The notes under the pieces are model-generated. The model saw nothing but the letters and a program-made list of their open reading frames with translations, was not told where the DNA came from and searched no databases. The position numbers were made by a program, and so were the translations under genes. Source: Brevibacterium sp. CCUG 69071 (GTDB lineage Bacteria > Actinomycetota > Actinomycetes > Actinomycetales > Brevibacteriaceae). From it: 64,000 bases of DNA. The DNA is taken from assembly GCF_021023135.1 (NCBI RefSeq), contig NZ_PGFV01000004.1:1-64000 (forward strand). Direction: 5' to 3'. Below, piece after piece: positions 1 to 64,000 of the stretch; within the stretch, counting starts at the first letter, position 1, and the number at the start of each line of letters is the position of its first letter.

Positions 1-598
1 CAGCGAGCGTCTGCTGACCCTCGAGGAGCATCTCACCGGCGTTCTTGATCAACGTCGTGGCGGCGTCGATCTCCTCGAGCACGATATCGCCATAACTCGG
101 CACCTCGACATCGACCGGGGCGGACGGTGCCGACATCTTCCCCGCCTGCGACCACGCCAGCATCTTGACCGTCCACGGCCCTTTGAGGACACCGATCGTG
201 ACCTCACCACCCGCAGCCGACACAATCGACCCCCGAGCCGTCGCCCTAGACGGAACGAAGAACGGATCCTGCGACGCATGCACCTCAGCACGAGACCAAT
301 CCGAAGGGGCGAGCGCTTCCCCATCGAAATCACCGGACCAATGGAGAATGAACTTGCCGTAGTCCGTGTCGACAGTGAACCCGGTGGGCGTGGGTGGCGT
401 GGGGCCGGCGAGGACGTTGATGGTGTTGCCGCCGTCGTCTTGCTCGCCGATGGTCATCTTGAGGTTGCCGTCGGCGTCCTTGGAGTCGATGGAGCCGTTC
501 TCGATGGAGGAGAGCGCGAGCTGTGGCCCGCCGGCGAGGCCCTTGTACTGCTGCTTGAGGTTCTCGACGTCGCGGTACAGGCGGTCCAAGGAACTCAT
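1..598 (-). CDS. Minor tail protein or tail fibre, 3' end outside window (partial)
   Basis: The frame is open from an ATG at 598 to the window edge, 199 codons without a stop. It overlaps the end of the next gene upstream as ATGA. The N-terminus (SSLDRLYRDVENLKQQYKG) looks like a short coiled coil. It is followed by an SSIENGSI stretch of the kind seen in phage tail tip proteins. Around residues 85-165 there is a beta-rich segment resembling a fibronectin type III fold (ILHWSGDF, then WTVKMLAWSQAGKMSAPS). Its place after the Dit-like and minor tail genes fits a tip or fibre protein. The receptor-binding part would be off the window. Confidence 0.75.
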   Translation of the reverse strand, partial: MSSLDRLYRDVENLKQQYKGLAGGPQLALSSIENGSIDSKDADGNLKMTIGEQDDGGNTINVLAGPTPPTPTGFTVDTDYGKFILHWSGDFDGEALAPSDWSRAEVHASQDPFFVPSRATARGSIVSAAGGEVTIGVLKGPWTVKMLAWSQAGKMSAPSAPVDVEVPSYGDIVLEEIDAATTLIKNAGEMLLEGQQTLA

Positions 599-1719
599 TT
601 GCTCACCTTCTCTGCACGCATGATCTGCAGCGTCGTCACGTTGGATTCGGGGCGGATCTGGATGCCGAGGATCTTCACCCACAGGCTGCGGACGCCGGAC
701 CAGCCGGGAGCTGTCTCGATGAGAATGTCGTCGCCGACGGAGTACTCGCCGAGGCGCGCATTGTCGTGTTGGATGACCTGGATCTCTGTCACGTCGGCGG
801 TGCCGGTGAGGAGTTTCAGCTCGGCGTCGGCGCGCTTCTGTGCCTCGGCTGGTGTGGTGATGGTCTTGTCAATGATGACCGCGTCCCGGCCGAGACGCTT
901 CGGTGCCGGATCTGTGGCGGGGGTGGGATTGCGCATCATCTTCGATCCCTCACCGGCACCGAGGACGATCACGTTCGACGCATACGAGTCACCGCCGATG
1001 TCGAACTTCGGTTGCTCGACGACGTTCTCACCGACGACGAATCGTAGGTCCGTGCGGCGAGCGCCGAGGCGTGGGTATCCGTAGGTGAGGATGTGGCGGA
1101 TCGCTGTTTTGTCGGCGTTCCATTCGTGGGTGAGGGTGTATTCGAATGGGGCGAGGGAGGCGAGGAGTTCGAACTCTTTGGCGAGGTCGTGGGTTTGGTA
1201 GTAGGCGAGGACGTAGGGGGTGACTTTGGTGGGTGTGGTGGTGGGTGTGATGTCGTTGTCGCCGATGAACATGTCTCGGGAGGCGGTGGCGCCAGCGAAC
1301 TCGATGCCGATGTTGAAGTGCGGGCGCGCCTGGGTGTGTTCCCACAGGTGTTTAGAGACCTTGAGTGGATCGTCGCGTTCGATGGACTTGAGGCCCGTGT
1401 AGGTGGTGTCGGCGAGGTATCCGGTGTGGCCGATGCAGTCGAGCTGCAGTTTCGGTGCGTCGTCGTCGTAGTCCTTGAGGATGCCGCCGCCGCGGATGTG
1501 GCCGTCTTCTTCGGCGTAGATCGCGGTCGACCAGGGTACAAAGATGTGGTCTCCGTCGTCGGTTTTCAGGGATGCGATCTCGGGCGTGATGGTGCCTTTG
1601 ATGCCGCCGTGGCCGTTGACGACGGGGTTGATCTCAACGCCGGAGAGGGGGATGTTGCCGTTGAGGAACGTCTCGGTTCCGTCCCCGTTGAGCTTGGTCG
1701 CGATGTAGCGCCAGGTCAT
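595..1719 (-). CDS. Minor tail protein, ReqiPepy6 Gp37-like
   Basis: A 374-residue protein starting MTWRYIATKLNGDG. The order of features resembles the Gp37-like minor tail proteins of actinobacterial siphophages. These are a beta-sheet-rich N-terminus, a middle segment (about residues 160-215) with LAYYQTHDLAKEFELL, and a C-terminal part with TTPAEAQKRADAEL followed by DILIETAP near a barrel-like end. It overlaps its neighbours by 4 bases on both sides, so it is translated as part of the tail operon. It probably belongs to the baseplate or tail tip. No enzymatic motif is visible. The family call rests on remembered sequence style, not a search. Confidence 0.72.
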   Translation of the reverse strand: MTWRYIATKLNGDGTETFLNGNIPLSGVEINPVVNGHGGIKGTITPEIASLKTDDGDHIFVPWSTAIYAEEDGHIRGGGILKDYDDDAPKLQLDCIGHTGYLADTTYTGLKSIERDDPLKVSKHLWEHTQARPHFNIGIEFAGATASRDMFIGDNDITPTTTPTKVTPYVLAYYQTHDLAKEFELLASLAPFEYTLTHEWNADKTAIRHILTYGYPRLGARRTDLRFVVGENVVEQPKFDIGGDSYASNVIVLGAGEGSKMMRNPTPATDPAPKRLGRDAVIIDKTITTPAEAQKRADAELKLLTGTADVTEIQVIQHDNARLGEYSVGDDILIETAPGWSGVRSLWVKILGIQIRPESNVTTLQIMRAEKVSK

Positions 1720-2720
1720 TCCGTGGACCTGTCTGGCTCTTCGAGGAATGTGACCTTGAGCGACAATCCGGAGAGCCCGTCCATGGATACCCCGTTGTTT
1801 GTGGAGGCGGAGTTCCTCTTCGCTCGGAAGGCGAATGTGCAGAGCTTGCCTCGCATGTTCGACCCGACAGCCCGGTCGTCAGACATGAGCCAGTTCGTGC
1901 GGTAAGTGTTGGCTTTCGCACCTGCGCTATCGAACTGGAACTCTTGGGTCTTGTAGAGGAACGGTTCCCCGTTCGCTCCCCCGGCGGTGGAGGGCCCGTA
2001 AGAGACCCAGAACGTGCCGTAGCAGTTCGAATTCGCCTCATACCGCACTCCGTACCAGGAGGGTTCGACGATCATGCGCACAGCCCACTCGGGCACCTCG
2101 ATCTCCTGACGTGCACCGGTTGCCGCTCCATCGCCGGGGAACCATTCGCCCGTGGTAGATGAGAGCTTCATGCCCGTGTCCGTGGTGACTGACGGGCGAG
2201 ACCGATTGACGGGCTTCACGCGGGGGTTGGCCATTTGCCGGATGTCGGTGAGCATGGCGTTGGTGATCGTCGCCGTGTTCGCCGGCTGATTGAGGCGGTA
2301 GAGCTCCACGAACGGGTATGTCGTCGGCAGCGCGGACACCCACTGGTAGGAGTTGCGGGGATCCGTCTTCGGGTTCGCCTTCGTGTCGCCCTCATACTGT
2401 TCGTCCTGGACTCGAGCAATCAGGTACCGGACTGCAGCGCCGGACGATCCCGTCGCAGGGACCGGGAAGTCAGTCGAGGAGATCTCACGCATCGCATACG
2501 ACTGCCCGCCGCCCGCGGTCGGGTAGTAGTTCGGGCTCACGCCGGCGCCGGAGTAGATGCGCACGGCGGGGCCCGGGGTCGGCAGTGCAGTGACTCGCAT
2601 GTCTCTCGGTGCCATGACTCCGCGGCCGCCGCTCGTCGCCGCGTACAGGGCGAGGCGAGCGCCTTCGACTTCGTTGTAGGCGCCGCCGCCGACGGCCCAG
2701 GGGATGTTCTGCAGAGGCAT
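1716..2720 (-). CDS. Phage minor tail / tail tip protein
   Basis: A 334-residue protein. The N-terminus is typical of a class of siphophage tail proteins (MPLQNIPWAVGGGAYNEVE, then GGRGVMAPRDMRVTA and AVRIYSGAGVSPNYY). The middle has RYLIARVQDEQYEG and PFVELYRLNQPANTATITNAMLTDIRQMANPR, like the trailing part of tail spike-base proteins. The C-terminal half (from about residue 195) is beta-rich and could be a carbohydrate-binding or jelly-roll domain; this is inference. It overlaps the Gp37-like gene by 4 bases, and the Dit-like gene lies 11 bases upstream. Confidence 0.68.
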   Translation of the reverse strand: MPLQNIPWAVGGGAYNEVEGARLALYAATSGGRGVMAPRDMRVTALPTPGPAVRIYSGAGVSPNYYPTAGGGQSYAMREISSTDFPVPATGSSGAAVRYLIARVQDEQYEGDTKANPKTDPRNSYQWVSALPTTYPFVELYRLNQPANTATITNAMLTDIRQMANPRVKPVNRSRPSVTTDTGMKLSSTTGEWFPGDGAATGARQEIEVPEWAVRMIVEPSWYGVRYEANSNCYGTFWVSYGPSTAGGANGEPFLYKTQEFQFDSAGAKANTYRTNWLMSDDRAVGSNMRGKLCTFAFRAKRNSASTNNGVSMDGLSGLSLKVTFLEEPDRSTE

Positions 2721-2731
2721 GAGGTTTCTCC

Positions 2732-3607
2732 TTAGAGGGTGGTGATGGTGGGTCGCCAGGTGACGGTGACAGTGGAGGTTCCGGATTGGTCGTCGCCGGT
2801 GAAGGTGATCTCGGAGTCACCGGGTGGGATGGTGATGTCGGCCAGGCGTGTGCCTGGGGTGAGGAGTCCGGCTGCGGAGGCTCCGGTGTCCCATCGGGTG
2901 GTGGCGGGGCGGACGTCGAGGGTGACCGCTCGGTCGTAGGCGATCGGTTGGGTGAGGCCGAACTCCCATCCGGGTCCGGAGACGACGGCTTTGCCGACGG
3001 GGCCGTGGACTTCGATCTGCACGTCGCGGGTGGGTGTGAGTCCGCCGGCGTTGCGAATGATGCCCTGTCGGGTGCCTCCCTGGGTGGTGGCCCAGGGGAA
3101 TTCGATGGGGAAGACGAAACCCCCGGCAGGACCGGGGGTCATCGTCATCTGGTGGACTCTGGCTGTGCCGTCGACCATCTCCGCACTGGATGGTTGGAAA
3201 GTGGCTTTTGCCTTGATGGTTTCGAGGACGAAGAGGTCTGTGGCGTCGTCGGGTTTCAGGTCGCGGGGGCGGCCGTAGATGCGGCGGTCGGTGCCGTGCA
3301 TGTTGAAGTCGAGGGCCAGTTCCGCGCCGGGGGTGTCACGGATGCGCTGCGCCGCCCAGGCGTTCGCGAGCGCGAAGTAGTTCTCAGCGGCCTCGGCGGG
3401 GGTGTCGCCGGTGATCGTGATGTCGAAGCCCCAGGGTTTCGGGTCGGGGTAGTCGCGGCCGAAGAACACGTTCTCGCCGACGGGGTTGACGATGTCCTGG
3501 TCCCGCCAGGCGATACCGGGGGTGTCGACGCGGGAGAGGTATACGGGGTGGCCGGGGCCGAACCGGTACCCGTCGAGGTCGAACTCGGCATGGATGAGAG
3601 GGTTCAT
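2732..3607 (-). CDS. Distal tail (Dit-like) protein
   Basis: A 291-residue protein directly downstream of the tape measure gene, the usual place for Dit. The N-terminal half carries features of siphovirus tail components: DLDGYRFG, then GRDYPDPKPWGFDITITG and NYFALANAWAAQRIRD. This is followed by a beta-rich C-terminal half ending in VTVTWRPTITTL. Dit forms the ring that joins the tail tube to the tip and fibres. Only 5 bases separate it from the tape measure stop. Confidence 0.75.
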   Translation of the reverse strand: MNPLIHAEFDLDGYRFGPGHPVYLSRVDTPGIAWRDQDIVNPVGENVFFGRDYPDPKPWGFDITITGDTPAEAAENYFALANAWAAQRIRDTPGAELALDFNMHGTDRRIYGRPRDLKPDDATDLFVLETIKAKATFQPSSAEMVDGTARVHQMTMTPGPAGGFVFPIEFPWATTQGGTRQGIIRNAGGLTPTRDVQIEVHGPVGKAVVSGPGWEFGLTQPIAYDRAVTLDVRPATTRWDTGASAAGLLTPGTRLADITIPPGDSEITFTGDDQSGTSTVTVTWRPTITTL

Positions 3608-3612
3608 TCGGT

Positions 3613-6600
3613 TCAGCTCCGCATCAGGTTCGAGGACCGAGAGACACGACGCTTCGAGTCCTCGTATCCGTTGGCGACAGTGGCGATGACGTACCCGGCC
3701 ATGTCCTGGTCACCGACGCGCACGGCCAGTTGCACACCCTCGAGCGCCGAGGCGAGGTCGCCGGCGGTCATCTGGTTCGCGGCCGCAGCGGCGATCGCAT
3801 TGACGGAGGCCTGGTCGAGGGAGAGCGTCGAAGACGTGGAGCGCATGAGCTGGTTCTCGATCGACACGGACTGCTGATGCGGGATGACCTGCTCACCGCC
3901 ACCGAAGTCGACGTACTCCCACCCGGCCTCGCCGACCTTGTGCACGCCCTTGCGCGCCGAGCGGACGCCGTTGGCGTACCCGCCCGAGCGGTCATATGCT
4001 GCGGCGAGGGACTTGTACCGGCCGAGGGCATACGACATCGAGGCGACGATGTTCGACATCGGGTCCCAGATGTTCGAGTTGTACGGTGCCCGGGCGTAGG
4101 CACGGAACGTGGGATCGATGACCTGCATGAGGCCCTTCGACGGGGTGCCGCGGCGAGCATTCGAGTCCCAGTTGTTGATCGCCTTCGGGTTGCCACCGGA
4201 CTCCTGGTTCATGCGGCGCAGGGTGCGGTTGACGTTCGAGAGCGGCTGGTTCATGAAGTTCAAAGCGGAGATGACTGTCGGCCGCCACCTCTCGACACCA
4301 GCGCCACCGGAGTCGCCCTCACCCTCGGCGAAGGTCTTCGCGTACTCCTTTGCCTGCTTGACGGAGCCGTCGATGACCTTCTCCATCACACCGACACCGA
4401 TCTGCCCGGTCAGGGAATCGCCGTCGAGCTTCTCGGAGTACTTCGCCAGCAGCTCCTTGCCCTTCCGGCGTGCCGCCTTCTCGAGCTCCTTGGCGATGTC
4501 GCCGCCATAGCTGATGTCACCGAGGATGCCCTCGTCCATGGCACCGCCGCCGACGGCCTTGCCGCGGTTGTCCGCGTGCAAGTGGTCATGGTGCCCGGCG
4601 GCCTTCCATAGAACAAAGGCCCAAGGAAAGGCCGCCTTGAACGCAGCGACGTTCGCATCGAAGAACTTCGTCTCCGTAGCGTTCTGACCACCGGGCCCGA
4701 AGTTCACATCGATCGCGTCGCCGTTGTAGTGATGCGAGTTCGGTGAGTGGCGGCCGACCGGGCCCCAGTGCGGATGCTCGCCGACGCGGGCGCCGCGCTG
4801 CTCCCACCAGTTGCCCGCAGCGATGATGCCACCACCGGCATAGCCTTCGTCCCGGAACCGGTGCAACGGTTGACCGGCCAGCGCAGCAGCGTTGACCCGG
4901 TGCAGGCGTTCCCGTTCATAGGGGTCCCGCATCGCCTCGGAGACGTACACGCCCTCACCGGACCGCATCGGAGTGAGCTGATCGTCACCAGCCGAGTACG
5001 GGGTGAAGCCGGACAGGATACCGCCGCCGGCGAATCCCCCTTTGGGCTTCTTCACTCCGGTGAGCTTGACGCCGACGGAACCGAAGGACTTGTTGATCTC
5101 CTTCGCGAAGGAGTTCAGCACATCAGCTGTGTCGTCGAGGGATCCACCGACGTCGCCGGGGATCTTGCGCATCGTCTTATCGATGCCCTTGCGCATCCCT
5201 GAGAAGTTGGACGTGCCGCCGTCCGCAATCGAGGAGAACCCAGTGTCCGTGGTCTTGCCCAGGGTGGACAGGCGCGATGACGCGTCCTTGTCCATGTTGC
5301 CCATGGTCGTGTCGACGCCCTTGCGCATGTCCCCGGCCGTGGTCGTGGTGGTCTTCTTGATCGACGACCACTCATCGGACTGGGTCTTGCCCATCGCCTT
5401 GAGGTTCTTCGACTGATCCGACGCCATGGTCTCGAGGTTCTTCACCTGGTTCGAGACCATCCCCGACAAGGCCGAAGACTGGGTGCCCGACATCGTCGAC
5501 ATATGCGAGGCCAGATCCGCGCCCATCGCCGTGAGGCCGGTGGCCATCGTGTCCTGCATGCCCGTCATCGCCGCCGCAGTGCCCTCCTGACGGGCCAACA
5601 GAGACGCATCCGTGTCAGCGGTCATCTTGAGGTACGCGGCCTCTGTGAGGGCCTGCATCGACGTGAGCGCATCCGTCGTCGTGGTGAGCGTGTCATCCCA
5701 CGACACCTCCGCACCCAGCTGCGACCCCGACATATCCGACGCACCTTCCGGTGAGGCGAGCGCCGAACCGTACTCGGACGGTGACTCGGTGGCGCCGAGC
5801 GTGGGTGTGGCGGTGAGGTCGGCGGTGATGGGTCCGAAAGTGGAAACCGAGGGGACGGCGGCGAGGCCGAGGCGCGCGGCCGAGTCCTCGATGGTGGCCA
5901 GCGAATCGAGGAGTGCGTTGTTGAGGCCTGCAGCGGTGTCGAGGCCGCGGGCGTACATGACCGTCGATGGGGACTTGATGCCGAGAGCCCTCTTGAGGGA
6001 CTTCTCCATGCCCTTGGCGATCTTCTCGATCGTCTTCTCGACGGTCTTCTGCTGAGACTCGAGTCCCTTCACTAGCCCGGCGGCGGCGTTGACTCCACCG
6101 GAGTAGAATCCCTCGGTGACGTAGGCGCCGGCCTGGTTCGAGTACTTCGCGATGTCCTTGTAGCTCGCGTTGATGGAGCGCACGTCCGACGATGATCCCT
6201 TGAGGAGTTCGTCGGCCATGGTGATCGACTCGTCGATGGATCCGGCCTGGGCGACTTCCTGCAGGATCGCGCCACCGTAGCCCATCCCGGCGAGCTTCTT
6301 GAGCTTCCCGGCCAGGCCCTTGACCTTCTGAGCTGCGGCGGCCGCGTTCGTGCGCACACCAGAGACACCGGACGTCTGCTGCCAGGTGCCGTTCTTGTCC
6401 TGCGCCCACTGGGAGGACACGTCGAGCTCGTAAGCCTTGCCCTCGATAGACGAGGACACGGAGGACTGGATCTGCTTGAGCTCGTCGAGCTTGTCCTGCG
6501 CCTTCTCCGTCTTCTTCTCGAGCCGGTCCAGGGTGCCGTAGAGCGAACGCAGCGACTTCTCGTACTGGCGGGCCTCGATACCGGCACGACGGCGAGCACC

Positions 6601-9600
6601 CTTGGACAGGTCTGAGTTGTCAGCGAGGCCCTGCAGACGGTCGACCACGGAGTACGAACTCGACAGACCACCCTTGACCTGTTCGATGACATCGCCGCGG
6701 CGGACGTCGGTGTTCAGATCGGTCCGGAGCTCGCCGACCCGTGCGCGGCGTTCCTTCTCCTCTTTGGCCCGTTCGGCTGCGAGCTTCGCTGCCTCCTCGG
6801 CGGCCTTCGCTTCGGCTTTGACCGCCTTGAGGTTCTTCTTCGCCGAGGCGAGCGCATCCTCAGCGACCCGGACCCGTTTCGCGGCGGTGGCCTTGCCGGA
6901 CTTCGACTTCGCGTCGGACTTCGCGCGGCGTGCATCCCTGAGGTCATCGGAGGCGAGGTCGACGCGGCGTTCGGCGGTGGCGATGCCGCCCTTGGCGAAG
7001 GGGATCGCGCCGGGCATGCGGGTGAGTGCCTCGGAGAGGATCTTCCAGGAGCGGCGGGATCCGTCGAGGGGGACGTAGGCTTCGTCGACGTCCATGCGGT
7101 CGCCGACGACGCGCCACGTGTTCGGGGGCACCATCTCCGCGACCGAGCCCATGGGGCGCAGGCCGCCGTCGGCCATGTATTCGAGGATGCCGCCGTGGTA
7201 GTTGGCCTTCTGAACGTTCTTGTTCTTCGGGTCCGACGAGTAGACGGTCTTGTCGCCCTCTTTGCGGACGTGGGTTTCGTTGACGCGCACCCAGACGGTC
7301 TTGTCCTTGACCCCGTCGATCCATTGCTGCAGGTTCTTGAGCTTCGCGACCGACTGGCCGGTGTTGATCTTGACGTCGGTCTCGATCTCGTCCGGAGTCT
7401 TCACCAGCTGGTCGACGTAGGCCTCGGCCTTCTTCTTCGACCCGAAGAACGCGGTCGCCTGCTCGACGAGCTTGTCGCGAAGCTTCTTGTGCTTCTTCGC
7501 AGCGTCGTCGGCGGACATGCCGTTCTCGATGTTCGCCGCGGTGGCTTCGTTGATGCTGCGCGCCGCGGAGTCGAGCATGTCGTTGTTCTTGCGGCCCGCC
7601 TCGGTGGAGTCATCGATCGAGGTCTTCCCCGACTTCACCGCGGCCTCGAGGTCATCGAACGATGCCTCAACCTCACGGTTGGCCTTGCGCGCATCGAGCT
7701 GCGCCGACCCGAACCCGCGGATCTCGTCGGCGAGATTCTTGATCTTGTCCTCGGTGGTCTCCGCTGAGGCGCCGAGCTCGGTGAGGGCGTCAGCGTTGCC
7801 GTTCGCTGTGGCCTCGGCTTCGAGCATCGCCGGGGTGATCTCCCCGTAGGCGATCTTGAGAGCGATCGACTTCTTTTCCGACTCCGACATGGAGTTCGTG
7901 AACAGGCCAGCCGCCTCGGCGAGCGCGTAGGTCTGCTTCTGGTACTCGGGGAACTGGTTGAACGTCTCCTCGAGCGGCACACCGAGGGCGCGGCCCTCGT
8001 ACATGATCGCCTTGAACCCGTCCTGCGCGGACTGCAGTGACCCACCAGTGGCGAGGTCGTTGACAGCCTTGTCCATGTCCTGGAAGGCGGCCGTGGCCTT
8101 CTCCGCGCCGGACTCGACGCCGGGGATCCAGCCGAGGCCAGTGTTGATTTTGTCCGAGAATGTGGAGTTGTAGAGGCGGTCGAAGGCTCCTGCGAGGTTG
8201 TCGACCTCGGTGAAGGTGCCCTTCGTCTTCTCACCGACGACGGAGACGTCCTGCAATTCACGATTGATGCCTTTGAGGATCTGCTCGGCGTTGCCTCCAC
8301 CGTTGACGATCGCCTCCATGAAGGCTGTCGGGGTGGTGTCGTGCTCGAGCTTCTGCATCTCCTGCGACACAGCAGCTGCGGCGGTGCCGACGACGAGGAG
8401 GCCCGCGGCGGTGCCGGCGGCGATCTGCCCGACCTTGCCGAGACCACCCATGAGGTCGGGGAAGTCCTTCTTGAGCTGCTTGAAGCCGTCGATGACGTCG
8501 AAGACCTTCGGGGCGAGCACCAGGAACCCACCAGCGGCGAGCGCCGTGCCACCAGCGAGGACGCCGAGCGCGCCTGCTGATTCCTTGACCGGTTCGGGGA
8601 GGTTGCCGATCCAGTTCGCGAGGCCCTCGACACCCTCGGCGGCGTCGGCCACGGCGGGGAGGAACACCTGCCCGAACCCGATAGATGCGTCCTTGATCGC
8701 GTTGCCAGCGATGCGCACCTTCGACTCGGCAGTGTCGTAGCGTTTGTTCGCCTCTTCGATGAGAGCGATACCGCGCACGTACTCCTCGTTGCCGGTGGCG
8801 AGCGCGTTCTTGAGGACGTCGGAGGCGGATGAGAGGCGGAGGAGGGCATCGGATTCGCGGATGCCGGTGATGCCGAGGGCGGTGAGGGTGCCGTTGACGT
8901 TCTCGCCGGAGGCCTGGGCTTGGCCGAGGCCCTTGACGAAGGTGGTGAGTGCGCCGGCGGCGTCGGTTTCCCAGGCCTTGGAGAATTCGCCGGCGGACAT
9001 GCCGGCGGTCTGGGCGAAGAGTTCGAGCTTGTCGCCCTGGCCGGATACCTCATTGCCCATCTTCTTGAGGACCATGGAGATCGCGGTGCCGCCGGCTTCT
9101 GCATCGATGCCGACGGAGGAGAGTGCGGTGGCGAGGCCGAGGACGTCGCCCTCGGTGAGATTGGCCTGCTTGCCGGCGCCGGCGATGCGCATCGCCATTT
9201 CCACGATCTCGCGTTCCGTGGTGGCGAAGTTGTTGCCCAGGCCGACGACGGCGGCGCCGAGGCGGCCGACGTCTTTCTGATTGGTGCCCATGATGTTCGA
9301 GAACCGGGCCAGGGAGGTGGCGGCCTCTTCGGCGGAGAGGTTCGTCGATTCGCCCATGTTGATCATGGACTTCGTGAACATCAGGACGTTGCCGGTCTTG
9401 ATGCCCAACTGGCCGGCGGCCTCGGCGACGGCGGCGATCTCGCCGTGAGTAGCGGGGAGTTCCTTCGAGGCGAGACGGCGCAGACCGGATTCGAGGTTGG
9501 AGAGCTGCTTGTTCGATCCGTCGACGGTCTTCGTGACACCAGTCCAGTCGGACTGCCACGACATGGCTGCCTTGCCGGCGAGCCCGAAGCCGGCCGCCAC

Positions 9601-9810
9601 TGCCGCGCCGAACCCGGTCGCAGCCGCACCAGCTGCCGACCACGCCTGAGGGTGTGCCCTGGCGGACTTCTCCAACGCGGTCAGCTGCGCACGCGCAGGC
9701 GAAATACCGTTCGCGTCGAGATCGCGCAGTGCGCTCTTCGCCACACGGGTGCCAGTGACGACACCGGTGGAGTCGAGAGAGAGCTTCCACGCTGCAGAAC
9801 GATCAGCCAA
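3613..9810 (-). CDS. Tape measure protein with M15-like and lytic transglycosylase-like domains
   Basis: At 2065 residues this sets tail length and is the largest gene here. It starts at TTG (9810), preceded by GGAGG at good spacing. Residues about 40-420 match the TP901-type tape measure core. Hydrophobic stretches (near 50-70, 405-435 and 455-475) could cross the membrane. Long Lys/Ala coiled coil lies near 930-1100. Near residues 1665-1750 there is a metallopeptidase-like pattern ([14 protein letters not shown], then GHHDHLHAD). Near 1837-1950 there is an SLT-like domain ([32 protein letters not shown]) with the expected Glu. Such domains locally open peptidoglycan during DNA entry. Confidence 0.95.
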
Positions 9811-9821
9811 GGGTCACCTCC

Positions 9822-10732
9822 TCAATTAGTCGCGGTCGGGGGTTTGAGATTCGCGGACCACACGAGCGCGTCCGGGACGTCGTACTCGCGGTCTTTCTGG
9901 AACTGCCGCAACGCGGTCGTTGCATGGCATCTGGCCGGTGGCGGAACATCGAAGCGGCCTACGTTCTCAAGCGCTTGGCAGACGTCCTTCGGGTACCCGC
10001 AGATGGGGCAGAGACCAGCCCGGTATTCGATGAGCGAGAGCATCCAGTTGCGTTGTGTCTCGTCCCACTCGGATTCGGCCTGTGATGACAGGAGCCGACC
10101 ATCCTCGTCATGGACGTAGGTGATGGTCGGCTCCCAGCCGTTGAAGCGTTTGACACTGATGCCGAGGCGTTCGGCCGCCTCGACCTCGCGCCTCAGTTCC
10201 GGATCACGGCGGAGGCGATCTTTGAAAAAGGGATCGCTGTCGCACCCCGGTTGATGTTGAGGGCCGCCATGGCGAACTCGTTGAACTGAGCATCGGTGAA
10301 CTCGGCGGCTGATTCGGCCCAATCGTCGCCGGTGAAGTCGACCTTCTCGCCGGTGGCCTTGTTCCAGGCGTCGACGATCGACAGAGGCAGGAGCTCGTCG
10401 CCGAACGTGTCGGTGTTGACGCCGAACGCGTTGTCAACGTCATTGTCCTCACGCGGAGGATGGTTTGCCACGACCTCGGCATACTGCGCTCGTTTGAGTG
10501 CCTTGAGCTTCACACAGACGGTGGAATCGTCCATCTGCTTCTCAAGTTCCTGGGCCTTCTTCGCCTGCTCTCGGATCTCCTTCGAGTACGCCGCGTTCAG
10601 ACGATCACTGGCGGACCGGACGCGATTGAGCCGCTCGAGCTCTTCGAGTGCCGCCTGGTGTTCGGCGAGCAGATCGAGATTCGTAACGACGTTGACGACG
10701 GTGGTGGGGCGGGTTGTGCCGAGCTTCGACAT
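9822..10732 (-). CDS. Tail assembly chaperone GT, product of a -1 ribosomal frameshift
   Basis: This is the long product of the chaperone pair that loads the tape measure protein for tail assembly. Translation would start at the G start (10732), slip back one base on the C CCT TTT heptamer at 10232-10226, and continue in the -1 frame to the stop at 9822, giving about 303 residues. The T part holds GISVKRFNGWEPTITYVHD and a CPICGYPKDVC Cys cluster. It has no credible start of its own: the open frame upstream of the slip site looks like a shadow. Gene position, between tail tube and tape measure, is exactly where the G/GT pair lies in siphophages. Confidence 0.85.
10193..10732 (-). CDS. Tail assembly chaperone G
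   Basis: A 179-residue protein, zero-frame product of the chaperone pair. I place the start at the ATG at 10732 (MSKLGTTRP), which is preceded by an AGGAGA ribosome binding site. The frame remains open a further 26 codons upstream, but that part is Arg/His-rich and has no support. The sequence is helical and charged (coiled coil at about residues 20-60). It ends GATAIPFSKIASAVIRN, with the slip site inside IPF. Confidence 0.88.
   Translation of the reverse strand: MSKLGTTRPTTVVNVVTNLDLLAEHQAALEELERLNRVRSASDRLNAAYSKEIREQAKKAQELEKQMDDSTVCVKLKALKRAQYAEVVANHPPREDNDVDNAFGVNTDTFGDELLPLSIVDAWNKATGEKVDFTGDDWAESAAEFTDAQFNEFAMAALNINRGATAIPFSKIASAVIRN
10226..10232 (-). promoter_or_regulatory. -1 programmed frameshift slippery heptamer C CCT TTT
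   Basis: Read on the minus strand, the zero frame is ATC CCT TTT TCA AAG and the -1 frame is CCC TTT TTC AAA GAT. Both tRNAs can re-pair after slipping one base, matching the X XXY YYZ rule. The zero-frame stop follows within 12 codons. The overlapping frame continues for 134 codons with good coding character. Confidence 0.85.
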
Positions 10733-10829
10733 GATGCTTCTCCTGTTCTCTCCTGTGTGGTGTGGAAGGTGGTGCCCTGGCCGTGCGCGGACAGGAGAAA
10801 AGCCACGCACGGCCAGGAGTAGAGGTGGA

Positions 10830-11339
10830 TCAGGCAGCGACCGGAACGTCGGTCTGCACGTCCGCGAAGATGAACTGCGGGATCGTGGACCGGGTCACCG
10901 AGTTCGCCTCGGGCGCGAGGAGCTGCTTCTCACCGGCAGTGGCCGGGTAGATGCTGACCTTCTGGCCCGCTGCGAACGGCTCCTCGTAGGGGACGCCGAC
11001 ACGCTCGACGAAGTAGCCCTGGGCCTTTTCGACGATCGTTTCGACAGCCTCGTTCGCGTCGTCCGCGTTGTCGGAGTTGGTGTTGTCGATGACGGTGATC
11101 GACAGCCCCGGGGTCTTGCGTCCCGGGCGACCGAACTCCTGGCGCGAGCACATGCGCGGATCCGAGATCGTCGCCTGCTCCTTGGTGGGGTTCCAGCCGT
11201 CACCGGTCAGGTAGCAGCTGATGTCGAGAGCACCTGCCGCATTGAGCTCGTCGAGCTTCGGTGCCTTGGTGTCTTCGATTGCCGGAACGTACACGACCTT
11301 GAAGTTGCCGTCCGCCGGCGTCGATGGAATTTCAGCCAT
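10830..11339 (-). CDS. Major tail (tube) protein
   Basis: A 169-residue protein starting MAEIPSTPADGNFKVVYVPA. It lies between the tail completion genes and the chaperone pair, the standard place for the tube subunit. The beta-rich middle (ALDISCYLTGDGWNPTKEQ, TISDPRMC, then GLSITVIDN) and the end (TIPQFIFADVQTDVPVAA) fit tail tube proteins of actinophages. An independent start with its own spacing, rather than an overlap, agrees with high expression. A Lambda/HK97-like tube fold is inferred. Confidence 0.83.
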   Translation of the reverse strand: MAEIPSTPADGNFKVVYVPAIEDTKAPKLDELNAAGALDISCYLTGDGWNPTKEQATISDPRMCSRQEFGRPGRKTPGLSITVIDNTNSDNADDANEAVETIVEKAQGYFVERVGVPYEEPFAAGQKVSIYPATAGEKQLLAPEANSVTRSTIPQFIFADVQTDVPVAA

Positions 11340-11348
11340 GACATGGCC

Positions 11349-11627
11349 TCACTTTCTTGAGTTGGCCCGAGCCGGCTTCGACTCAGGTGTTTCGGCAGCC
11401 TCAGCGGGTGCTTCGGCTTGCGAGTCCGACGCCGGGCTGGTGTCGGACGAACCCTGCTCGGCGGCACGGGCCGACTTCGCAGGGACGTGATGCTTCGGCG
11501 GTCGCGGTTGGCGAGCGCGCGGGTAGCGGTCAGATTCGAGGAGTTCGAACGCCTTGCCGATGCGGGGGTCGCCCTCCGGCACATCGAACTGGTGCTTCGT
11601 GGACTTGTCCTTGACGCGGACGAACAT
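11349..11627 (-). CDS. Small phage tail-region protein, function unknown
   Basis: A 92-residue protein. I start it at the ATG at 11627, preceded by AGGAGG; a longer frame upstream has no such site. The first 40 residues (FVRVKDKSTKHQFDVPEGDP) look folded. The rest is Arg/Pro then Ala/Ser/Glu-rich and probably disordered. It sits between the tail terminator candidate and the tube gene, 9 bases before the tube start. Proteins of this style are common in actinophage tail modules but I know of no assigned function. Confidence 0.7.
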   Translation of the reverse strand: MFVRVKDKSTKHQFDVPEGDPRIGKAFELLESDRYPRARQPRPPKHHVPAKSARAAEQGSSDTSPASDSQAEAPAEAAETPESKPARANSRK

Positions 11628-11647
11628 GGGGCCTCCTGGGTATGCGA

Positions 11648-11673
11648 AAGGCCCCACCGAGTGGTGAGGCCTT
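11648..11673. terminator. Hairpin between tail genes
   Basis: AAGGCCCCACC and GGTGAGGCCTT can pair over 11 positions with one mismatch and a 4-base loop. It lies between the 140-residue tail completion gene and the 92-residue gene. On the minus strand the stem ends in CCTTTCG, so it could attenuate transcription or stabilise the tail mRNA. Confidence 0.45.
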
Positions 11674-11688
11674 GGAAGGGTCGGGATG

Positions 11689-12111
11689 TCAGCTGCGGGC
11701 GGCGGTGAGTTCGTACTCGAGGACCGTGTAGACCGGGTGCCGGTTCGCGGTCGTGAGCGTGATCGACTCGTCCTCGGTGATGTCGCGTGCATTGAGCATG
11801 CGAATTGGTGAGAGTGACCATCCGTCAGCGATCGGGCGAGCGCCTTCGAGGATCGGATCGAGCTTGCCCGCGATGACGCGCACCGAGGTGAACGTGATGC
11901 CGGCGATGGTGACGGTGATGCGCACGCGTTGCGCGTGCCGGGTGCCGGCCATAGAGCGGGAGAGAGTGTTCGGGATCTGGACGCGGGCGACGGTCCAGGG
12001 GAACGCGGACTCGACGTATTCGCCCTTCTCGTTGGGCTTCACAGCCTCGAACAGTGTCCCGTCGGGGAACACGGCCTCGATCGCATCGGCGAGAGCGAGG
12101 ATGCTGCTCAC
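11689..12111 (-). CDS. Tail terminator / tail completion protein
   Basis: A 140-residue protein (MSSILALADAIEAVFPDGT) overlapping the HK97 gp10-like gene by 4 bases. Its size, its position just before the tail tube gene and a pattern of short strands (TVARVQI, VRITVTIAGITFTSVRVI, YTVLEYELTA) fit tail terminator proteins, which cap the tail tube and join it to the head. No catalytic motif is visible. The assignment is mainly from position. Confidence 0.65.
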   Translation of the reverse strand: MSSILALADAIEAVFPDGTLFEAVKPNEKGEYVESAFPWTVARVQIPNTLSRSMAGTRHAQRVRITVTIAGITFTSVRVIAGKLDPILEGARPIADGWSLSPIRMLNARDITEDESITLTTANRHPVYTVLEYELTAARS

Positions 12112-12500
12112 AGTGCGTCTCCGAGCTTCTTCATGTACGAGTCGATCGCATCGAACTCACGCTCGACGGGTTCGTCAAAGTCGAGAGTGCCGCCACCACC
12201 GTTCGCGCCACCGAAGTAGGCGACACCAGCGCCGGGTCCTCCACCGGGTTTCTTCCCGGTTGGTTTGTCGTTCTCGGGACCGAGTTCGATCTCCACACCG
12301 GAGGCCCTGCGCTTCTTGTCGTAGGTGATCTTCTTCGCGAACTGCTTGAAGTACTTCGACCCACGAGCGTTTTCCTTGAGATTGCGCTTCATCTCCACAG
12401 CACCCTTGACGAGAATCGCTTCCGCCTCGTCACGGGTCCTGGTTTCAAACGACTCCACCGCGTCGATGAGCTTCTGTGTTTCTGAGGTGTCCAGTGGCAT
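12108..12500 (-). CDS. HK97 gp10-like tail component
   Basis: A 130-residue protein. The ATG at 12500 is preceded by GGAGG. A helical N-terminal half (VESFETRTRDEAEAILVKGAVEMKRNLKENA) precedes a segment with ITYDKKRRASGVEIELGPE and VAYFGGANGGGG, the pattern of HK97 gp10-like proteins, in which a helix packs on a sheet followed by a G-rich loop. It overlaps the next tail gene by 4 bases. It acts at the head-tail joint. Confidence 0.72.
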   Translation of the reverse strand: MPLDTSETQKLIDAVESFETRTRDEAEAILVKGAVEMKRNLKENARGSKYFKQFAKKITYDKKRRASGVEIELGPENDKPTGKKPGGGPGAGVAYFGGANGGGGTLDFDEPVEREFDAIDSYMKKLGDAL

Positions 12501-12510
12501 GAGGTCCTCC

Positions 12511-12915
12511 TCAGTCAGCGATGTAGTCGACGAACACGCGGTAGGCGGTGGCGAACGTCTTGAACGGTGCCTCCTGCGTGATGCGGAACTTCCGACCCAC
12601 GAGCATCGGATCCATGCGGGAAGAGGTGACCTCGACGATGTCGCCGACGTTGATACGGTAGGCGCCGACCGGCAGGTGAACGGACATGCGCTGGACCGTA
12701 AGAGCGGTCTCCGCGGTGCTCTTCTCCTGCTCGTAGCCCTCGTAGGACTGCAGTTTGCAGCGGCCTGCGTAGGCATCCTCGTAGAGCGGCACCACCTTCC
12801 CGGTCTCCCGGTCCGTGGTCTGCCCGATCACGCGGCGGATGACGCACTGATCTTGCATCAGTGCCTCAGCTCGGCGGCGACCCCGCAGAGTGACTGCCCG
12901 TGCCCGGGCGCTCAC
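12511..12915 (-). CDS. Head closure protein, DUF6093-like
   Basis: A 134-residue protein. The features fit the DUF6093 head closure family of actinobacterial prophages: an Arg-rich N-terminal helix (SARARAVTLRGRRRAEALM), then a beta barrel-like part (CVIRRVIGQTTDRETGKV, YAGRCKLQSYE, MSVHLPVGAYRINVGDIVEV, FRITQEAPFKTFATAYRVFV). These proteins seal the connector after packaging. It overlaps the adaptor gene by 4 bases. Confidence 0.75.
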   Translation of the reverse strand: MSARARAVTLRGRRRAEALMQDQCVIRRVIGQTTDRETGKVVPLYEDAYAGRCKLQSYEGYEQEKSTAETALTVQRMSVHLPVGAYRINVGDIVEVTSSRMDPMLVGRKFRITQEAPFKTFATAYRVFVDYIAD

Positions 12916-13505
12916 AGCGAGTTCACCACGGCCACGGACCCGCCGAAACGCTTCTTGAGTGCCTTGCGAGTGCGCTCAGGCAGATCCATCGGGGTGACCT
13001 GCTCGATGCCCTCACCCGACGTTGCGTAGGACTCCCGGTAGTCGTCCACGCCGATGGACGACATGCGGCCGTTCTGCAGATCCCAGCCACCCTCGCGGGA
13101 CGCGATGAGTCCCGCGATGACCATGGATGCGCAAAGCGTCTGAATGTCCTTCGGCACGGAGTCGAACCCGTGGAAGTACGTCACTCGGATGGTAGGGAGA
13201 TCAGCGCCGCGTGCCCAGCCTTGTGCCCGATACACGCCGTTGCTCGCCACCCGGTAGGCGTTCGGGTCGATCAGCTCACCGTCGACCCGGATCTCGTCGA
13301 CACGACGAATCGGGGCGCCGGGGAGGTTGAGCAGTCGCTCATTGACCCCGAGCACCTCGATCGTCGACGTCTCAGCGATGATGCCGGTACCTGCGGCGGA
13401 GGTAATGGCTGACGATGCCGACTCGATGAGCTCGTTGACCGTTGCGGTCTCGGAGTCCTCGAACGTCTCACCATAGAGCGTGAGCGCCGTGGGTTGGATC
13501 AGCAT
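12912..13505 (-). CDS. Head-tail connector (adaptor) protein, gp6-like
   Basis: A 197-residue protein. It has an N-terminal helical part (ATVNELIESASSAITSAAG) and a beta section (STIEVLGVNERLLNLPGAPIR, DEIRVDGELID, LPTIRVTYFHGFD). A C-terminal helical part follows (PKDIQTLCASMVIAGLIAS, then GIEQVTPMDLPERTRKAL). This order is typical of connector proteins that bind the portal. It lies between the acidic head protein and the head closure gene, and overlaps the latter by 4 bases. Confidence 0.77.
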   Translation of the reverse strand: MLIQPTALTLYGETFEDSETATVNELIESASSAITSAAGTGIIAETSTIEVLGVNERLLNLPGAPIRRVDEIRVDGELIDPNAYRVASNGVYRAQGWARGADLPTIRVTYFHGFDSVPKDIQTLCASMVIAGLIASREGGWDLQNGRMSSIGVDDYRESYATSGEGIEQVTPMDLPERTRKALKKRFGGSVAVVNSL

Positions 13506-13519
13506 CGTCAGTCACCCCC

Positions 13520-13945
13520 TCATTCGTCGAACAGTGCGCGGATCTCGTCGCGCTTGAGACCGTCGAGCTGCTCCTCGGCGAAGCCCTGAGCGAGCGCATA
13601 AGCTTCCCAGTCGCCACGCGATGCGTTGCCCGACGGTGCGGCCGACGCGTCGGTGGAAGACTCGTCCGAATCGTCGTCGGAATCTTCCACCTGCTCTCCG
13701 GACTGTTCGCCCTGGCCATCGGTGTTCTCGTCGGCCTCCTGGGAGGAATCGTCCGAGTTGGCCTCGGAATCTTCCACCTCGGAGCTCGACTGGGCATCCT
13801 GCTCCTCGGAGTCGGTCTTGCCCTTCTTGGACTTCTTCTTGCCCTTGGACTCGACTGCCACGACGTGGCCGCCGCCGATCAGCCCGGAGGCGACCGCCGG
13901 GGCCACGTCGAAGACGAGACCGTTGGGGCCCTTCACGAGAGTCAT
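13520..13945 (-). CDS. Head-region protein with long acidic linker
   Basis: A 141-residue protein with ATG at 13945 preceded by GGGAGG. It has three parts. Residues 1-30 (TLVKGPNGLVFDVAPAVASG) resemble a small family found beside phage coat genes. About 70 residues of Ser, Asp and Glu follow after a short KKKSKKGK patch. The last 30 residues (GDWEAYALAQGFAEEQLDGL, then KRDEIRALF) look like a HeH/LEM-type helical hairpin. It sits directly downstream of the coat gene, so it may decorate or connect the capsid. The C-terminal fold call is inference. Confidence 0.68.
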   Translation of the reverse strand: MTLVKGPNGLVFDVAPAVASGLIGGGHVVAVESKGKKKSKKGKTDSEEQDAQSSSEVEDSEANSDDSSQEADENTDGQGEQSGEQVEDSDDDSDESSTDASAAPSGNASRGDWEAYALAQGFAEEQLDGLKRDEIRALFDE

Positions 13946-13958
13946 AGATACCTCCCGA

Positions 13959-14777
13959 TCAGGCTGCCGTGTAGACAGCGATAGCCTTCGGGCGAACAAC
14001 CTTCGCGCCGTAGACGTGGAGACCACGCAGACGGTCAGCGAACTTGTTCTGAGCGCGCATGGCCTCGGTCTTCTGGATCTGCGAGACGTAGGCGAGCGCC
14101 GAACGGTGGAAGGCTGCGACCTGCGGCTTGTCGGTCTCCGGGAGGTTCTCGGAGCCGTAGCCTTCGAAGCGGAGGATGTTGCCGAGGGATGCGTTGCGCA
14201 GCCCATCGGTCGATCCGGACGCGTCGGCGTTGGTCATCTTCGAGTCGTGCTCGAAGAGCAGCGCCTCGAATTCGGCGTTCGCGACGAACACGCGCTGCTC
14301 GAATGGCACCGCGGCCTTGTTCAGCGCCTTCCGGAGGTCGCGGATGACGTTCCACGCGGACTTTGCGTCCGTCGCCGGGGCGCCGGGTGTGACCGCGGTT
14401 CCGTTGGTGACGGCGAGCGCGGCGAGGAACCGGTCGGAGTCCTGGACGAGTCCGTCGGCGGCCGACTTGGTGTACTCGTTGAGGTTGCCGGCGGCCTGGG
14501 CGCGGTCGATGTCGTCGACGTAGAAGTCGAAGTTCTTCTCCTGGTCAACGACGATGTCCAGTCCGGTGTCCTGGATGTCGTCCGCGGTTGTGGTGCGGTT
14601 GTTGGCCTTGTAGTCCTTGATCGTGATCGGGACGGGGCTGGTGATGTGCAGCGTGTTCCCGGATCGGAGATCGCCTTCGTACTCGCGGTTGGTGAGTCCA
14701 GCCCACACGGCGGTGTTCTGGAACTCGACGAGCATCTTGGACGACCAGATCTCCGGGATGAAATTGGTAATCGCCAT
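13959..14777 (-). CDS. Major capsid protein, P22 coat-like
   Basis: A 272-residue protein. The N-terminus MAITNFIPEIWSSKMLVEF, then NTLHITSPVPITIKDYKAN and FDFYVDDIDRAQA, is the hallmark of P22-type coat proteins in actinophages. The C-terminus ends GLHVYGAKVVRPKAIAVYTA, also typical. The scaffold gene is immediately upstream and the connectors follow. It probably folds as HK97-type subunits. Isolated spacing on both sides, plus a hairpin upstream, fits strong separate expression. Confidence 0.93.
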   Translation of the reverse strand: MAITNFIPEIWSSKMLVEFQNTAVWAGLTNREYEGDLRSGNTLHITSPVPITIKDYKANNRTTTADDIQDTGLDIVVDQEKNFDFYVDDIDRAQAAGNLNEYTKSAADGLVQDSDRFLAALAVTNGTAVTPGAPATDAKSAWNVIRDLRKALNKAAVPFEQRVFVANAEFEALLFEHDSKMTNADASGSTDGLRNASLGNILRFEGYGSENLPETDKPQVAAFHRSALAYVSQIQKTEAMRAQNKFADRLRGLHVYGAKVVRPKAIAVYTAA

Positions 14778-14799
14778 GGCGATCTTCCCTTCTGGTTAT

Positions 14800-14821
14800 G
14801 ACAGCCCCGAGGTGGGGTGTC
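14800..14821. terminator. Hairpin between scaffold and coat genes
   Basis: GACA-G-CCCC pairs with GGGG-TGTC around a GAGGT loop (8 pairs, one bulge). It lies right at the scaffold stop and just upstream of the coat start, so it could protect a processed coat mRNA or attenuate read-through. Confidence 0.4.
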
Positions 14822-15473
14822 AGGCTTCGACCCGGCCTTCGTCGTAGGCCTTGGCGATCTCATTGGGAGACATGCCAGCGAGGTCTTGTTTCGTCAGCTT
14901 CTTCTTCCGTGGATGCTTGCCACGCCCGGAGTCGAAACTTGCGTTGCCGCCTTGCGCGGCGAGTTCGGGGTTTTCTTCCAGGAGTTCCGTAATGGCCTCC
15001 TGGATCTGCTCGGTGTCGACGTCCCCGTTCTCGTCAACATCGAAATCTGAAAGGTCGAGGAGCTTGATCGCAAGCGCCGGGTTGCGGAGCTTCCCTGCGG
15101 CTGCGGACTTCACCTCGGAGCGGATGACGCGTGCATTCGCGGCAGTGATCGCCTCGGCGCGGGCTTCGGCGCGGGCGTTCTCGAGTTCGTTCTCCTCGGC
15201 GGAGTTGTCCTTCGCAGCGAGCTGCCGTTTGAGTTCGGCGATCTCGGCTTCGCGTTCCTTCGCGAGCTTCTTCGCGTCGTTTCGTGCCGTCTTCATCCGG
15301 TCAAGGGCCTGCTTGCCCTTGTCACCGAGGTCCTCGGTGCCGTTGTCGTCCTCGGCGTCATCCTCGTCGTTGATCTGGTCGTTCTCGTTCGAGTTGTCTT
15401 CGTCGAGGTTGGTGTCCTCTTCGTCGCTATTCTCAACGAGCTTCGCATCCTGGTTCTGCTTGAGTTTGGGCAT
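14820..15473 (-). CDS. Capsid scaffolding protein
   Basis: A 217-residue protein. The first 50 residues are very acidic (SDEEDTNLDEDNSNENDQIN). Then comes a long coiled coil (about 55-120; RMKTARNDAKKLAKEREAEI) and a basic C-terminal end (RGKHPRKKKLTKQDLAG). This is the standard build of phage scaffolds, which bind coat through a basic C-terminal helix-turn-helix. It stands directly before the coat gene. Confidence 0.85.
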   Translation of the reverse strand: MPKLKQNQDAKLVENSDEEDTNLDEDNSNENDQINDEDDAEDDNGTEDLGDKGKQALDRMKTARNDAKKLAKEREAEIAELKRQLAAKDNSAEENELENARAEARAEAITAANARVIRSEVKSAAAGKLRNPALAIKLLDLSDFDVDENGDVDTEQIQEAITELLEENPELAAQGGNASFDSGRGKHPRKKKLTKQDLAGMSPNEIAKAYDEGRVEA

Positions 15474-15506
15474 GGTGTTCTCCTCCTGCTTTGCGCATGG
15501 TGGGGT

Positions 15507-15529
15507 GCCGCCACGCTTGCCGTGGCGGC
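15507..15529. terminator. Strong hairpin upstream of scaffold gene
   Basis: GCCGCCACG and CGTGGCGGC form a perfect 9-bp stem with loop CTTGC. It lies between the MuF-like gene stop and the scaffold start. No U-tract follows, so it is more likely an RNA stability or processing element than a terminator. Confidence 0.45.
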
Positions 15530-15544
15530 GGGGAAACTGATGGG

Positions 15545-16483
15545 TCAGACGAAGTAGCCGTACTCGGTGAGCAGGCGCGTGAATCGTTCCTTGTCGCCAT
15601 TGGCGCGGCGCATAATCTCGCCGACTGAAAGTCGACGTTTCCCGGCCTTGCCGGCTTCTGAGGTGACTCGGTAGTAGCCGTTGCGTGTTGAGCCTTCGCT
15701 GGTGAACCTGCCCGATGCAGTCATGCCACGGCGGGCATTGATGACCTGGTTCATGTCGGCACCGTTACGTATCGCCTCGGCGCCGGACTTCGTGTAGATC
15801 CGGTCCTGTTCCTTCTCCGACAGTGCATCGAACGCCTGTTGGGGGTCTGTCGCTGTCTGAGCTGCCACTGTCGACGTCGCCGGGAAGTGCAGGCAATTGC
15901 AGTTCGGGTGGCGGAGGAACCCCGCATTCCAGCGGTAGAACTTTCCGGCGAGGACCGCGCACCGAGCGCAGCACCCGGCGGACACCACGCGCGTGTATCC
16001 GACGGACGTCTGAGTAGTGCCGATCCTGACCTGCGCAGACGCTCGCGAGGTGTCCGCGACTGCGTACTGGACGAGCTGTGCGAGCTCGAGCATCCCCCCG
16101 TCCATGGCATCTCGAACTGAGTGGCCACGGCCGATGTGGTCGAGGGCGTGGAAAGCGACACCGGCGAGCGCCGCGTCGAGTGTCGCCCCGGTGGCCGGCA
16201 TGGTGCCGACAATCGCTGAGGGCCGGAGTCTGGCATCGAGTCCGTCGATGTTCTGGTCGTTGAACGCGAAGTCGATGTAGTCGTTGCTGTTCTCGATCGT
16301 CTTCGTCTGGGCCAGCATCACAGCGCCGATGACGCCAGCGGAGAGCGTCTGCCATGAGGCGACGATGGATCCGGGGTTGACGTGCTTCCACGCCTTCCCC
16401 GCACGTTCGAACGCGGCCGCCGTCATCTTCTCGGTGTCCGCCTTGTGGCGGGCCGCTGCCTGGACGACGTCGGCGGTGCTCAT
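15545..16483 (-). CDS. MuF/VG15-like capsid minor protein
   Basis: A 312-residue protein directly after the portal gene, overlapping it by 4 bases. The Cys-rich motif GCCARCAVLAGKFYRWNAGF, followed by LRHPNCNCLHFP (about residues 170-205), is diagnostic of MuF/VG15-type head proteins. These sit at the portal vertex and are thought to act in head morphogenesis or be ejected with the DNA. The N-terminal part is helical. No toxin domain is visible at the C-terminus. Confidence 0.85.
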   Translation of the reverse strand: MSTADVVQAAARHKADTEKMTAAAFERAGKAWKHVNPGSIVASWQTLSAGVIGAVMLAQTKTIENSNDYIDFAFNDQNIDGLDARLRPSAIVGTMPATGATLDAALAGVAFHALDHIGRGHSVRDAMDGGMLELAQLVQYAVADTSRASAQVRIGTTQTSVGYTRVVSAGCCARCAVLAGKFYRWNAGFLRHPNCNCLHFPATSTVAAQTATDPQQAFDALSEKEQDRIYTKSGAEAIRNGADMNQVINARRGMTASGRFTSEGSTRNGYYRVTSEAGKAGKRRLSVGEIMRRANGDKERFTRLLTEYGYFV

Positions 16484-17949
16484 TGCTCGGGTTCGGGTGT
16501 CTCAGGCTGGTTGAATACGCCGGGGTTGCCGGTCGTGGCCATGCGGTTGATGACGCCGAGCGGATCCTGTTCCTGCTCTTCCTTGATCATCTTCATGACC
16601 CGGTCAATTTCGTGCGGGGGCAGACCGTCCTGCTCGAGGAGGTACTTCATCGGGTAGCCGAGCTGCTTCTTCTTGAGCAGAGCATCCGCGCGCTGCGCAT
16701 CAGACCGATACTGCGGGTCCGCCCACATCGGGGTGCCCGCCGCGATCGCATCGGCATCCCTCTCCGAGCGGCCCATGGCCAGCGCGGTGAGGTAGTTGAT
16801 GGTGCGCACGTCCTGGTTGACGAAGAGAATCGACTGCCGGGCGCGGGACACAAGACCGGCCTCCGAGATCGTCAGCGCCTCCGCGGCGGTGTTGACCATC
16901 TTCCCGGACAGGTAGTGCGGCGGAGTGCGGGTCTGAGCTGCGATGTGCTCGACGGCCTGCTGCGTGACTTCGAGGAACGGGCCGATCTGCGCGGCCGACC
17001 ACTCGTGCGGCTTCGCATTTTCGTCGGGAACCCAGAGAACCTTCTCGCCGGTAAGACTGTCGAGGTCCACTGGTCGATATCCGGCAATCTGCCCGTCTTC
17101 GCCCAGGATCGGTACCTCGGGGACGTCGGCGCCGGTGATAATCCGCTGAGGCAGGGACACCATGTCGAGAGCGTTCAGCAGGTACGCCCAAGTGAGGTTG
17201 ATCGCGTCCTGCATGGCCATGACACCCGAGATCTCTGAAATCGGCTGGTCAGGTCGGAGGAACGACCGGTTCTTCATTTCCACGATCGGAACCTGGCCGA
17301 GCGGGTTACGTGCCGGCCACGTGTCGTCAGTGTTGTAGTGGCGGGGTTCCCACCCGGTGCCGATGTCGACGGGGCGACCCATGCGCGCTTCACGGTCCTC
17401 GGAGGTGTTGCGCTGGAACTTCCATACCTCGTCAGCGGTGTACAGGGTCGCGTACTCCCACTTATCGTCAGCCCACATGATCAGCGCCGCGCGACGTTCC
17501 CCTGTGGCCGGGTCCTCGTCAACGATGGTCTGCTCGGGGTGCTCGAAAGTGATGCGAGGCCGGTCGACACGATCCGTCGGCGACACGAGCGCGAATGCAC
17601 GAGCAGCAGCGGAGCGAACGGCGAGCGCCTCCTGGATTCCTGCGTCTGCGCCGGTCGCTTCCCAGGCGCGCGCGAGGCCGGTGTCGGCGCCGAGCTTCTC
17701 GGCAGGGCGGAGGCCGAGGTAGACCATGCGTTCACCGACGGCCTCGACGACGGGGGCGCACCAGTTGTCCGTGAACCCCTTGTAGCGCTGCTGGAAGCTC
17801 TCCTTGAACTTGTCGGAGGCGAAGCGGAGTCGTCCAGTCTCACCGGTGAGGTAGTTCATGCGCTTCGAAATGTCACCGCGACGGAGCTGCATTGCCTGCG
17901 AGAGCTGGTCTGTCACCTGCTCTGCCTGCTCAACCGAGAGTGTGGGCAT
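16480..17949 (-). CDS. Portal protein, SPP1 gp6-like
   Basis: A 489-residue protein with the features of SPP1-type portals: an N-terminal helical part (SQAMQLRRGDISKRMNYLTG), NWCAPVVEAVGERMVYLGL, a beta clip region (ITFEHPEQTIVDEDPATGER), and the stem/crown part (PHYLSGKMVNTAAEALTISE). It forms the dodecameric ring at one capsid vertex, through which DNA is pumped by the terminase. Its start is one base away from the TerL stop region. It overlaps the MuF-like gene by 4 bases. Confidence 0.92.
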   Translation of the reverse strand: MPTLSVEQAEQVTDQLSQAMQLRRGDISKRMNYLTGETGRLRFASDKFKESFQQRYKGFTDNWCAPVVEAVGERMVYLGLRPAEKLGADTGLARAWEATGADAGIQEALAVRSAAARAFALVSPTDRVDRPRITFEHPEQTIVDEDPATGERRAALIMWADDKWEYATLYTADEVWKFQRNTSEDREARMGRPVDIGTGWEPRHYNTDDTWPARNPLGQVPIVEMKNRSFLRPDQPISEISGVMAMQDAINLTWAYLLNALDMVSLPQRIITGADVPEVPILGEDGQIAGYRPVDLDSLTGEKVLWVPDENAKPHEWSAAQIGPFLEVTQQAVEHIAAQTRTPPHYLSGKMVNTAAEALTISEAGLVSRARQSILFVNQDVRTINYLTALAMGRSERDADAIAAGTPMWADPQYRSDAQRADALLKKKQLGYPMKYLLEQDGLPPHEIDRVMKMIKEEQEQDPLGVINRMATTGNPGVFNQPETPEPEQ

Positions 17950-17950
17950 G

Positions 17951-19636
17951 TCACCTCCATTTCGTCGATGTGCCGGTGTAGATCGTGGACTTCTTCGTGA
18001 TCTTCGCCCCCGACTTCACCGCGTCGAGCGTGGCCTGATGCGCGAGAACCGAGGACATGGTGAGGTCGATCTTCTGATCCTCGGAAGCCTTCTTGATGTA
18101 GTACTTCCCGAACCCGCCGACAGCCGATTCGACGGCGTTCCTGATGTGGATCGACACTGTTTCGTCGCCGTCGTGGGTGAACTCGGACTCCGGGTCGACG
18201 ACGGTGAGCTTGAACGCTTCAAGTGCCTCGAACATCTGCCCGAGCCGGTTCGTGGCGAACTCGACGATCACATCGCCGTACTTCGCTGACCATTCGGCGA
18301 GCTCGGTGCGGTAGCCGAAGGGGTCGAAGTAGGCGCGGACAACCTCGAACTCGGAGAGGATGTCGGCGAGTGCCGCGTCGACCTCGAGGCGGGGAATGCG
18401 GCCGTCCCACTTCCGTGGATCCCAGATCGTGGTGCGGGTGCCGCCGTGGTAGGTCGGGGTGAACTGGTGGAAGTCGAGTGTTTCGGCGCGGAACCCGGTC
18501 CAGTCGTTCGTCTCCGAACCATCGAAGCCGAGGCAGATCTTCGTGCGAGGCTTCACCTCGATGCGAGGTTCGGCTGCGCGGAGATCCCACACGGTCTGTT
18601 TGATCCAATGCGCGGAACCGGCGACGATGCGGTTGCCGTAAAAGCGCTCGGCCTCCGCGGGATGCTCGCGCATGAGGTCCTTGGCGGTCTTCTCGATGTC
18701 GCGGAGGTCCACCCACGGGGAGAACTGGTAGTTGTAGCGGAAGATCTGCATCCGCTCGTCCGGCTTCTCGAAGTCGAGGTGCTTCGGCGGCGGGAAGTGG
18801 TGGACATAGACGTCGTCGAGGCCCGACTCCATCGTGTCCTTCTGCAGCCACGAGGACTCTGCCGGGTCCGGTGGGTTCGACGACTCCACCATGCGGCCTC
18901 CCATGCCGCCGAGACCGCGGAGGAGGGTGCGGTTGAACTTCCGCATCTTGTTCGAGTCCGTGTACAGGCCGGTCTCGTCGGGGAACGCCGCGGAGATGCG
19001 GGCGCCGAGCTTCGAGTCAGCTTTCGAGGTGACAATCTCAATGAGAGAGTCGCGGTTGCCGTTCGGGTGGCGGATGAACTCCTCGCCGGTCTTCGGGATG
19101 ACGTTGGCCAGCGGTCCGAAATCGATCATCGGGACGAGAGCGCCCCACGTGTTCTCCACCTGGTCTTCGACGACCGCGGCGAGCTGGATGCGGGGAGTCG
19201 CGCGTGGGCGCCCCATCGGCTCTCCGGCCATGAAGTCGTACTCCCACCCGCACGGACATCCATGCGCGGCACACCGGTACGTCTCGCCTCCGGCGGCGAA
19301 GCCGTCGAACTGGGACGGGCCGACGAACTCGATCAGAGCGTGGCCGGCAATACCGGGCGATTTTCCGATCTTCTGCGCCGCCACCCACGCTGAGCGCCGG
19401 TAGTGGAACGCCGAGGCGAGCTCTCCGCGCTGCGCGTCGGGGCGGACGATGTAGTGGTTGGCCAGGAAGATCTTGTGATCGATCGTCGGCTCGAACATCT
19501 CGCCGGACATGTCGCCGTCTGGGACCACTGCGTGATTGGCGAGCCAGTCCGCGAGGAAGTACCCAATGGTGGTCGTGGGGTGCGGGATCGAGTAGTTCGG
19601 GCGCGGGACCTTCCGGTCAGCCTGCACCGTCGTCAC
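17951..19636 (-). CDS. Terminase large subunit
   Basis: The DNA-packaging motor. I start it at the GTG at 19636 (VTTVQADRKVPRPNYSIPHP, about 561 residues), which overlaps TerS by 20 bases. The frame extends to 19747, but that part is an Arg/Ser-rich shadow of TerS. A variant Walker A lies near residues 80-93 (RRSAWVAAQKIGKS). Walker B lies near 214-222 (ISAAFPDETG). Nuclease-type Asp residues appear in CLGFDGSETND and VRAYFDPFGY. A Cys cluster (CAAHGCPC, near 122-129) interrupts the ATPase part. No clear ribosome binding site precedes the GTG, so coupling to TerS is likely. Confidence 0.92.
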   Translation of the reverse strand: MTTVQADRKVPRPNYSIPHPTTTIGYFLADWLANHAVVPDGDMSGEMFEPTIDHKIFLANHYIVRPDAQRGELASAFHYRRSAWVAAQKIGKSPGIAGHALIEFVGPSQFDGFAAGGETYRCAAHGCPCGWEYDFMAGEPMGRPRATPRIQLAAVVEDQVENTWGALVPMIDFGPLANVIPKTGEEFIRHPNGNRDSLIEIVTSKADSKLGARISAAFPDETGLYTDSNKMRKFNRTLLRGLGGMGGRMVESSNPPDPAESSWLQKDTMESGLDDVYVHHFPPPKHLDFEKPDERMQIFRYNYQFSPWVDLRDIEKTAKDLMREHPAEAERFYGNRIVAGSAHWIKQTVWDLRAAEPRIEVKPRTKICLGFDGSETNDWTGFRAETLDFHQFTPTYHGGTRTTIWDPRKWDGRIPRLEVDAALADILSEFEVVRAYFDPFGYRTELAEWSAKYGDVIVEFATNRLGQMFEALEAFKLTVVDPESEFTHDGDETVSIHIRNAVESAVGGFGKYYIKKASEDQKIDLTMSSVLAHQATLDAVKSGAKITKKSTIYTGTSTKWR

Positions 19637-20117
19637 CCGCAGACGGGAAGAGATCCGCGATCTGCTGAGCGGTCGACTTGCGCGGCTTCGACTCCACCGC
19701 CGGCGCCGCGGCCTCCGACTTCTTCTGCAGCTCCTCCGTGGACGCATACCGCCACTTGTGCCGCGCCATTCCGGAGAGGTTCACGCCGAGGTCCTCGGCC
19801 ATGATCCGCATCTGCGTCAGCCGAGAGGCTGGAACGTCGAATTTCTCCGTTTCGATCGACACGAGCAGTCGAACGTAGATCGCGAGCGTCACGTGCTGGT
19901 GCTGGGACTCCCAGACGATGGACTGGCCCATCTTCCAGAACTTCTGCCAGAGCTCACGCTCGCGGTCAGTGAGACCAGGCTTGAGTGGCCAGTTCGGTGT
20001 CCGCCGGCGGTCGACATGCTCGGGGAGCTTGATCCATCCGTCCTCGTTGCGCCGCTGACGGTACGAGTTCAGGTCTGCTGGCGGGCCACTACGGGCGCGC
20101 GCGCCTCCTGATGTCAT
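19617..20117 (-). CDS. Terminase small subunit
   Basis: A 166-residue protein immediately upstream of TerL. It has a basic N-terminus, a central helical part (LTDRERELWQKFWKMGQSIV, HQHVTLAIYVRLLVSIETEK) and RLTQMRIMAEDLGVNLSGMA near residues 100-120. That last segment is characteristic of small terminases of actinophages. It recognises the packaging site and recruits the large subunit. The tail (residues 130-166) is disordered. Confidence 0.85.
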   Translation of the reverse strand: MTSGGARARSGPPADLNSYRQRRNEDGWIKLPEHVDRRRTPNWPLKPGLTDRERELWQKFWKMGQSIVWESQHQHVTLAIYVRLLVSIETEKFDVPASRLTQMRIMAEDLGVNLSGMARHKWRYASTEELQKKSEAAAPAVESKPRKSTAQQIADLFPSAGDDGAG

Positions 20118-20325
20118 GGTCGATTCCTCACTTCCGGCACCCTTGCGGCACCATCAAAGCGAGGCCTTGCGCCTCGCGATTCGACCCGATTTGCACCCGT
20201 CCTGACCTGGGGTTTCGCGATTTTTTGAACCCGTCGCGGACTATTTAACCCTCTCCGGCGGTCTCAGATAAAGACAAGGCAGGGGGTCATCCCCCGGGGG
20301 CAGTGGTGGCAAGTAGTCCTGCCAA
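20118..20325. other. HNH-TerS intergenic region, candidate packaging (cos) site
   Basis: About 208 bases without a gene separate the HNH nuclease and TerS, the usual location of cos in phages that carry an HNH next to terminase. It holds a perfect GC palindrome CCCCCGGGGG at 20291-20300, flanked by AGGGGGTCAT, and a hairpin GCGAGGCctt GCGCCTCGC near 20159-20178. Cleavage position cannot be read from sequence alone. Confidence 0.45.
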
Positions 20326-20676
20326 TTAGAGTTGCCGGAAACCGCCGGGCTGGTGGGCTGCTGTCTCGGCCGAGTGGCACGGATGACACAGGCCCCGCCC
20401 GTAGATCGGATCGTTCGGGTTGAGCCCGGCGGCCTCGAGCTCTCGGCGTGACTTCGGATGGTGGTCGGCGTCCGTCGATGGACGACGATGACAGAGAACG
20501 CAGATCGGATCGCGTGCGAGCACTGCCTCACGGAACCGTCGTCGGTGCCTGCGACCATAGCCTCGTGCGGTAGCCGAGCCACGTGCACGCTCGGCGGTAC
20601 GGGCGCAGTCGGCGCATAGCCTCTCGCCCTTGGGTATGAGATTCGGGCAGCCCTTGCCGTTGCAGACCTTCTTCAC
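20326..20676 (-). CDS. HNH endonuclease, terminase-associated
   Basis: A 116-residue protein starting at GTG (20676) after GGAGG. Two Cys pairs at the N-terminus (CNGKGCPNLI, RLCADCAR) form a likely zinc ribbon. An Arg-rich stretch follows. The HNH domain is clear: CVLCHRRPSTDADHHPKSRR, then CHPCHSAETA. HK97-type phages use this nuclease with terminase for specific cleavage at cos. Its place beside TerS supports this. Confidence 0.88.
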   Translation of the reverse strand: MKKVCNGKGCPNLIPKGERLCADCARTAERARGSATARGYGRRHRRRFREAVLARDPICVLCHRRPSTDADHHPKSRRELEAAGLNPNDPIYGRGLCHPCHSAETAAHQPGGFRQL

Positions 20677-20698
20677 TGACTGCCTCCGAACATGACAG

Positions 20699-20730
20699 AA
20701 GGCCTGACCGGATGAACCGTGTCAGACCTT
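20699..20730 (-). terminator. Hairpin between early operon and HNH gene
   Basis: AAGGCCTGAC and GTCAGACCTT pair with one mismatch around a 12-base loop. It lies after the last early gene (stop at 20785) and before the HNH start. On the minus strand the stem is followed by CTGTC. It may separate early from late transcription. Confidence 0.45.
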
Positions 20731-20784
20731 CATCGCCACCTCTGGTGACTCTACGAGAATCGTATGGGACAAAGGCAAGAATGT

Positions 20785-21552
20785 CTAGGCCCGCAAGGAT
20801 CTGGCCTTTCGGCGTGTCGTGCGCATCATCACTGCACGAACATCACCAAGTCGATACAGTCTCGTGCCTCGCTGATCCTGACCAACAGCATTGAGCATCA
20901 CGCGATCATGAGCATCACGTCGAGTCGTCCACTTGCGTGCTTGCTCATAGGTGATCTGCTCACCAGCTGCACGCAACGTGTCGACCACACGAGACAGCGG
21001 TGCTTCATAGGCTTCGATGCGCCTGAGTCCTTCACGCCTGCGAGCACGCACATCAACCTGCACCTCACACCTCGGGCACACCACCACGTCCTCACCTATG
21101 GCAGGCCACAGCTCCACACCACAGCCAGCACTCGGGCACGTGCCAGCGAACACACGCTCGGGTGCGATGTCGATCTGACCAAGACCAGCAAGACACTGCT
21201 CGAGCAGACGATCATGCCAGGCCTCCGCATCCTGATGCTTGACCACCCAATCCCTCAGTGGATGCAGGCTGGCCACGAGCTCGGGCACAGTCAGCATCCG
21301 GAACACAGGACGCTTCTGCTCATGAACCCACGCACCGAGGATGGACCTGAGCACCACGGTGATCTCATCCACCACCTCGGCGGCACCGATACGGAACATC
21401 ATCGGCACAGCATCCGATGACCTGCGCTCACCCTGCGGTGTCGTGGCATCCTGCCTGAGCACCGTCACCTCGAGCTCCTTGACCAACGGTGCACACATGC
21501 GGATCAGGTCAGGCAACGACGCCGATCGCACCTCACGGGAATCCCACATCAT
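20785..21552 (-). CDS. Phage zinc-ribbon/HTH protein, function unknown
   Basis: A 255-residue protein, last gene of the early operon. A helical N-terminal half includes SLHPLRDWVVKHQDAEAWHD. A zinc ribbon follows in the middle (CPSAGCGVELWP, VVCPRCEVQVDV). The last part (LSRVVDTLRAAGEQITYEQA, then RKWTTRRD) resembles a winged helix. Proteins of this order often sit before the terminase in actinophage genomes, where a late regulator would be expected. That role is a guess. It overlaps the nuclease gene by 4 bases. Confidence 0.7.
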   Translation of the reverse strand: MMWDSREVRSASLPDLIRMCAPLVKELEVTVLRQDATTPQGERRSSDAVPMMFRIGAAEVVDEITVVLRSILGAWVHEQKRPVFRMLTVPELVASLHPLRDWVVKHQDAEAWHDRLLEQCLAGLGQIDIAPERVFAGTCPSAGCGVELWPAIGEDVVVCPRCEVQVDVRARRREGLRRIEAYEAPLSRVVDTLRAAGEQITYEQARKWTTRRDAHDRVMLNAVGQDQRGTRLYRLGDVRAVMMRTTRRKARSLRA

Positions 21553-21881
21553 CGTCCTCTCAACTCACTCTCGATACGACCACTCACCCAATCGCGGGGC
21601 CGCCAAATATCTGCGTCAGCATCTGCCTGTTTCAATGCGGAGATCCACACCTTCTGCTCCGGCCTCAACGTCCCCGTCTCCGACTTGAGCTCACGCCACA
21701 AGATCCGACGCTGCCGAGGATGGACGATGACGAGATCCGGGAATCCTGGTGCGGACCGCCTGCTGTCGTGGACGTGGTAGCTCAGCCAGCCCATGCGTTT
21801 GGCCAGCTCGAGGATCTGATCCTGCAGCTGTCTCTCCGTCATGGACTTCGCCTGCAAGGTTCGATAGTCCTGCAGCTTCAC
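21549..21881 (-). CDS. VRR-NUC domain nuclease
   Basis: A 110-residue protein of the PD-(D/E)xK type. Catalytic residues are visible: GFPDLVIV (Asp49), then WRELKSETG (Glu64, Lys66), and Gln76 in RPEQKVWI. Short stand-alone VRR-NUC proteins are common in phages and are thought to cut branched DNA. The start is GTG at 21881, overlapping the previous stop as GTGA. A second ATG 13 codons in is possible. Confidence 0.88.
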   Translation of the reverse strand: MKLQDYRTLQAKSMTERQLQDQILELAKRMGWLSYHVHDSRRSAPGFPDLVIVHPRQRRILWRELKSETGTLRPEQKVWISALKQADADADIWRPRDWVSGRIESELRGR

Positions 21882-23056
21882 CGTCTCCTCCTCCCTGACT
21901 TCTTCCCAGGCTTAGTCACAGCGGCAGAAGGTGGCGCCGATCGTACCGTCCCAGCCCTGCCCGTACCGTCACGTACCGAACCCGTCACCGACCCGTCCCG
22001 ACCCGACCCGGCATATCCAGATCCTGGATGCACCCGACTTGCTGGAACCTGCTGGAACCTGCTGGGTGGCTCTGCGGGGTCACACTCCGACTGGTTGATG
22101 TCGGGCGGTCCCTTCGGTCCAGAGCCGGTGTCTGCGGGGTCACGCTCTGACTGGGTGTCAGGCTGTCCCTCGGACCAGACTGTGTTCACCGCGGGGTCAT
22201 CACACGACAGGGTGTCGCGCGGTCCCTCGGGCCAGTGAACGTCTCCCGCGGGGTCTCGCTCCGCCTGGGTGGCGGATAGTCCCTCGGACCGGGATGCAGG
22301 GTTCTCAGGTGTCCTCTGTGCTGCCGTGCCGGCGTCACGGCCAGGCGGTACTCGCCCAGCCTTCACATCGGGCTCGGCAGCGGTGGGGAGGACGATGTTG
22401 TTGGAGGTCACGTACTCATGGGTGCGCAACCACTCCAACGTCTTCGGTTTGAAGTACGGGGACTTCGGCGGGGGCATCATCTGCTTCTCACGATGAGCCC
22501 TGGACGCATCGAGCAGAGCCGCATTACACCTGCCGCAGGCGACCACCATGTCGTTTGGTGACTGCACCTGCTTCGTCAGATGGTCATACGTTCCTGCCTT
22601 CTGTCCGCGCCGATCCCCTTGGAAGTTGACGACGAGGCCACAGTAGCGGCACGCGTCACCGTCGCGGAGGCGCACGGGGATCGTGAGTGCAGGGTTCGAG
22701 TTGTCGAGCTTGCGCTGCCGTTCCCATTCGATCTCCTCTCTCGTTCGCATGTGGATGAAGGTGTCGTCCTCGATGAGCCTGTAGGCGCGTCTGCCTTCCC
22801 CGTCAGTCACCTCGGTGAGGTAACCCGCGGCGATAGCTACGCTGATGAGCTCGGGGGCACGAGTGTGGCCGGCCATTTGGACGGCCGTGCCGTGGCTGAT
22901 GATGTAGTCGGTGAGGTGGGCGGTGGATTGGAGTGCGCAGCGGAGGACGAACCCGAACGCCTCGTTGACGAGACGGTCATCGACTCTCGTGTCTTCGAGG
23001 ACGCCGAGGACGACGGGGTGGTTGGCGGCGGTGTCGCCGGTCCTGAGCCATGGCAT
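21878..23056 (-). CDS. Phage early protein with HNH-type zinc motif and repeat-rich tail
   Basis: A 392-residue protein. Residues 1-110 look like a winged-helix, replication-initiator-like part (MPWLRTGDTAANHPVVLGVL; GYLTEVTDGEGRRAYRLI). Near residues 135-185 is an HNH-like metal motif (CRYCGLVVNF, GTYDHLTKQVQS, MVVACGRCNAALLDA). The last 160 residues are low-complexity and contain four diverged copies of a 19-20 residue unit with the core ERDPA. It could be an initiator or a DNA-cutting accessory; I cannot decide. It overlaps the VRR-NUC gene by 4 bases. Confidence 0.75.
   Translation of the reverse strand: MPWLRTGDTAANHPVVLGVLEDTRVDDRLVNEAFGFVLRCALQSTAHLTDYIISHGTAVQMAGHTRAPELISVAIAAGYLTEVTDGEGRRAYRLIEDDTFIHMRTREEIEWERQRKLDNSNPALTIPVRLRDGDACRYCGLVVNFQGDRRGQKAGTYDHLTKQVQSPNDMVVACGRCNAALLDASRAHREKQMMPPPKSPYFKPKTLEWLRTHEYVTSNNIVLPTAAEPDVKAGRVPPGRDAGTAAQRTPENPASRSEGLSATQAERDPAGDVHWPEGPRDTLSCDDPAVNTVWSEGQPDTQSERDPADTGSGPKGPPDINQSECDPAEPPSRFQQVPASRVHPGSGYAGSGRDGSVTGSVRDGTGRAGTVRSAPPSAAVTKPGKKSGRRRR
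22072..22304 (-). repeat. Tandem 57-60 bp repeat inside an early gene
   Basis: The string GCGGGGT(C) recurs at 22074, 22134, 22191 and 22248, spaced 60, 57 and 57 bases. The repeats are in frame and encode 19-20 residue units with the cores SECDPA, SERDPA, CDDPA and AERDPA. A separate 10-bp direct repeat (TGCTGGAACC) lies at 22041-22060. Confidence 0.85.
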
Positions 23057-23083
23057 CCGATTCGTCTCCTGTGGTGTTGGTGA

Positions 23084-23215
23084 TCAGTGGGTGGGGTCGA
23101 AGTGGCACGTGCACCCGCATGAGGCGAGCGCATCCGTGTCGTCGTCCCAGGCTTGGCCGTCGCACTTGCGGTGGTTGTCGTCTCGGCAGTCAGGGCTGCG
23201 CAGGACCGAGGTCAT
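23084..23215 (-). CDS. Small Cys/His-rich phage protein
   Basis: A 43-residue protein. ATG at 23215 follows AAGGAG. The protein reads CRDDNHRKCDGQAWDD and ASCGCTCHFD, a pattern that recurs in actinophages and could bind zinc. It overlaps the upstream gene by 4 bases, in keeping with the operon. Function unknown. Confidence 0.7.
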   Translation of the reverse strand: MTSVLRSPDCRDDNHRKCDGQAWDDDTDALASCGCTCHFDPTH

Positions 23216-23475
23216 GGACTCTCCTTTATGAGGTGCTTGCTGTGGGTGGGGACGTGGTCTTGCCAAGGGCGGCCATGTGAGTACTCTGTTTGCACGATCA
23301 CGCGGTTGAATTCTTTATCCCAGTCGATCTGCTCAACCATGGCTTGAAGGTTTCCGAAAGCATGGTCGATTTGCTGACCCGCTTTCCGTGCCGCCTCTCC
23401 GACTGTCCGAAGTGCGCCACCGATTCGCCTCCGGTTGTCGTCCAGGTGGTATTCGAGCCATATCTCGTCCGTCAT
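23212..23475 (-). CDS. Hypothetical early phage protein
   Basis: An 87-residue protein starting MTDEIWLEYHLDDNRRRIGG. It is helical, with a hydrophobic heptad-like stretch (GQQIDHAFGNLQAMVEQIDW). It overlaps both neighbours by 4 bases, which supports the start. I do not recognise the family. Confidence 0.68.
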   Translation of the reverse strand: MTDEIWLEYHLDDNRRRIGGALRTVGEAARKAGQQIDHAFGNLQAMVEQIDWDKEFNRVIVQTEYSHGRPWQDHVPTHSKHLIKESP

Positions 23476-23768
23476 TCCTCCCCAATCAGTGCGGTGATCG
23501 CGGCACGGGCGTCTTCCTCGAATGCATCCCAGCGGCTATCTTTCAGCTTCTCAAGCTCCGCCGGTTCCTCTGCTGAGAACGTCACGCCGACGAGCGCCCG
23601 CGCCACCATCTCGACTGCCTCGTCGGTGCGGAGTTGATCGCGCTGCCAGCGGGCGCCGTTTGCGAACGTGTCGGGACGGTTCATCGAATCCCACATCAGG
23701 TGGTCGCAATCCTTGTGGAGCTGGCATTGCGGTGCTGCGGCCCTCTTGGCTTTCTCGTCCCAGTTCAT
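23472..23768 (-). CDS. Hypothetical early phage protein
   Basis: A 98-residue protein from the ATG at 23768 (MNWDEKAKRAAAPQCQLHKD), chosen because it overlaps the upstream stop by 4 bases. A longer frame upstream lacks support. Cys/His residues (CQLHKDCDHLMW) at the start and a helical acidic C-terminus (WDAFEEDARAAITALIGEE) are visible. No family recognised. Confidence 0.65.
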   Translation of the reverse strand: MNWDEKAKRAAAPQCQLHKDCDHLMWDSMNRPDTFANGARWQRDQLRTDEAVEMVARALVGVTFSAEEPAELEKLKDSRWDAFEEDARAAITALIGEE

Positions 23769-24007
23769 TGCTTCTCCCACCATCCGGCGATGACCTTGTG
23801 TTCGCATTCCTCGCAGTGTGGTTCGACGGTCAGGTCCAGGACGTCGATGATTGCTTGGGCCGAGTCGAGAAGTTGGGCGCGGTCGTGGTCCGTTATCTCT
23901 CCCCACTCGACCGGCTTGTCAAGGTCGAGCTGCTCGGCTGCGAGCCTTGCGGAGTTTGCGAAGTGCACCTTCGCGATCCTGTCCCGCAGTTCGTTCTGGT
24001 CACTCAT
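23765..24007 (-). CDS. Hypothetical early phage protein with C-terminal CxxC
   Basis: An 80-residue protein from the ATG at 24007 (MSDQNELRDRIAKVHFANSA). It is a helical protein ending in HCEECEHKVIAGWWEKQ, a possible metal knuckle. It overlaps its neighbours by 4 bases on both sides. No family recognised. Confidence 0.65.
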   Translation of the reverse strand: MSDQNELRDRIAKVHFANSARLAAEQLDLDKPVEWGEITDHDRAQLLDSAQAIIDVLDLTVEPHCEECEHKVIAGWWEKQ

Positions 24008-24402
24008 TGCCGCGCTGCCCTGATAGCTGCCCGGATGTGGGCCTCGGCTTCGACTTTGTCGTTGCCTCCGAGGAAGTAGGAATCGGTGGCCCACTTCTTG
24101 TAGGCACGGATGAGCGCGTCGGCGTCTCCGTTTTCCATGTCACTGAGTGAATCGATGTCCTGTCCGGGTCCATAGCAGGAACATCCGCTGTCTGAGAACC
24201 AGTGGTATCGGTGGCCGTCGTGCCATGCTCCGAAGCATTCCCATTCGTAGCTACCTTCGTCCTTGGAAAAGACGTTGCTGAGCCCGGGGATTACCTCGTC
24301 CGGTTCGAGTCCGGAAGCGAACCCGGTGCGTAGTTTGCGGTGGGCCTGCACTGGATCCATGATCTCTCCGCTGAGTGCAGTGTCTCGTTCAATGTTGCTC
24401 AT
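24004..24402 (-). CDS. Hypothetical early phage protein, Cys/Trp-rich centre
   Basis: A 132-residue protein from the ATG at 24402 (MSNIERDTALSGEIMD). The centre reads YEWECFGAWHDGHRYHWFSD, then SGCSCYGPGQDI. This is a pattern I associate with small uncharacterised phage proteins that may bind metal or sugar. The C-terminus is helical (DKVEAEAHIRAAIRAAR). Overlaps of 4 bases on both sides fix the start. Function unknown. Confidence 0.68.
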   Translation of the reverse strand: MSNIERDTALSGEIMDPVQAHRKLRTGFASGLEPDEVIPGLSNVFSKDEGSYEWECFGAWHDGHRYHWFSDSGCSCYGPGQDIDSLSDMENGDADALIRAYKKWATDSYFLGGNDKVEAEAHIRAAIRAARQ

Positions 24403-24614
24403 GGTTGCGCTCCTTCTACATAGGTTTGATCGACCCAGACGCGGCCGCAGCAGTGGCAATGCCAGCCGACGGTCTCCGGGCTGCACAGGTCTTCTCCGAT
24501 GACGATCGGTTCCTTGTGCTCGTGGAGGCACCGGACGATCACGAGTGGCTCTCGGTCGCAGAGACGCTTCTCCTCGATCGACTCGTGCGCGCAGTCGTCG
24601 TGCCCGGGTTGCAT
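24399..24614 (-). CDS. Small phage zinc-knuckle protein
   Basis: A 71-residue protein from the ATG at 24614 (MQPGHDDCAHESIEEKRLCD); a GTG one codon earlier is possible. Cys and His are frequent (RCLHEHKEP, CSPETVGWHCHCCGRVW). A zinc site is likely. The stop/start arrangement TGATG with the upstream gene suggests coupling. No family recognised. Confidence 0.62.
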   Translation of the reverse strand: MQPGHDDCAHESIEEKRLCDREPLVIVRCLHEHKEPIVIGEDLCSPETVGWHCHCCGRVWVDQTYVEGAQP

Positions 24615-24784
24615 CACGGTTCCTGGTCCTCAGTCACCTCGGTGACGAACGGGGTACGCAGCGCCCGCACAAGCTCGGCTCGGCTGCCATTCCAGAAGAC
24701 GACGTGACCAGCAGTGAACTCGACCCCATCCGCCTCGATCGTCAGCACCTGCCCGGTGATCGTCTTCACCCTGTACGTCGCCAT
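24614..24784 (-). CDS. Small phage protein (56 residues)
   Basis: A 56-residue protein, MATYRVKTITGQVLTIEADG, then VEFTAGHVVFW and RALRTPFVTEV. It looks like a compact beta barrel of about six strands. It fills the gap between RtcB (2 bases away) and the next small gene (TGATG junction). Strand alternation and GC-rich third positions support coding. Function unknown. Confidence 0.66.
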   Translation of the reverse strand: MATYRVKTITGQVLTIEADGVEFTAGHVVFWNGSRAELVRALRTPFVTEVTEDQEP

Positions 24785-24786
24785 GA

Positions 24787-25986
24787 TCAATCGCCTTTGA
24801 CGTTCACGACTTGGTGGAAGGTGTGGCGGATTTTCACCAGGTCGGAAGCATCGTCCATGACCTGGTCGATGTCCTTGTACGCCTGGGGAATCTCGTCGAT
24901 GAACGCATCCGTGTCCCGGTATTCGATGCCCTTCATCGCCTCACGCAACTGCTCATGAGTGAAGGTCTTCCGCGCCTTCGAGCGCGAGAAGTTCCGGCCA
25001 GCACCATGCGGGGACGAGTTGAAGCTCATCTTGTTCCCCAGGCCCTCCACAACGTAGGACGCGGTGCCCATGGAACCGGGGATGAGACCGAGCTGCCCCT
25101 CACGGGCAGAGATCGCACCCTTCCGGGAGATCCAAAGGTTGCGGCCGAAGTGGTGCTCCTTCTGCGTGAAGTTGTGGTGGCAGTTGATGCGCTGCGTCTC
25201 CTCCACCTCAGCACCCATGTGAGTAGCGAGGGCTTCGAGGACGCGGTCCATCATCTCTTCACGGTTCAGCAAAGCGAAGTGCTGCGCCCAGCCCAGTTCG
25301 GCAATGTAGTGGTCGAACTCTGGTGTGCCCTCGACGAGGTACGCGAGGTCCTTGTCGGGCAGGTCGATCCAGTACTTCTTCGCGACGTCCTGGGCGACCT
25401 TGATGTGGTGCTGGGCGATCTTGTTGCCGATGCCTCGGGATCCGGAGTGGAGGAACGCCCACACCCGGGACTCCTCGTCGAGAGTGATCTCGATGAAGTG
25501 GTTGCCGGAACCGAGAGTGCCGAGCTGTTTATCCCAGTTGGTGGCGTAGTCGTTGAGGTCCCGGTGGTGCTTCCGGCATTCCGCGTCCCATAGGTCGAGG
25601 AGTTCGACGCGTCGGGCATGCGCGGTATCGGTCATGACGGTGTTGTAGTTGCCGGCGGAGAGTGGCACGCGGGACTCGATGATCTCCCGCAGCTTCCGGA
25701 CGGCGGGGACACCGCCGACGTCGTAGAAGTCGTGGCCGGTCCACTGGGTGCGGACCGCGATCATGCCACACCCGATGTCGACACCCACCGCGGCGGGCAT
25801 GATCGCCCCATCAGTGGGGATCACCGAACCGACCGTGGCACCCTTGCCGAGGTGCGCGTCAGGCATGAGCGCGAGATGCGGATGCACGAACGGCATCACC
25901 GAGGTGGCGAGCGCCTGGTTCTTTGTGTCGTCCTCGAGGATGGATGCCCAGTTGTAGAGCTTGGGGGCGAGTTGGTTGATAGTCAT
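24787..25986 (-). CDS. rtcB: RNA-splicing ligase RtcB
   Basis: A 399-residue GTP- and Mn-dependent ligase that joins 2',3'-cyclic phosphate or 3'-phosphate ends to 5'-OH RNA ends. The family motifs are all present: LMPDAHLGKGATVGSVIP, GVDIGCGM (metal Asp70 and Cys73), LGTLGSGNHFIEI, LHSGSRGIG, INCHHNF, PGSMGTASYVVEG and SSPHGAGRNFSR. In the last, His327 aligns with the histidine that carries GMP. It lies inside the early operon, flanked by small phage genes. No RtcA or archease gene is near. In a phage it would most plausibly repair tRNAs cut by host anticodon nucleases; that is inference. Confidence 0.95.
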   Translation of the reverse strand: MTINQLAPKLYNWASILEDDTKNQALATSVMPFVHPHLALMPDAHLGKGATVGSVIPTDGAIMPAAVGVDIGCGMIAVRTQWTGHDFYDVGGVPAVRKLREIIESRVPLSAGNYNTVMTDTAHARRVELLDLWDAECRKHHRDLNDYATNWDKQLGTLGSGNHFIEITLDEESRVWAFLHSGSRGIGNKIAQHHIKVAQDVAKKYWIDLPDKDLAYLVEGTPEFDHYIAELGWAQHFALLNREEMMDRVLEALATHMGAEVEETQRINCHHNFTQKEHHFGRNLWISRKGAISAREGQLGLIPGSMGTASYVVEGLGNKMSFNSSPHGAGRNFSRSKARKTFTHEQLREAMKGIEYRDTDAFIDEIPQAYKDIDQVMDDASDLVKIRHTFHQVVNVKGD

Positions 25987-25988
25987 GG

Positions 25989-26357
25989 TCAGTCCTTTAC
26001 TTCGTCGTAGGTTGCGTGGAAGATATCGGGTTTGCAGGGGTAGAACTCACCCTGGACGCCTCGAATCACGTAGTCGCCGAGATTGACCCAGTGGCCACCC
26101 TCAAGGGTGGCGATCACCATTCGCCCGTCTCGCGGGTCGATAGAGATGCCTGACTCCGGCCAGTGCGCGTCTTCGTCGCCCCTGAGGATCGGGAGGCAGT
26201 CAAAGGTTCCCATCGTGTTCGCCTCGACCCAGTGAAAGATGCCGTTCATCCGGGCGCTGGCATCGCGGGCGTCTTTTGCCTCGACCTCCGCCTGGGTAGG
26301 TACCCGTCTCGCTTCGATCTCAACGGGCTTCTTGCGGTACTTGCGTGGTTCGGTCAT
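25989..26357 (-). CDS. Phage PGDYG-like protein
   Basis: A 122-residue protein of a type found in many phages: KYRKKPVEIEARRV at the start, a variable middle, then GGHWVNLGDYVIRGVQGEFY, then PCKPDIFHATYDEV. The ending is the conserved part of the family. The function is not known to me. It lies 2 bases upstream of rtcB and 2 bases downstream of the next gene, so it is in the same transcript. Confidence 0.82.
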   Translation of the reverse strand: MTEPRKYRKKPVEIEARRVPTQAEVEAKDARDASARMNGIFHWVEANTMGTFDCLPILRGDEDAHWPESGISIDPRDGRMVIATLEGGHWVNLGDYVIRGVQGEFYPCKPDIFHATYDEVKD

Positions 26358-26359
26358 GG

Positions 26360-26716
26360 TCAGAGTCCTGTCTGGGCGATGGGTCGGGCGTGGACGCCGT
26401 CAGTGGATGGGCCGGGGTCGCCGTCGTAGCCGGCGACGTAGTGCTGGTGGTCGGACATGTCGTGCGGATGCCAGCAAACTTTGTCGCCGTACTTGATGTC
26501 TTCCACCTTGACGGGTTCGACGAGGTCGACGCTGGCCTGGGCGGCGACGGTGGCTATGAACGCGCGGCGCATCGCCTCGGCGAGCTCACGTTCGGCCTTC
26601 TCCTTCTCGAGCTGCTTGATCCGCCGGCGGTACACGCGGCGCGAGTAGTCTGCGATGCAGAACGAGATGACCGCGATGACAATGGTGAGCAGTGAGAGTG
26701 TGAGACTGGGACTCAT
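26360..26716 (-). CDS. Small membrane-anchored phage protein
   Basis: A 118-residue protein from the ATG at 26716. One transmembrane helix near residues 5-22 (LSLLTIVIAVISFCIADY) is followed by a strongly charged coiled coil (RRRIKQLEKEKAERELAEAM). The C-terminal half is polar with His/Trp (VCWHPHDMSDHQHYVAGYD). This could be an Rz-like or membrane-tethering protein, but it lies in the early region, not near lysis genes. No family recognised. Confidence 0.65.
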   Translation of the reverse strand: MSPSLTLSLLTIVIAVISFCIADYSRRVYRRRIKQLEKEKAERELAEAMRRAFIATVAAQASVDLVEPVKVEDIKYGDKVCWHPHDMSDHQHYVAGYDGDPGPSTDGVHARPIAQTGL

Positions 26717-26805
26717 TTCCTTGCCTTCCAGTGCTGGCGGATGATGATGAGCTTCGCCGCGAGGTGCGCGGGAGCAGCGATGAGCTTGTCGATGAGAGGG
26801 AGCAT
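26713..26805 (-). CDS. Possible 30-residue phage peptide
   Basis: The frame MLPLIDKLIAAPAHLAAKLI, then IIRQHWKARK, starts within the stop of the upstream gene (TGATG) and ends in the ATGA start of the downstream gene. It forms an amphipathic helix with a basic end. The exact double overlap is the only real evidence. Confidence 0.45.
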   Translation of the reverse strand: MLPLIDKLIAAPAHLAAKLIIIRQHWKARK

Positions 26806-27635
26806 CACTGGAACCCCCGCACGAGTTCCTGGCCGACACCCGAGAGAGCTGCAGACCATCCGTCACGGTTCTGGCGTCTGGTGTCGGCGACGAGCATCTT
26901 CTCCTGCTCGTCGGCCGGGGTGACAGGGTTCGTCGCGAGACCGTAGAACCGTTTCCCGCACGACACCCGCCACAGAGAAGCGGTGATCTCCTCGATCTCG
27001 ATCTCCCCTCCGAACTTCTTCGACGAATCGAGGAACACCTTTAACCGGTCCGCCGGCACATCAGTCGTGCGAGTACTCCGCGGGTTCTGACCCGCCATGG
27101 ACTCGAGGATTTGCACCGCCCTCGCGAGCGCCTGCGTGGGCTCGTTGACGGGGAGAGTGATGGACTTGCCCTCGAAGAGACCAGTGCGGTCGGTGGCGCG
27201 GATCCGGATCTTCTCCGGGCCGACACCGGTGACAGTGAGCTCCATCTCCGGATCCCACGATTCCTTCGGGGTGAGACCGGCGAAACCCATCAGCTGGGTG
27301 GCCATGGTTGGGGAGAGCATGATCGAGTCCGCGAACACGTCGCCCGTCACCCGGGCGCCGTCGATGGTGGCGGTCTTGCACACGATCATCGTCAGCCCCG
27401 ACGTCGTCACAGTGAGCAGGTTCTCGCGTGTGAAGACGAGACCCACCATGTAGTTCGACGACTCCGTGTCCTTCGGGACGTGCGGGAGGGCTGCGGCGAG
27501 CGCCTGGGTGAGGTTGACAGGATCGATGCGTGTGCCGAGGTCGCGGGTGATGCGGCGAGTCTCGCGGGCCTGCTTCCCGTCCATGAAGCCCTTGACCACG
27601 GCGAGGTGGTCGTCGGCGTCCTTCTTCGCGTTCAT
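26805..27635 (-). CDS. Phage protein, possible sliding-clamp-like fold
   Basis: A 276-residue protein. The segment GLVFTRENLLTVTTSGLTMI, DGARVTGDVFADSIMLSPTM, and later EMELTVTGVGPEKIRIRATD and GEIEIEEITASLWRVSCGK shows repeated strand-turn-strand units. These resemble the domains of beta-clamp (DnaN) proteins, so a clamp-like fold is possible. Similarity is too weak for a firm call. It overlaps both neighbours by a few bases. Confidence 0.6.
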   Translation of the reverse strand: MNAKKDADDHLAVVKGFMDGKQARETRRITRDLGTRIDPVNLTQALAAALPHVPKDTESSNYMVGLVFTRENLLTVTTSGLTMIVCKTATIDGARVTGDVFADSIMLSPTMATQLMGFAGLTPKESWDPEMELTVTGVGPEKIRIRATDRTGLFEGKSITLPVNEPTQALARAVQILESMAGQNPRSTRTTDVPADRLKVFLDSSKKFGGEIEIEEITASLWRVSCGKRFYGLATNPVTPADEQEKMLVADTRRQNRDGWSAALSGVGQELVRGFQ

Positions 27636-27883
27636 ACCTGCTGTTCTCCGATCTTGTGAGCGGGGCTTATTGCGAAGCTGCGGAGAGTTCGTGGGCTGTT
27701 CGGGACTCCGCGTTCGATTGTCTGGAACACGATCGCGACAGGACTATCGCCGTCTGGAACTCCGTGGATCTCTAGGGAGCCTTCGAGGACTGTGTTGGGG
27801 TTGATGCCGGTCACGGCGTTGAACAGGTCGAGGAGAGCCTGGTAATCGACACTGTCGACGTCGCGTTTGGTGATCGTTGCCAT
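27632..27883 (-). CDS. Hypothetical early phage protein
   Basis: An 83-residue protein from the ATG at 27883 (MATITKRDVDSVDYQALLDL). The N-terminal half is helical, the C-terminal half has strands (EGSLEIHGVP, SPVAIVFQTI). It overlaps the gene downstream by 4 bases and starts 2 bases after the gene upstream. No family recognised. Confidence 0.66.
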   Translation of the reverse strand: MATITKRDVDSVDYQALLDLFNAVTGINPNTVLEGSLEIHGVPDGDSPVAIVFQTIERGVPNSPRTLRSFAISPAHKIGEQQV

Positions 27884-27885
27884 GA

Positions 27886-28047
27886 TCAGTTCGTCTCCAT
27901 CGGGCGGGTGTGGCGGCAGTCGGGGCAGCACCAGCCGTTGCCGTTCTTATGGCCGGCGGTGCATGCGATCGACGTGGTCCCGCACGACTGGCACGGGAAC
28001 ACCGGGTGGTCGCAGTACTTGTGGGAACAGTGCTTACTCAGCGCCAT
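27886..28047 (-). CDS. Zinc-finger phage protein
   Basis: A 53-residue protein from the ATG at 28047 (MALSKHCSHKYCDHPVFPCQ, then SCGTTSIACTAG and CCPDCRHTRP). Eight Cys and several His residues are spaced as two treble-clef-like zinc sites. It overlaps the next upstream zinc protein by 14 bases. It may bind DNA or RNA; no family is recognised. Confidence 0.68.
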   Translation of the reverse strand: MALSKHCSHKYCDHPVFPCQSCGTTSIACTAGHKNGNGWCCPDCRHTRPMETN

Positions 28048-28195
28048 TGGTCTCCTCCTTCGGAGAATGATCACAGTTCGTACAGCAGCCTCGGCCGCGG
28101 TCTCGGGTGAGGCCCTTGCAGGCGACGAGAGTGCCCGCGCAATTGCGGCAGCGTGCCCACTTGTCGCGGGTGGACTCGACCTTCGGTATCGTCAT
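28034..28195 (-). CDS. Zinc-ribbon phage protein
   Basis: A 53-residue protein from the ATG at 28195 (MTIPKVESTRDKWARCRNCA). It carries CRNCAGTLVACKG and GCCTNCDHSPKEE, a zinc ribbon of the CxxC-CxxC type. The start overlaps the stop of the methyltransferase by 4 bases. Paired with the neighbouring zinc-finger gene, it could be a small transcription factor or methyltransferase partner, which is speculation. Confidence 0.67.
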   Translation of the reverse strand: MTIPKVESTRDKWARCRNCAGTLVACKGLTRDRGRGCCTNCDHSPKEETNGAE

Positions 28196-29766
28196 GACGC
28201 CTCCTCGAGCAGTGAGGCCACGGCCACGCGGATCAGATCCCGTGCTGCTGGCGGGGTGACGGCGTTGCCAGCCATGCGCACCTTCTCCCGCTTGTTCCCG
28301 AGGAGCAGATACTCGTCCGGGAATGCCATGCCGAGCATGATCTCGTGCGGGGACAGCATCCGGAACAGGCAATCGTCGACGTTGATCGGACCGACGCTCA
28401 CCGGTTCGGCTGTCGCGAGTCCGTGGTGGTTGCCCGCGGCGGCGAACGTGTCGAGCGGATCCGTCAGCGGCTTCGGCCGGTTGTTGTTCCGGAGCGGGAT
28501 AACCACGGCTTTCGACTCCGACGTGTGCATCGTGCGGAACACCTCGGTGTCCGGCCAAATGCGGTAGTAGTCACCTCCCCGGCGGGGATTAGTGCTGTCG
28601 TAGGTGTTGCCTGCCGCCTCGAGATGGAGGGCGGGCAGAAGGAGACCGTGAGCTTCACGGGTGGTGAGCGTGCGTAGCGGGTCCGTGGCCGGATGAGGCT
28701 CGGTATGCCACGTTCCCCCAGCAGGGACGAGGAGCGCAGTCTCGTTGCGGGTCGTCTGGGTGCGCATCGCCTCGGCGATAGATCGTGCGTCCTTCCCGTC
28801 ACGTCCCTCCACCGGGACGAGCAGCGACGCGTGCAGGCCGCCAGCCACGAACGTGGGCGAGGGTTCCGAGAGCCGCGTTGATCGGGACTCGTCGGCACCG
28901 GAGACGTTGTTGACGATCATCGGCTCGATGTACTTCCGCAGACCGGCCTCGATGCGCTTCATCGTCTTCACCGCCAGCGGCTTCTTCCGGTCCCCGATGC
29001 GCTCTGTAGGCAATGACCAGTCGATCACCGACGACGCCGGCAACCAGCCCGGCTCAACCACCGCGTTTCGGCACAACACTGAGGGGCACCGCCACACGTA
29101 CTGTGTCCGGTAGCGGCCCCACCTCGGCTCCTTCTTGAACACCTGCACCGCGGTGACCATCTCGTCGCAGTGCGAGCAATACGCCTGCGGGCGGAGGCGG
29201 TCGAAGTCCGGGCGTTTGTTGCCCTTTCGCCAGAAGATCACGTACATGCGGTCTCGTGACTGCGGAGCCGGGAGGCCGAACGCCTGCGCATGCATCGAGT
29301 TCATGTACACGACGTGATGCTCATAGCCGAGGGAGTCCATGGCCATGATCCAGGCGTCCCACATCACCCACTTGCGCACGTCGATGACGTTCTCCGTGAT
29401 GATCAGCCGGTACTTGTGGTGCTCAGCAAACCTGGGCACGTCCCACATCGTCGCCCGGGAACGCTCGGCAGCCTGGTCCGGTTTGTCGAACAGGGACTCC
29501 GCCTGCAGCTGCCGCTTCACACCCTTCGCCTGCGAGTGGTTCGTGCACTCGGGTGAGGCCCAGAGAATGTCGGAGTGAGGGAAGTATCGAGGGTCGATCT
29601 GAGACACGTCGGCGAGCACGTGGTCAGCATCCTGATGGTTCGTGTTGTGGGTTTCGATCGCGAGATCCCAATGATTTGTCGCAACCTTCACCTCGACGCC
29701 CGGCACCGAGAGGGCACCAGTCGATGACCCTCCCGCACCGCAAAACATGTCTGTGAGCGTCAGCAT
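28192..29766 (-). CDS. DNA cytosine-5 methyltransferase, phage type
   Basis: A 524-residue enzyme predicted to methylate cytosine in DNA using SAM. Motif I is MFCGAGGSSTG near residue 7. The catalytic loop reads WASPECTNHSQAKG, with Cys74, instead of the usual PPCQ. Motif VI is ITENV (Glu125, Asn126). Motif VIII is PQSRDRMYVIFWR. Motif X is VRMAGNAVTPPAARDLI. A zinc ribbon (Cys197, 200, 227, 232) and a long repeat-like segment (about 270-440, with S/D-P-x-T-F/L patterns) form the target recognition part. It probably protects phage DNA from host restriction. No partner restriction enzyme is near. Confidence 0.92.
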   Translation of the reverse strand: MLTLTDMFCGAGGSSTGALSVPGVEVKVATNHWDLAIETHNTNHQDADHVLADVSQIDPRYFPHSDILWASPECTNHSQAKGVKRQLQAESLFDKPDQAAERSRATMWDVPRFAEHHKYRLIITENVIDVRKWVMWDAWIMAMDSLGYEHHVVYMNSMHAQAFGLPAPQSRDRMYVIFWRKGNKRPDFDRLRPQAYCSHCDEMVTAVQVFKKEPRWGRYRTQYVWRCPSVLCRNAVVEPGWLPASSVIDWSLPTERIGDRKKPLAVKTMKRIEAGLRKYIEPMIVNNVSGADESRSTRLSEPSPTFVAGGLHASLLVPVEGRDGKDARSIAEAMRTQTTRNETALLVPAGGTWHTEPHPATDPLRTLTTREAHGLLLPALHLEAAGNTYDSTNPRRGGDYYRIWPDTEVFRTMHTSESKAVVIPLRNNNRPKPLTDPLDTFAAAGNHHGLATAEPVSVGPINVDDCLFRMLSPHEIMLGMAFPDEYLLLGNKREKVRMAGNAVTPPAARDLIRVAVASLLEEAS

Positions 29767-29978
29767 GGTGGCTCCCGCAGTTCAAGGGGGTTCACGTTGT
29801 TCACTCGTGGCCACACGCGCTCGGCCAGCTCGATCGCGTCCTCGAACGTCCACACCGAGGCGTAGTACTCGTAGGCCTTCGTGAGACTGTTCCTGGCGTG
29901 CACCTCCCAGAACCGTCGGGAGTGCGGAGCACGTGTCACGGTCGGTCGTTCCTGGCGGACCTTCACCGGATACCTCAC
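29760..29978 (-). CDS. Hypothetical early phage protein
   Basis: A 72-residue protein starting at GTG (29978), overlapping the upstream stop as GTGA and running 7 bases into the methyltransferase. It is Arg/aromatic-rich (RFWEVHARNSLTKAYEYYAS, VWTFEDAIELAERVW), resembling small alpha/beta phage proteins. No family recognised. Confidence 0.62.
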   Translation of the reverse strand: MRYPVKVRQERPTVTRAPHSRRFWEVHARNSLTKAYEYYASVWTFEDAIELAERVWPRVNNVNPLELREPPC

Positions 29979-30325
29979 GGCTGCTCACCGTCCTCAATGT
30001 TCAGCCAGGCCTCATCGATGACTTCGTAGAGCCACATCGGTTTGCCCTGGTTCCGACCAGCAGAGTCACGGTTGATGATCGTGCCGGCACGCTCGATGAC
30101 CCTGTGCGAACGCAGGTAGCTGTACCGGGCCGAGAGCACGCGCGGATCCACGGAGAGCCCGTACTGATTCGCGAGCTGAGTGCGTACCTTGTTCGGGTCG
30201 AGGAACCCAGCATCACGGCGAGCAACACGGCGCATGGCTGCGTCGATGCGTTTCTGGTCCTCGACGTGAGTGGAGATGTTCACGGCGTCGATGACGGCGT
30301 CCCGCTGCCCTTTCACCGGGCTCAT
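29975..30325 (-). CDS. Phage winged-helix-like protein
   Basis: A 116-residue protein. The helical segment RIDAAMRRVARRDAGFLDPN and VRTQLANQYGLSVDPRVLSA, then RYSYLRSHRVIERAGTIINR, reads like a winged helix-turn-helix. The C-terminus PMWLYEVIDEAWLNIEDG is acidic. It is probably a regulator or accessory DNA-binding protein. It overlaps both neighbours by 4 bases. Confidence 0.65.
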   Translation of the reverse strand: MSPVKGQRDAVIDAVNISTHVEDQKRIDAAMRRVARRDAGFLDPNKVRTQLANQYGLSVDPRVLSARYSYLRSHRVIERAGTIINRDSAGRNQGKPMWLYEVIDEAWLNIEDGEQP

Positions 30326-30561
30326 CGGTGATCACCGGCATCCCAGGCGGCCGAGACGATGCCGAGGCCGATCACGCCGGCGCCGAGGAGGCTGAGGCCG
30401 TTGATCGTCAGCGTGGCCGCCGAAGCGATGATGTACAGCACCGCGCCGATAAGGATGAGGGGCAGGAACAAGGCGAAGAAGCGGCGCTTCACGAAGATCT
30501 GCCTCCTGATTTCGGCACGATCTGGTGTCGTGTCAGTGTGTTGGTCTAGAGTGATGTTCAC
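30322..30561 (-). CDS. Small two-helix membrane protein of the prophage
   Basis: A 79-residue protein starting at GTG (30561). Two transmembrane helices are clear (FFALFLPLILIGAVLYIIAS and LSLLGAGVIGLGIVSAAW), separated by a short loop, with a charged N-terminus. A 108-bp gap precedes it, so it may begin a sub-operon. Possible roles are superinfection exclusion or an antiholin; neither is supported by motif. Confidence 0.66.
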   Translation of the reverse strand: MNITLDQHTDTTPDRAEIRRQIFVKRRFFALFLPLILIGAVLYIIASAATLTINGLSLLGAGVIGLGIVSAAWDAGDHR

Positions 30562-30669
30562 GATCGATCCGATCTACTCGGCCCTCGCCCTGCACGGCGG
30601 GGGCTACTTCATTTCTCCGGGGTGTTCAGGTGGATGCCGGGGCTTCCCCTTCCGCCAGCACCCACCCGC

Positions 30670-30954
30670 CTATGGGGTGGACTCGTCCGCGTCGAGCAGG
30701 GTCCGAACCTTGTCGATGACCTCGACCTCGACAATCGCCCTCAGCGCGAGCAGCGCCTCATCGGCGTCGTCGTAGATCGTGCGGATCTGGTCACCGATCG
30801 CGAGAGTGCTCCCGACGTCGTGGCTGTAGTCGACGGAGAGCCGCTGCACTGCGTTAGCCAGATCCGTGAGGCGGTGGTGAGTCTCGATCTTGAGATTGAA
30901 CACCGCATCGACGAGCTCCTGGGTAGCCTCGTCAGGCATCTCCTTGCGTTCCAT
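30670..30954 (-). CDS. Hypothetical early phage protein
   Basis: A 94-residue protein (MERKEMPDEATQELVDAVFN). It is all-helical with heptad character (RLTDLANAVQRLSVDYSHDV, EALLALRAIVEVEVIDKVRT). The start lies in TGATG with the upstream stop. No family recognised. Confidence 0.64.
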   Translation of the reverse strand: MERKEMPDEATQELVDAVFNLKIETHHRLTDLANAVQRLSVDYSHDVGSTLAIGDQIRTIYDDADEALLALRAIVEVEVIDKVRTLLDADESTP

Positions 30955-31370
30955 CAGTCGCAGTCCGTTCGGTGACGCATGGACTCGAGCAGCGACGGCG
31001 GAACCGTCGGCTCCGGGAGCTTCCGGACGGCGAGTTCAACACCGTCGAGCGCTGTGGCGATCTCCTGGGCGCTTACCGACACCGGGATGCTCTCGGCACT
31101 TCCGTCAGAGCCGAATGCCACCTTCTTGGGCGGGTACTTGGCAGCCTCGTGGACAGTTCCGAGCTCCCGTTCGTCGCGCAGAATCTCCTCGATCGCAGCC
31201 GTCGCCGAGGCGAGGACACTCTCGATGCGGTCGAGGTGCTGCGCGGCGAACCCGTCACGACGAGCAGCCGGGTACTCCTTGACGACGTGCGCGAGATGGT
31301 AGGCGAGGTCCGTGGCCTCCTTGAGGCGGACCGGACGGCGAACATCTGCGGGCGTGACTGGTGTGGTCAT
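30954..31370 (-). CDS. Hypothetical early phage protein
   Basis: A 138-residue protein (MTTPVTPADVRRPVRLKEAT). It has a helical N-terminal part (ATDLAYHLAHVVKEYPAARR, RIESVLASATAAIEEILRDE) and a second helical part near residue 100 (AQEIATALDGVELAVRKL). It is the first minus-strand gene after the plus-strand island at 31.6 kb. No family recognised. Confidence 0.64.
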   Translation of the reverse strand: MTTPVTPADVRRPVRLKEATDLAYHLAHVVKEYPAARRDGFAAQHLDRIESVLASATAAIEEILRDERELGTVHEAAKYPPKKVAFGSDGSAESIPVSVSAQEIATALDGVELAVRKLPEPTVPPSLLESMRHRTDCD

Positions 31371-31405
31371 CGTTGATCACTTCCTGACTGGGTGAACGGA
31401 TTGTG

Positions 31406-31443
31406 GTGCGGCCGACGCAGTGACCCCTCACTGGCGGCCGCAC
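31406..31443. other. Nested perfect inverted repeat upstream of the early operon
   Basis: Outer arms GTGCGGCCG and CGGCCGCAC (9 bp) enclose inner arms CAGTGA and TCACTG (6 bp) around a CCCC loop. It lies 36 bp upstream of the 138-residue gene. No T-run follows on either strand. It could be a terminator for the plus-strand gene's opposite strand, or a protein-binding site. Confidence 0.5.
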
Positions 31444-31597
31444 CTGTGGCACCTGACTCCTCGACCGGGCATGGATAAGACCCGGGAGACGTGTCAGGCG
31501 CATCCCTTACGATGTCCCCAACGACAGAAGTAGGAGCTTCCGCCGTTGCTGTAGGCGCCGATAACCGGTCAGCGCCGTAACCCGTAAGGGAAGAATC

Positions 31598-31852
31598 ATG
31601 TCCTCGGAATACCGCTTCGTCACGTTCCGTCAGCCGGCGACGGCTCTCATCCCCCCAGAAGCAGGTGCAGCGAAGTCCTTGACTCTCGACCTCGTGAATT
31701 CCATTCCCGAGATTTCGGAGCAGATGGACGGGTGGGATGTAGTCAACACGCAAATCGTTCCGATCAGCGGAGAAGAGATCCTGATCATCTTCACGCTCAC
31801 CACGAAGGTCAATGTTCCCGAGGGAGGCGAATTCTGGGGCGGCGCGGTTTAA
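31598..31852 (+). CDS. Lone plus-strand prophage gene, function unknown
   Basis: An 84-residue protein (MSSEYRFVTFRQPATALIPP) preceded by AAGGGAAG. It has balanced composition with strands (WDVVNTQIVPISGEEILIIF, then TLTTKVNV), unlike the Arg/Pro/Ser-rich frame on the opposite strand that spans the same region. It is the only plus-strand gene inside the early minus-strand operon, so it may be expressed from the lysogen. The middle (VNSIPEISEQMDGWDVVNTQ) vaguely recalls short DUF4177-type proteins. Function unknown. Confidence 0.62.
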   Translation: MSSEYRFVTFRQPATALIPPEAGAAKSLTLDLVNSIPEISEQMDGWDVVNTQIVPISGEEILIIFTLTTKVNVPEGGEFWGGAV

Positions 31853-31863
31853 CAGTGTCGAGT

Positions 31864-32028
31864 TCATGCCGGCCGCCTCATCGCGAAGATCGATCGGCGG
31901 CTGCGCATGATACGCGGGAGCCGAGACCAACGGACTCTCGTGATGGATCCGGATTTGATCTGAGAGACACCGACACGTTCAGCGACGAGAGTGCCGACGG
32001 TGGCTTTGCTGATGTCGAAGCGACTCAT
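31864..32028 (-). CDS. Possible small HTH-like protein downstream of the excisionase-like gene
   Basis: A 54-residue frame, MSRFDISKATVGTLVAERVG, then VSQIKSGSITRVRW and a very Arg-rich end. Its start overlaps the stop of the upstream HTH gene as ATGA. The N-terminus could form a short helix-turn-helix. Too short to be sure. Confidence 0.42.
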   Translation of the reverse strand: MSRFDISKATVGTLVAERVGVSQIKSGSITRVRWSRLPRIMRSRRSIFAMRRPA

Positions 32029-32267
32029 GACGCCACCCGCTTCGATGCGGGGGCGGGCTGTTCACCCGTTGTCGGTGAGGATCCTGCGGCGAGCGCCTCG
32101 ACATCTTCTCTGATGTATCGGCGGTGCCCACCTGGGGTGCGCGAAGACTCGATGCGGCCAGCCTTTTCGTAGTCCCGGAGAGTCTGTGGGTGCACTCCTA
32201 CGATCCGAGCTGCGGCGGCCACCGTGAGGCGGTCGTCGGCCGAAACTTGAGTATGCTTAACTTTCAT
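32025..32267 (-). CDS. MerR/excisionase-like HTH protein (Cro or RDF candidate)
   Basis: An 80-residue protein. Residues 15-60 form a MerR/BldC-type winged helix (TVAAAARIVGVHPQTLRDYE, then KAGRIESSRTPGGHRRY). It is the first gene of the leftward transcript and divergent from the XRE repressor, the position of Cro or an excisionase in temperate phages. No ribosome binding site is visible; the predicted start of transcription is within 2-3 bases of the ATG, so the message may be leaderless. Three CTTAA half-sites cover its promoter and start. Confidence 0.8.
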   Translation of the reverse strand: MKVKHTQVSADDRLTVAAAARIVGVHPQTLRDYEKAGRIESSRTPGGHRRYIREDVEALAAGSSPTTGEQPAPASKRVAS

Positions 32268-32340
32268 GAGGATGACTTAAGCACAGTGGTGAAAGTTAAG
32301 TCAACTCATTTTGGGTGTGTCGTACCTAGATTCTTAACCT
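32256..32340. promoter_or_regulatory. Divergent operator region with CTTAA half-sites
   Basis: CTTAACTTTCA at 32256-32266 and its exact reverse complement TGAAAGTTAAG at 32290-32300 flank a CTTAAG palindrome at 32276-32281. A further CTTAACCT lies at 32333-32340. The first three sites are 20 bp apart, placing them on one face of the helix. They overlap the leftward promoter and the first codons of the HTH gene. Confidence 0.65.
32276..32304 (-). promoter_or_regulatory. Leftward early promoter
   Basis: On the minus strand, a good -35 (TTGACT, 32304-32299) is followed after 17 bp by a weak -10 (CTTAAG, 32281-32276). Transcription would start near 32269, almost at the ATG of the HTH gene (32267). 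The -10 coincides with the operator palindrome, fitting repression by competition. Confidence 0.5.
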
Positions 32341-32368
32341 TGCGCAACTTTACTGAAGGTGTCATAAT
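32340..32368 (+). promoter_or_regulatory. Repressor promoter, probably leaderless
   Basis: TTGCGC (32340-32345), 17 bp, CATAAT (32363-32368). The start of transcription would fall at about 32375, the A of the repressor ATG. There is no ribosome binding site, so the mRNA is likely leaderless, as for lambda cI from PRM. Confidence 0.55.
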
Positions 32369-32374
32369 CTCGAT

Positions 32375-32722
32375 ATGAACACTTACACGCAAGCGGTGAC
32401 TTCTCCCGAGCCTGGTCTGCGCGTCCCCGAATGGTCCCTCGCTGACCGGCTGCGCAAGATTCGCGTCGACAATGGGTGGAGCCAGAAGCAGATCGCGCAA
32501 CACCTGGAAGTCGGAAGTAGCGCCTACTCCCAGTGGGAAGCCGGCAACGCTAAGCCACGTGACATTGTGGCGGTCGCGAATCGGCTTGAGCTCCTCGCTC
32601 GAGTACCGGCGACGTGGACACTGGGCTTGAATGCAGAAAACCGCCACCCGGATGGTCCGAATGGCGGTGTTTCTTCTCGGTGCGCCACGAGGGATTCGAA
32701 CCCCCAACCTTCTGATCCGTAG
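32375..32722 (+). CDS. XRE-family prophage repressor whose 3' end lies in tRNA-Arg
   Basis: A 115-residue protein. One XRE helix-turn-helix (about residues 21-75: SLADRLRKIRVDNGWSQKQI, then AQHLEVGSSAYSQWEAGNAK) and no protease or dimerisation domain. From codon 103 on, the coding sequence is the antisense of tRNA-Arg, giving the tail CATRDSNPQPSDP and the stop TAG, which lies in the anticodon loop sequence. A tRNA terminator hairpin also lies within the gene. It faces the tRNA, divergent from the HTH gene. If attP sits in this gene, the unintegrated phage would encode a different C-terminus. Confidence 0.82.
   Translation: MNTYTQAVTSPEPGLRVPEWSLADRLRKIRVDNGWSQKQIAQHLEVGSSAYSQWEAGNAKPRDIVAVANRLELLARVPATWTLGLNAENRHPDGPNGGVSSRCATRDSNPQPSDP
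32640..32668. terminator. Terminator of tRNA-Arg inside the repressor gene
   Basis: ACCGCCA pairs with TGGCGGT, with an inner CGGA/TCCG stem. On the minus strand the stem is followed by TTTTC, 12 bases after the tRNA 3' end. On the plus strand it is followed by GTTTCTTCT, so it could work both ways. Confidence 0.75.
32681..32722. other. Candidate attachment site (att core) in tRNA-Arg 3' half
   Basis: The 3' half of the tRNA (acceptor, T arm and anticodon loop) is shared with the end of the phage repressor gene. Tyrosine integrases commonly use such sites and restore the tRNA. The true core length needs the left att site, which is outside the window. Confidence 0.6.
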
Positions 32723-32753
32723 TCAGATGCTCTATCCGTTGAGCTAGTGGCGC
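32681..32753 (-). tRNA. tRNA-Arg(ACG)
   Basis: Read on the minus strand, 73 bases fold as a cloverleaf: acceptor GCGCCAC/GTGGCGC with discriminator A, anticodon stem TCTGA/TCAGA around CTACGGA (anticodon ACG), and T loop TTCGAATC. CCA is not encoded. It reads CGN arginine codons after A-to-I editing of the wobble base. Confidence 0.97.
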
Positions 32754-32787
32754 ATGTCGACCGGACTCTCGCCCTGCAACTCGAACA

Positions 32788-32817
32788 ACTATACACACGG
32801 TGTTCACCCAAGCTCAA
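32788..32817 (-). promoter_or_regulatory. Promoter of tRNA-Arg
   Basis: TTGAGC (32817-32812), 18 bp, TATAGT (32793-32788), on the minus strand. Transcription would begin about 28 bases before the mature tRNA 5' end. Confidence 0.6.
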
Positions 32818-32985
32818 ATTCGTCACCCGTGCGCTTCGCCACATTCACCAAGACCGGCGGAACCGCCTCGGCGAGGGTGGCGCAGAAGCGCGGATTTCAG
32901 GGGATCTCAAACTGAGCAAAAATGCGTCACATATAAGAAAAGAAACGTCACATCATTGCTTCATTCACGTCAACAGGGCCCTTCT

Positions 32986-33001
32986 TGTGACCCAATGCAC
33001 A
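32986..33001. promoter_or_regulatory. CRP/GlxR-like site upstream of pckG
   Basis: TGTGACCCAATGCACA matches the TGTGA-N6-TCACA pattern of CRP-family regulators with one deviation (G for T). It lies 110 bp before the pckG start. In corynebacteria cAMP-GlxR controls many carbon metabolism genes; the role here is inferred. Confidence 0.45.
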
Positions 33002-33110
33002 TCTTCGCGTTACCGGAAACCGCGATTTTCGCGCGGCGCCGAGTCCTACGGTGGAGATGTACCAACCGCTCGGCGGAACCCCGCACCCCCGATTGACCAG
33101 GAGACCACTC

Positions 33111-34943
33111 ATGACTGTCCTCGACCATGACGTCGTCGCTGACCAGCTGAAGAACGCACCGACCGCCAACGAGTCGGTGCTCGAGTTCGTCAGCCGGATC
33201 GCCACCCTCACCACCCCCGATGACATCGTCTGGGTCGACGGTTCGCAGGAGCAGAAGGCTCTCATCACGGACCAGCTGGTCGCGGCGGGAACCATCGTGC
33301 GCCTCACCGGCACCAAGGACTCATACTACGCCGCCTCCGATCCCGAGGACGTCGCCCGCGTCGAAGACCGCACTTACATCTGCTCGGTAGACGAGAAGGA
33401 TGCCGGCGCGCTGAACAACTGGGTCGCCCCCGCCGAGATGAAGGAGACCCTGAATGGTCTCTTCGACGGTGCAATGCGCGGTCGCACCATGTACGTCATC
33501 CCCTTCGTCATGGGCCACGCCGAGGCGGACCAGCCGATGTTCGGCATCGAGGTCACCGATTCGCCCTACGTCGTGCTCTCCATGCTCGTCATGGCCCGCT
33601 CCGGTAAGTACGCACTCGACGCGATCGAGGCCCAGAACGCCTCCTTCGTCGAGTGCGTCCACTCGGTCGGCGCCCCGCTCGAACCGGGTCAGGACGATGT
33701 CGCCTGGCCCTGCAGCTCCACGAAGTACATCACCCACTTCCCCGAAGAGCGCTCCATCTGGTCCTTCGGCTCCGGCTACGGCGGCAACGCGCTGCTGGGC
33801 AAGAAGTGCTACGCGCTGCGCATCGCCTCGGCGGTCGCCCGCGACGAGGGCTGGCTGGCCGAGCACATGCTCATCCTCAAGCTGACGAGCCCGGAGGGCG
33901 AGGTCAAGTACATCGCCGCCGCGTTCCCCTCGGCCTGCGGCAAGACCAACCTCGCCATGATCGAGCCGACCATCCCCGGCTGGAAGGCCGAGACCCTCGG
34001 TGACGACATCGCCTGGATGCGCTTCGGCGAGGACGGCCAGCTCTACGCTGTCAACCCCGAGTTCGGCCTCTTCGGCGTGGCACCGGGCACCGGCTACACG
34101 ACCAACCCGACCGCGATGCGCGCCATCGAGGCCGGCGGCAACATCTTCACCAACGTCGCGCTGACCGATGACGGCGACGTGTGGTGGGAGGGCAAGACCG
34201 ACGAGAAGCCCGCTCACCTCACCGACTGGAGGGGCAACGACTGGACGCCAGAGTCCGAGACTCCGGCCGCCCACCCGAACTCGCGCTTCTGCACCCCGAT
34301 CGAGAACGTGCCGACGCTGGCCCCCGAGTGGACCAACCCCAACGGTGTGCCGATCTCGGCGATCCTCTTCGGCGGCCGCCGCAAGACGACCATGCCGCTG
34401 GTGACCGAGACCAAGGACTGGAACCACGGCGTGTTCATGGGCTCGGTGCTCTCCTCGGAGACCACCGCCGCCGCGACCGGAGCCGTCGGCGTCGTCCGCC
34501 GCGACCCCATGGCGATGCGTCCCTTCATCGGCTACAACGTCGGAGACTACCTGCAGCACTGGCTCGACATCGGCAACACCGCCGGAGCCCAGCTGCCGAA
34601 GATCTTCTACGTCAACTGGTTCCGCCGCGATGCCGACAACTCGTTCCTGTGGCCCGGATTCTCCGAGAACTCGCGCGTTCTCAAGTGGGTCTTCGAACGC
34701 GTCACCGGATCCGCCGAGGCCGTCGAGTCCCCGCTGGGCCTGACCCCCGTCGAAGGCGGCCTCGACACCGAAGGCCTCGACTTCACCGACGAGCAGCTGC
34801 GCAAGGCGCTGGCCATCAAGCCCGAGGAATGGGAGACCGAACTCGGACTGATCGAGGACTGGTACGCCGAACTCGGCGATTCGGTTCCCACCGAGCTGCG
34901 CGCCGAGGTCGACAACCTCCGCGAGCGTCTCGGTCTCGCCTGA
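33111..34943 (+). CDS. pckG: Phosphoenolpyruvate carboxykinase (GTP)
   Basis: A 610-residue cytosolic enzyme that converts oxaloacetate and GTP to PEP, CO2 and GDP, the first step of gluconeogenesis. ATG at 33111 follows AGGAGA. The kinase loop [14 protein letters not shown] includes the reactive Cys276 of GTP-type enzymes. [15 protein letters not shown] (metal-binding Asp residues), [14 protein letters not shown] and NWFRRD are further family marks. Length matches the usual 600-620. It is transcribed alone and ends before a 15-bp hairpin. Regulation by carbon source through the CRP-like site is likely. Confidence 0.98.
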
Positions 34944-34992
34944 GGCTCAGCGCGGGTCAGAATTCTCGCAGCGACCGGCTCCGGCCGGCACT

Positions 34993-35033
34993 GACAATCC
35001 CCCAACCCTCGCCGAGGCGGTTGGGGGATTGTC
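34993..35033 (+). terminator. Hairpin after pckG
   Basis: GACAATCCCCCAACC and GGTTGGGGGATTGTC form a perfect 15-bp stem with an 11-base loop, 49 bases after the pckG stop. No U-tract follows. Confidence 0.7.
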
Positions 35034-35087
35034 GTGTCCGTGACCAACATCGGGTGGCGGAGGGCCCCGGAAGCGGCCCAGAAGACG

Positions 35088-35155
35088 CATAACCTCGCGA
35101 GAGTGACACGTCCTACAGGAGCACCGGTAGGACGTGTCACTCTCGCGGCGTTATG
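35088..35155. terminator. Very long hairpin between convergent genes
   Basis: Arms of 21 bp (35096-35116 and 35127-35147, starting CGCGAGAGTGACACG) pair perfectly around a 10-base loop. An outer CATAAC/GTTATG pairing extends the structure. It lies between pckG and the convergent GNAT gene, whose stop codon is inside the right arm. A bidirectional terminator or a mobile palindromic repeat would both fit. Confidence 0.65.
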
Positions 35156-36144
35156 TGTGCGGCCAGTGGTGCGCGGCCGGGTGCAACATGTGTCGGCGGT
35201 GCTGCGTTGCCGGGCGTTGCGTGTGGCTCCGAAGGCATAGTAGACGCCGGTCGCCGGAGGTCGGTCGCTTCGCCGAGCGATTCGAACCCCGCAGACAGGT
35301 AGGCCGCGACCGCGGCAACGTTCGACGACGGGGTCGCCACCATTGCGCTCGACGCGCCCATTCCGCGCAGGGCCTCGGCCGCGGCGAGGGTGATCGCCCG
35401 CCCATGCCCACGGCCACGATGCTCCTGATGGACGCCCAGGGGTTCGATGATCCCGGGCCGTCGCGTTCCAGCCGACCAGATCGTCGTCGCCGCAACGGCC
35501 GACCCGCGTTCGTCGTAGCCGGCGAGGCATCGGCCATGGCGATACGCATGTCCCCGCGCCATCTGATGCCAGCGCTCAGTGGACAGCGATGCTCCGGGGA
35601 ACGCCGACGCCTCCACCCTGATGCGATCCTCGACAAGTTCCCACCCGACAACCCGGATGACGAGCGCCCCGGGCGGCACAGGACGAGCCAGGTCACGATG
35701 CAGAGGGGTCCACGGCTCATCGTCCGACCACCCGCGCTGGGCGAGCACTCGGGCCAGTGCACCTCCGAATCGGGCTTCGACGATGCCTGCGCCGGCAGGC
35801 AGCAGATCGTCGAGCCGTGAGACGAGATCATCGGCGATGTCGGAGGCGAGCTCGTCGTCGTCGAAGAGTTCAGGGTCCATGGCCATACGGATCAGCTCGG
35901 TCTCGTCGAGGAAGCCGACTGCAGCAATCTGCTCCGACCGTGACCTGGCCTGATCCCGTGACTGAGCCCGTCCCCATGTCCAGACTCGGAGGGCGCGGGC
36001 GAGCGCCTCGGTGCCGAATCTCTCATACCACCCGAGATCTCCGGGATGCACCTGCATCGGTGCGCCTTCCCGCTGCCATGATGACACGGCGTCGATGATG
36101 CCCGGCAGGTCGTCGACCGTCGGCGTTGACATGGTCGCAGTCAT
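35137..36144 (-). CDS. GNAT-family N-acetyltransferase
   Basis: A 335-residue protein with two parts. Residues 1-185 look like a degenerate N-terminal GNAT-like domain. Residues about 190-310 hold the active domain, with GIIEPLGVHQEHRGRGHGRA (acetyl-CoA binding Q/R-x-x-G-x-G/A) and SNVAAVAAYLSAGFESLG at the end. The tail (from 315) is Pro/Ala-rich and runs into the downstream hairpin. The start could be ATG 36144 or 36132. Substrate unknown. It is not in an operon with its neighbours. Confidence 0.85.
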   Translation of the reverse strand: MTATMSTPTVDDLPGIIDAVSSWQREGAPMQVHPGDLGWYERFGTEALARALRVWTWGRAQSRDQARSRSEQIAAVGFLDETELIRMAMDPELFDDDELASDIADDLVSRLDDLLPAGAGIVEARFGGALARVLAQRGWSDDEPWTPLHRDLARPVPPGALVIRVVGWELVEDRIRVEASAFPGASLSTERWHQMARGHAYRHGRCLAGYDERGSAVAATTIWSAGTRRPGIIEPLGVHQEHRGRGHGRAITLAAAEALRGMGASSAMVATPSSNVAAVAAYLSAGFESLGEATDLRRPASTMPSEPHATPGNAAPPTHVAPGRAPLAAHITPRE

Positions 36145-36161
36145 AGCCGCACGCTAGCACG

Positions 36162-36446
36162 TCATGCGGTCTGGCCCTGATCTGGCCCCGACCTGGCGCC
36201 GAAGTCATCCGACTGCGGGTTCCACCTCGTCACCGGAGTCACGACGAACATGGTGACCAGCGCAGCGACGAAGAGCCACGAGACCACGGCAGCGCCGAGG
36301 GTCTTGAGCAGACTCGTCCGCAGCACCACTCGGCCGATTCGCTCGAACTCCTGCCGCCACTTCTCGAGGCGTCTCGGGTTCGCCTCGGCGCTGTCTTTCA
36401 GAAGATCGGGGGTGAGATCGGCGCTGTCATCCTGGGATCTGACCAC
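36162..36446 (-). CDS. Small single-helix membrane protein
   Basis: A 94-residue protein (MVRSQDDSADLTPDLLKDSA). An amphipathic helix (RRLEKWRQEFERIGRVVLRT) precedes one transmembrane helix (TLGAAVVSWLFVAALVTMFVV). A short outside tail (TRWNPQSDDFG) follows. Function unknown. It lies between the acetyltransferase and the Pit cluster. Confidence 0.65.
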   Translation of the reverse strand: MVRSQDDSADLTPDLLKDSAEANPRRLEKWRQEFERIGRVVLRTSLLKTLGAAVVSWLFVAALVTMFVVTPVTRWNPQSDDFGARSGPDQGQTA

Positions 36447-36486
36447 ACTGCTGAATCTACCTCGGCTCGTCGGCTACCCGCGGTCC

Positions 36487-36720
36487 TCAGGCTCCGTGGA
36501 GTGCGGGCACGATGAGGTAGACGCCGAGCAGCACGAGGAGACCGCAGATGCCGAAGACCGACCAGTAGCCGAGCCGTAACAGCGGCTTGGGCCGTCCCTC
36601 GGCGAGGAGGTCGACATGGACGGCACGCATGCGCACGGCCGTCGAGTAGAGGGTGATGACGACGATCGCCGACACCCAGGTCGCGACCGCGACGATGAGG
36701 AATGAGCTCCACTCGATCAT
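36487..36720 (-). CDS. Small two-helix membrane protein coupled to Pit
   Basis: A 77-residue protein. Two transmembrane helices are visible (SFLIVAVATWVSAIVVITLY and GYWSVFGICGLLVLLGVYLI) around a basic loop (RMRAVHVDLLAEGRPKPLLR). Its ATG overlaps the pit stop by 4 bases, so it is co-translated with the phosphate transporter. It could be an accessory subunit of Pit; this is inferred only from coupling. Confidence 0.75.
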   Translation of the reverse strand: MIEWSSFLIVAVATWVSAIVVITLYSTAVRMRAVHVDLLAEGRPKPLLRLGYWSVFGICGLLVLLGVYLIVPALHGA

Positions 36721-38117
36721 TTCGCGTCTCCCTTGTCAGTCTGCTGCGAAGCTTCGGTCTCGCTTGGTCCGGCGGCACCACCCGGACTGCCGGGAATGCC
36801 GGAGCTTCCGGGTCCGCCGGCGGCGGTCGAATGCTCGTCGACGGCGGTCGCCTGACGACCACGGGAGGCGCGGCGCTTCGCCTTCGCCGCCTGTTTCTCG
36901 TCCCAGGCTTCGCGGCGGTCCGCGCGCTTGGTTTCGGCGCGCTTGCGGTTGCGGTCCTTGCGCAGCTTGCGCTTGCGCCCGCGGATGTTGACCGCCTCGC
37001 CGACGGTGTCGAAGTTCGAGATGTCGGTCTCTTCGCCGCGGCGCGAGCTGAGGAAGATCCAGAGCACTGCAACGACGGCGATGACGGTGTCGATGATGAC
37101 GCCGACCACGCCGAGGTGAGCGACGAATGCCGCCGCGGCACCGACGATGGCGGCGGCGGGGATGGTCAGCAGCCAGCCGGAGGCGATCCGTCCGGCCGTG
37201 GACCATTGCACATCGGCGCCCTTGCGTCCGAGCCCTGAGCCGAGCACCGATCCTGAGGCGACCTGGGTCGTCGACAGCGCGAATCCGAGGTGCGAGGAGG
37301 CGAGGATCGCAGCGGCGGTCGAGGTCTCTGCGGACAGGCCCTGGGCGGGCTTGACGGTCGTCAGCTTGGTTCCGAGGGTGTCGATGATCCGCCAGCCGCC
37401 GACGTAGGTGCCCAGCGCGATGGCGAAGGCACACGCGGTGATGACCCAGATGTGCGGCCCGGTCCCGTGTTCCTGCAGGTTCGCGGAGACGAGCACCAGC
37501 GTGATCACGCCCATGGTCTTCTGGGCGTCATTCGTGCCGTGGGCGAGCGCGACGAGGGAGGAGGAGAAGATCTGTCCGTACTTGAACGGCGCCCGGTGGG
37601 CGGTCTTCCCGTCGTCATTGCGGCGGGTGATCGAGTAGGCCAGCCGGGTGCACAGATAGGCACCGACGCCGGCGATGATCGGGGCGGCCAGGGCCGGGAG
37701 AACGACCTTGGAGAGGAAGACTCCGAAATCGACGGAGTTGAGTCCTGCACCGACGATGGCCGCGCCGATGAGGCCGCCGAAGAGAGCATGGGACGAAGAG
37801 GAGGGAAGGCCGAAGCGCCAGGTCGCCATGTTCCAGATGATGGCGCCGATGAGTCCGGCGAGGATGAAGTCCGGGGTGATCTGGACTCCCCCGCCGCCTT
37901 CCTTGATGATGCCGCCGGAGATGGTCTTGGCCACCTCGGTGGAGAGGAAGGCCCCGACGAGGTTGAGCAGAGCGGCGAGGGTGACCGCCGCCTTCGGCTT
38001 GATCGCCCCCGTGGCGATCGGGGTGGCCATGGCATTGGCCGTATCGTGAAAGCCATTGGTGAAGTCGAAGAACAGTGCCAGTGCGATGACGAGCACGACG
38101 ACGAAGATGATTTCCAC
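36717..38117 (-). CDS. pit: Low-affinity inorganic phosphate transporter Pit
   Basis: A 466-residue membrane protein. The two PiT signatures are present: FDFTNGFHDTANAMATPIAT near residue 18 and ALAHGTNDAQKTMGVI near 190. About ten transmembrane helices are predictable. The C-terminal cytoplasmic tail (from about 360) is highly charged (RGRKRKLRKDRNRKRAETKR) and then Gly/Pro-rich, longer than in E. coli PitA. It transports metal-phosphate with protons. It overlaps the small membrane gene downstream by 4 bases. A PhoP-box-like repeat lies 131 bp upstream of the start. Confidence 0.95.
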   Translation of the reverse strand: MEIIFVVVLVIALALFFDFTNGFHDTANAMATPIATGAIKPKAAVTLAALLNLVGAFLSTEVAKTISGGIIKEGGGGVQITPDFILAGLIGAIIWNMATWRFGLPSSSSHALFGGLIGAAIVGAGLNSVDFGVFLSKVVLPALAAPIIAGVGAYLCTRLAYSITRRNDDGKTAHRAPFKYGQIFSSSLVALAHGTNDAQKTMGVITLVLVSANLQEHGTGPHIWVITACAFAIALGTYVGGWRIIDTLGTKLTTVKPAQGLSAETSTAAAILASSHLGFALSTTQVASGSVLGSGLGRKGADVQWSTAGRIASGWLLTIPAAAIVGAAAAFVAHLGVVGVIIDTVIAVVAVLWIFLSSRRGEETDISNFDTVGEAVNIRGRKRKLRKDRNRKRAETKRADRREAWDEKQAAKAKRRASRGRQATAVDEHSTAAGGPGSSGIPGSPGGAAGPSETEASQQTDKGDAK

Positions 38118-38512
38118 TAAGCGACCTTGGGCGTAGACACAATTCGGACCGTGGATGATTCAGCTGGCAGGCAGCGGCCTCAATCCCGCAAAAGTCTACC
38201 GCCAACTTCGCCGGAACTTCATCCAGAATTCGAGGTGATTCCACCTCGTTCACCGAATATTCACCTATCAGCAGGGCGAGTGTCTTCTAGCGACCGAGGT
38301 AGGCGCTCTCCGGTGACCAGGGCAGATGCCTCCCCGGGACCGACACAGAATGAGCGCTGCCCGGGCAGAGAATACCTGAGTATTCTCCACTCGGACGGGG
38401 CAGGAGTCACACGGCGATCTCGAACCGCAGCAGGGCCCGAAGAGCAGGCCCGCAACAGACCCGCAACCGGGCCTGAAGAGCTGGCCCGAACCGCACCTGA
38501 TCGCCGAGGTTG
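38118..38512. other. pit upstream region
   Basis: A 395-bp non-coding region. It includes the PhoP-box-like direct repeat at 38248-38265 and a perfect inverted repeat GAGAATAC-CTGA-GTATTCTC at 38368-38387, which could terminate the aminotransferase transcript or be an operator. The reading frames present are Arg/Pro/Ser-rich shadows. Confidence 0.6.
38248..38265. promoter_or_regulatory. PhoP-box-like direct repeat
   Basis: GTTCACC at 38248 and ATTCACC at 38259 are 11 bp apart, as in the PhoP boxes of Streptomyces (GTTCACC-type units of 11 bp). It lies 131 bp upstream of pit, so control by phosphate starvation is plausible. Confidence 0.5.
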
Positions 38513-39967
38513 TCAGCTCACATAGCCGTCGGCGACGTCCAGCGCCCGGTCGAGGACCTCGAGTCCGAAGCGGACGTCCGCATCGGGGGTGTTGAGCGGC
38601 GGGACGACGTGGATCCGGTTGAAGTTCGCGAAGGGCACGACACCTCCGGCCTTGATCGCGGCGATGACCTCGTTCATCTCCGGTGAGCTGCCGCCGTAGG
38701 CCGCCAGCGGCTCCTTCGTCGTCCGGTCCTTGACCAGCTCGACGGCCCAGAAGCAGCCCATTCCGCGCACATCGCCGACGGAGGGGTGCCGCTGTGCGAT
38801 CTCCCGCAGGGCCGGACCGATGATCTCGCGGCCGAGGCGGTCAGCGTTGTCGACCATCCCCTCGTCGTCCATCGCGTTGATGGTCGCCACTGCGGCCGCG
38901 CAGGCCAGCGGGTGTCCCGAATAGGTCAGCCCGCCCGGGTAGACGCGGTCGCGGAAGGTCTCGAAGATCTCATCGCTGATCGCGACTCCCCCGAGCGGCA
39001 CATAGCCGGAGTTGACGCCCTTGGCGAAGGTGATGAGGTCCGGGGTGACATCCCAATGGTCGACGGCGAACCAGCGACCGGTGCGGCCGAAGCCGGCCAT
39101 CACCTCGTCGGCGATGAAGACGATCCCGTACTTGGCGGTGAGCTCTCGCACGCCTTCGAGGTAGCCGGCAGGAGGTCCGTAGATACCGGCGGTACCGGGC
39201 ACGGTCTCCATGAGGAGGGCCGCGATATTGCCCGGGCCTTCGAGCGTGATCATGTCCTCGAGGTGAGCCAGCGCCCGCTGCGTCTCCTCGGCCTCGGAAG
39301 TCGAGTTGAAGTAGGAGCGGTACTGGTAGGCGGGCATGAAGTGGACGATGCCCTCGGCCGAGTAGTCGTTGGCGAAGCGCCGGGGGTCGCCCGTGGCATT
39401 GACGGCCAGCTGGGTTCCGCCGTGGTAGCTGCGGTAGGCGGAGAGCACCTTCGTCCGTCCCGTGTGCAGGCGCGCCATCCGGATCGCATGCTCGTTGGCA
39501 TCGGCCCCGCCGTTGGTGAAGAAGACGTGGTCGAGGTTGCCGGGGGTGCGTTCGGTGATCAGCCGGGCCGCCTCGGAGCGAGCATCATTGACGTGCTGCG
39601 GTGCGATCGTGCACAGTTTGCCCGCCTGCTCCTGGATCGCGGCGACGACGCCCGGGTGCTGGTGGCCGATGTTGGTGTTGACCAGCTGGGACGACATGTC
39701 GAGCAGCTTCCGCCCCTCCCCGTCCCAGACGTATGGGCCCTCCGCGTCGACGATGGTCATCGGCGTGAACGGTCCCTGCGCCTGCCAGGAGTGGAAGACG
39801 TGCGCCCGGTCGAGCTCATAGGCGCGCCGGCCCGCGGCGAGACTGCCCTCGCCGATCCGGGCAGCGTCGATCCGGGCGGCATCGGCCCGGGCGTCGTCGG
39901 CACCGGCACCGTCGGCCGGAATCGGCAGTTCGGCCGACTGCAGATCATCTTTATTCATCGTCGTCAT
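38513..39967 (-). CDS. Class III omega-aminotransferase (probably beta-alanine or similar)
   Basis: A 484-residue PLP enzyme, fold type I. ATG at 39967 follows AAGGAG. The first 50 residues are variable. Then: VWDGEGRKLLDMSSQLVNTN, FFTNGGADANEHAIRMAR, YRSYHGGTQLAVNATGDPRR, FIADEVMAGFGRTGRWFAVD, and the PLP-binding Lys316 in LITFAKGVNSGYVPLGG. It is followed 76 bases upstream by mmsA in the same direction. Such pairs degrade beta-alanine (via malonate semialdehyde) or related omega-amino acids. The substrate is inferred from the pair, not from residues. Confidence 0.88.
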   Translation of the reverse strand: MTTMNKDDLQSAELPIPADGAGADDARADAARIDAARIGEGSLAAGRRAYELDRAHVFHSWQAQGPFTPMTIVDAEGPYVWDGEGRKLLDMSSQLVNTNIGHQHPGVVAAIQEQAGKLCTIAPQHVNDARSEAARLITERTPGNLDHVFFTNGGADANEHAIRMARLHTGRTKVLSAYRSYHGGTQLAVNATGDPRRFANDYSAEGIVHFMPAYQYRSYFNSTSEAEETQRALAHLEDMITLEGPGNIAALLMETVPGTAGIYGPPAGYLEGVRELTAKYGIVFIADEVMAGFGRTGRWFAVDHWDVTPDLITFAKGVNSGYVPLGGVAISDEIFETFRDRVYPGGLTYSGHPLACAAAVATINAMDDEGMVDNADRLGREIIGPALREIAQRHPSVGDVRGMGCFWAVELVKDRTTKEPLAAYGGSSPEMNEVIAAIKAGGVVPFANFNRIHVVPPLNTPDADVRFGLEVLDRALDVADGYVS

Positions 39968-40043
39968 GGTGGCTCCTTCGCCGAGGTGGTTCGTCGTCGT
40001 GGTGCGACATCAGGGTGTGACGTCGGGGTTCGGCCGTCGGGGT

Positions 40044-41528
40044 TCAGTCGTTGGTCGGGAATCCGAGGTTGAGTCCGCCGTGGCTGGGGTCGAGCCAGCG
40101 GGAGGTCACGACCTTGCCGCGGGTGAAGAAGTGCACGCCCTCCTCGCCGTAGGCATGGGTGTCGCCGAACAGCGAGTTCTTCCAGCCGCCGAAGGAGTAG
40201 TAGCCCACCGGCACGGGGATCGGTACGTTGATGCCGACCATGCCGACCTCGATCTCGTTCTCGAAGCGGCGGGCGGCGCCGCCGTCGTTGGTGAAGATCG
40301 CGGTGCCGTTGCCGTAGGGGTTGGCGTTGATGAGCTCGATGCCTTCGTCGTAGCCGGGGACGCGGACCACGGCGAGCACGGGACCGAAGATCTCGTCGGT
40401 GTAGATCGACATGTCGGTGGTGACGTTGTCGAACAGGGTCGGGTTGAGGAAGAAGCCGTCGGCATGGTCGTGGTCGCGGCCGTCGAGGACGAGGGTCGCA
40501 CCGGAGTCGACTCCGGCGTCGATGTAGCCGGCGACCTTGTCCCGGTGCGCGGCGGTCACCAGCGGACCCATGTCCGGTTCGTCTGTGCCGTCGCCGATGC
40601 GCAGGGTGCGGGTGCGCTCGGCGACCTTGGCCACGAGCTCATCGGCGATCGAGTCGACGGCGACGACCACAGAGATCGCCATGCAGCGCTCTCCCGCGGC
40701 ACCGTAACCGGCATTGACGGCGGCATCGGCGGCGAGGTCGAGGTCGGCATCGGGGAGGACGAGCATGTGGTTCTTCGCTCCGCCGAGCGCCTGCACGCGC
40801 TTGCCGGCGGCGGTCCCGTTCTCGTAGACGTACTTCGCGATCGGGGTGGATCCGACGAAGGACACCGAGGCGACATCGGGGCTTTCGAGCAGCGTGTCCA
40901 CGGCCTCCTTGTCGCCGTGGACGACGTTGAAGACGCCGTCGGGCAGACCGGCTTCCTTCCACAGTTCGGCCATCCAGTTCGCCGCGGAGGGGTCCTTCTC
41001 CGAGGGCTTGAGGACCACGGTGTTGCCGGTGGCGATGGCGACCGGGAAGTACCACATCGGGACCATGGCCGGGAAGTTGAAAGGAGAGATGACGGCGGCG
41101 ACGCCGACGGGCTGACGCAGAGAGTGGACGTCGATCTTCGTCGAGGCGTTCTCCGTGTATCCGCCCTTGAGCTGGGAGGCGATGCCGCAGGCGAACTCCA
41201 CGACTTCCTGGCCGCGCGCGACCTCGCCGAGGGCGTCGGAGACGACCTTGCCGTGTTCGGCGGTGATGATCTCAGCCAGCTCCTGCTTGCGGGAGTTGAG
41301 CAGTTCGCGGAAGTTGAACAGGATGGACGTCCGCTTCGCCAGGGAGGTGTCGCGCCAGGCGGGGAAGGTCTCGGCGGCGTTCGCGATCGCGGATTCGACA
41401 GTGGCCTTCGATGCGAAGGCGACCTGGCCGCTGACCTCGCCGGTGGCGGGATTCGTGATATCGCCGAGGCGGGAGTCGGCGTCCGCGGGAACGCTGCGTC
41501 CGTTGATCCAATGGGAGAGGGTGGTCAT
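40044..41528 (-). CDS. mmsA: CoA-acylating methylmalonate-semialdehyde dehydrogenase
   Basis: A 494-residue aldehyde dehydrogenase of the MmsA type. It oxidises malonate or methylmalonate semialdehyde to acetyl- or propionyl-CoA with release of CO2. Marks: FNFPAMVPMWYFPVAIATGN, VLKPSEKDPSA, VSFVGSTPIAKYVYENG, ALGGAKNHMLVLPDADLD and the catalytic Cys282 in GYGAAGERCMAIS. Length fits the family (about 490-500). It starts the operon with the aminotransferase and is divergent from the PucR regulator. The 12-mer repeats at 41599-41641 lie just upstream. Confidence 0.93.
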   Translation of the reverse strand: MTTLSHWINGRSVPADADSRLGDITNPATGEVSGQVAFASKATVESAIANAAETFPAWRDTSLAKRTSILFNFRELLNSRKQELAEIITAEHGKVVSDALGEVARGQEVVEFACGIASQLKGGYTENASTKIDVHSLRQPVGVAAVISPFNFPAMVPMWYFPVAIATGNTVVLKPSEKDPSAANWMAELWKEAGLPDGVFNVVHGDKEAVDTLLESPDVASVSFVGSTPIAKYVYENGTAAGKRVQALGGAKNHMLVLPDADLDLAADAAVNAGYGAAGERCMAISVVVAVDSIADELVAKVAERTRTLRIGDGTDEPDMGPLVTAAHRDKVAGYIDAGVDSGATLVLDGRDHDHADGFFLNPTLFDNVTTDMSIYTDEIFGPVLAVVRVPGYDEGIELINANPYGNGTAIFTNDGGAARRFENEIEVGMVGINVPIPVPVGYYSFGGWKNSLFGDTHAYGEEGVHFFTRGKVVTSRWLDPSHGGLNLGFPTND

Positions 41529-41598
41529 GAGTCATCCTTCTTCGTCGACGGTGATGCTGTTGGGGCCAGTCTGGCCGGAATCCGCTCACGGCAACAGA

Positions 41599-41641
41599 TA
41601 CACTATGTCAGCATTCGATGCTTCTGATTTACACTGTGTCA
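41599..41641. promoter_or_regulatory. Direct 12-bp repeats between mmsA and pucR
   Basis: TACACTATGTCA (41599-41610) and TACACTGTGTCA (41630-41641) differ at one base and are 31 bp apart, three helical turns. The right copy abuts the regulator start codon. They are probably the operator read by the PucR protein. Confidence 0.6.
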
Positions 41642-43255
41642 ATGAGCGGAGCAGATGACGGGACCGGTGGGCTGAGCGTGGCCGAGATCCTCGAGGTCGA
41701 GGAGATCCGCACCGGAGAGCCGGAGATCCTTGCCGGTGCCGCGGAGCTCGAGCGTGGCATCCGCTGGGTCCACATCGCCGATTCCGAACAGGTCGAGCGC
41801 TTCCTCGAAGGCGGGGAGCTCGTGCTCACCACCGCGCAGACCTTCCGCAACTCCCCTGCCGCGGTGGCGGAGTTCCTCGACCAGCTCGAGCGCGTCGGCG
41901 CCGCGGGAACGGTCGTCGAACTCGTCGACGCGGACTCCGCTCCGGATCCCGCCGCCGTCGAGGTGCTGCGCGAGGCCGCCGCGGGGCGTGAGCTGCCGGT
42001 GATCATGCTGCCCCAGCGGATCAAGTTCGTGCGGATCACGGAGTTCGCTCACCGCCGCCTGCTCGGCCAGCAGCTCTCGCGCCTCGAACGTGCCCAGGAG
42101 ATCCACGAGACCTACACGCGGCTGAGCCTCGAGCGGGCGGGCGCTCAGACCATCGTCGAACGCACGGCAGACCTCCTCGGCGCTCCCGTCGTCCTCGAGG
42201 ATGTGGCCCATCGGGTGCTGGCTCATGCCGGTTCGGGTTCCGCGGACTTCGTGCAGAACTGGACCGACCTCGTCGCCGGTCGCGGTGAGGCCGGTGCACA
42301 GCATTGGCACCAGACTCCCGTCGGTCTGCGTGCGCGTCGCTGGGGCCGCCTCGTCGTTCCGGGTGCCGCCGACACCGGCGCGATCGCGCAGATCATCGAA
42401 CGGGCCGGTGAGGCGCTGACCCTAACTCGGATGGCCGACCGCGATGAGCAGGACCTGCTCCTGCAGGCCCAAAGCGGTCTGCTCAGGGAGATCTCCGACG
42501 GTACGGGCCTCGACGAACGCTCGGCACGCGCTCGTGCACTCTCACTCGGCTTCGCACCCGAGGCCGAGGCGCGACTGCTGCCCGTCGTCATTCGACTCGA
42601 TCGGGATGCTGATGGGGACCCCACCCTGATCCAGCTGCGAGAGCGCGGACTGACGCAGGAGCTCGTGGCCACGGCGACACGATTGCGGCTGCCGTGCCTG
42701 GCGACGAGCCTGCAGTCCGGCACGTTCGGTCTCATCCTCGCTCTCGGCAGCGGGGACTCCGATACCGGACAGGACGCCGAGGATCGGGTCCTCGACCGAC
42801 TCTTCGGCGAGCTCGGGGACGAGGAGCCGAGGTGGGCCGCCGGGGTGGGACGTTCGAGCTCTTCGCTGCTGACCGCGGTATCCGGGCTCGAGGCGGCCTC
42901 GCAGGTCGCCGAGGTGGCGTCGACCTTGGATGTCCGTGAGCATTCCTACTACCGGTCCGCCGATGTCCGGCTCCGCGGGCTGCTCTCGCTGCTCGGCCAC
43001 GATCCGCGGCTGCGGGCCTTCGCCGACGGCGAGCTCAGCCCGCTCCACGAGGATGCCGAACTCCTCGACTTCCTCGAGCTCTACCTCAGCCACGGCGGGA
43101 ACAAATCCGCGGTGGCCAGGGCCAGGTTTCTCTCCCGGCCCGCCCTCTACGCGCGCATCGCGAAAATCCAGGACCGCCTCGGCGTCTCCCTCGATGATGC
43201 CGAATCCCGCACGGCCCTGCACGTGGCGCTGCTGTGGCGGCGGATGAACGGCTGA
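41642..43255 (+). CDS. PucR-family transcriptional regulator
   Basis: I start it at ATG 41642 (MSGADDGTGGLSVAEILEVE, 537 residues). An ATG at 41618 in frame would add 8 residues but overlaps the repeat. Residues 10-135 are the PucR N-terminal domain (LAGAAELERGIRWVHIADSE). The centre resembles a GGDEF-like/CdaR region. The C-terminus holds the PucR HTH (LLDFLELYLSHGGNKSAVAR, then YARIAKIQDRLGVSLDD). The family controls purine, beta-alanine and amine catabolism, usually as an activator responding to the substrate. It most likely controls the divergent mmsA-aminotransferase operon. Confidence 0.9.
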   Translation: MSGADDGTGGLSVAEILEVEEIRTGEPEILAGAAELERGIRWVHIADSEQVERFLEGGELVLTTAQTFRNSPAAVAEFLDQLERVGAAGTVVELVDADSAPDPAAVEVLREAAAGRELPVIMLPQRIKFVRITEFAHRRLLGQQLSRLERAQEIHETYTRLSLERAGAQTIVERTADLLGAPVVLEDVAHRVLAHAGSGSADFVQNWTDLVAGRGEAGAQHWHQTPVGLRARRWGRLVVPGAADTGAIAQIIERAGEALTLTRMADRDEQDLLLQAQSGLLREISDGTGLDERSARARALSLGFAPEAEARLLPVVIRLDRDADGDPTLIQLRERGLTQELVATATRLRLPCLATSLQSGTFGLILALGSGDSDTGQDAEDRVLDRLFGELGDEEPRWAAGVGRSSSSLLTAVSGLEAASQVAEVASTLDVREHSYYRSADVRLRGLLSLLGHDPRLRAFADGELSPLHEDAELLDFLELYLSHGGNKSAVARARFLSRPALYARIAKIQDRLGVSLDDAESRTALHVALLWRRMNG

Positions 43256-43298
43256 GCGGACAGACATTCCCGTCACGCAGCACGAAGCACGCAAGCTC

Positions 43299-44312
43299 TC
43301 AGTCCAGGAGCGCGCGGATGTCTGCGGTGACCGGAATTCCACTCCTTTCCGCCTCGGCACGGTTGGCATAACGTCGATCGGCGGGCAGGCGCTCCATCCC
43401 CGAGTACCTGAGCATGTCGGTGAAGGCCCTGACCCGGGCGAGGTATTCGTCGTTGCCTCCCCGCTGCGGGTCGATGACGATGTAGAGCTGACCGGTCCGA
43501 AAGGTGTGGGCTCCCTCCGGCGCTTCGACATCGATCTCGTAGGTGAAGCTGCCGCCGGTCAGTCCGGCCGCGAGCATCTCGATCATCATCGACAGCAGGG
43601 CACCCTTGTGTCCGCCGAAGGGTCGAATGCCCCCGCCGTCGAGGATCTCGACGGGGTCGGTGCTCTCGTGCCCTTCGGCGTCGACGCCCGTCCCGGGCGG
43701 AGCCTCTTCGCCATCGGCGCGGAGCAGCTGCAGGTCCCCATGGGACACCGAGGAGGTCGCGAAGTCGAAGACCACCGGATCGGCGTCGGCGACGGGAGTG
43801 GCGAATCCGAACGGATTGGTGCTGAACACCGGCCGACTCGCGCCCTCGGGAACAACCGCGAGCTTGCCGCTGGCGATCATCGCCATCGCCACATGACCGT
43901 CCCGGGCAAAGCCCTCGAGCTCGGGCCACAGGGAGCTGAAGTGGTGGGAATCGCGCAGGGCGATGACGGCGACCCCGGTTTCGGCGAGCGCATCGGCGAT
44001 CAGCGACTGCGCCGCCGCCAATGCCGGCTGGGCGAAGCCGTTGCGTCCGTCGATGCGGATGAAGGACGGCCCGGAACGCTCGATGCTCGGCACGGCAGCG
44101 CCGTCGGCCCATCCCCGGGTCAGCGAGTCAAGGTATCCCCTGACCCTGAACACCCCATGGCTGAGGGTGCCGTCGCGTTCGCAGGAAGCGCAGTTGAAGG
44201 CGAGGACACGCGCAACCTCTTCGGAGGCACCTGCCGCGACGAGTCGGGCTTCGATCACCTCGACCAGGTCTACAAAGGAGATCCGCTTCTCCGTAACTTC
44301 ATTCGCCTTCAT
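43299..44312 (-). CDS. Ldh-family oxidoreductase (imino-acid reductase candidate)
   Basis: A 337-residue NAD(P)-dependent enzyme of the malate/L-lactate dehydrogenase-2 family. ATG at 44312 follows GAGGAG. Marks: CASCERDGTLSHGVFRVRGY, IALRDSHHFSSLWPELEGFA (catalytic His), FSTNPFGFATPV, PFGGHKGALLSMMIEML and FTDMLRYSGMERLPADRRY. In hydroxyproline clusters members of this family act as Delta1-pyrroline-2-carboxylate or Delta1-piperideine-2-carboxylate reductases. Which one cannot be told. Last gene of the catabolic operon. Confidence 0.87.
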   Translation of the reverse strand: MKANEVTEKRISFVDLVEVIEARLVAAGASEEVARVLAFNCASCERDGTLSHGVFRVRGYLDSLTRGWADGAAVPSIERSGPSFIRIDGRNGFAQPALAAAQSLIADALAETGVAVIALRDSHHFSSLWPELEGFARDGHVAMAMIASGKLAVVPEGASRPVFSTNPFGFATPVADADPVVFDFATSSVSHGDLQLLRADGEEAPPGTGVDAEGHESTDPVEILDGGGIRPFGGHKGALLSMMIEMLAAGLTGGSFTYEIDVEAPEGAHTFRTGQLYIVIDPQRGGNDEYLARVRAFTDMLRYSGMERLPADRRYANRAEAERSGIPVTADIRALLD

Positions 44313-44413
44313 GAACGCTCCTCGATTCTTACCGACGATTCTCTGCAGAGTCTTTCATCTCCTCGCCAATGGCTGATCTCCGCCGTTCGCGCTCAGCCCT
44401 CGGCAGTTCCGGC

Positions 44414-45499
44414 TCAGTCCTCGGCGGTCAGCGTTCCCACGCCCAGTCCCCAGATGTCTCCGACGGTGTAGCCGACGGGGAACGGGTCGTCGCGCTCGAT
44501 GACGAGCTGGGTGAACGCGGTGATCCACCCGCGTCCGGTGATCGAAGGGATGATCGCCGGCCGGCCGGCGACGCTGGTGGTCTCCTTGACCTCGGCGGTG
44601 AAGGTCGTGCCCATCATCGATTCGTGGACGAACTTCTCACCGACGGCCAACTCGCCCCGGGCGTGCTTGGCGGCGACGCGTCCGCTGGTCCCGGTCCCGC
44701 ACGGGGACCGGTCGAGCGTCCCCGACCACGTGGTGTCATCGCTTAAGTCGATCTCCCCGTTCGGCAGGACCACGGCGTTGCGGCCATCGGTGCCCGGGGT
44801 CACGGCCGGCCCGTGGAGCATCGGCAGGCCGATCGTGTTGATCTCGGGGATGAGCGGGTGCTCGACCTCGAAGGCGAGGTCGGCGGCACGGCGCATCGCC
44901 GAGGCGGCTCGGATGATCGTCTTCGCGTTCTCAGGTTCCAGCGCGACTCCGAGGTCGGCGGCCTTGGCCTGGACGTAGAACTGTCCCCCGAAGACGATGT
45001 CGACGGGGATCGTTCCGTAGCCGGGCACGTCCAGCGGCAGGTCGAGGCCGTGGACGAAGGCCGGGACATTGTCGAAGGTCACGGACTTCGCCCGGCCCGC
45101 CTCCACCTCGGCGCGGACGGTGACGATGCCCGCCGCAGTGTCCACGCGCAGGGTGGTCACCGGTTCGACCACGTCGACGGCTCCGGTCTCGACGAGGGCG
45201 GTGACGGCGCAGATGAGGTTCGATCCGGACATCGGGCGGAATCCGCCCTGCTCCATGACGATCATCCCGAAGTCGCAGCTGGCATCGATCGGGGGCACGA
45301 TGATCGGCGAGCAGAGCCCCGGATAGCCGCGCGGCTCCTGCAGGACCAAGGTGCGCAGATCGTCGAGGTACTCCTCGCAGTAGCGCAGACGCTCGGCCAT
45401 CGTCGAGCCCCTGACCCGCAGACCCGAGCCCATGAGCACGCGTCCGGGCTCCCCGGCAGCGTGGACGTCAACCGCTTGGATGAGCTGCCTGTTCGTCAT
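44414..45499 (-). CDS. Proline-racemase-family enzyme (hydroxyproline 2-epimerase candidate), Ser/Cys type
   Basis: A 361-residue PLP-independent racemase-fold protein. The first catalytic position, Cys in proline racemase, is Ser91 here (GGFRPMSGSNLICAVTALVE). The second is Cys267 (DRSPCGTGTSGRVAAKHARG). Family knowledge: Cys/Cys enzymes racemise or epimerise, Cys/Thr enzymes dehydrate trans-3-hydroxyproline, and Ser/Cys enzymes have been described as hydroxyproline epimerases. It probably turns trans-4-hydroxy-L-proline into the cis-D form for the oxidase encoded upstream. Eighteen bases separate it from the DHDPS-like gene. Confidence 0.87.
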   Translation of the reverse strand: MTNRQLIQAVDVHAAGEPGRVLMGSGLRVRGSTMAERLRYCEEYLDDLRTLVLQEPRGYPGLCSPIIVPPIDASCDFGMIVMEQGGFRPMSGSNLICAVTALVETGAVDVVEPVTTLRVDTAAGIVTVRAEVEAGRAKSVTFDNVPAFVHGLDLPLDVPGYGTIPVDIVFGGQFYVQAKAADLGVALEPENAKTIIRAASAMRRAADLAFEVEHPLIPEINTIGLPMLHGPAVTPGTDGRNAVVLPNGEIDLSDDTTWSGTLDRSPCGTGTSGRVAAKHARGELAVGEKFVHESMMGTTFTAEVKETTSVAGRPAIIPSITGRGWITAFTQLVIERDDPFPVGYTVGDIWGLGVGTLTAED

Positions 45500-45517
45500 G
45501 CGTGTGTCCCCTTCGAC

Positions 45518-46417
45518 TCAGGCGTGCGTCTCGACGCCGGCGGCGGTCAGCAGGCCTCTGAACTCCTCACGATACTCCGGGGCCAGCGGCTGGACCGGGG
45601 CTCGCGTGGGGCCGGCGGGGACGCCGACGAGTTCTAGACCGGTCTTGATCGCGCAGGCATAGTTGTGGGATTCGAGGAATACGCAGATGGGGTTGATTCT
45701 CGCCCACAGCTCGCGTCCCCGGGCGAGGTCGGCATCGACCGCGACCGCCTGATAGAGATCGGCGCACAGCCCCGGGATGACGCTGGCCGCGCCCCAGACT
45801 CCCGCCTCGGCGCCGAGGGCCAGCGCCGCGAAGGTCAGGGTGTCCCAGCCGTTGAGCGCCTGGATGTCATCGGCGTGATCGAAGTGGACTTCGGTGAACT
45901 TCGGGAAGTCGCCGCCGGTGTCCTTGTAGCTCGTGACCCCGGTTTCGGCGCCGAGGCGGCCGAGCTGTTCGGCGCTGAGCTCGAGTCCGGTGGCGGCGGG
46001 GATGTTGTAGAACATGATGGGGATGTTCACGGCCTCCGAGATCGCCGAATAGTGGGCGATGACCTCGTCGAAGGCGGGGGTGTCGTAGAAGGGCGGGACG
46101 ATCATCAGTGCATCGGCGCCGGCCGCCTCGGCATCCCGGCTCAGCTCGATCGTCTCCGCGGTGCTCGGGGCTCCGGTGCCGGCCACGACGGGCACCCGCC
46201 CGGCGGCCGCCTCGATGTAGGCCCGGTTGGAGGCCTTGCGTTCGGCGATGGTCAAGGCGGTGAATTCGCCGGTCGAGCCTCCGGGGACGAGGCCGTTGAC
46301 GCCGGCGTCGATGATGTGAGCGGTCTGGGCGCGGATGCCGGCGAGGTCGATCTCGGACCCGTCGGCGGTGAAGGGAGTGACACAGGCGGCGAGGATGCCG
46401 GTGAATGTGGAGGACAT
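45518..46417 (-). CDS. DHDPS-family lyase (pyrroline hydroxycarboxylate deaminase candidate)
   Basis: A 299-residue TIM barrel protein. Schiff-base Lys165 is in GVTSYKDTGGDFPKF, and Tyr137 is in IPIMFYNIPAATGL. The substrate loop VPGGSTGEFTALT replaces the GTTGE of DapA. In hydroxyproline degradation this family member deaminates Delta1-pyrroline-4-hydroxy-2-carboxylate to 2-oxoglutarate semialdehyde. The context fits that role better than lysine synthesis. The sequence alone does not exclude other aldolases of the family. Confidence 0.87.
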   Translation of the reverse strand: MSSTFTGILAACVTPFTADGSEIDLAGIRAQTAHIIDAGVNGLVPGGSTGEFTALTIAERKASNRAYIEAAAGRVPVVAGTGAPSTAETIELSRDAEAAGADALMIVPPFYDTPAFDEVIAHYSAISEAVNIPIMFYNIPAATGLELSAEQLGRLGAETGVTSYKDTGGDFPKFTEVHFDHADDIQALNGWDTLTFAALALGAEAGVWGAASVIPGLCADLYQAVAVDADLARGRELWARINPICVFLESHNYACAIKTGLELVGVPAGPTRAPVQPLAPEYREEFRGLLTAAGVETHA

Positions 46418-46487
46418 GGGAGTCTGCCTTTCGAATGTGGATGTGGTGCGGGGTGAGGTGGGTCAGTTGCGGAGTGGCCGCTGGGGC

Positions 46488-47735
46488 TCAGAATCGGTTC
46501 GGTGAGACCTGGGCCAGGTGGTCGGCGCCCAAGCGCGAGGGCCGGTCGAGCATGATGTCGGTGAGCACCTTCGCCGAGGCGGGGGCCAGTGAGAGTCCGA
46601 GCATCGAATGTCCCGAGTTGACGAAGGCATTCTTCGCGCTCGTCAGCGGTCCGATGACGGGAAGTCCGTCCGGAGTCATCGGGCGTGAACCGGCCCAGGG
46701 GGTCTTCTCCCCCGGACCGTCGCCCCAGCCGTGGAAGGCCTCGCGGGCCGCGCGACGGATCGCTTCGACACGGACTTCGTTGACCGAATCGTCTCTGCTG
46801 CCGAATTCCATGGTTCCGGCCAGGCGGAGCGTGCCGTCCAGCGGAGTGACAGCGACGCGGGCGTCCTCGAGGGTCAGCGAGGTCTTCAGCTGCACCGGGG
46901 CCGGACTGTAGTCGATGCTGTAGCCCTTGCCGGAATAGATCGGCAGCCTCTGTCCGAGCTTCGCGCTCAGGGCCCCGGTCGGGACCCCCGCGGCGATGAC
47001 GACGGAGTCGGTGCGCAGGACCTCGGCATCGTCGGTGACCGCTGCGGTGACGGTGTCGCCGCTGCGGACGAACCCGCTGACGCCGGTGTCCTCGCGGACG
47101 GTTCCTCCGAGTTCGCGGATCTTGGCCACCAGGGCTCGGGTGAGCGAATCGGGTTCGATCTGTCGATCGTTCGGAAAGAAGAGTCCGTGGCGGAGGCGAT
47201 CGCTCAGTGCGGGCTCGGCCTCCAGGACCGCGTCGCCGTGGAGCCGCTGCGGAATGTGGCCGGCGGCCTCGAATGCCTCCAGGCTCTCGGCATGCTCTTC
47301 GAAGCGCTCCTTGGTCTCGAAGGCGAGCAGCACTCCCCGATCGTGCATCTCGAAGTCGATGCCCTGCCGCTGGTAGTCGTCGAAGAGGTCGTTGGCGTCG
47401 TCACCGAGGCGCAGGTGCAGATCGAGTCCGGCTGCGAAGTCGCGGGCGTTGCAGTGCATGGCCATCCGCAGCAGGAATTTCAAGTAACCGGGCGCGACCG
47501 AAGGATGGATCGAGAGCGGACTATCGGGTTTGAGCATCCACCTGATGCCCTGCAGGAGGACTCCAGGTGCGGGGACCGGGTTGCTTTCGGCGAGGGCGAT
47601 CTTGGCGGCGTTGCCGTGCGAAGCACCGGCTCCGGCCTTCGCCACCTCGAGCACGGTGACCTCGACTCCGGCGGAAGCCAATTCATAGGCGGTTGCCAGA
47701 CCGACGACTCCTCCCCCGACGATGACAGTTCTCAT
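46488..47735 (-). CDS. FAD-dependent D-amino acid oxidase/dehydrogenase, DadA-like (cis-4-hydroxy-D-proline candidate)
   Basis: A 415-residue flavoprotein. The N-terminal dinucleotide fold is VIVGGGVVGLATAYELASAG. Further marks are AGAGASHGNAAKIALAESNP, SGKGYSIDYSP, LAGTMEFGSRD and the C-terminal AGSRPMTPDGLPVIGP with GHSMLGLSLAPASAKVL. It oxidises a D-amino acid to the imino acid; in this operon the likely substrate is cis-4-hydroxy-D-proline. It is the first gene of the operon and has the 15-bp palindrome 61 bases upstream. Confidence 0.89.
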   Translation of the reverse strand: MRTVIVGGGVVGLATAYELASAGVEVTVLEVAKAGAGASHGNAAKIALAESNPVPAPGVLLQGIRWMLKPDSPLSIHPSVAPGYLKFLLRMAMHCNARDFAAGLDLHLRLGDDANDLFDDYQRQGIDFEMHDRGVLLAFETKERFEEHAESLEAFEAAGHIPQRLHGDAVLEAEPALSDRLRHGLFFPNDRQIEPDSLTRALVAKIRELGGTVREDTGVSGFVRSGDTVTAAVTDDAEVLRTDSVVIAAGVPTGALSAKLGQRLPIYSGKGYSIDYSPAPVQLKTSLTLEDARVAVTPLDGTLRLAGTMEFGSRDDSVNEVRVEAIRRAAREAFHGWGDGPGEKTPWAGSRPMTPDGLPVIGPLTSAKNAFVNSGHSMLGLSLAPASAKVLTDIMLDRPSRLGADHLAQVSPNRF

Positions 47736-47795
47736 CCGTATCCCCTTTGCTGTACTCCGTTGCCGACTGCGGGCGCGGCCTCAACCACGCAATCT

Positions 47796-47810
47796 GATTG
47801 TATGACAATC
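47796..47810. promoter_or_regulatory. GntR-type operator palindrome
   Basis: GATTGT-ATG-ACAATC is a perfect inverted repeat. It lies between the FCD-GntR gene and the oxidase, and resembles the TTGTAT(N)ACAA sites bound by FCD regulators. Confidence 0.65.
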
Positions 47811-47917
47811 ACTTGATGGCTACGCTACGCAATGCCCACGGGCGCGTCAATAAGGAATGCACGGATTTGTCGAACACAGAGCGATCACCAAGGAAATGCC
47901 CGGTGAGCGCAGACAGA

Positions 47918-47958
47918 GAACCCCGGATCGCGCACTCGCAGTGCACGATCCGGGGTTC
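47918..47958 (-). terminator. Hairpin after the GntR gene
   Basis: GAACCCCGGATCG and CGATCCGGGGTTC make a perfect 13-bp stem, with a nested GCACT/AGTGC stem in the loop. It begins 18 bases after the regulator stop. No clear U-tract follows. Confidence 0.6.
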
Positions 47959-47976
47959 TGCCGAAGGATCCGGCGC

Positions 47977-48708
47977 TCAGCCGGCGCCGGAGGAGCCAGC
48001 GATGAGGAAGGCGAGCTCCTGGGCGCTGTCCATGGTGTGGACGTCGAGAGCGGTCGCGATCCGTGCCTTGTCTCCGGTGCGAATGGCCGACATCAGCGCA
48101 GCGTGGATCGCATGCGCCCGTCCGGCATCCCGGCGGGTGAACTGGTCGTAAGCGAGGATGAGCGTCATCTGCGCCTCGACCACAGGCCAGATCCGCATCA
48201 GCAGGTAGTTCTCCGAGGCCTCCCAGATGCCCCGGTGGAAGCGGACGTGCGCCTGGTGCAGCGCCAGGGGGTCCGAGTCCGCGCCGATCTGCTCGAACTC
48301 GGTCCACACATCCTCGAGATGCGCGAGCCTCTGACCCGTGTCGTCCGCGAGGATCTCGGCGATCGCCTCGGAGTCGAGTGCGACGCGCACACGCGCGATC
48401 TCGAGGAGGGATTCGACCTCGATGTTCGCCACTCGCAGACCTCGATAGGCCTCCTGAATGAGGAACCCGTCACGCGCCATCTGGTTGAGCGCTTCCCGCG
48501 CGGTCGGCCTGCTGACATCGAGGGACGAGGTCAGCTCGGCTTCGATGATGCGCTGGCCGGGACGGATCTCGCCGAGGACGATGCGCCGTTTGATCTCGTC
48601 GATCACGCGCTGTCGTCGCTCAGTGTTCGAGGCCGGGGTGCGCACTGCGGCTCGTTCGCCCGCCGCCGTTCGCTCGCCCGACGCGGCCTCCGGCTTCGAC
48701 GGCTTCAC
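47977..48708 (-). CDS. GntR-family regulator, FCD subfamily
   Basis: A 243-residue protein starting at GTG (48708). The N-terminal 30 residues are disordered. Then comes the winged helix (IDEIKRRIVLGEIRPGQRII, then EAELTSSLDVSRPTAREALN) and an all-helical FCD ligand domain with metal-type residues (FHRGIWEASENYLLMRIWPV). It probably represses the downstream hydroxyproline-type operon by binding the palindrome at 47796-47810, released by a pathway intermediate. Confidence 0.9.
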   Translation of the reverse strand: MKPSKPEAASGERTAAGERAAVRTPASNTERRQRVIDEIKRRIVLGEIRPGQRIIEAELTSSLDVSRPTAREALNQMARDGFLIQEAYRGLRVANIEVESLLEIARVRVALDSEAIAEILADDTGQRLAHLEDVWTEFEQIGADSDPLALHQAHVRFHRGIWEASENYLLMRIWPVVEAQMTLILAYDQFTRRDAGRAHAIHAALMSAIRTGDKARIATALDVHTMDSAQELAFLIAGSSGAG

Positions 48709-48746
48709 GGTTCGATCCTCATTTCGCGGTCCTCATCTCACAGTCT

Positions 48747-49340
48747 TCAGACCGCGATGATGCGGCCGGTGACATTGCCCTCGACGGACCGGACGAAGGC
48801 GGTGGCCACCTGCTCGTCGGTCACGGGGACCATGCCGGCGAAGGCATCGTGATAGTGCGGCGAGTTCGCGAGCACGTTCGGACTGACCGCATTGATGCGG
48901 ATGCCGCGAGGCAGCTCTGGGGCCGCGGAGATGACGAAGGATTCGACGGCACCGTTGGCCAGAGCGGCCGCGGCGGCGGTCGGTACGGGTTCGCGACTGA
49001 GGACTCCGGTGACGAAGGTGATCGAACCACCGTCGCTGAGGTGGTCGAGGCCCTGGGTGACGAACTCGACCTGGCCCAGGGTCTTCGAGGTCAGTGCCTC
49101 CAGGTAGTCCTCACGGGTCAGCTCTGTCACGGGCTTGAATGCGGCCGAACCGACCGCGACGATGATCGCATCGACCGTGCCCACGGCCGCGAGCAGACGA
49201 GAGATCGATTCGGGGTCGGAGGTGTCGACCGCAGGGTCGGTCGAGCGGGTGACGCCGATGACCTCGTGTCCGCGCTTCTCGAATTCGGCGCGTGCGACGC
49301 CGCCGACATGTCCGACGGATCCCACCAAAAGAATCTTCAT
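48747..49340 (-). CDS. Short-chain dehydrogenase/reductase
   Basis: A 197-residue protein from the ATG at 49340 (MKILLVGSVGHVGGVARAEF); the frame extends further upstream without support. It has a short Rossmann fold. The nucleotide motif is GSVGHVGG, a variant of GxxGxxG. Later: DAIIVAVGSAAFKPV, ITFVTGVLSREPVP (catalytic Ser/Thr region) and INAVSPNVLANSP. A classical YxxxK is not clear: the segment AAALANGAVESFVISAA replaces it. This subclass is often annotated as SDR with unknown substrate. Confidence 0.83.
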   Translation of the reverse strand: MKILLVGSVGHVGGVARAEFEKRGHEVIGVTRSTDPAVDTSDPESISRLLAAVGTVDAIIVAVGSAAFKPVTELTREDYLEALTSKTLGQVEFVTQGLDHLSDGGSITFVTGVLSREPVPTAAAAALANGAVESFVISAAPELPRGIRINAVSPNVLANSPHYHDAFAGMVPVTDEQVATAFVRSVEGNVTGRIIAV

Positions 49341-49374
49341 CGCCGTCCTCCATCCTCGTCGTGTGACTGTGGTT

Positions 49375-49403
49375 TTGTCAGACATTCTTGGATTGACTGA
49401 CAA
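49375..49403. promoter_or_regulatory. Inverted repeat upstream of the SDR gene
   Basis: TTGTCAG and CTGACAA (7 bp, perfect) are separated by 15 bp and lie 35 bp before the SDR start. This resembles an operator. No regulator gene is adjacent. Confidence 0.45.
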
Positions 49404-49665
49404 CCCGAGTCTAGGGGACGAGACGGACTCCGACCAGCGGGCTCGCCTCAGCCGTCGCAGCGGAGCTCCACCCGGTGGTTCTTCGCTCGGCCCTCCGGAT
49501 CGTCGTCAGCCTCGGTGCCATTCCACGCCACAGGGTCGGATTCACCGTGCCCCACCGCCTAGACCTTGAGGTCTGCGTCTCCCGAGGTCAGGACATCGGC
49601 GAGGGCCCTGGCTCGGTCCATGGGCCGCAGCCGCTTCGATCACCAGTTTTGCGGCGCTCAGGTCG

Positions 49666-49725
49666 ATTGTTCGGCTACCTCCGAGCAGATTCAGGCCCTA
49701 ATCTGCTCGGAGGTCGCCGAACAAT
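49666..49725. other. 26-bp-arm palindromic element
   Basis: Arms starting ATTGTTCGGC (49666-49691) and ending GCCGAACAAT (49700-49725) pair over 26 positions with one mismatch around an 8-base loop. Confidence 0.65.
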
Positions 49726-49753
49726 TGCTGCACGACCGGGCCGGAAACGAGAA

Positions 49754-49796
49754 TCGTCCCACGCCACCGCATGACCGATGACGCGGCGTGGGACGA
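49754..49796. terminator. 12-bp-arm hairpin
   Basis: TCGTCCCACGCC and GGCGTGGGACGA form a perfect 12-bp stem around a 19-base loop, 28 bases after the previous palindrome. Confidence 0.55.
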
Positions 49797-49949
49797 ATAC
49801 GGCCACTAGATCGATCCTGACGCGTGCAGCGACTTGTTCGACTCGGATCTCGAGGTCGTCGCCGAGGCGATGGAAGCCGCGAGGGTTGCGGCACTACATT
49901 GAGAGTGTCGGAAAAATGTGGACAAGCGCCTATTTCTGGACAGACGAAA

Positions 49950-49985
49950 CCCCCGCGATCCACTATTTCTAGAGGATCGCGGGGG
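49950..49985 (-). terminator. Terminator of tRNA-Ser
   Basis: GGATCGCGGGGG pairs perfectly with CCCCCGCGATCC around a 12-base loop, 13 bases past the tRNA 3' end. On the minus strand it is followed by TTTCGT, a short U-tract. Confidence 0.75.
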
Positions 49986-49997
49986 CTTCCCACAACG

Positions 49998-50086
49998 CGG
50001 AGCCGGTGGGATTTGAACCCACGGTCCCCAGTTCAAGGGACTTCACCTTAGCAGGGTGACGCTTTCGGCCGCTCAGCCACGACTCC
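49998..50086 (-). tRNA. tRNA-Ser(GCT)
   Basis: Read on the minus strand, 89 bases with the long variable arm of serine tRNAs. Acceptor GGAGTCG/CGGCTCC with discriminator G, anticodon stem CACCC/GGGTG-type region with loop CTGCTAA (anticodon GCT), T loop TTCAAAT. CCA is not encoded. Reads AGC/AGU codons. Confidence 0.96.
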
Positions 50087-50449
50087 AAATCGTTGACCCG
50101 ATCCCCCTATAATTCGAGGGCTTCGGATCCGCAGTCGGCACTACGAGAACAGCCTATGCGAAAGTCCCCGCCGAGGGCAAAGTGCAGGCGCGAAGAGTGG
50201 CCTTGCTCATATCGATCACGTCCGCCGATCGGCCTCAGACCGGCGCTGGGAGTCCCTTTCCACTGCTTGCGTGCACGCGAATTCCAGCATTCATCAATCT
50301 ACGGGCGTAAAATCAACCTGAAGTGCTCTGCGGTCTGCTCACTGACGGTCATTGGGAACGTGATGTTCCATGGTTGCCTCCTGCACCGAAGACCCAGCGC
50401 GATGAGCGGACCGACCGGCACGAGAAGTGAAGTTTGAGGAGTAGAGAAC
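50087..50449. other. Upstream region of the LCP gene
   Basis: About 360 bases with no convincing gene. The only clear element is the ribosome binding site GAGGAG at 50437-50442. I see no unambiguous promoter. Confidence 0.5.
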
Positions 50450-52783
50450 TTGCCAGAGATTCCCCCTGACAAGCATGGACCGAATGGGAACGACCCCGAT
50501 TCTCCCGCTGCAGGTCGCCGTCTCCGTGCCTCTGCTCGACCCCGATTCCGCGGCGATGCCGCCGCCAGCGACGACAGTTCGCACACTTCTCGCCCCTCCA
50601 CACCTCAGTCCTCGAACTCTCAGACACCGCGAGCCTCCGACCCCGGCCGGTCTGCTGCCGGGAATTCCCACAGCCGCCCGAACGCTTCGGGCAGCGGTCT
50701 CGGACGCGAACGCCAGAACACCGACAGCTCCAAGGCACCCACTCCGCGACCGGTGGCACCGCGCACCCGACGCGAGGCCAGGATGCTGCGCGCGGCAGCC
50801 GCCAACGGAGCATCCGCGGCAAGTGTCGCCGCTGCCGCCGATTCGACCGAGCAGGCGTCCGGCGACGATTTCTCCACGGGGCAGCACCCCACCACCGCAG
50901 CCTCGGCGAATGATTCTTCCCGACGTCCCGAGTCCGCGGACGAGTCCTACCCGACCCGCCGTGATCGCCGCGCTGCTTCGTCCTCACGCAGCTCCCGACG
51001 CGGCGGCGCCGGCAGCAAGAGCAGAGCGGCCGCAGTCGGAGCAGGAGCGGGAGCCGCGGCAGCCGGCACCGCCGGCGCGGCACACAACGCAGCCCGCAAC
51101 GCTTCGCACGACCGGGCCGATCGCCGCGCCGCCAACGACCGCGGCACCGATCGCACAGACGACCGCTCCCCGGCCGAGCACGAGCCGGCACGGGCCCGAC
51201 GCCATTCCTCCCGCCTCGGCGAGGCCTTTCCCGGCCTTGTCGGCTGGACGTCACTGAGCACCCTGCTGCCCGGCGTCGGACTGCTGCGCACTCGCTTCCG
51301 CCCGGCCGGCCTCATCATCTTCGGGCTCTTCGCCCTCGCGATCGTCAGCGGTCTGCTCTACCTGCTCATCAAAGGCCCGGTTCGCGCCGTGAGCATGGTC
51401 GTCGGCAATCCTTCCCTGCTCAACTTCCTTGCGATCGCGGCCGTCGTCGTCGGGGTCGTCTGGATCCTCGTCATCGTCGTCTCCCACCTGGGCCTGCGGC
51501 GAGGGCACAGGTACACGCCTTGGCAGAACAAGCTGGCCGGAGTGCTCGTCGTCTCGCTGGCGCTCATCATCGGCATCCCGCTGGGCGTCGGATCGGTCTA
51601 CGCCCGGGTGCAGTCCTCGACCGTCTCCAGCCTGTTCGGCGACAGCACGGGCAAATCCATGGGAGCCGATGAGCTGTGGGCGGACAAGCCCTACATCAAC
51701 GTCTTCCTGATGGGTCGAGACAACGGCGATGACCGTGAGGGAACTCGCCCGGACACGATGCTCGTCGCCTCGATCGACACGAAGACCGGCAATGCCGCGC
51801 TCATCTCCGTGCCCCGCAACCTCGCCTTCCCGATCTTCCCGGAAGGCAGCGAACTCGCAAAGGCCTGGCCCGACGGATTCCGTCCTTCCGGCGATTCCTC
51901 GGAGGACCTCATCAACGCCGTCTGGCAGTGGGGCGAGCAGAACCAGGACGCCATCGGCGACACGCACGGGCTCGAGCCGGGCATGTGGGCGACGATGCAG
52001 GCCGTGCAGGGGTCCCTCGGTCTCAACCTCGACTACTGGGCCTCGGTCGACATGGCCGGGTTCGAAGACGTCGTCGACGCCATCGGCGGTGTGAAGATCG
52101 ACGTCGAACGTCCGATCCCGATGGGCGGCGGCAAATCCATGTCCGGCGTCCCGAACAAGGTCTACGGCTGGGTCGATCCCGGCGAGCAGACACTCAAGGG
52201 CAAGGACGCACTCTGGTACGTCCGCTCCCGTGAGGGCAGCGACAACTACGACCGCATGTGCCGCCAGCAGCGCATGCTCAAGACCACGCTCGAGCAGATC
52301 GACCCGCAGGAGCTGGCCGCGGCCTATCCGAAGCTCGCGAACTCGGCGACGAAGAACATTGCGACCTCGATTCCGCAGAACGAGATCCCCGCCTTCATCG
52401 AGCTCGCCGTGGCCATGCAGAAGGGCGATGTGACGACGGTCCAGATCAACAACGACGTCACCCCCACCTACAACCCCGACTTCGACGTCCTCCACAAGTG
52501 GATCCTCGGCGAGGTCAAGGGCGCTTCGAACGGCGAAGAGACCCCGCAGCCGACCAACGACGGCAGCGACAGCTCCGATAAGAAGGAGTCCTCCGAGGAC
52601 GAGGCCAGCGACAAGGAGACCACCGACACCGCCGCCGGCGACACCGGTGACGAGGGCGCAGACTCGTCCGAATCCGAGGTCCCGGGCGAACCCAATACCG
52701 AAGGCAAGTGCTACCCGCAAGGCTTCAAGCCCGGCGATTCGTTCCCGGGCTACCCGGGTCCGGACGCCGGAGACCAGGGTTGA
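50450..52783 (+). CDS. LytR-CpsA-Psr (LCP) family cell-wall ligase
   Basis: A 777-residue protein starting at TTG (50450) after GAGGAG. Residues 1-275 are disordered, rich in Ser, Ala, Arg and Pro, and cytoplasmic. Three transmembrane helices lie near 285-306, 322-346 and 365-387. The LCP domain follows at about 410-680 (INVFLMGRDNGDDREGTRPD, TMLVASIDTK, LISVPRNLAFPI, WASVDMAGFEDVVDAIGGVK, LWYVRSREGSDNYDRMCRQQ) with the expected Arg and Asp residues. Such proteins attach anionic polymers or arabinogalactan to peptidoglycan. A Ser/Glu-rich tail ends the protein. It overlaps the next gene as TTGA. Confidence 0.93.
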   Translation: MPEIPPDKHGPNGNDPDSPAAGRRLRASARPRFRGDAAASDDSSHTSRPSTPQSSNSQTPRASDPGRSAAGNSHSRPNASGSGLGRERQNTDSSKAPTPRPVAPRTRREARMLRAAAANGASAASVAAAADSTEQASGDDFSTGQHPTTAASANDSSRRPESADESYPTRRDRRAASSSRSSRRGGAGSKSRAAAVGAGAGAAAAGTAGAAHNAARNASHDRADRRAANDRGTDRTDDRSPAEHEPARARRHSSRLGEAFPGLVGWTSLSTLLPGVGLLRTRFRPAGLIIFGLFALAIVSGLLYLLIKGPVRAVSMVVGNPSLLNFLAIAAVVVGVVWILVIVVSHLGLRRGHRYTPWQNKLAGVLVVSLALIIGIPLGVGSVYARVQSSTVSSLFGDSTGKSMGADELWADKPYINVFLMGRDNGDDREGTRPDTMLVASIDTKTGNAALISVPRNLAFPIFPEGSELAKAWPDGFRPSGDSSEDLINAVWQWGEQNQDAIGDTHGLEPGMWATMQAVQGSLGLNLDYWASVDMAGFEDVVDAIGGVKIDVERPIPMGGGKSMSGVPNKVYGWVDPGEQTLKGKDALWYVRSREGSDNYDRMCRQQRMLKTTLEQIDPQELAAAYPKLANSATKNIATSIPQNEIPAFIELAVAMQKGDVTTVQINNDVTPTYNPDFDVLHKWILGEVKGASNGEETPQPTNDGSDSSDKKESSEDEASDKETTDTAAGDTGDEGADSSESEVPGEPNTEGKCYPQGFKPGDSFPGYPGPDAGDQG

Positions 52784-54960
52784 GCGCCGAGGAGGCCCCC
52801 GCAGTCGTCATCGTCGGCGCCGGTCCGCGTGGACTCACCATCCTCGAGCGGCTCACCGCACTGGCGGCGAAGCGTGTCGCCGATGCCGATTCCGGCGGCT
52901 CCGCCGAGCCGGCCCTCGTCATCCACCTCATCGACCCATACCCGCCGGGCGCCGGAATCGTCTGGCGCACCGACCAGCCGGAGACGCTGCTGATGAACAC
53001 CACGATCGGTGAGCAGACGGTGTTCCCCGATCAGAGCTGCGACTTCCTCGACGCCGAGGATGTGCCGACCGGACCGTCGATGGCCGAGTGGTATCGCGAG
53101 AACGGCGGCACCGAGCCCGTGGACTCGACGTTCCCCAGCCGCGCCCTCTACGGCCGCTACCTCCGCGACGCCTACACCCGCATCCGTGCGGCCGCGCCGG
53201 ACTTCATCGACATCGTCGAACACCCCACCACGGTCGAATCGATCATCGACCTGCCCCCGCTCGAGCCCTTCGACGACGCACCGGGCGGTGTCGACGCCGC
53301 GTCCGACCCCGTGCCCCCGCAGCTCGTCCGCTGCGCCGACGGCACCACGATCATCGCCCTCGCGGTCGTCCTCGCCGTCGGCCACATCCCGAGCGCCCAA
53401 ACGGAGGAGCGGGCGCGGCTTGCCACCTTCGCCCAGCGCTCGGGCGGGCTGTACCTGCCCCAGGGTCTGCCCGCGGAAGCCCCCGTCGCCGAGGTGGCCC
53501 CCGACAGCCGTGTCATCGTCCGCGGCATGGGGCTCAACTACTTCGACCTGCAGACGCTGTTCACCCACGAGCGCGGCGGCAGTTTCGTACCGGTGGACGG
53601 GAGCGGGGCCGGAGCCGCCGGCGAACTCCGCTACATCCCCAGCGGCGAGGAGCCCTTCCTCGCACTCGGCTCACGCCGGGGAGTCCCCTATCGCAGCAAG
53701 CCCATCTGTGACGATCACCCCCGCGCTCCCTGGCCTCTGCGCTACTTCACCAAAGACAACATCGCGCATCTGGCCGGGCTCGAGGGCCTCGACGGCGAGC
53801 GGAAGGCCGGGGCCCGCTTCAACGACCAGCTCTGGCCGCTCATCCTCGCCGATCTCCGCTTCGGCTATTACCGCACCCTCTCCGAGGTCAGCCCCGAGGC
53901 CTTCGCCGGTGATCCCGGACAGCTGCGTGAGGCCATCGCCGAAGCGGTGTCCCGTCACCTGACGAGGCGCACCTGGCAGGAGACCCACCCGGATGCCGCC
54001 TCCGAGGCCGAGGCTGCCCGCCAAGGTCGCGTCACCCGTGAGGCCTTCGCCTGGTCGGAGATCGAAGAGGGACTCGTCCCGGACCCCGCCCACCGCATGT
54101 CCCTGCACGCGCTGCTAGATCCGCTCGAAGGACGGAAGTTCGACTCCCGCGAACCCGGGGCTCCCGACTCCCTGCACGAGTGGATGCTCGACTTCCTCCG
54201 CACCGACCTCCACGACTCCCTCGCCGGCCCGACCGGCAGCCCCGTGAAGTCGCTGTTCAACGTGCTCTGGCAGTCCAGGCTGCTGCTCAAGGAGCTCATC
54301 GCGGCCGGACACATCGACCGGGTCAGCATCGACATGGAGATCTGCGGCTGGTTCGAGAGCTTCGTCTCCGGGATCTGCGACGGCCCTCCCCCGCAGCGCA
54401 TCGCCGAACTCCTCGCCCTCGCCGAAGCCGGAATCGTCACCTTCGTCGGCCCGAACATGCGCCTCGAAGCGAACGAGGACGACGCACACGCGGATGGAGC
54501 GCACGCGTACGATGTGATCGCGGACGACGCAGGCACCGTCGACAGCCCTGAACGGGGCGCCGCGCCTTCCGACGCGCGACCGCAGATCTTCAGGGTCACC
54601 TCGGCGCAGGTGAAGGGCCAGGTCACCGGCAGCGTGGTCATCGACGCGGCTTCACCGACGAATTCGATCACGCGCGCCGCCGATGTCCTCCTGCACGGGA
54701 TGCTCGATCGCGGTCAGATCACTGCGGCCCGGCTGACCTTGGACGACGGTCGCGAGAAGCTCCTCAACGGGCTCGCGCTCACGCCGCGGCCCTATCGCAC
54801 GATCGACGTCGAAGGCACCGTGCACCCGCGGCGCTTCGCGCTGTCGATCCAACTCTCGGCGATGCAGTGGGGGCTGGCCATCGCGGCCAATCCGGGCACG
54901 AACGCCACCACTCTGTGCGACTCCCACGCCGCGGCCGAGGCCATCCTCGACCTCCTCTGA
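52780..54960 (+). CDS. FAD/NAD(P)-binding oxidoreductase, FAD_NAD_binding_9 type
   Basis: I start it at TTG 52780, which overlaps the LCP stop as TTGA and has GGAGA upstream; this gives 726 residues. The N-terminal fold is PAVVIVGAGPRGLTILERLT. Then come HLIDPYPPGAGIVWRTDQPE, LLMNTTIGEQTVFPDQSC, SRALYGRYLRDAY and VLAVGHIP. The C-terminus has VIDAASPTNSITRAADVLLH and LALTPRPYRTIDVEGTVHPR. Family members are large actinobacterial flavoproteins of unknown substrate. The overlap with an LCP gene suggests a shared cell envelope context, but no function is proven. Confidence 0.87.
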   Translation: MSAEEAPAVVIVGAGPRGLTILERLTALAAKRVADADSGGSAEPALVIHLIDPYPPGAGIVWRTDQPETLLMNTTIGEQTVFPDQSCDFLDAEDVPTGPSMAEWYRENGGTEPVDSTFPSRALYGRYLRDAYTRIRAAAPDFIDIVEHPTTVESIIDLPPLEPFDDAPGGVDAASDPVPPQLVRCADGTTIIALAVVLAVGHIPSAQTEERARLATFAQRSGGLYLPQGLPAEAPVAEVAPDSRVIVRGMGLNYFDLQTLFTHERGGSFVPVDGSGAGAAGELRYIPSGEEPFLALGSRRGVPYRSKPICDDHPRAPWPLRYFTKDNIAHLAGLEGLDGERKAGARFNDQLWPLILADLRFGYYRTLSEVSPEAFAGDPGQLREAIAEAVSRHLTRRTWQETHPDAASEAEAARQGRVTREAFAWSEIEEGLVPDPAHRMSLHALLDPLEGRKFDSREPGAPDSLHEWMLDFLRTDLHDSLAGPTGSPVKSLFNVLWQSRLLLKELIAAGHIDRVSIDMEICGWFESFVSGICDGPPPQRIAELLALAEAGIVTFVGPNMRLEANEDDAHADGAHAYDVIADDAGTVDSPERGAAPSDARPQIFRVTSAQVKGQVTGSVVIDAASPTNSITRAADVLLHGMLDRGQITAARLTLDDGREKLLNGLALTPRPYRTIDVEGTVHPRRFALSIQLSAMQWGLAIAANPGTNATTLCDSHAAAEAILDLL

Positions 54961-55090
54961 GCCGGCCGGATTCCGCGAAACCAGCACACATTGCTCTGAT
55001 TTCCTCACAGAGGGACGTGATCACTCAAGAGAAAAGTGGGCTGGTCTCGGGCGGCCGTGGTCTCGGAGCCGGTCGGCCGCGGTCGGTACA

Positions 55091-55142
55091 CCGGTTGAGT
55101 CAGAGTGCTTCGGTTGCAACCGGGGCTATCTGACTCAACCGG
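55091..55142. terminator. Long hairpin between convergent genes
   Basis: CCGGTTGAGTCAGA and TCTGACTCAACCGG pair over 14 bp. An inner palindrome CGGTTGCAACCG sits in the loop. It separates the FAD gene (plus) and the YhgE/Pip gene (minus). Confidence 0.6.
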
Positions 55143-55199
55143 TACATCGCCCGCGCCTCGCCCGCCACAGGCCACGCGGCCCGCGCGCCGCACCCAACC

Positions 55200-57596
55200 T
55201 CAGGCCATGGCCAGTGCGGCCTCCGGCTTCGTCGACCTCGCGCGCACGATCGCCAGCAGCGACATCACGATGCCGATGACCGCCCAGGCGAGCAGTCCCC
55301 CGTAGGCGGCGGCCTGACCGGTGGTGCCCGCCGCGATCGCTGCGAAGCCATTCATCGCCGGTGTCAGCGGCAGGAGCGGGGCGACGAAGTCGAAGAACTG
55401 CGGCACCGCACCGATCGTCCGCCCGGCCACGGCGAGGACCACGGCGATCACGGACAGGAATCTGCCCACGCCGCCGAACCACGCCACGAGCGCGAAGTTG
55501 AGGATCATGAACACCATCGCGGAGACGAACGTGAGCACCGCGATGTCGAAGCCTTGGACGGCATCGATGTCCATCACGGTGACCGCGAGGATCGAGAGCA
55601 CGAGCGCCTGCAGCACGCCGACGATGACGCCGGGCAGCAGACCTCGCAGCCAGACTGCGAAGGATGACCTGGTCGAGAGCAGGGTCGAGGCCGGGATCGG
55701 CTTGAGCACGGTGTAGGTGACGAGTCCGCCGACCCAGAGTGCGAGCATGATCAGCAGGGCGATCGTCGATCCCTGGAGCACATCGGTGACGTCGTCGCTG
55801 CCGGGCGACTTGATGTTCGCCGAGGCGACCTTCGCCAGTTTGTCCCGATCCGTCGAGGAGTAGGACGGCACTTCGTCCGCGCCGTCCTTGACGCCGTCGG
55901 AGAACTTCCCGACGCCCTCGGAGTACTTGTCGGTGCCCTTCGCGAGCTGATCGAGTCCGGCGGCGAGGTCCGAGGTGCCCGTGGCCGCCTGGGAGACGCC
56001 GTCGGTGTACTGGCCGATTCCGTCGGAGAGCTGACCGGCGCCCTCGGAGAGCTGTCCGGCGCCGTCGTCGAGCTGGGTCGAGGCATCCGCGACCTTCCCG
56101 ACGCCCTTCGAGAGTTCGGGCATGCCGTCGGCGAGCTGCTGGTTGCCGTCGGCCACACCCGAGGCACCTTCGCGCAGGCCCTTCGAGGCCTCGAGCAGTT
56201 TCGGGGCGTTCTTCGAGATGTCCTCCATGCCCTTCGTCAGCTCGCCGAGGCCGTCCTCGAGTCCCTTGACGAACTTGGTCATGCCCTTGCTCAGTTCGCT
56301 CGCCCCGTCGGCGAGGCCATCGGCGCCGCCGAGCAGCGACTGACCGGACGTCTTGTCCTTCTGCTCGAGCCCGTCCACGGCCGAGCCGAGACCGCCCGAG
56401 GTGCCCTTGAGCAGTCCCTGGGCGAAGGCCTGTTCGATGCCCTGGCAGACCTCGTCCGGGGTGCCCGTGGGGCAGAGTTCACCGCGCGCCGTTTCGGCTT
56501 CCTTCGAGGTCATCAGACCGGCGTCCACGAGCGCGTCGAGGTCGGGGTTGGCGGCGGCGAGCTTATCGGCCTGGTCCGCGCCGTCCTTGAGACCGTCGCG
56601 GTACTGGTGGAGTCCGTCGGAGAGTCCCGAAGCCCCGTCGGAGACGCCCTTGGCGCCCTTGTCGAGGTCTTTGCCGCCGTCGATGAGATCGTCGAGGCCG
56701 CCCTCATCGGAACCGCCCGAACCGGAGAAGCCCTTGATGATCTCGTCGATGGACTTCGTGTATTCGTCGACGCCGTCGGAGAGTTCGCCGGAGCCGTCTG
56801 CGAGCTTCTGCGTGCTCTCGGGCAGCTCGGCGGTCTGCTTCTTCATCTCCTGCAGTCCGCCCGAGAGCTGGGAGGTGCCGTCCGAGAGGTCTCCCGCGCC
56901 CTTGGCGAGGTCACCGGCCCCGGATTTGAGCTCTCCGCCGTTGGTGGAGAGCTCGTCCATGCCCTTCGACAGGTCCCCGGCGCCGCTCGCGGACTTCTCG
57001 GTGCCCGTCTTCAGGTCCTTCGCCCCGTCGTCGAGCTCCCCGGCGGCGTCGCCGAGGTCCTTCATCTGGTCGCCCATCTTGTTGAAGCCGACGTAGATGT
57101 TGTCAAGGTAGTTCTCGGTCATCTCGGTGTTGAAGGTCGTGCGCGCGACCTCGGCGACCGACCGGGAGATCTGCGTATCCGCGGCCGGGGCGACCCCGGA
57201 GACATCGACGTCGAGCTGCGTCTGCGTCGCGGACTTCGCATCGTCGACTGAGGTCACCGCCCGAGAGAAGCCCTCGGGGATGGTCAGCTTCGCGGCATAG
57301 GTGCCGTCCGAGAGTCCCTTCGCCGCGTCGTCCTCGTCGGTGATCACCCAGTGGATGTTGTTGTCCTCTTCGCCGACGAGTCCGCTGGTCAGCTCGCGGC
57401 CGATCGGCACGGTCTCCCCGTCGACCTCGGCCCCGTCGTCGTTGTTGACGATGGCGGCCTCGATGGTGTCGAGACGGTCGCTCGACTTCCAGGTGGCCAG
57501 GATGAATCCGGCGGCCACGATGATGGGGATGAGCACAAGGCCGATGAGCGACACCCAGGTCACGGGCCGCTTCGAGTTCGCACGTTCGAGTTTCAC
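55200..57596 (-). CDS. YhgE/Pip family membrane protein
   Basis: A 798-residue protein starting at GTG (57596), overlapping the MMPL stop as GTGA. One N-terminal transmembrane helix (TWVSLIGLVLIPIIVAAGFI) is followed by the Pip domain (IEAAIVNNDDGAEVDGETVP, AAKLTIPEGFSRAVTSVDDA). A very long extracytoplasmic helical part (about 170-590) is built of 7- and 11-residue repeats such as GAGDLSKGMDEL and LSDGTSQLSGGLQEM. About five to six C-terminal helices (610-790) resemble the ABC-2 permease. In the family this is a phage-receptor-like or transporter protein. Co-transcription with MMPL suggests a shared export role. Confidence 0.92.
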   Translation of the reverse strand: MKLERANSKRPVTWVSLIGLVLIPIIVAAGFILATWKSSDRLDTIEAAIVNNDDGAEVDGETVPIGRELTSGLVGEEDNNIHWVITDEDDAAKGLSDGTYAAKLTIPEGFSRAVTSVDDAKSATQTQLDVDVSGVAPAADTQISRSVAEVARTTFNTEMTENYLDNIYVGFNKMGDQMKDLGDAAGELDDGAKDLKTGTEKSASGAGDLSKGMDELSTNGGELKSGAGDLAKGAGDLSDGTSQLSGGLQEMKKQTAELPESTQKLADGSGELSDGVDEYTKSIDEIIKGFSGSGGSDEGGLDDLIDGGKDLDKGAKGVSDGASGLSDGLHQYRDGLKDGADQADKLAAANPDLDALVDAGLMTSKEAETARGELCPTGTPDEVCQGIEQAFAQGLLKGTSGGLGSAVDGLEQKDKTSGQSLLGGADGLADGASELSKGMTKFVKGLEDGLGELTKGMEDISKNAPKLLEASKGLREGASGVADGNQQLADGMPELSKGVGKVADASTQLDDGAGQLSEGAGQLSDGIGQYTDGVSQAATGTSDLAAGLDQLAKGTDKYSEGVGKFSDGVKDGADEVPSYSSTDRDKLAKVASANIKSPGSDDVTDVLQGSTIALLIMLALWVGGLVTYTVLKPIPASTLLSTRSSFAVWLRGLLPGVIVGVLQALVLSILAVTVMDIDAVQGFDIAVLTFVSAMVFMILNFALVAWFGGVGRFLSVIAVVLAVAGRTIGAVPQFFDFVAPLLPLTPAMNGFAAIAAGTTGQAAAYGGLLAWAVIGIVMSLLAIVRARSTKPEAALAMA

Positions 57597-60481
57597 GACT
57601 GCACGCCTTCCATGTTGCTGCGGCCGGCCGCGTGGGCCCGGACACCGCCGTTGTCGTCATCTGCTCCACCATCGCCCTCGGGGGCGGCCTCGTCGAGGTC
57701 GAGGTGGAAGTAGTTCGTGTGTGGGTACAGGATCCCCGAAACGTCCCCGTCCGGGAGTCCGAGCACGATGGCCGTGCCCGCCTCCTGCAGCTGGGGCAGA
57801 AGTTCGGCGAGTTCCCGCCCGGTGTGGGTGGCTAGGGCCTGTGCCCCATCGATGATGAGCAGGTCAGGCGCCGAGGTGGCCCACCGTGAGAGCTCGCGTG
57901 AACTCGGCAGGGTGGCCGGTACCTCGGCATCGAGTTCGAAGTAGGGCACGCTGCGACGGACCTTGCCGGCATGCTCCGGCAGAACCTCGTGGCCGATCTT
58001 CATCTCCCCGGCGCTCAGCCCGACACGTCCGGACAGGGCGAGGAGCAGGGCACGACGTGCACGTCCGCTGGCGACGAGCACCTGGCCCGGCAACAGAGAG
58101 ATGTCGACACGGGAGAAGCCGCGATCCCCGGAGTAGACGCCGATGCCGCGTCCGTAGACCCGGTACGGCGAATCCGGCTCCGGCCAATCGCGCAGGGCCA
58201 CCTCGTGGGCGAGCCCTTCGCCTTCGACATCGAGCCGGGGCAGGATCCGGTCGAGCCACTTCGGCAGCCACCAGGCCTTGTCACCGAGCAGCTGCATGAT
58301 CGCCGGGACCAGCGACATGCGCACGAGGAAGGCATCGACGAAGATGCCGGAGGCCAGGGCCAGGGCGATCGACTTGATGATCGGCTCGCCGGCGGGCACG
58401 AAGGCCGCGAACACGGAGAACATGATGACCGCTGCGGCCGTGACCACGCGGGCCGAGGAGGCGAAGCCGGCCTTGATCGCGTCCCGCGCACTCGCCCCGT
58501 GGACATAGGCCTCGCGCATTCCGGAGACGAGGAACACCTCGTAGTCCATGGCCAGTCCGAACAGGATGCCCATGACGATGATCGGCAGGAAGCTGATCAC
58601 CGGACCGGTCTGGTCGATGCCCATGGGTCCGGCGAGGAAGCCGTCGTGGAAGACGAGGACGACCGTGCCGAAGGAGGCGAAGACGCTGAGCAGGAATCCG
58701 CCGGTCGCCTTGATGGGCACCGCGATCGAGCGGAAGACCATCATCAGCAGGATGATCGAGAGGCCGACGACGAAGATGCCGAAGGGCAGCAGGGCCTGGC
58801 CGAGCTGGTCGGAGACGTCGATCTGGATCGCCGTGGCCCCGGTGACAGCGGTCTCGAAGTCATAGTCGGCTTCGATCTCGTCGCTGAGCGCCCGCAGCCG
58901 GTCGACGGTATCGAGGGTCGCGGGGTCATCGGAGGCCGTGGTCGGAATGATCTGGAACAGGGCGGTGGTGGCATCCTCGTTGGGGGTCGCGAGAATGACC
59001 TGGTCGACGCCGTCGACCTCCTCGATCCGATCCTTGATCTGGTCGACGTCGTCGAGCGGATCGTCGGAGGTCACGATCTGGCTCGTCATCACCAGCGGAC
59101 CGTTGAAGCCGGGGCCGAAGTGCTCGTCGATGAGGTCGTAGGTCGTCTTCGCGGGGCTGCCTTCCTCCTGCTGCCCGGCGGTGGGCAGGGACAGCTGCAG
59201 CTGGGTCGCGGGAATCGCGAACAGGGCGAGACCGCCGACGATGACGACGATGGTCAGCAGCGGGATCTTCGTGACCGCCCGCAGCCAGCCGGCGAAGAAC
59301 TTATTCATGATCGTCGGCGGGTAGGGCTCCCCCGCCTCGGCGCGGGCTTCGGAGGCGATGTCGTCACGGGTGGCGGGGGCTGACGCGGCCGGTGCCTGCG
59401 TGCGCTCGGATGCGCGCGCCTCGGCGGCGGCGGCGAAGGCCTTCCGGTAGCGCTTCGTCGGCTTCGGGGTGATCTTGCCCTTGACGAGACCGAGCAGGGC
59501 CGGGACGAGGGTGAGCGAGATGAGCACGGCGACGAGCACGGAGCCCGAAGCGCCGATGCCCATGATGGTGAGGAAGGGGATGCCGGCCAGGGACAGACCG
59601 AGCAGCGCGATCATCACGGTCATTCCGGCGAAGACGACGGCGGAGCCGGCCGTGGCGACCGCGCGTCCGGCCGCCTCGATGGGCGCGTGGCCTTCGGCGA
59701 GCAGAGCTCTGTCCCGAGAGACGATGAAGAGGGCGTAGTCGATGCCGACCGCCAGGCCCAACATCAGCGCCAACATGATCGAGGAGGAGTTGATCGCCCC
59801 GAAGGCGGTGGCGCCGACGATGAGGAGCACGGAGATGCCGACGCCGATGAGCGCGGTGATCAGAGGCATGCCGGCGGCACGGAAGGAGCCCAGAGTGAGC
59901 AGGAGGACGATGAAGGCGATGACGACGCCGATGCCTTCGACCCAGGAGATCTCGACTCCGGTGATCTGGAAGAGCTCGCCGCCGGCTTCGACCTCGGCAC
60001 CCGGGAGGGCATCGCGGACCGGGTCGAGGGCGTCGAGGAGCTGGTCGGGCGCCTCGGGGCCGACCTCCTGCTGAGTGCCGTCGTACTGCACGGAGATCTG
60101 CGCGGCTCGTTTGTCGTCGCTGATCGCCCCGTCGACGAGGTCGTCGAAGGGAGAGGTCACGGCGTCGACATGCGGAAGGTCCTTGAAGTCGTCGACGGCG
60201 TCCTCGATCTCGTCCTTGTACTTCTTGTCGTCGATGGAGTCGCCGCCGGCGGCGACGACGATGACCGTAGAGGACACTCCGGCCGCCGAGGGGAAGGTCG
60301 ACTTCATCGAGTCGAGCGCTGTCTGCGCCTCCGAACCGGGCAGCGTGAAGTCATTGTCGAAGTCCTTGGCGAAGGCCGCGACGCCGGCGCCGACGAGTCC
60401 GAAGATGACCAGCCACAGGGCGATGAAGCGGAGTGGAGTGCGATAGGCGCGGCGCCCCAGCGCGTACAGGAATGTTGACAC
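57593..60481 (-). CDS. MMPL/RND-type transporter with C-terminal degenerate ABC-like domain
   Basis: A 962-residue protein starting at GTG (60481). The MMPL architecture is clear: a helix at 15-38, a soluble loop to about 185, five helices, a cytoplasmic insert near 345-390, a second soluble loop and five more helices up to about 735. Marks: LGLAVGIDYALFIVSRDRAL and GILFGLAMDYEVFLVSGMRE. Residues about 780-935 look like an ABC ATPase (YSGDRGFSRVDISLLPGQVL, LLLALSGRVGLSAGEMKIGH, APDLLIIDGAQAL) but lack Walker A GK(S/T) and the catalytic Glu. It probably exports lipids or toxic compounds. Expression is likely controlled by the divergent TetR protein. Confidence 0.92.
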   Translation of the reverse strand: MSTFLYALGRRAYRTPLRFIALWLVIFGLVGAGVAAFAKDFDNDFTLPGSEAQTALDSMKSTFPSAAGVSSTVIVVAAGGDSIDDKKYKDEIEDAVDDFKDLPHVDAVTSPFDDLVDGAISDDKRAAQISVQYDGTQQEVGPEAPDQLLDALDPVRDALPGAEVEAGGELFQITGVEISWVEGIGVVIAFIVLLLTLGSFRAAGMPLITALIGVGISVLLIVGATAFGAINSSSIMLALMLGLAVGIDYALFIVSRDRALLAEGHAPIEAAGRAVATAGSAVVFAGMTVMIALLGLSLAGIPFLTIMGIGASGSVLVAVLISLTLVPALLGLVKGKITPKPTKRYRKAFAAAAEARASERTQAPAASAPATRDDIASEARAEAGEPYPPTIMNKFFAGWLRAVTKIPLLTIVVIVGGLALFAIPATQLQLSLPTAGQQEEGSPAKTTYDLIDEHFGPGFNGPLVMTSQIVTSDDPLDDVDQIKDRIEEVDGVDQVILATPNEDATTALFQIIPTTASDDPATLDTVDRLRALSDEIEADYDFETAVTGATAIQIDVSDQLGQALLPFGIFVVGLSIILLMMVFRSIAVPIKATGGFLLSVFASFGTVVLVFHDGFLAGPMGIDQTGPVISFLPIIVMGILFGLAMDYEVFLVSGMREAYVHGASARDAIKAGFASSARVVTAAAVIMFSVFAAFVPAGEPIIKSIALALASGIFVDAFLVRMSLVPAIMQLLGDKAWWLPKWLDRILPRLDVEGEGLAHEVALRDWPEPDSPYRVYGRGIGVYSGDRGFSRVDISLLPGQVLVASGRARRALLLALSGRVGLSAGEMKIGHEVLPEHAGKVRRSVPYFELDAEVPATLPSSRELSRWATSAPDLLIIDGAQALATHTGRELAELLPQLQEAGTAIVLGLPDGDVSGILYPHTNYFHLDLDEAAPEGDGGADDDNGGVRAHAAGRSNMEGVQS

Positions 60482-60491
60482 AGAGACCTCG

Positions 60492-60522
60492 ATACAAGAA
60501 TGTATTGGATACAGTATTGTAT
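60492..60522. promoter_or_regulatory. Two TetR-type operators
   Basis: ATACAAGAATGTAT (60492-60505) and ATACAGTATTGTAT (60509-60522) are palindromes with identical ATACA/TGTAT half-sites. Their starts are 17 bp apart. They lie 11 bases before the MMPL start codon, in the divergent region with the TetR gene. Confidence 0.75.
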
Positions 60523-60669
60523 TGTTGTTGACTCAGGGCCTTCGGCGCAAATGAATCCCGAATTTCGCGAGGATTCTCACTGGATGCCCAGAAACCCCTG
60601 GACGCCGACAGCCCTCGACAACCCCTGGACCCGACTCGATGACCCAGCGACCTCTGGAACGAAGCACCG

Positions 60670-61314
60670 ATGAATGACGACAAGCTCAGCGCCCGCAGAC
60701 GGCAGACCCGCTCGACCCTGGTCGAGGCGGGCATCTCCGTGTTCGCCGTCAAAGGCATCGACGGGGCCTCGATCGAGGAGATCTGCGAGGCCGCCGGGTT
60801 CACCCGCGGGGCCTTCTACTCGAACTTCTCCGGCCGTGATGAGCTCATCCTCGCGACGATCGAGTCGCGCACCTCGCACGATCTCGACATGCTCGACGCC
60901 ACCATCGAACGCTGGCGCGATCGTCTTAGCTGCGGTCAACCCGGTGACCTCGAGGGCTTCCTCACGGAGTTCATCACCGACACCTTCAGTCAGAAGGTGG
61001 TCACCGCCGCCGAGGTGATCGCCGAGCACGAGATCGAGCTCTACTGCCTGCGCACGCCCGGGCTCTACCCCCGGTACGCGGAGCTGAGCTCCTATCAGAT
61101 CGAACGGATCCAGTCCCTGATCGAGAACGCGATCGGATTCGCCGAGGCGGCCGCGACGATTCCGCTGCCCGACCTCATCAGCGCGCTGACGGCCATCCAT
61201 TCGCAGGCCGCCCTGCGGGCCGCAGCCGGGAAGCGGCTGCACGAGAAGGTCGAGATCGATCCGACCCAGATGGTGCGCATCCTCGCCCGCCTCCTCGACT
61301 TCGACCGCGACTGA
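60670..61314 (+). CDS. TetR-family regulator
   Basis: A 214-residue protein. The N-terminal HTH (residues 8-55) reads RRRQTRSTLVEAGISVFAVK, then GIDGASIEEICEAAGFTRGA and FYSNFSGRDELILATIE. The C-terminal ligand domain is helical and shows no recognised substrate motif. It is divergent from the MMPL-YhgE operon, with paired operators between them. It most likely represses that operon and itself, with release by an exported compound. Confidence 0.92.
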   Translation: MNDDKLSARRRQTRSTLVEAGISVFAVKGIDGASIEEICEAAGFTRGAFYSNFSGRDELILATIESRTSHDLDMLDATIERWRDRLSCGQPGDLEGFLTEFITDTFSQKVVTAAEVIAEHEIELYCLRTPGLYPRYAELSSYQIERIQSLIENAIGFAEAAATIPLPDLISALTAIHSQAALRAAAGKRLHEKVEIDPTQMVRILARLLDFDRD

Positions 61315-61388
61315 GGTATTCGACGTCGACCGAGACCGAGATCTACGACCACCGGGCAGACGCCCGCACAGGCACTAAGGTGGATGGC

Positions 61389-62360
61389 GTGAATGAACTG
61401 CAGCGCGAATACACCGCCTTCATCAACAATATGGACGTCCGCCTCGGCGCGTTCGTCCTCGCCGATCTGCCCGAGACCTTCGACAAGGAGGACGGGGAGA
61501 CGGTGAAGTTCCCCAAGGACTTCGGTCCGAAGTCCCTGCCGATGCTCGAGCTCTTCGTGCTCTCGAAGTTCCCCGACACCGAGGCCGCGCTCGCTCCCGA
61601 GAACCGGCGCTTCGTCGAAGGCCTCATCCGCTACCTCGGCGAGACCTTCCTCCGCGCCGTCGGCGGGGTCTGGGACCACGATGAGAAGACCGGCAACGGG
61701 ATGCCCTTCATCCGCCCCGACACGGAGGCGGGTCCGGAGCAGGGCGAACCGATCCCGCTCGTGGCGATCGTCCTGACCGCCGTCGATCAGCGCACCGCTC
61801 GCGTCTTCGGCGCGGTCCTCGACAAGGCCCGGGACAACCTCGGCGGGGATGGGACGCCCAAGCGCCAGTGCACGGGACTGTCGATGGGCATGCTCAACGC
61901 CGAGAACTCGAGCAAGGAGGAGGTCGAATTCCTCTCCCGCTTCATCGGCACCGTTGAGCCGGGCATCGCCGCCTGGACGCAGGAGCAGGCCGAGCCGGAC
62001 TCCTGGTCGTTCGATCGGGAGAGCCTCGCCCGGCTGGGTCGGCAGCTCTCGGTGCGCTACGACTCCCGCGAGGAGATGATGAGCGAGGAGGAGGTCACCT
62101 TCGTCGGCGGGGCGATGCGCTTCATCGGCGAGACCGTCCGCCGCATCGGCCTCGGCCAGTGGCGCTACGGCACCGATCTCGAGGCCGACGACCCGCGACA
62201 GAAGCAGCCCTTCATCCGCTTCGTCATCGGGGATCAGAACCTCGACATCGTCCCCTGGCGTCTGGCGCAGGCCGCGCTCGAGGACAAGGACGCAATCGCC
62301 TCGGCGCTCGATGCGATCATCGAGATGCCTGAGTCGGAGGCTGGCGCGGAGGCGGACTGA
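61389..62360 (+). CDS. Hypothetical protein with duplicated domain
   Basis: A 323-residue cytoplasmic protein. I start it at GTG 61389 (VNELQREYTAFINNMDVRLG) because AAGGTGG precedes it; GTG 61380 would add three residues. It contains two related halves: FVEGLIRYLGETFLRAVGG with MPFIRP near residues 75-110, and FVGGAMRFIGETVRRIGLG with QPFIRF near residues 235-280. No signal peptide, membrane helix or catalytic motif is visible. It seems to be an actinobacterial protein of unknown function. It stands 74 bases after the TetR gene and may be transcribed with it. Confidence 0.83.
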   Translation: MNELQREYTAFINNMDVRLGAFVLADLPETFDKEDGETVKFPKDFGPKSLPMLELFVLSKFPDTEAALAPENRRFVEGLIRYLGETFLRAVGGVWDHDEKTGNGMPFIRPDTEAGPEQGEPIPLVAIVLTAVDQRTARVFGAVLDKARDNLGGDGTPKRQCTGLSMGMLNAENSSKEEVEFLSRFIGTVEPGIAAWTQEQAEPDSWSFDRESLARLGRQLSVRYDSREEMMSEEEVTFVGGAMRFIGETVRRIGLGQWRYGTDLEADDPRQKQPFIRFVIGDQNLDIVPWRLAQAALEDKDAIASALDAIIEMPESEAGAEAD

Positions 62361-62365
62361 GCGCC

Positions 62366-63496
62366 TCAGAGCTCGAAGCTGCGATTGCCCTCGAGACCGT
62401 CGGCGGGTGAGCCGGGGGCGAGGTCGATCCGCTTCCGCACCGGGTCGATCTGGACGGTGACGAGCGTCGCCGAGCGGTCCCCGTAGGGCGCGTCCGGATC
62501 CGGGATGCAGCACACGGGCGCCTCGTCCGGTCCGGTGGTCAGCAGCTCCACGAGCTCGGCGGTGCCGGATTCGGAGCTGAGCTCCGCCTCGGCGACCTTC
62601 CTCTTCAGATGGTCGAAGCGGGCTCGGGAGGTCGAATCGGGTTTGAGCTCGAGGCCGCCGGGGACGAGCTCCGGATGGAGGAAGTGGTTCGTGTGGACGA
62701 GGAATCCCGGCCCGACGGCCGCGCCTGAGCCGGCCGCCCCGCCCGACCCGACCCGCAGCTCGCGTTTCTGCGCGTTCGCGATCTCGACCTGGACCACCTC
62801 GTCGGCGCTGACGACCGTGATGATCGACGAGGAGGTGGTCGTCGCCGAGCGGATGATCTCGAGCGCCTCGGGCAGGGTGTGCGCGGTCGCGAGCACGCGC
62901 TCGAGGATCGCGTGGATCGGCACTCCCCCGGGCCGGTCCCCCTCATGCTTGAGGATGTTGAGGTGGACGCCGATGCCGGCCTCGTTGAGTCCGATCTTGC
63001 CGAGCATCCCGTATTCGGCGATGCCCGCATGCCGGAGCTGACCGGGCACGGCGCCGACGTCGTTGTAGTGCCACAGCGTCGAGTAGTCGGCTATCCAATC
63101 CCAGGTCTGAGCGGAGACCGAGGCGCCGGTTCGGCTCAGGCTCACGGTCGAGCACTCGGTCGGGGCGGCCGGGGCCAAGGTCATGATCTCGGTCCGAGCG
63201 ATGACCTCCATGAGGTCGAGGGTCGCGACCCCCGCGCCCTCGGCGACCGCGGAGATTTCCTCGGCCGAGTTCGGGGCCCATTCCTCCAGCCGTGCGTGAC
63301 TCGTGGCCGCCGCGGTGCGGACATCCGCCTCGGCGATGGTCAGGTGGGCGAAATAGCGGCGATAGCCGGCGATCGCGGAGCGGATGCCGGTGGAGAGCTC
63401 ATGCCCGCGCTGCAGCCCGCGCCGGATGTGATCGGCAGCGCGGGAGGTGAAGACCTCGGGCCTGACTCGGGCGGCGGGAATGTACTCGGCACTCAT
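62366..63496 (-). CDS. C45 peptidase / isopenicillin-N acyltransferase-like Ntn hydrolase
   Basis: A 376-residue protein. ATG at 63496 follows GAGGAG. The likely nucleophile Cys115 is in PTECSTVSLSR, followed by VSAQTWDWIADYSTLWHYND and YGMLGKIGLNEAGIGVHLNI, both typical of the C45 family. Later come LVHTNHFLHPEL and STSRARFDHL. Members hydrolyse or transfer acyl groups on amides. The substrate is unknown, and penicillin biosynthesis is not implied. Self-processing before Cys115 is expected from the family. It converges on the duplicated-domain gene, 5 bases from its stop. Confidence 0.9.
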   Translation of the reverse strand: MSAEYIPAARVRPEVFTSRAADHIRRGLQRGHELSTGIRSAIAGYRRYFAHLTIAEADVRTAAATSHARLEEWAPNSAEEISAVAEGAGVATLDLMEVIARTEIMTLAPAAPTECSTVSLSRTGASVSAQTWDWIADYSTLWHYNDVGAVPGQLRHAGIAEYGMLGKIGLNEAGIGVHLNILKHEGDRPGGVPIHAILERVLATAHTLPEALEIIRSATTTSSSIITVVSADEVVQVEIANAQKRELRVGSGGAAGSGAAVGPGFLVHTNHFLHPELVPGGLELKPDSTSRARFDHLKRKVAEAELSSESGTAELVELLTTGPDEAPVCCIPDPDAPYGDRSATLVTVQIDPVRKRIDLAPGSPADGLEGNRSFEL

Positions 63497-63634
63497 GTGC
63501 GACTCCTCTTGCGGTCGGCGGGTGCCACCATCCTCGCATCCGGAGGCGAACCGAGGGTGAGGGGTTTCACATCCCGGGCGGAAGAGGCGGTCGAACAGGC
63601 GCGGCCGGGCGCCCTCACAGCCTCGGGCGTCCTC

Positions 63635-64000
63635 TCAGCCTCGGGCGACGTACGACTCCGCCCCCACCGCGATGTCGAGGTAGTGCATGTGCGCTGCGGT
63701 CTCGGCGAGGGCGGCGAAGAGGTTGAAGTGATGGAGCTGGTCGAAGCCGCGCGACCAGTGCAGTCCCTGCGCGATCGAGTAGACGCTGTGGTCCTCGGTC
63801 GCTTCCATCCGCTCCCGGATCTCGCCGAGGCGTTCGTGGTGGTGCTCGACGAGCTCGCGCTTGCGGTCATGGAGACCGCGGAACCGGAACCCGTGCGCCG
63901 GCAGCACCGAGACGTCCTCCTCGAGGTCCCCGATCCTCTCCAACGATCCCAGATAGTCGCCGAGGCTGTGCGTGATCGCGCCGGAATCGAGGCCGATGTT
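63635..64000 (-). CDS. MBL-fold metallohydrolase, C-terminal part (5' end outside window)
   Basis: The frame is open from the right edge to the stop at 63635 (121 residues). It begins NIGLDSGAITHSLGDYLGSL and continues VSVLPAHGFRFRGLHDRKRE, LVEHHHERLGEIRERMEATE and AAHMHYLDIAVGAESYVA. PAHGFRF with the following helix is the typical end of an MBL hydrolase (LACTB2 or RNase Z-like group), where the His binds zinc. The catalytic HxHxDH would lie outside the window. A gap of 138 bases without features separates it from the C45 gene. Confidence 0.87.
   Translation of the reverse strand, partial: NIGLDSGAITHSLGDYLGSLERIGDLEEDVSVLPAHGFRFRGLHDRKRELVEHHHERLGEIRERMEATEDHSVYSIAQGLHWSRGFDQLHHFNLFAALAETAAHMHYLDIAVGAESYVARG

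Follow-up and report, generated by a model that had tools for sequence, protein, structure and literature searches.

The window analysed here, a stretch of 64,000 nucleotides of a Brevibacterium genome (G000:C15:1-64000), carries a prophage body whose rightmost gene, a small repressor of the XRE type, runs into a host tRNA-Arg (Table 1). Codons 103-115 of this gene (32681-32719) and its TAG stop (32720-32722) all lie within the antisense of the tRNA, and both ARAGORN and the ORF coordinates bear out the initial annotation on this overlap of 13 codons plus stop. The 115-aa ORF has the C-terminus ..CATRDSNPQPSDP. It matches HTH_31 in Pfam (1.2e-8) and PHROG 2328, 'transcriptional repressor' (5.1e-21), the latter over aa 15-114 and hence including the tail, while the solved structures gave no match to it at E 0.01. 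As judged from its profile matches, 32375-32722 is a real repressor-type gene and more than an open frame antisense to a tRNA. A chance antisense overlap was rejected because the PHROG 2328 match spans the tail and none of 15 weaker PHROG 2328 loci used as a control (L055-L069) has a tRNA there, against tRNA-antisense ends in 10 of the 15 loci L041-L054 and L070; one of these ten, L070 (tRNA-Thr), ranks under the control loci and is a different kind of element.

The repressor shares its upstream intergenic region, with an operator-like inverted repeat, with a small divergent regulator. The latter had been called cro-like; a divergent regulator is indeed present, but its type is MerR/excisionase-like and not that of a demonstrated Cro. 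The promoter scan gave no sigma-70-type promoter upstream of the repressor. Its sole match, at 32817-32788 on the minus strand (TTGAGC, 18 nt, TATAGT, 9/12), lies upstream of the tRNA-Arg and is aimed at the repressor end. The next long ORF rightward, 33051-34943 (+), we take from its sequence, by eye, to be a PEP carboxykinase.

Table 1. Features of the prophage and its attachment sites; positions refer to the window unless contig C13 is named.
Feature	Position	Strand	Details
Repressor gene, integrated (prophage) form	32375-32722	+	115 aa; XRE/HTH; PHROG 2328
Host tRNA-Arg(ACG), rebuilt at attR	32679-32753	-	ARAGORN
attR core, 42 bp	32678-32719		identical to G000:C13 6321-6362 (reverse strand)
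Terminator-like hairpin, 3' of tRNA-Arg, antisense to repressor	32636-32668	-	MFE -26.3, z -5.9
Operator-like inverted repeat, at and beside start of divergent regulator	32248-32308		arms of 19 nt each, 84% complementary; spacer 23 nt
Divergent small MerR/excisionase-like regulator, cro/xis position	32025-32267	-	80 aa; Pfam MerR 6e-13; phrog_66 1.3e-8
Prophage body within window	1-32677	-	terminase, portal, protease, minor tail genes
Terminase large subunit	17951-19747	-	prophage body
Portal	16480-17949	-	prophage body
Protease	15545-16483	-	prophage body
ORF of tape-measure size	3613-9810		2065 aa; prophage body
Minor tail	595-2720	-	prophage body
Tyrosine integrase	C13 5244-6068	-	274 aa; ends AIDSLAA; PF00589 1.2e-23

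The integrase is absent from this end of the prophage and had been expected at the other. A whole-genome search with the region returned a 98% match over 45 bases on contig C13 of G000, which holds the distal prophage end: an exact repeat of the 42-bp core, then the tyrosine integrase gene. Within G000, 34 bp of the core were found at no place other than the window and C13 copies, and holin and endolysin genes also lie on C13, inward of the core. The prophage would measure about 39 kb and be split in its tail region between C15 and C13, a joining that we infer from gene content and the common core since no exact overlap of the two contigs was found. A scan of genome contigs with the integrase found no relative. 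Two further genes of the body deserve mention, namely an RtcB-type RNA ligase at 24787-25986 (-) (PHROG 1075, 2.1e-144), carried here by a tRNA-integrating prophage, and a 524-aa ORF at 28192-29766 (-) that, by eye, presumably encodes a DNA cytosine methylase.

Joining the phage sides of both cores in silico rebuilt attP. There the repressor frame crosses the core and 15 further codons (KVLIFPSKPNLLEAG) to give a protein of 130 aa ending in LLEAG, as against the integrated form of 115 aa ending in SNPQPSDP. The attP core thus lies inside the 130-codon repressor frame, and integration gives the shorter repressor by way of the host-supplied TAG just beyond the core. Roughly 250 nt separate the core from the start of the integrase frame, an interval that holds one ORF of 62 aa. 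An attP within the repressor gene and a longer phage form with another end, both anticipated by the initial annotation, are therefore what the rebuilt junction contains. A core outside the repressor, an integrase between repressor and core, and a repressor of the same length in both states were all ruled out. So was a prophage of the ordinary kind that integrates at a tRNA and has its lambda-like repressor elsewhere, the core being inside the gene and the two forms different. The proposed likeness to the switch of mycobacteriophage BPs holds for the anatomy, that is the core in the repressor, the change of length and the gene order, but the predicted degradation-tag-like end of the AA type is absent from the rebuilt form. 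The AIDSLAA end of the integrase is a tag-like sequence.

The homologous site in relatives was followed through eleven loci (L072-L082), which with G000 make up the best 12 of 38 matching genomes among 57 searched. In ten of them a host hairpin, AAAGTCCCTCACC..GGTGAGGGACT, comes after the tRNA-Arg and is a homologue of the hairpin that G000 has at attL. The remaining locus belongs to a lysogen, G027, in which the host hairpin sits at attL. Its contigs hold attR (C11), attL (C18) and, in addition, an attP junction (C32). The start of C32 matches C11 exactly over 127 bp that reach to the end of the core, and C18 and C32 have an exact 127 bp in common across the core. These identical figures suggest the word size of the assembler, and since 127 bp exceeds the length of the common core, reads presumably spanned the core in all three arrangements. 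The junction of the phage-form repressor would then have existed in the sequenced G027 culture as excised, circular or tandem DNA; it could stem from tandem copies instead of excision. The swap of C-termini by integration is established at the level of sequence, together with the core copies, the two gene forms, the order of the genes, the unoccupied site of relatives and the attL, attR and attP junctions assembled in this one sibling.

We think it highly probable that the element is a temperate phage with a BPs-type switch of integration-dependent immunity. In the free phage, the repressor gene would continue beyond the 42-bp core of attP, in phage DNA, and encode the 130-aa protein, with the tyrosine integrase gene next. 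Recombination with the 3' half of the tRNA-Arg would set the remaining tRNA behind the core, where its antisense offers an immediate stop, and the lysogen would make the 115-aa repressor without the 15-residue tail. By analogy with BPs, the tail is expected to make the phage form short-lived or inactive, and stable immunity would follow only after integration. That the phage form of this prophage is unstable is a prediction from BPs and from the group statistics given below, its own EAG tail being atypical.

Across the genus, the repressor is present in four of 57 genomes at E 1e-6 (G000, G020, G027 and G043). All four copies end in tRNA antisense, at tRNA-Arg in the first three and tRNA-Lys in G043, and all four are longer in the rebuilt attP. 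When 297 genomes of the order were searched with PHROG 2328, at least 230 matched, a tally of little information because the matches run mostly through the HTH; loci were taken from 30 genomes. The ten loci with tRNA-antisense ends mentioned above were later joined by L049 and L053, and these twelve, minus L070 and plus the repressors of G027, G043, G326b and G114b, form a set of 15. They sit at tRNA-Arg, -Lys or -Asn, and in each (15/15) the stop falls 33-41 nt inside the tRNA, counted from the tRNA 3' end, in or by the anticodon arm. In the order searched, at least 14 genomes with nine different family labels have prophages of this anatomy, and three tRNA types serve as their sites.

For 11 of the 15, attP could be rebuilt, and the phage form is longer than the integrated form in each. 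No second core was found within the 45-60 kb searched for G234, G217 and G326a, and the stretch available for G176 is too short for a core search. Each rebuilt protein was read from the first start codon of its open frame; the N-termini of G068, G326b and G250 are probably too long, and C-termini are unaffected. The integrases of the relatives were picked by position and by eye, the Pfam search covering G000 only, and those of G020 and G043 are also search matches. Several candidates were left out: G275 (no nearby tRNA, and not the repressor), G123 (gene at the contig end), G236 (a match with three stops and no tRNA) and G114a, the second place of an apparent tandem prophage. In G114, two repressor copies 42 kb apart (C1 589852-590121 and 631793-632095; L112 and L114) have an 85-bp stretch in common; the inner one appears to be a phage form ending in TPVAA, which would be a natural attP-like junction in the chromosome. 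Left out as another lineage were the tRNA-Thr elements of G058 and G145, with untagged rebuilt frames of 223 and 178 aa. In these elements of about 20 kb, with a ParA-like ORF by eye, an HTH gene (G058:C1 29570-29923, G145:C1 1811113-1811460) ends in tRNA antisense. A relative on an IMG/VR contig ends in GAVAA and has an integrase-like ORF adjoining. Elsewhere, second partial copies of tRNA-Lys lie about 3-12 kb from the full ones in G046:C25, G026:C37, G035:C1 and G053:C1 and suggest small integrated elements at tRNA-Lys.

The eleven pairs with both C-termini known constitute a natural test set. Their phage forms end in LLEAG (G000), HPSAA (G020), SPLVA (G027), EAGAR (G043), AAAAA (G310), LEEAA (G250), EERAA (G068), DRLAA (G060), RIDRD (G199), EAESA (G326b) and TPVAA (G114b), that is in AA for 6/11 and in A for 8/11. 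The same tail DNA read in other frames gives AA in 1/18 and A in 3/18. Among background ORFs, 322 non-overlapping frames from 18 loci, each 120 aa or longer and some of them spurious, the counts are 13/322 and 52/322. One-sided Fisher p values are 5.8e-6 (AA) and 7.7e-5 (A), for a small sample in which some elements are related, and counting the tRNA-Thr elements of G058 and G145 too makes the proportion of AA ends 6/13. The integrases of the same eleven elements end in AA in six and in A in nine, with SLAA in G020 and RLAA in G027, where the phage-form repressor ends in PLVA. Among ten known phages the repressor ends in AA in four (Kiko, Brujita, Charlie and CaptainKirk2). An AA tag is not general, as G000 ends in EAG, G043 in GAR and G199 in DRD.

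These numbers bear on how the tail would act. A tail that works otherwise than by proteolysis, for example by preventing repressor assembly or by activating the repressor promoter, is a possibility we hold unlikely: tails range from 10 to 50 residues and lack AA in some members, and a stabilised long form of BPs modestly increased Prep activity according to the available text of PMC4557955, but the enrichment in AA indicates a degradation signal for the group overall. Still more doubtful is an incidental overlap, in which attP would fall in the repressor tail merely from adjacency to the integrase, both forms would be equal and no switch would exist. The EAG end in G000, the ends without AA in G199 and G043 and the similar DNA binding of the long and short BPs forms (same partial source, PMC4557955) would agree with it; against it, AA and A ends of phage forms are commoner than in background and other frames, the integrases behave likewise, and 15 elements share the anatomy, at tRNA-Arg, -Lys and -Asn. 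That the gene end is the functionless fossil of a dead relic is very improbable, for although the assembly is interrupted within the tail region and mitomycin C brought no visible lysis in six other B. aurantiacum strains (PMC6579920, in its available part), the terminase, portal, protease, minor tail, lysis and integrase genes, together with both cores, are open and the sibling at the same site has an attP junction in its assembly.

The integration-dependent switch may come with a second arrangement at the same gene end, on the other strand. The terminator-like hairpin that follows the tRNA-Arg, 32636-32668 or more narrowly 32640-32668, includes four consecutive T, of which one belongs to the stem, and its stretch codes for the repressor residues around NRHPDGPNGG. 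A strict consensus terminator scan, which requires five T after the stem, gave no terminator at this hairpin of G000. Folded as the tRNA-side transcript and compared with dinucleotide shuffles, the 50 nt that immediately precede the tRNA end gave a z below -2 in all 15 genes (-2.2 to -8.0, median -5.2), against a median of -0.37 and 1/15 below -2 for one mid-gene control window per gene; in four of the 15 (G027, G043, G234, G326b) a different part of the gene has a fold of equal or greater strength. T-tracts are good in G027 and G234 and poor in G250 and G326a.

In all 15 genes, the hairpin occupies the place where the host tRNA terminator stood before integration. By the proposed mechanism, integration would sever the host terminator from the tRNA and leave it at attL, and the repressor gene would supply a new one. 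Folding and the displaced host terminator together support the segment before the core as a candidate replacement terminator for the host tRNA. Its origin may be sought at another tRNA: the G000 tRNA-Lys locus has 37 of 41 nt in common with the repressor stretch, and tRNA-Lys loci of two relatives (L210, L211) have AAAACCGCCACCCGGATGATCCGAATGGCGG at the place of repressor AAAACCGCCACCCGGATGGTCCGAATGGCGG. Common descent of the repressor hairpin and the host tRNA-Lys terminator is likely, and the transfer may have gone in either direction.

On balance we lean towards a reading in which the repressor end is triple-purpose DNA: a switchable tail, an integration core and an antisense host-tRNA terminator that shares descent with the tRNA-Lys terminator, replaces the lost one and protects the repressor against transcription that converges on it from the tRNA. 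If this is true, the onset of immunity and continued tRNA function would be one recombination event, the repressor C-terminus (PDGPNGG-like) would be shaped by RNA folding, and the phage could move to a new tRNA through a change of core with the terminator kept. The antisense hairpin would give a concrete reason both for a host tRNA that works after integration and for the alike repressor tails. It would make a testable case of a short piece of DNA constrained simultaneously by protein coding, recombination and transcription termination.

Among the ten known phages, a T-loop-like stretch was seen in the repressor of eight and not in Kiko and Zaheer. The hairpin is clear in AGM1, UmaThurman, Barebow and Malithi; Brujita and Charlie have a weaker or irregular one, and BigNuz and CaptainKirk2 have none. 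It is not universal, being weak or absent in some of the ten. The word 'terminator' is absent from the main text of PMC5559632, PMC4557955, PMC10865867, PMC9934374, PMC6109161 and PMC8092301, the founding paper by Broussard et al. (2013) lying outside this search, and the hairpin is possibly new.

Titles and abstract openings of the literature on integration-dependent immunity gave no work on Brevibacterium. In the B. aurantiacum phage literature, 'repressor' is absent from the portions of text that were term-searched; the description of the AGM phages lay outside that search.

Mycobacteriophage BPs integrates at tRNA-Arg. Its gp33 exists as a 136-aa phage form with an ssrA-like tag and a 103-aa prophage form, and its integrase also has a C-terminal signal, as given in the available text of PMC4557955. 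The prophage described here resembles it in the attP at the repressor 3' end, the shortening upon integration, the integrase transcribed after the repressor, an integrase end whose tag-like sequence may correspond to the BPs signal, and the small divergent regulator (PMC4557955, available text). It differs in a tail of 15 residues instead of 33, in the EAG end of the phage form and possibly in the strong antisense hairpin after the tRNA.

Other actinobacterial phages offer similar systems. Gordonia phage UmaThurman and its relatives, for which integration-dependent immunity has been predicted (PMC4929511 and PMC5559632, parts available), have a related repressor, an antisense tRNA-like core, an adjoining integrase and a hairpin (z -5.8); the host genus is another, and the UmaThurman repressor is 40.4% identical over 81% and ends in QIPA. 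About half of 27 tyrosine-integrase Gordonia phages with an identified attP use this immunity, according to the same available part of PMC5559632. The Bifidobacterium prophages Bb423phi2 and 689b-1 were likewise studied through an in silico attP and have 18 extra residues in the virion form, but these are elements of about 18 kb at a tRNA-Met site (PMC6109161, in part). The sources available in part further place integration-dependent immunity in M. abscessus prophages (PMC8092301, PMC9934374) and, by synteny, in Streptomyces cluster BC (PMC12243558), and describe a reminiscent case in Arthrobacter phage Galaxy, with attP outside the repressor (PMC5513430).

The best-ranked repressor matches come from the Brevibacterium aurantiacum phages AGM1-AGM16 and their kin (50% identity over 80%). 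AGM1 resembles the prophage in the antisense tRNA stretch of its repressor tail and in a similar hairpin; the tRNA is tRNA-Lys and not tRNA-Arg, the repressor ends in VDAK, and the annotated integrase is just 65 aa long. This phage (L008, 3486-3953 and 4204-4401) has retained an integration-type repressor beside that short integrase; its ancestor may have been a temperate phage, the ability to integrate having since disappeared. Since similar systems exist in other actinobacterial phages, the kind of switch is already known, and the prophage described here is a new member of it in a genus without a report in the literature searched.
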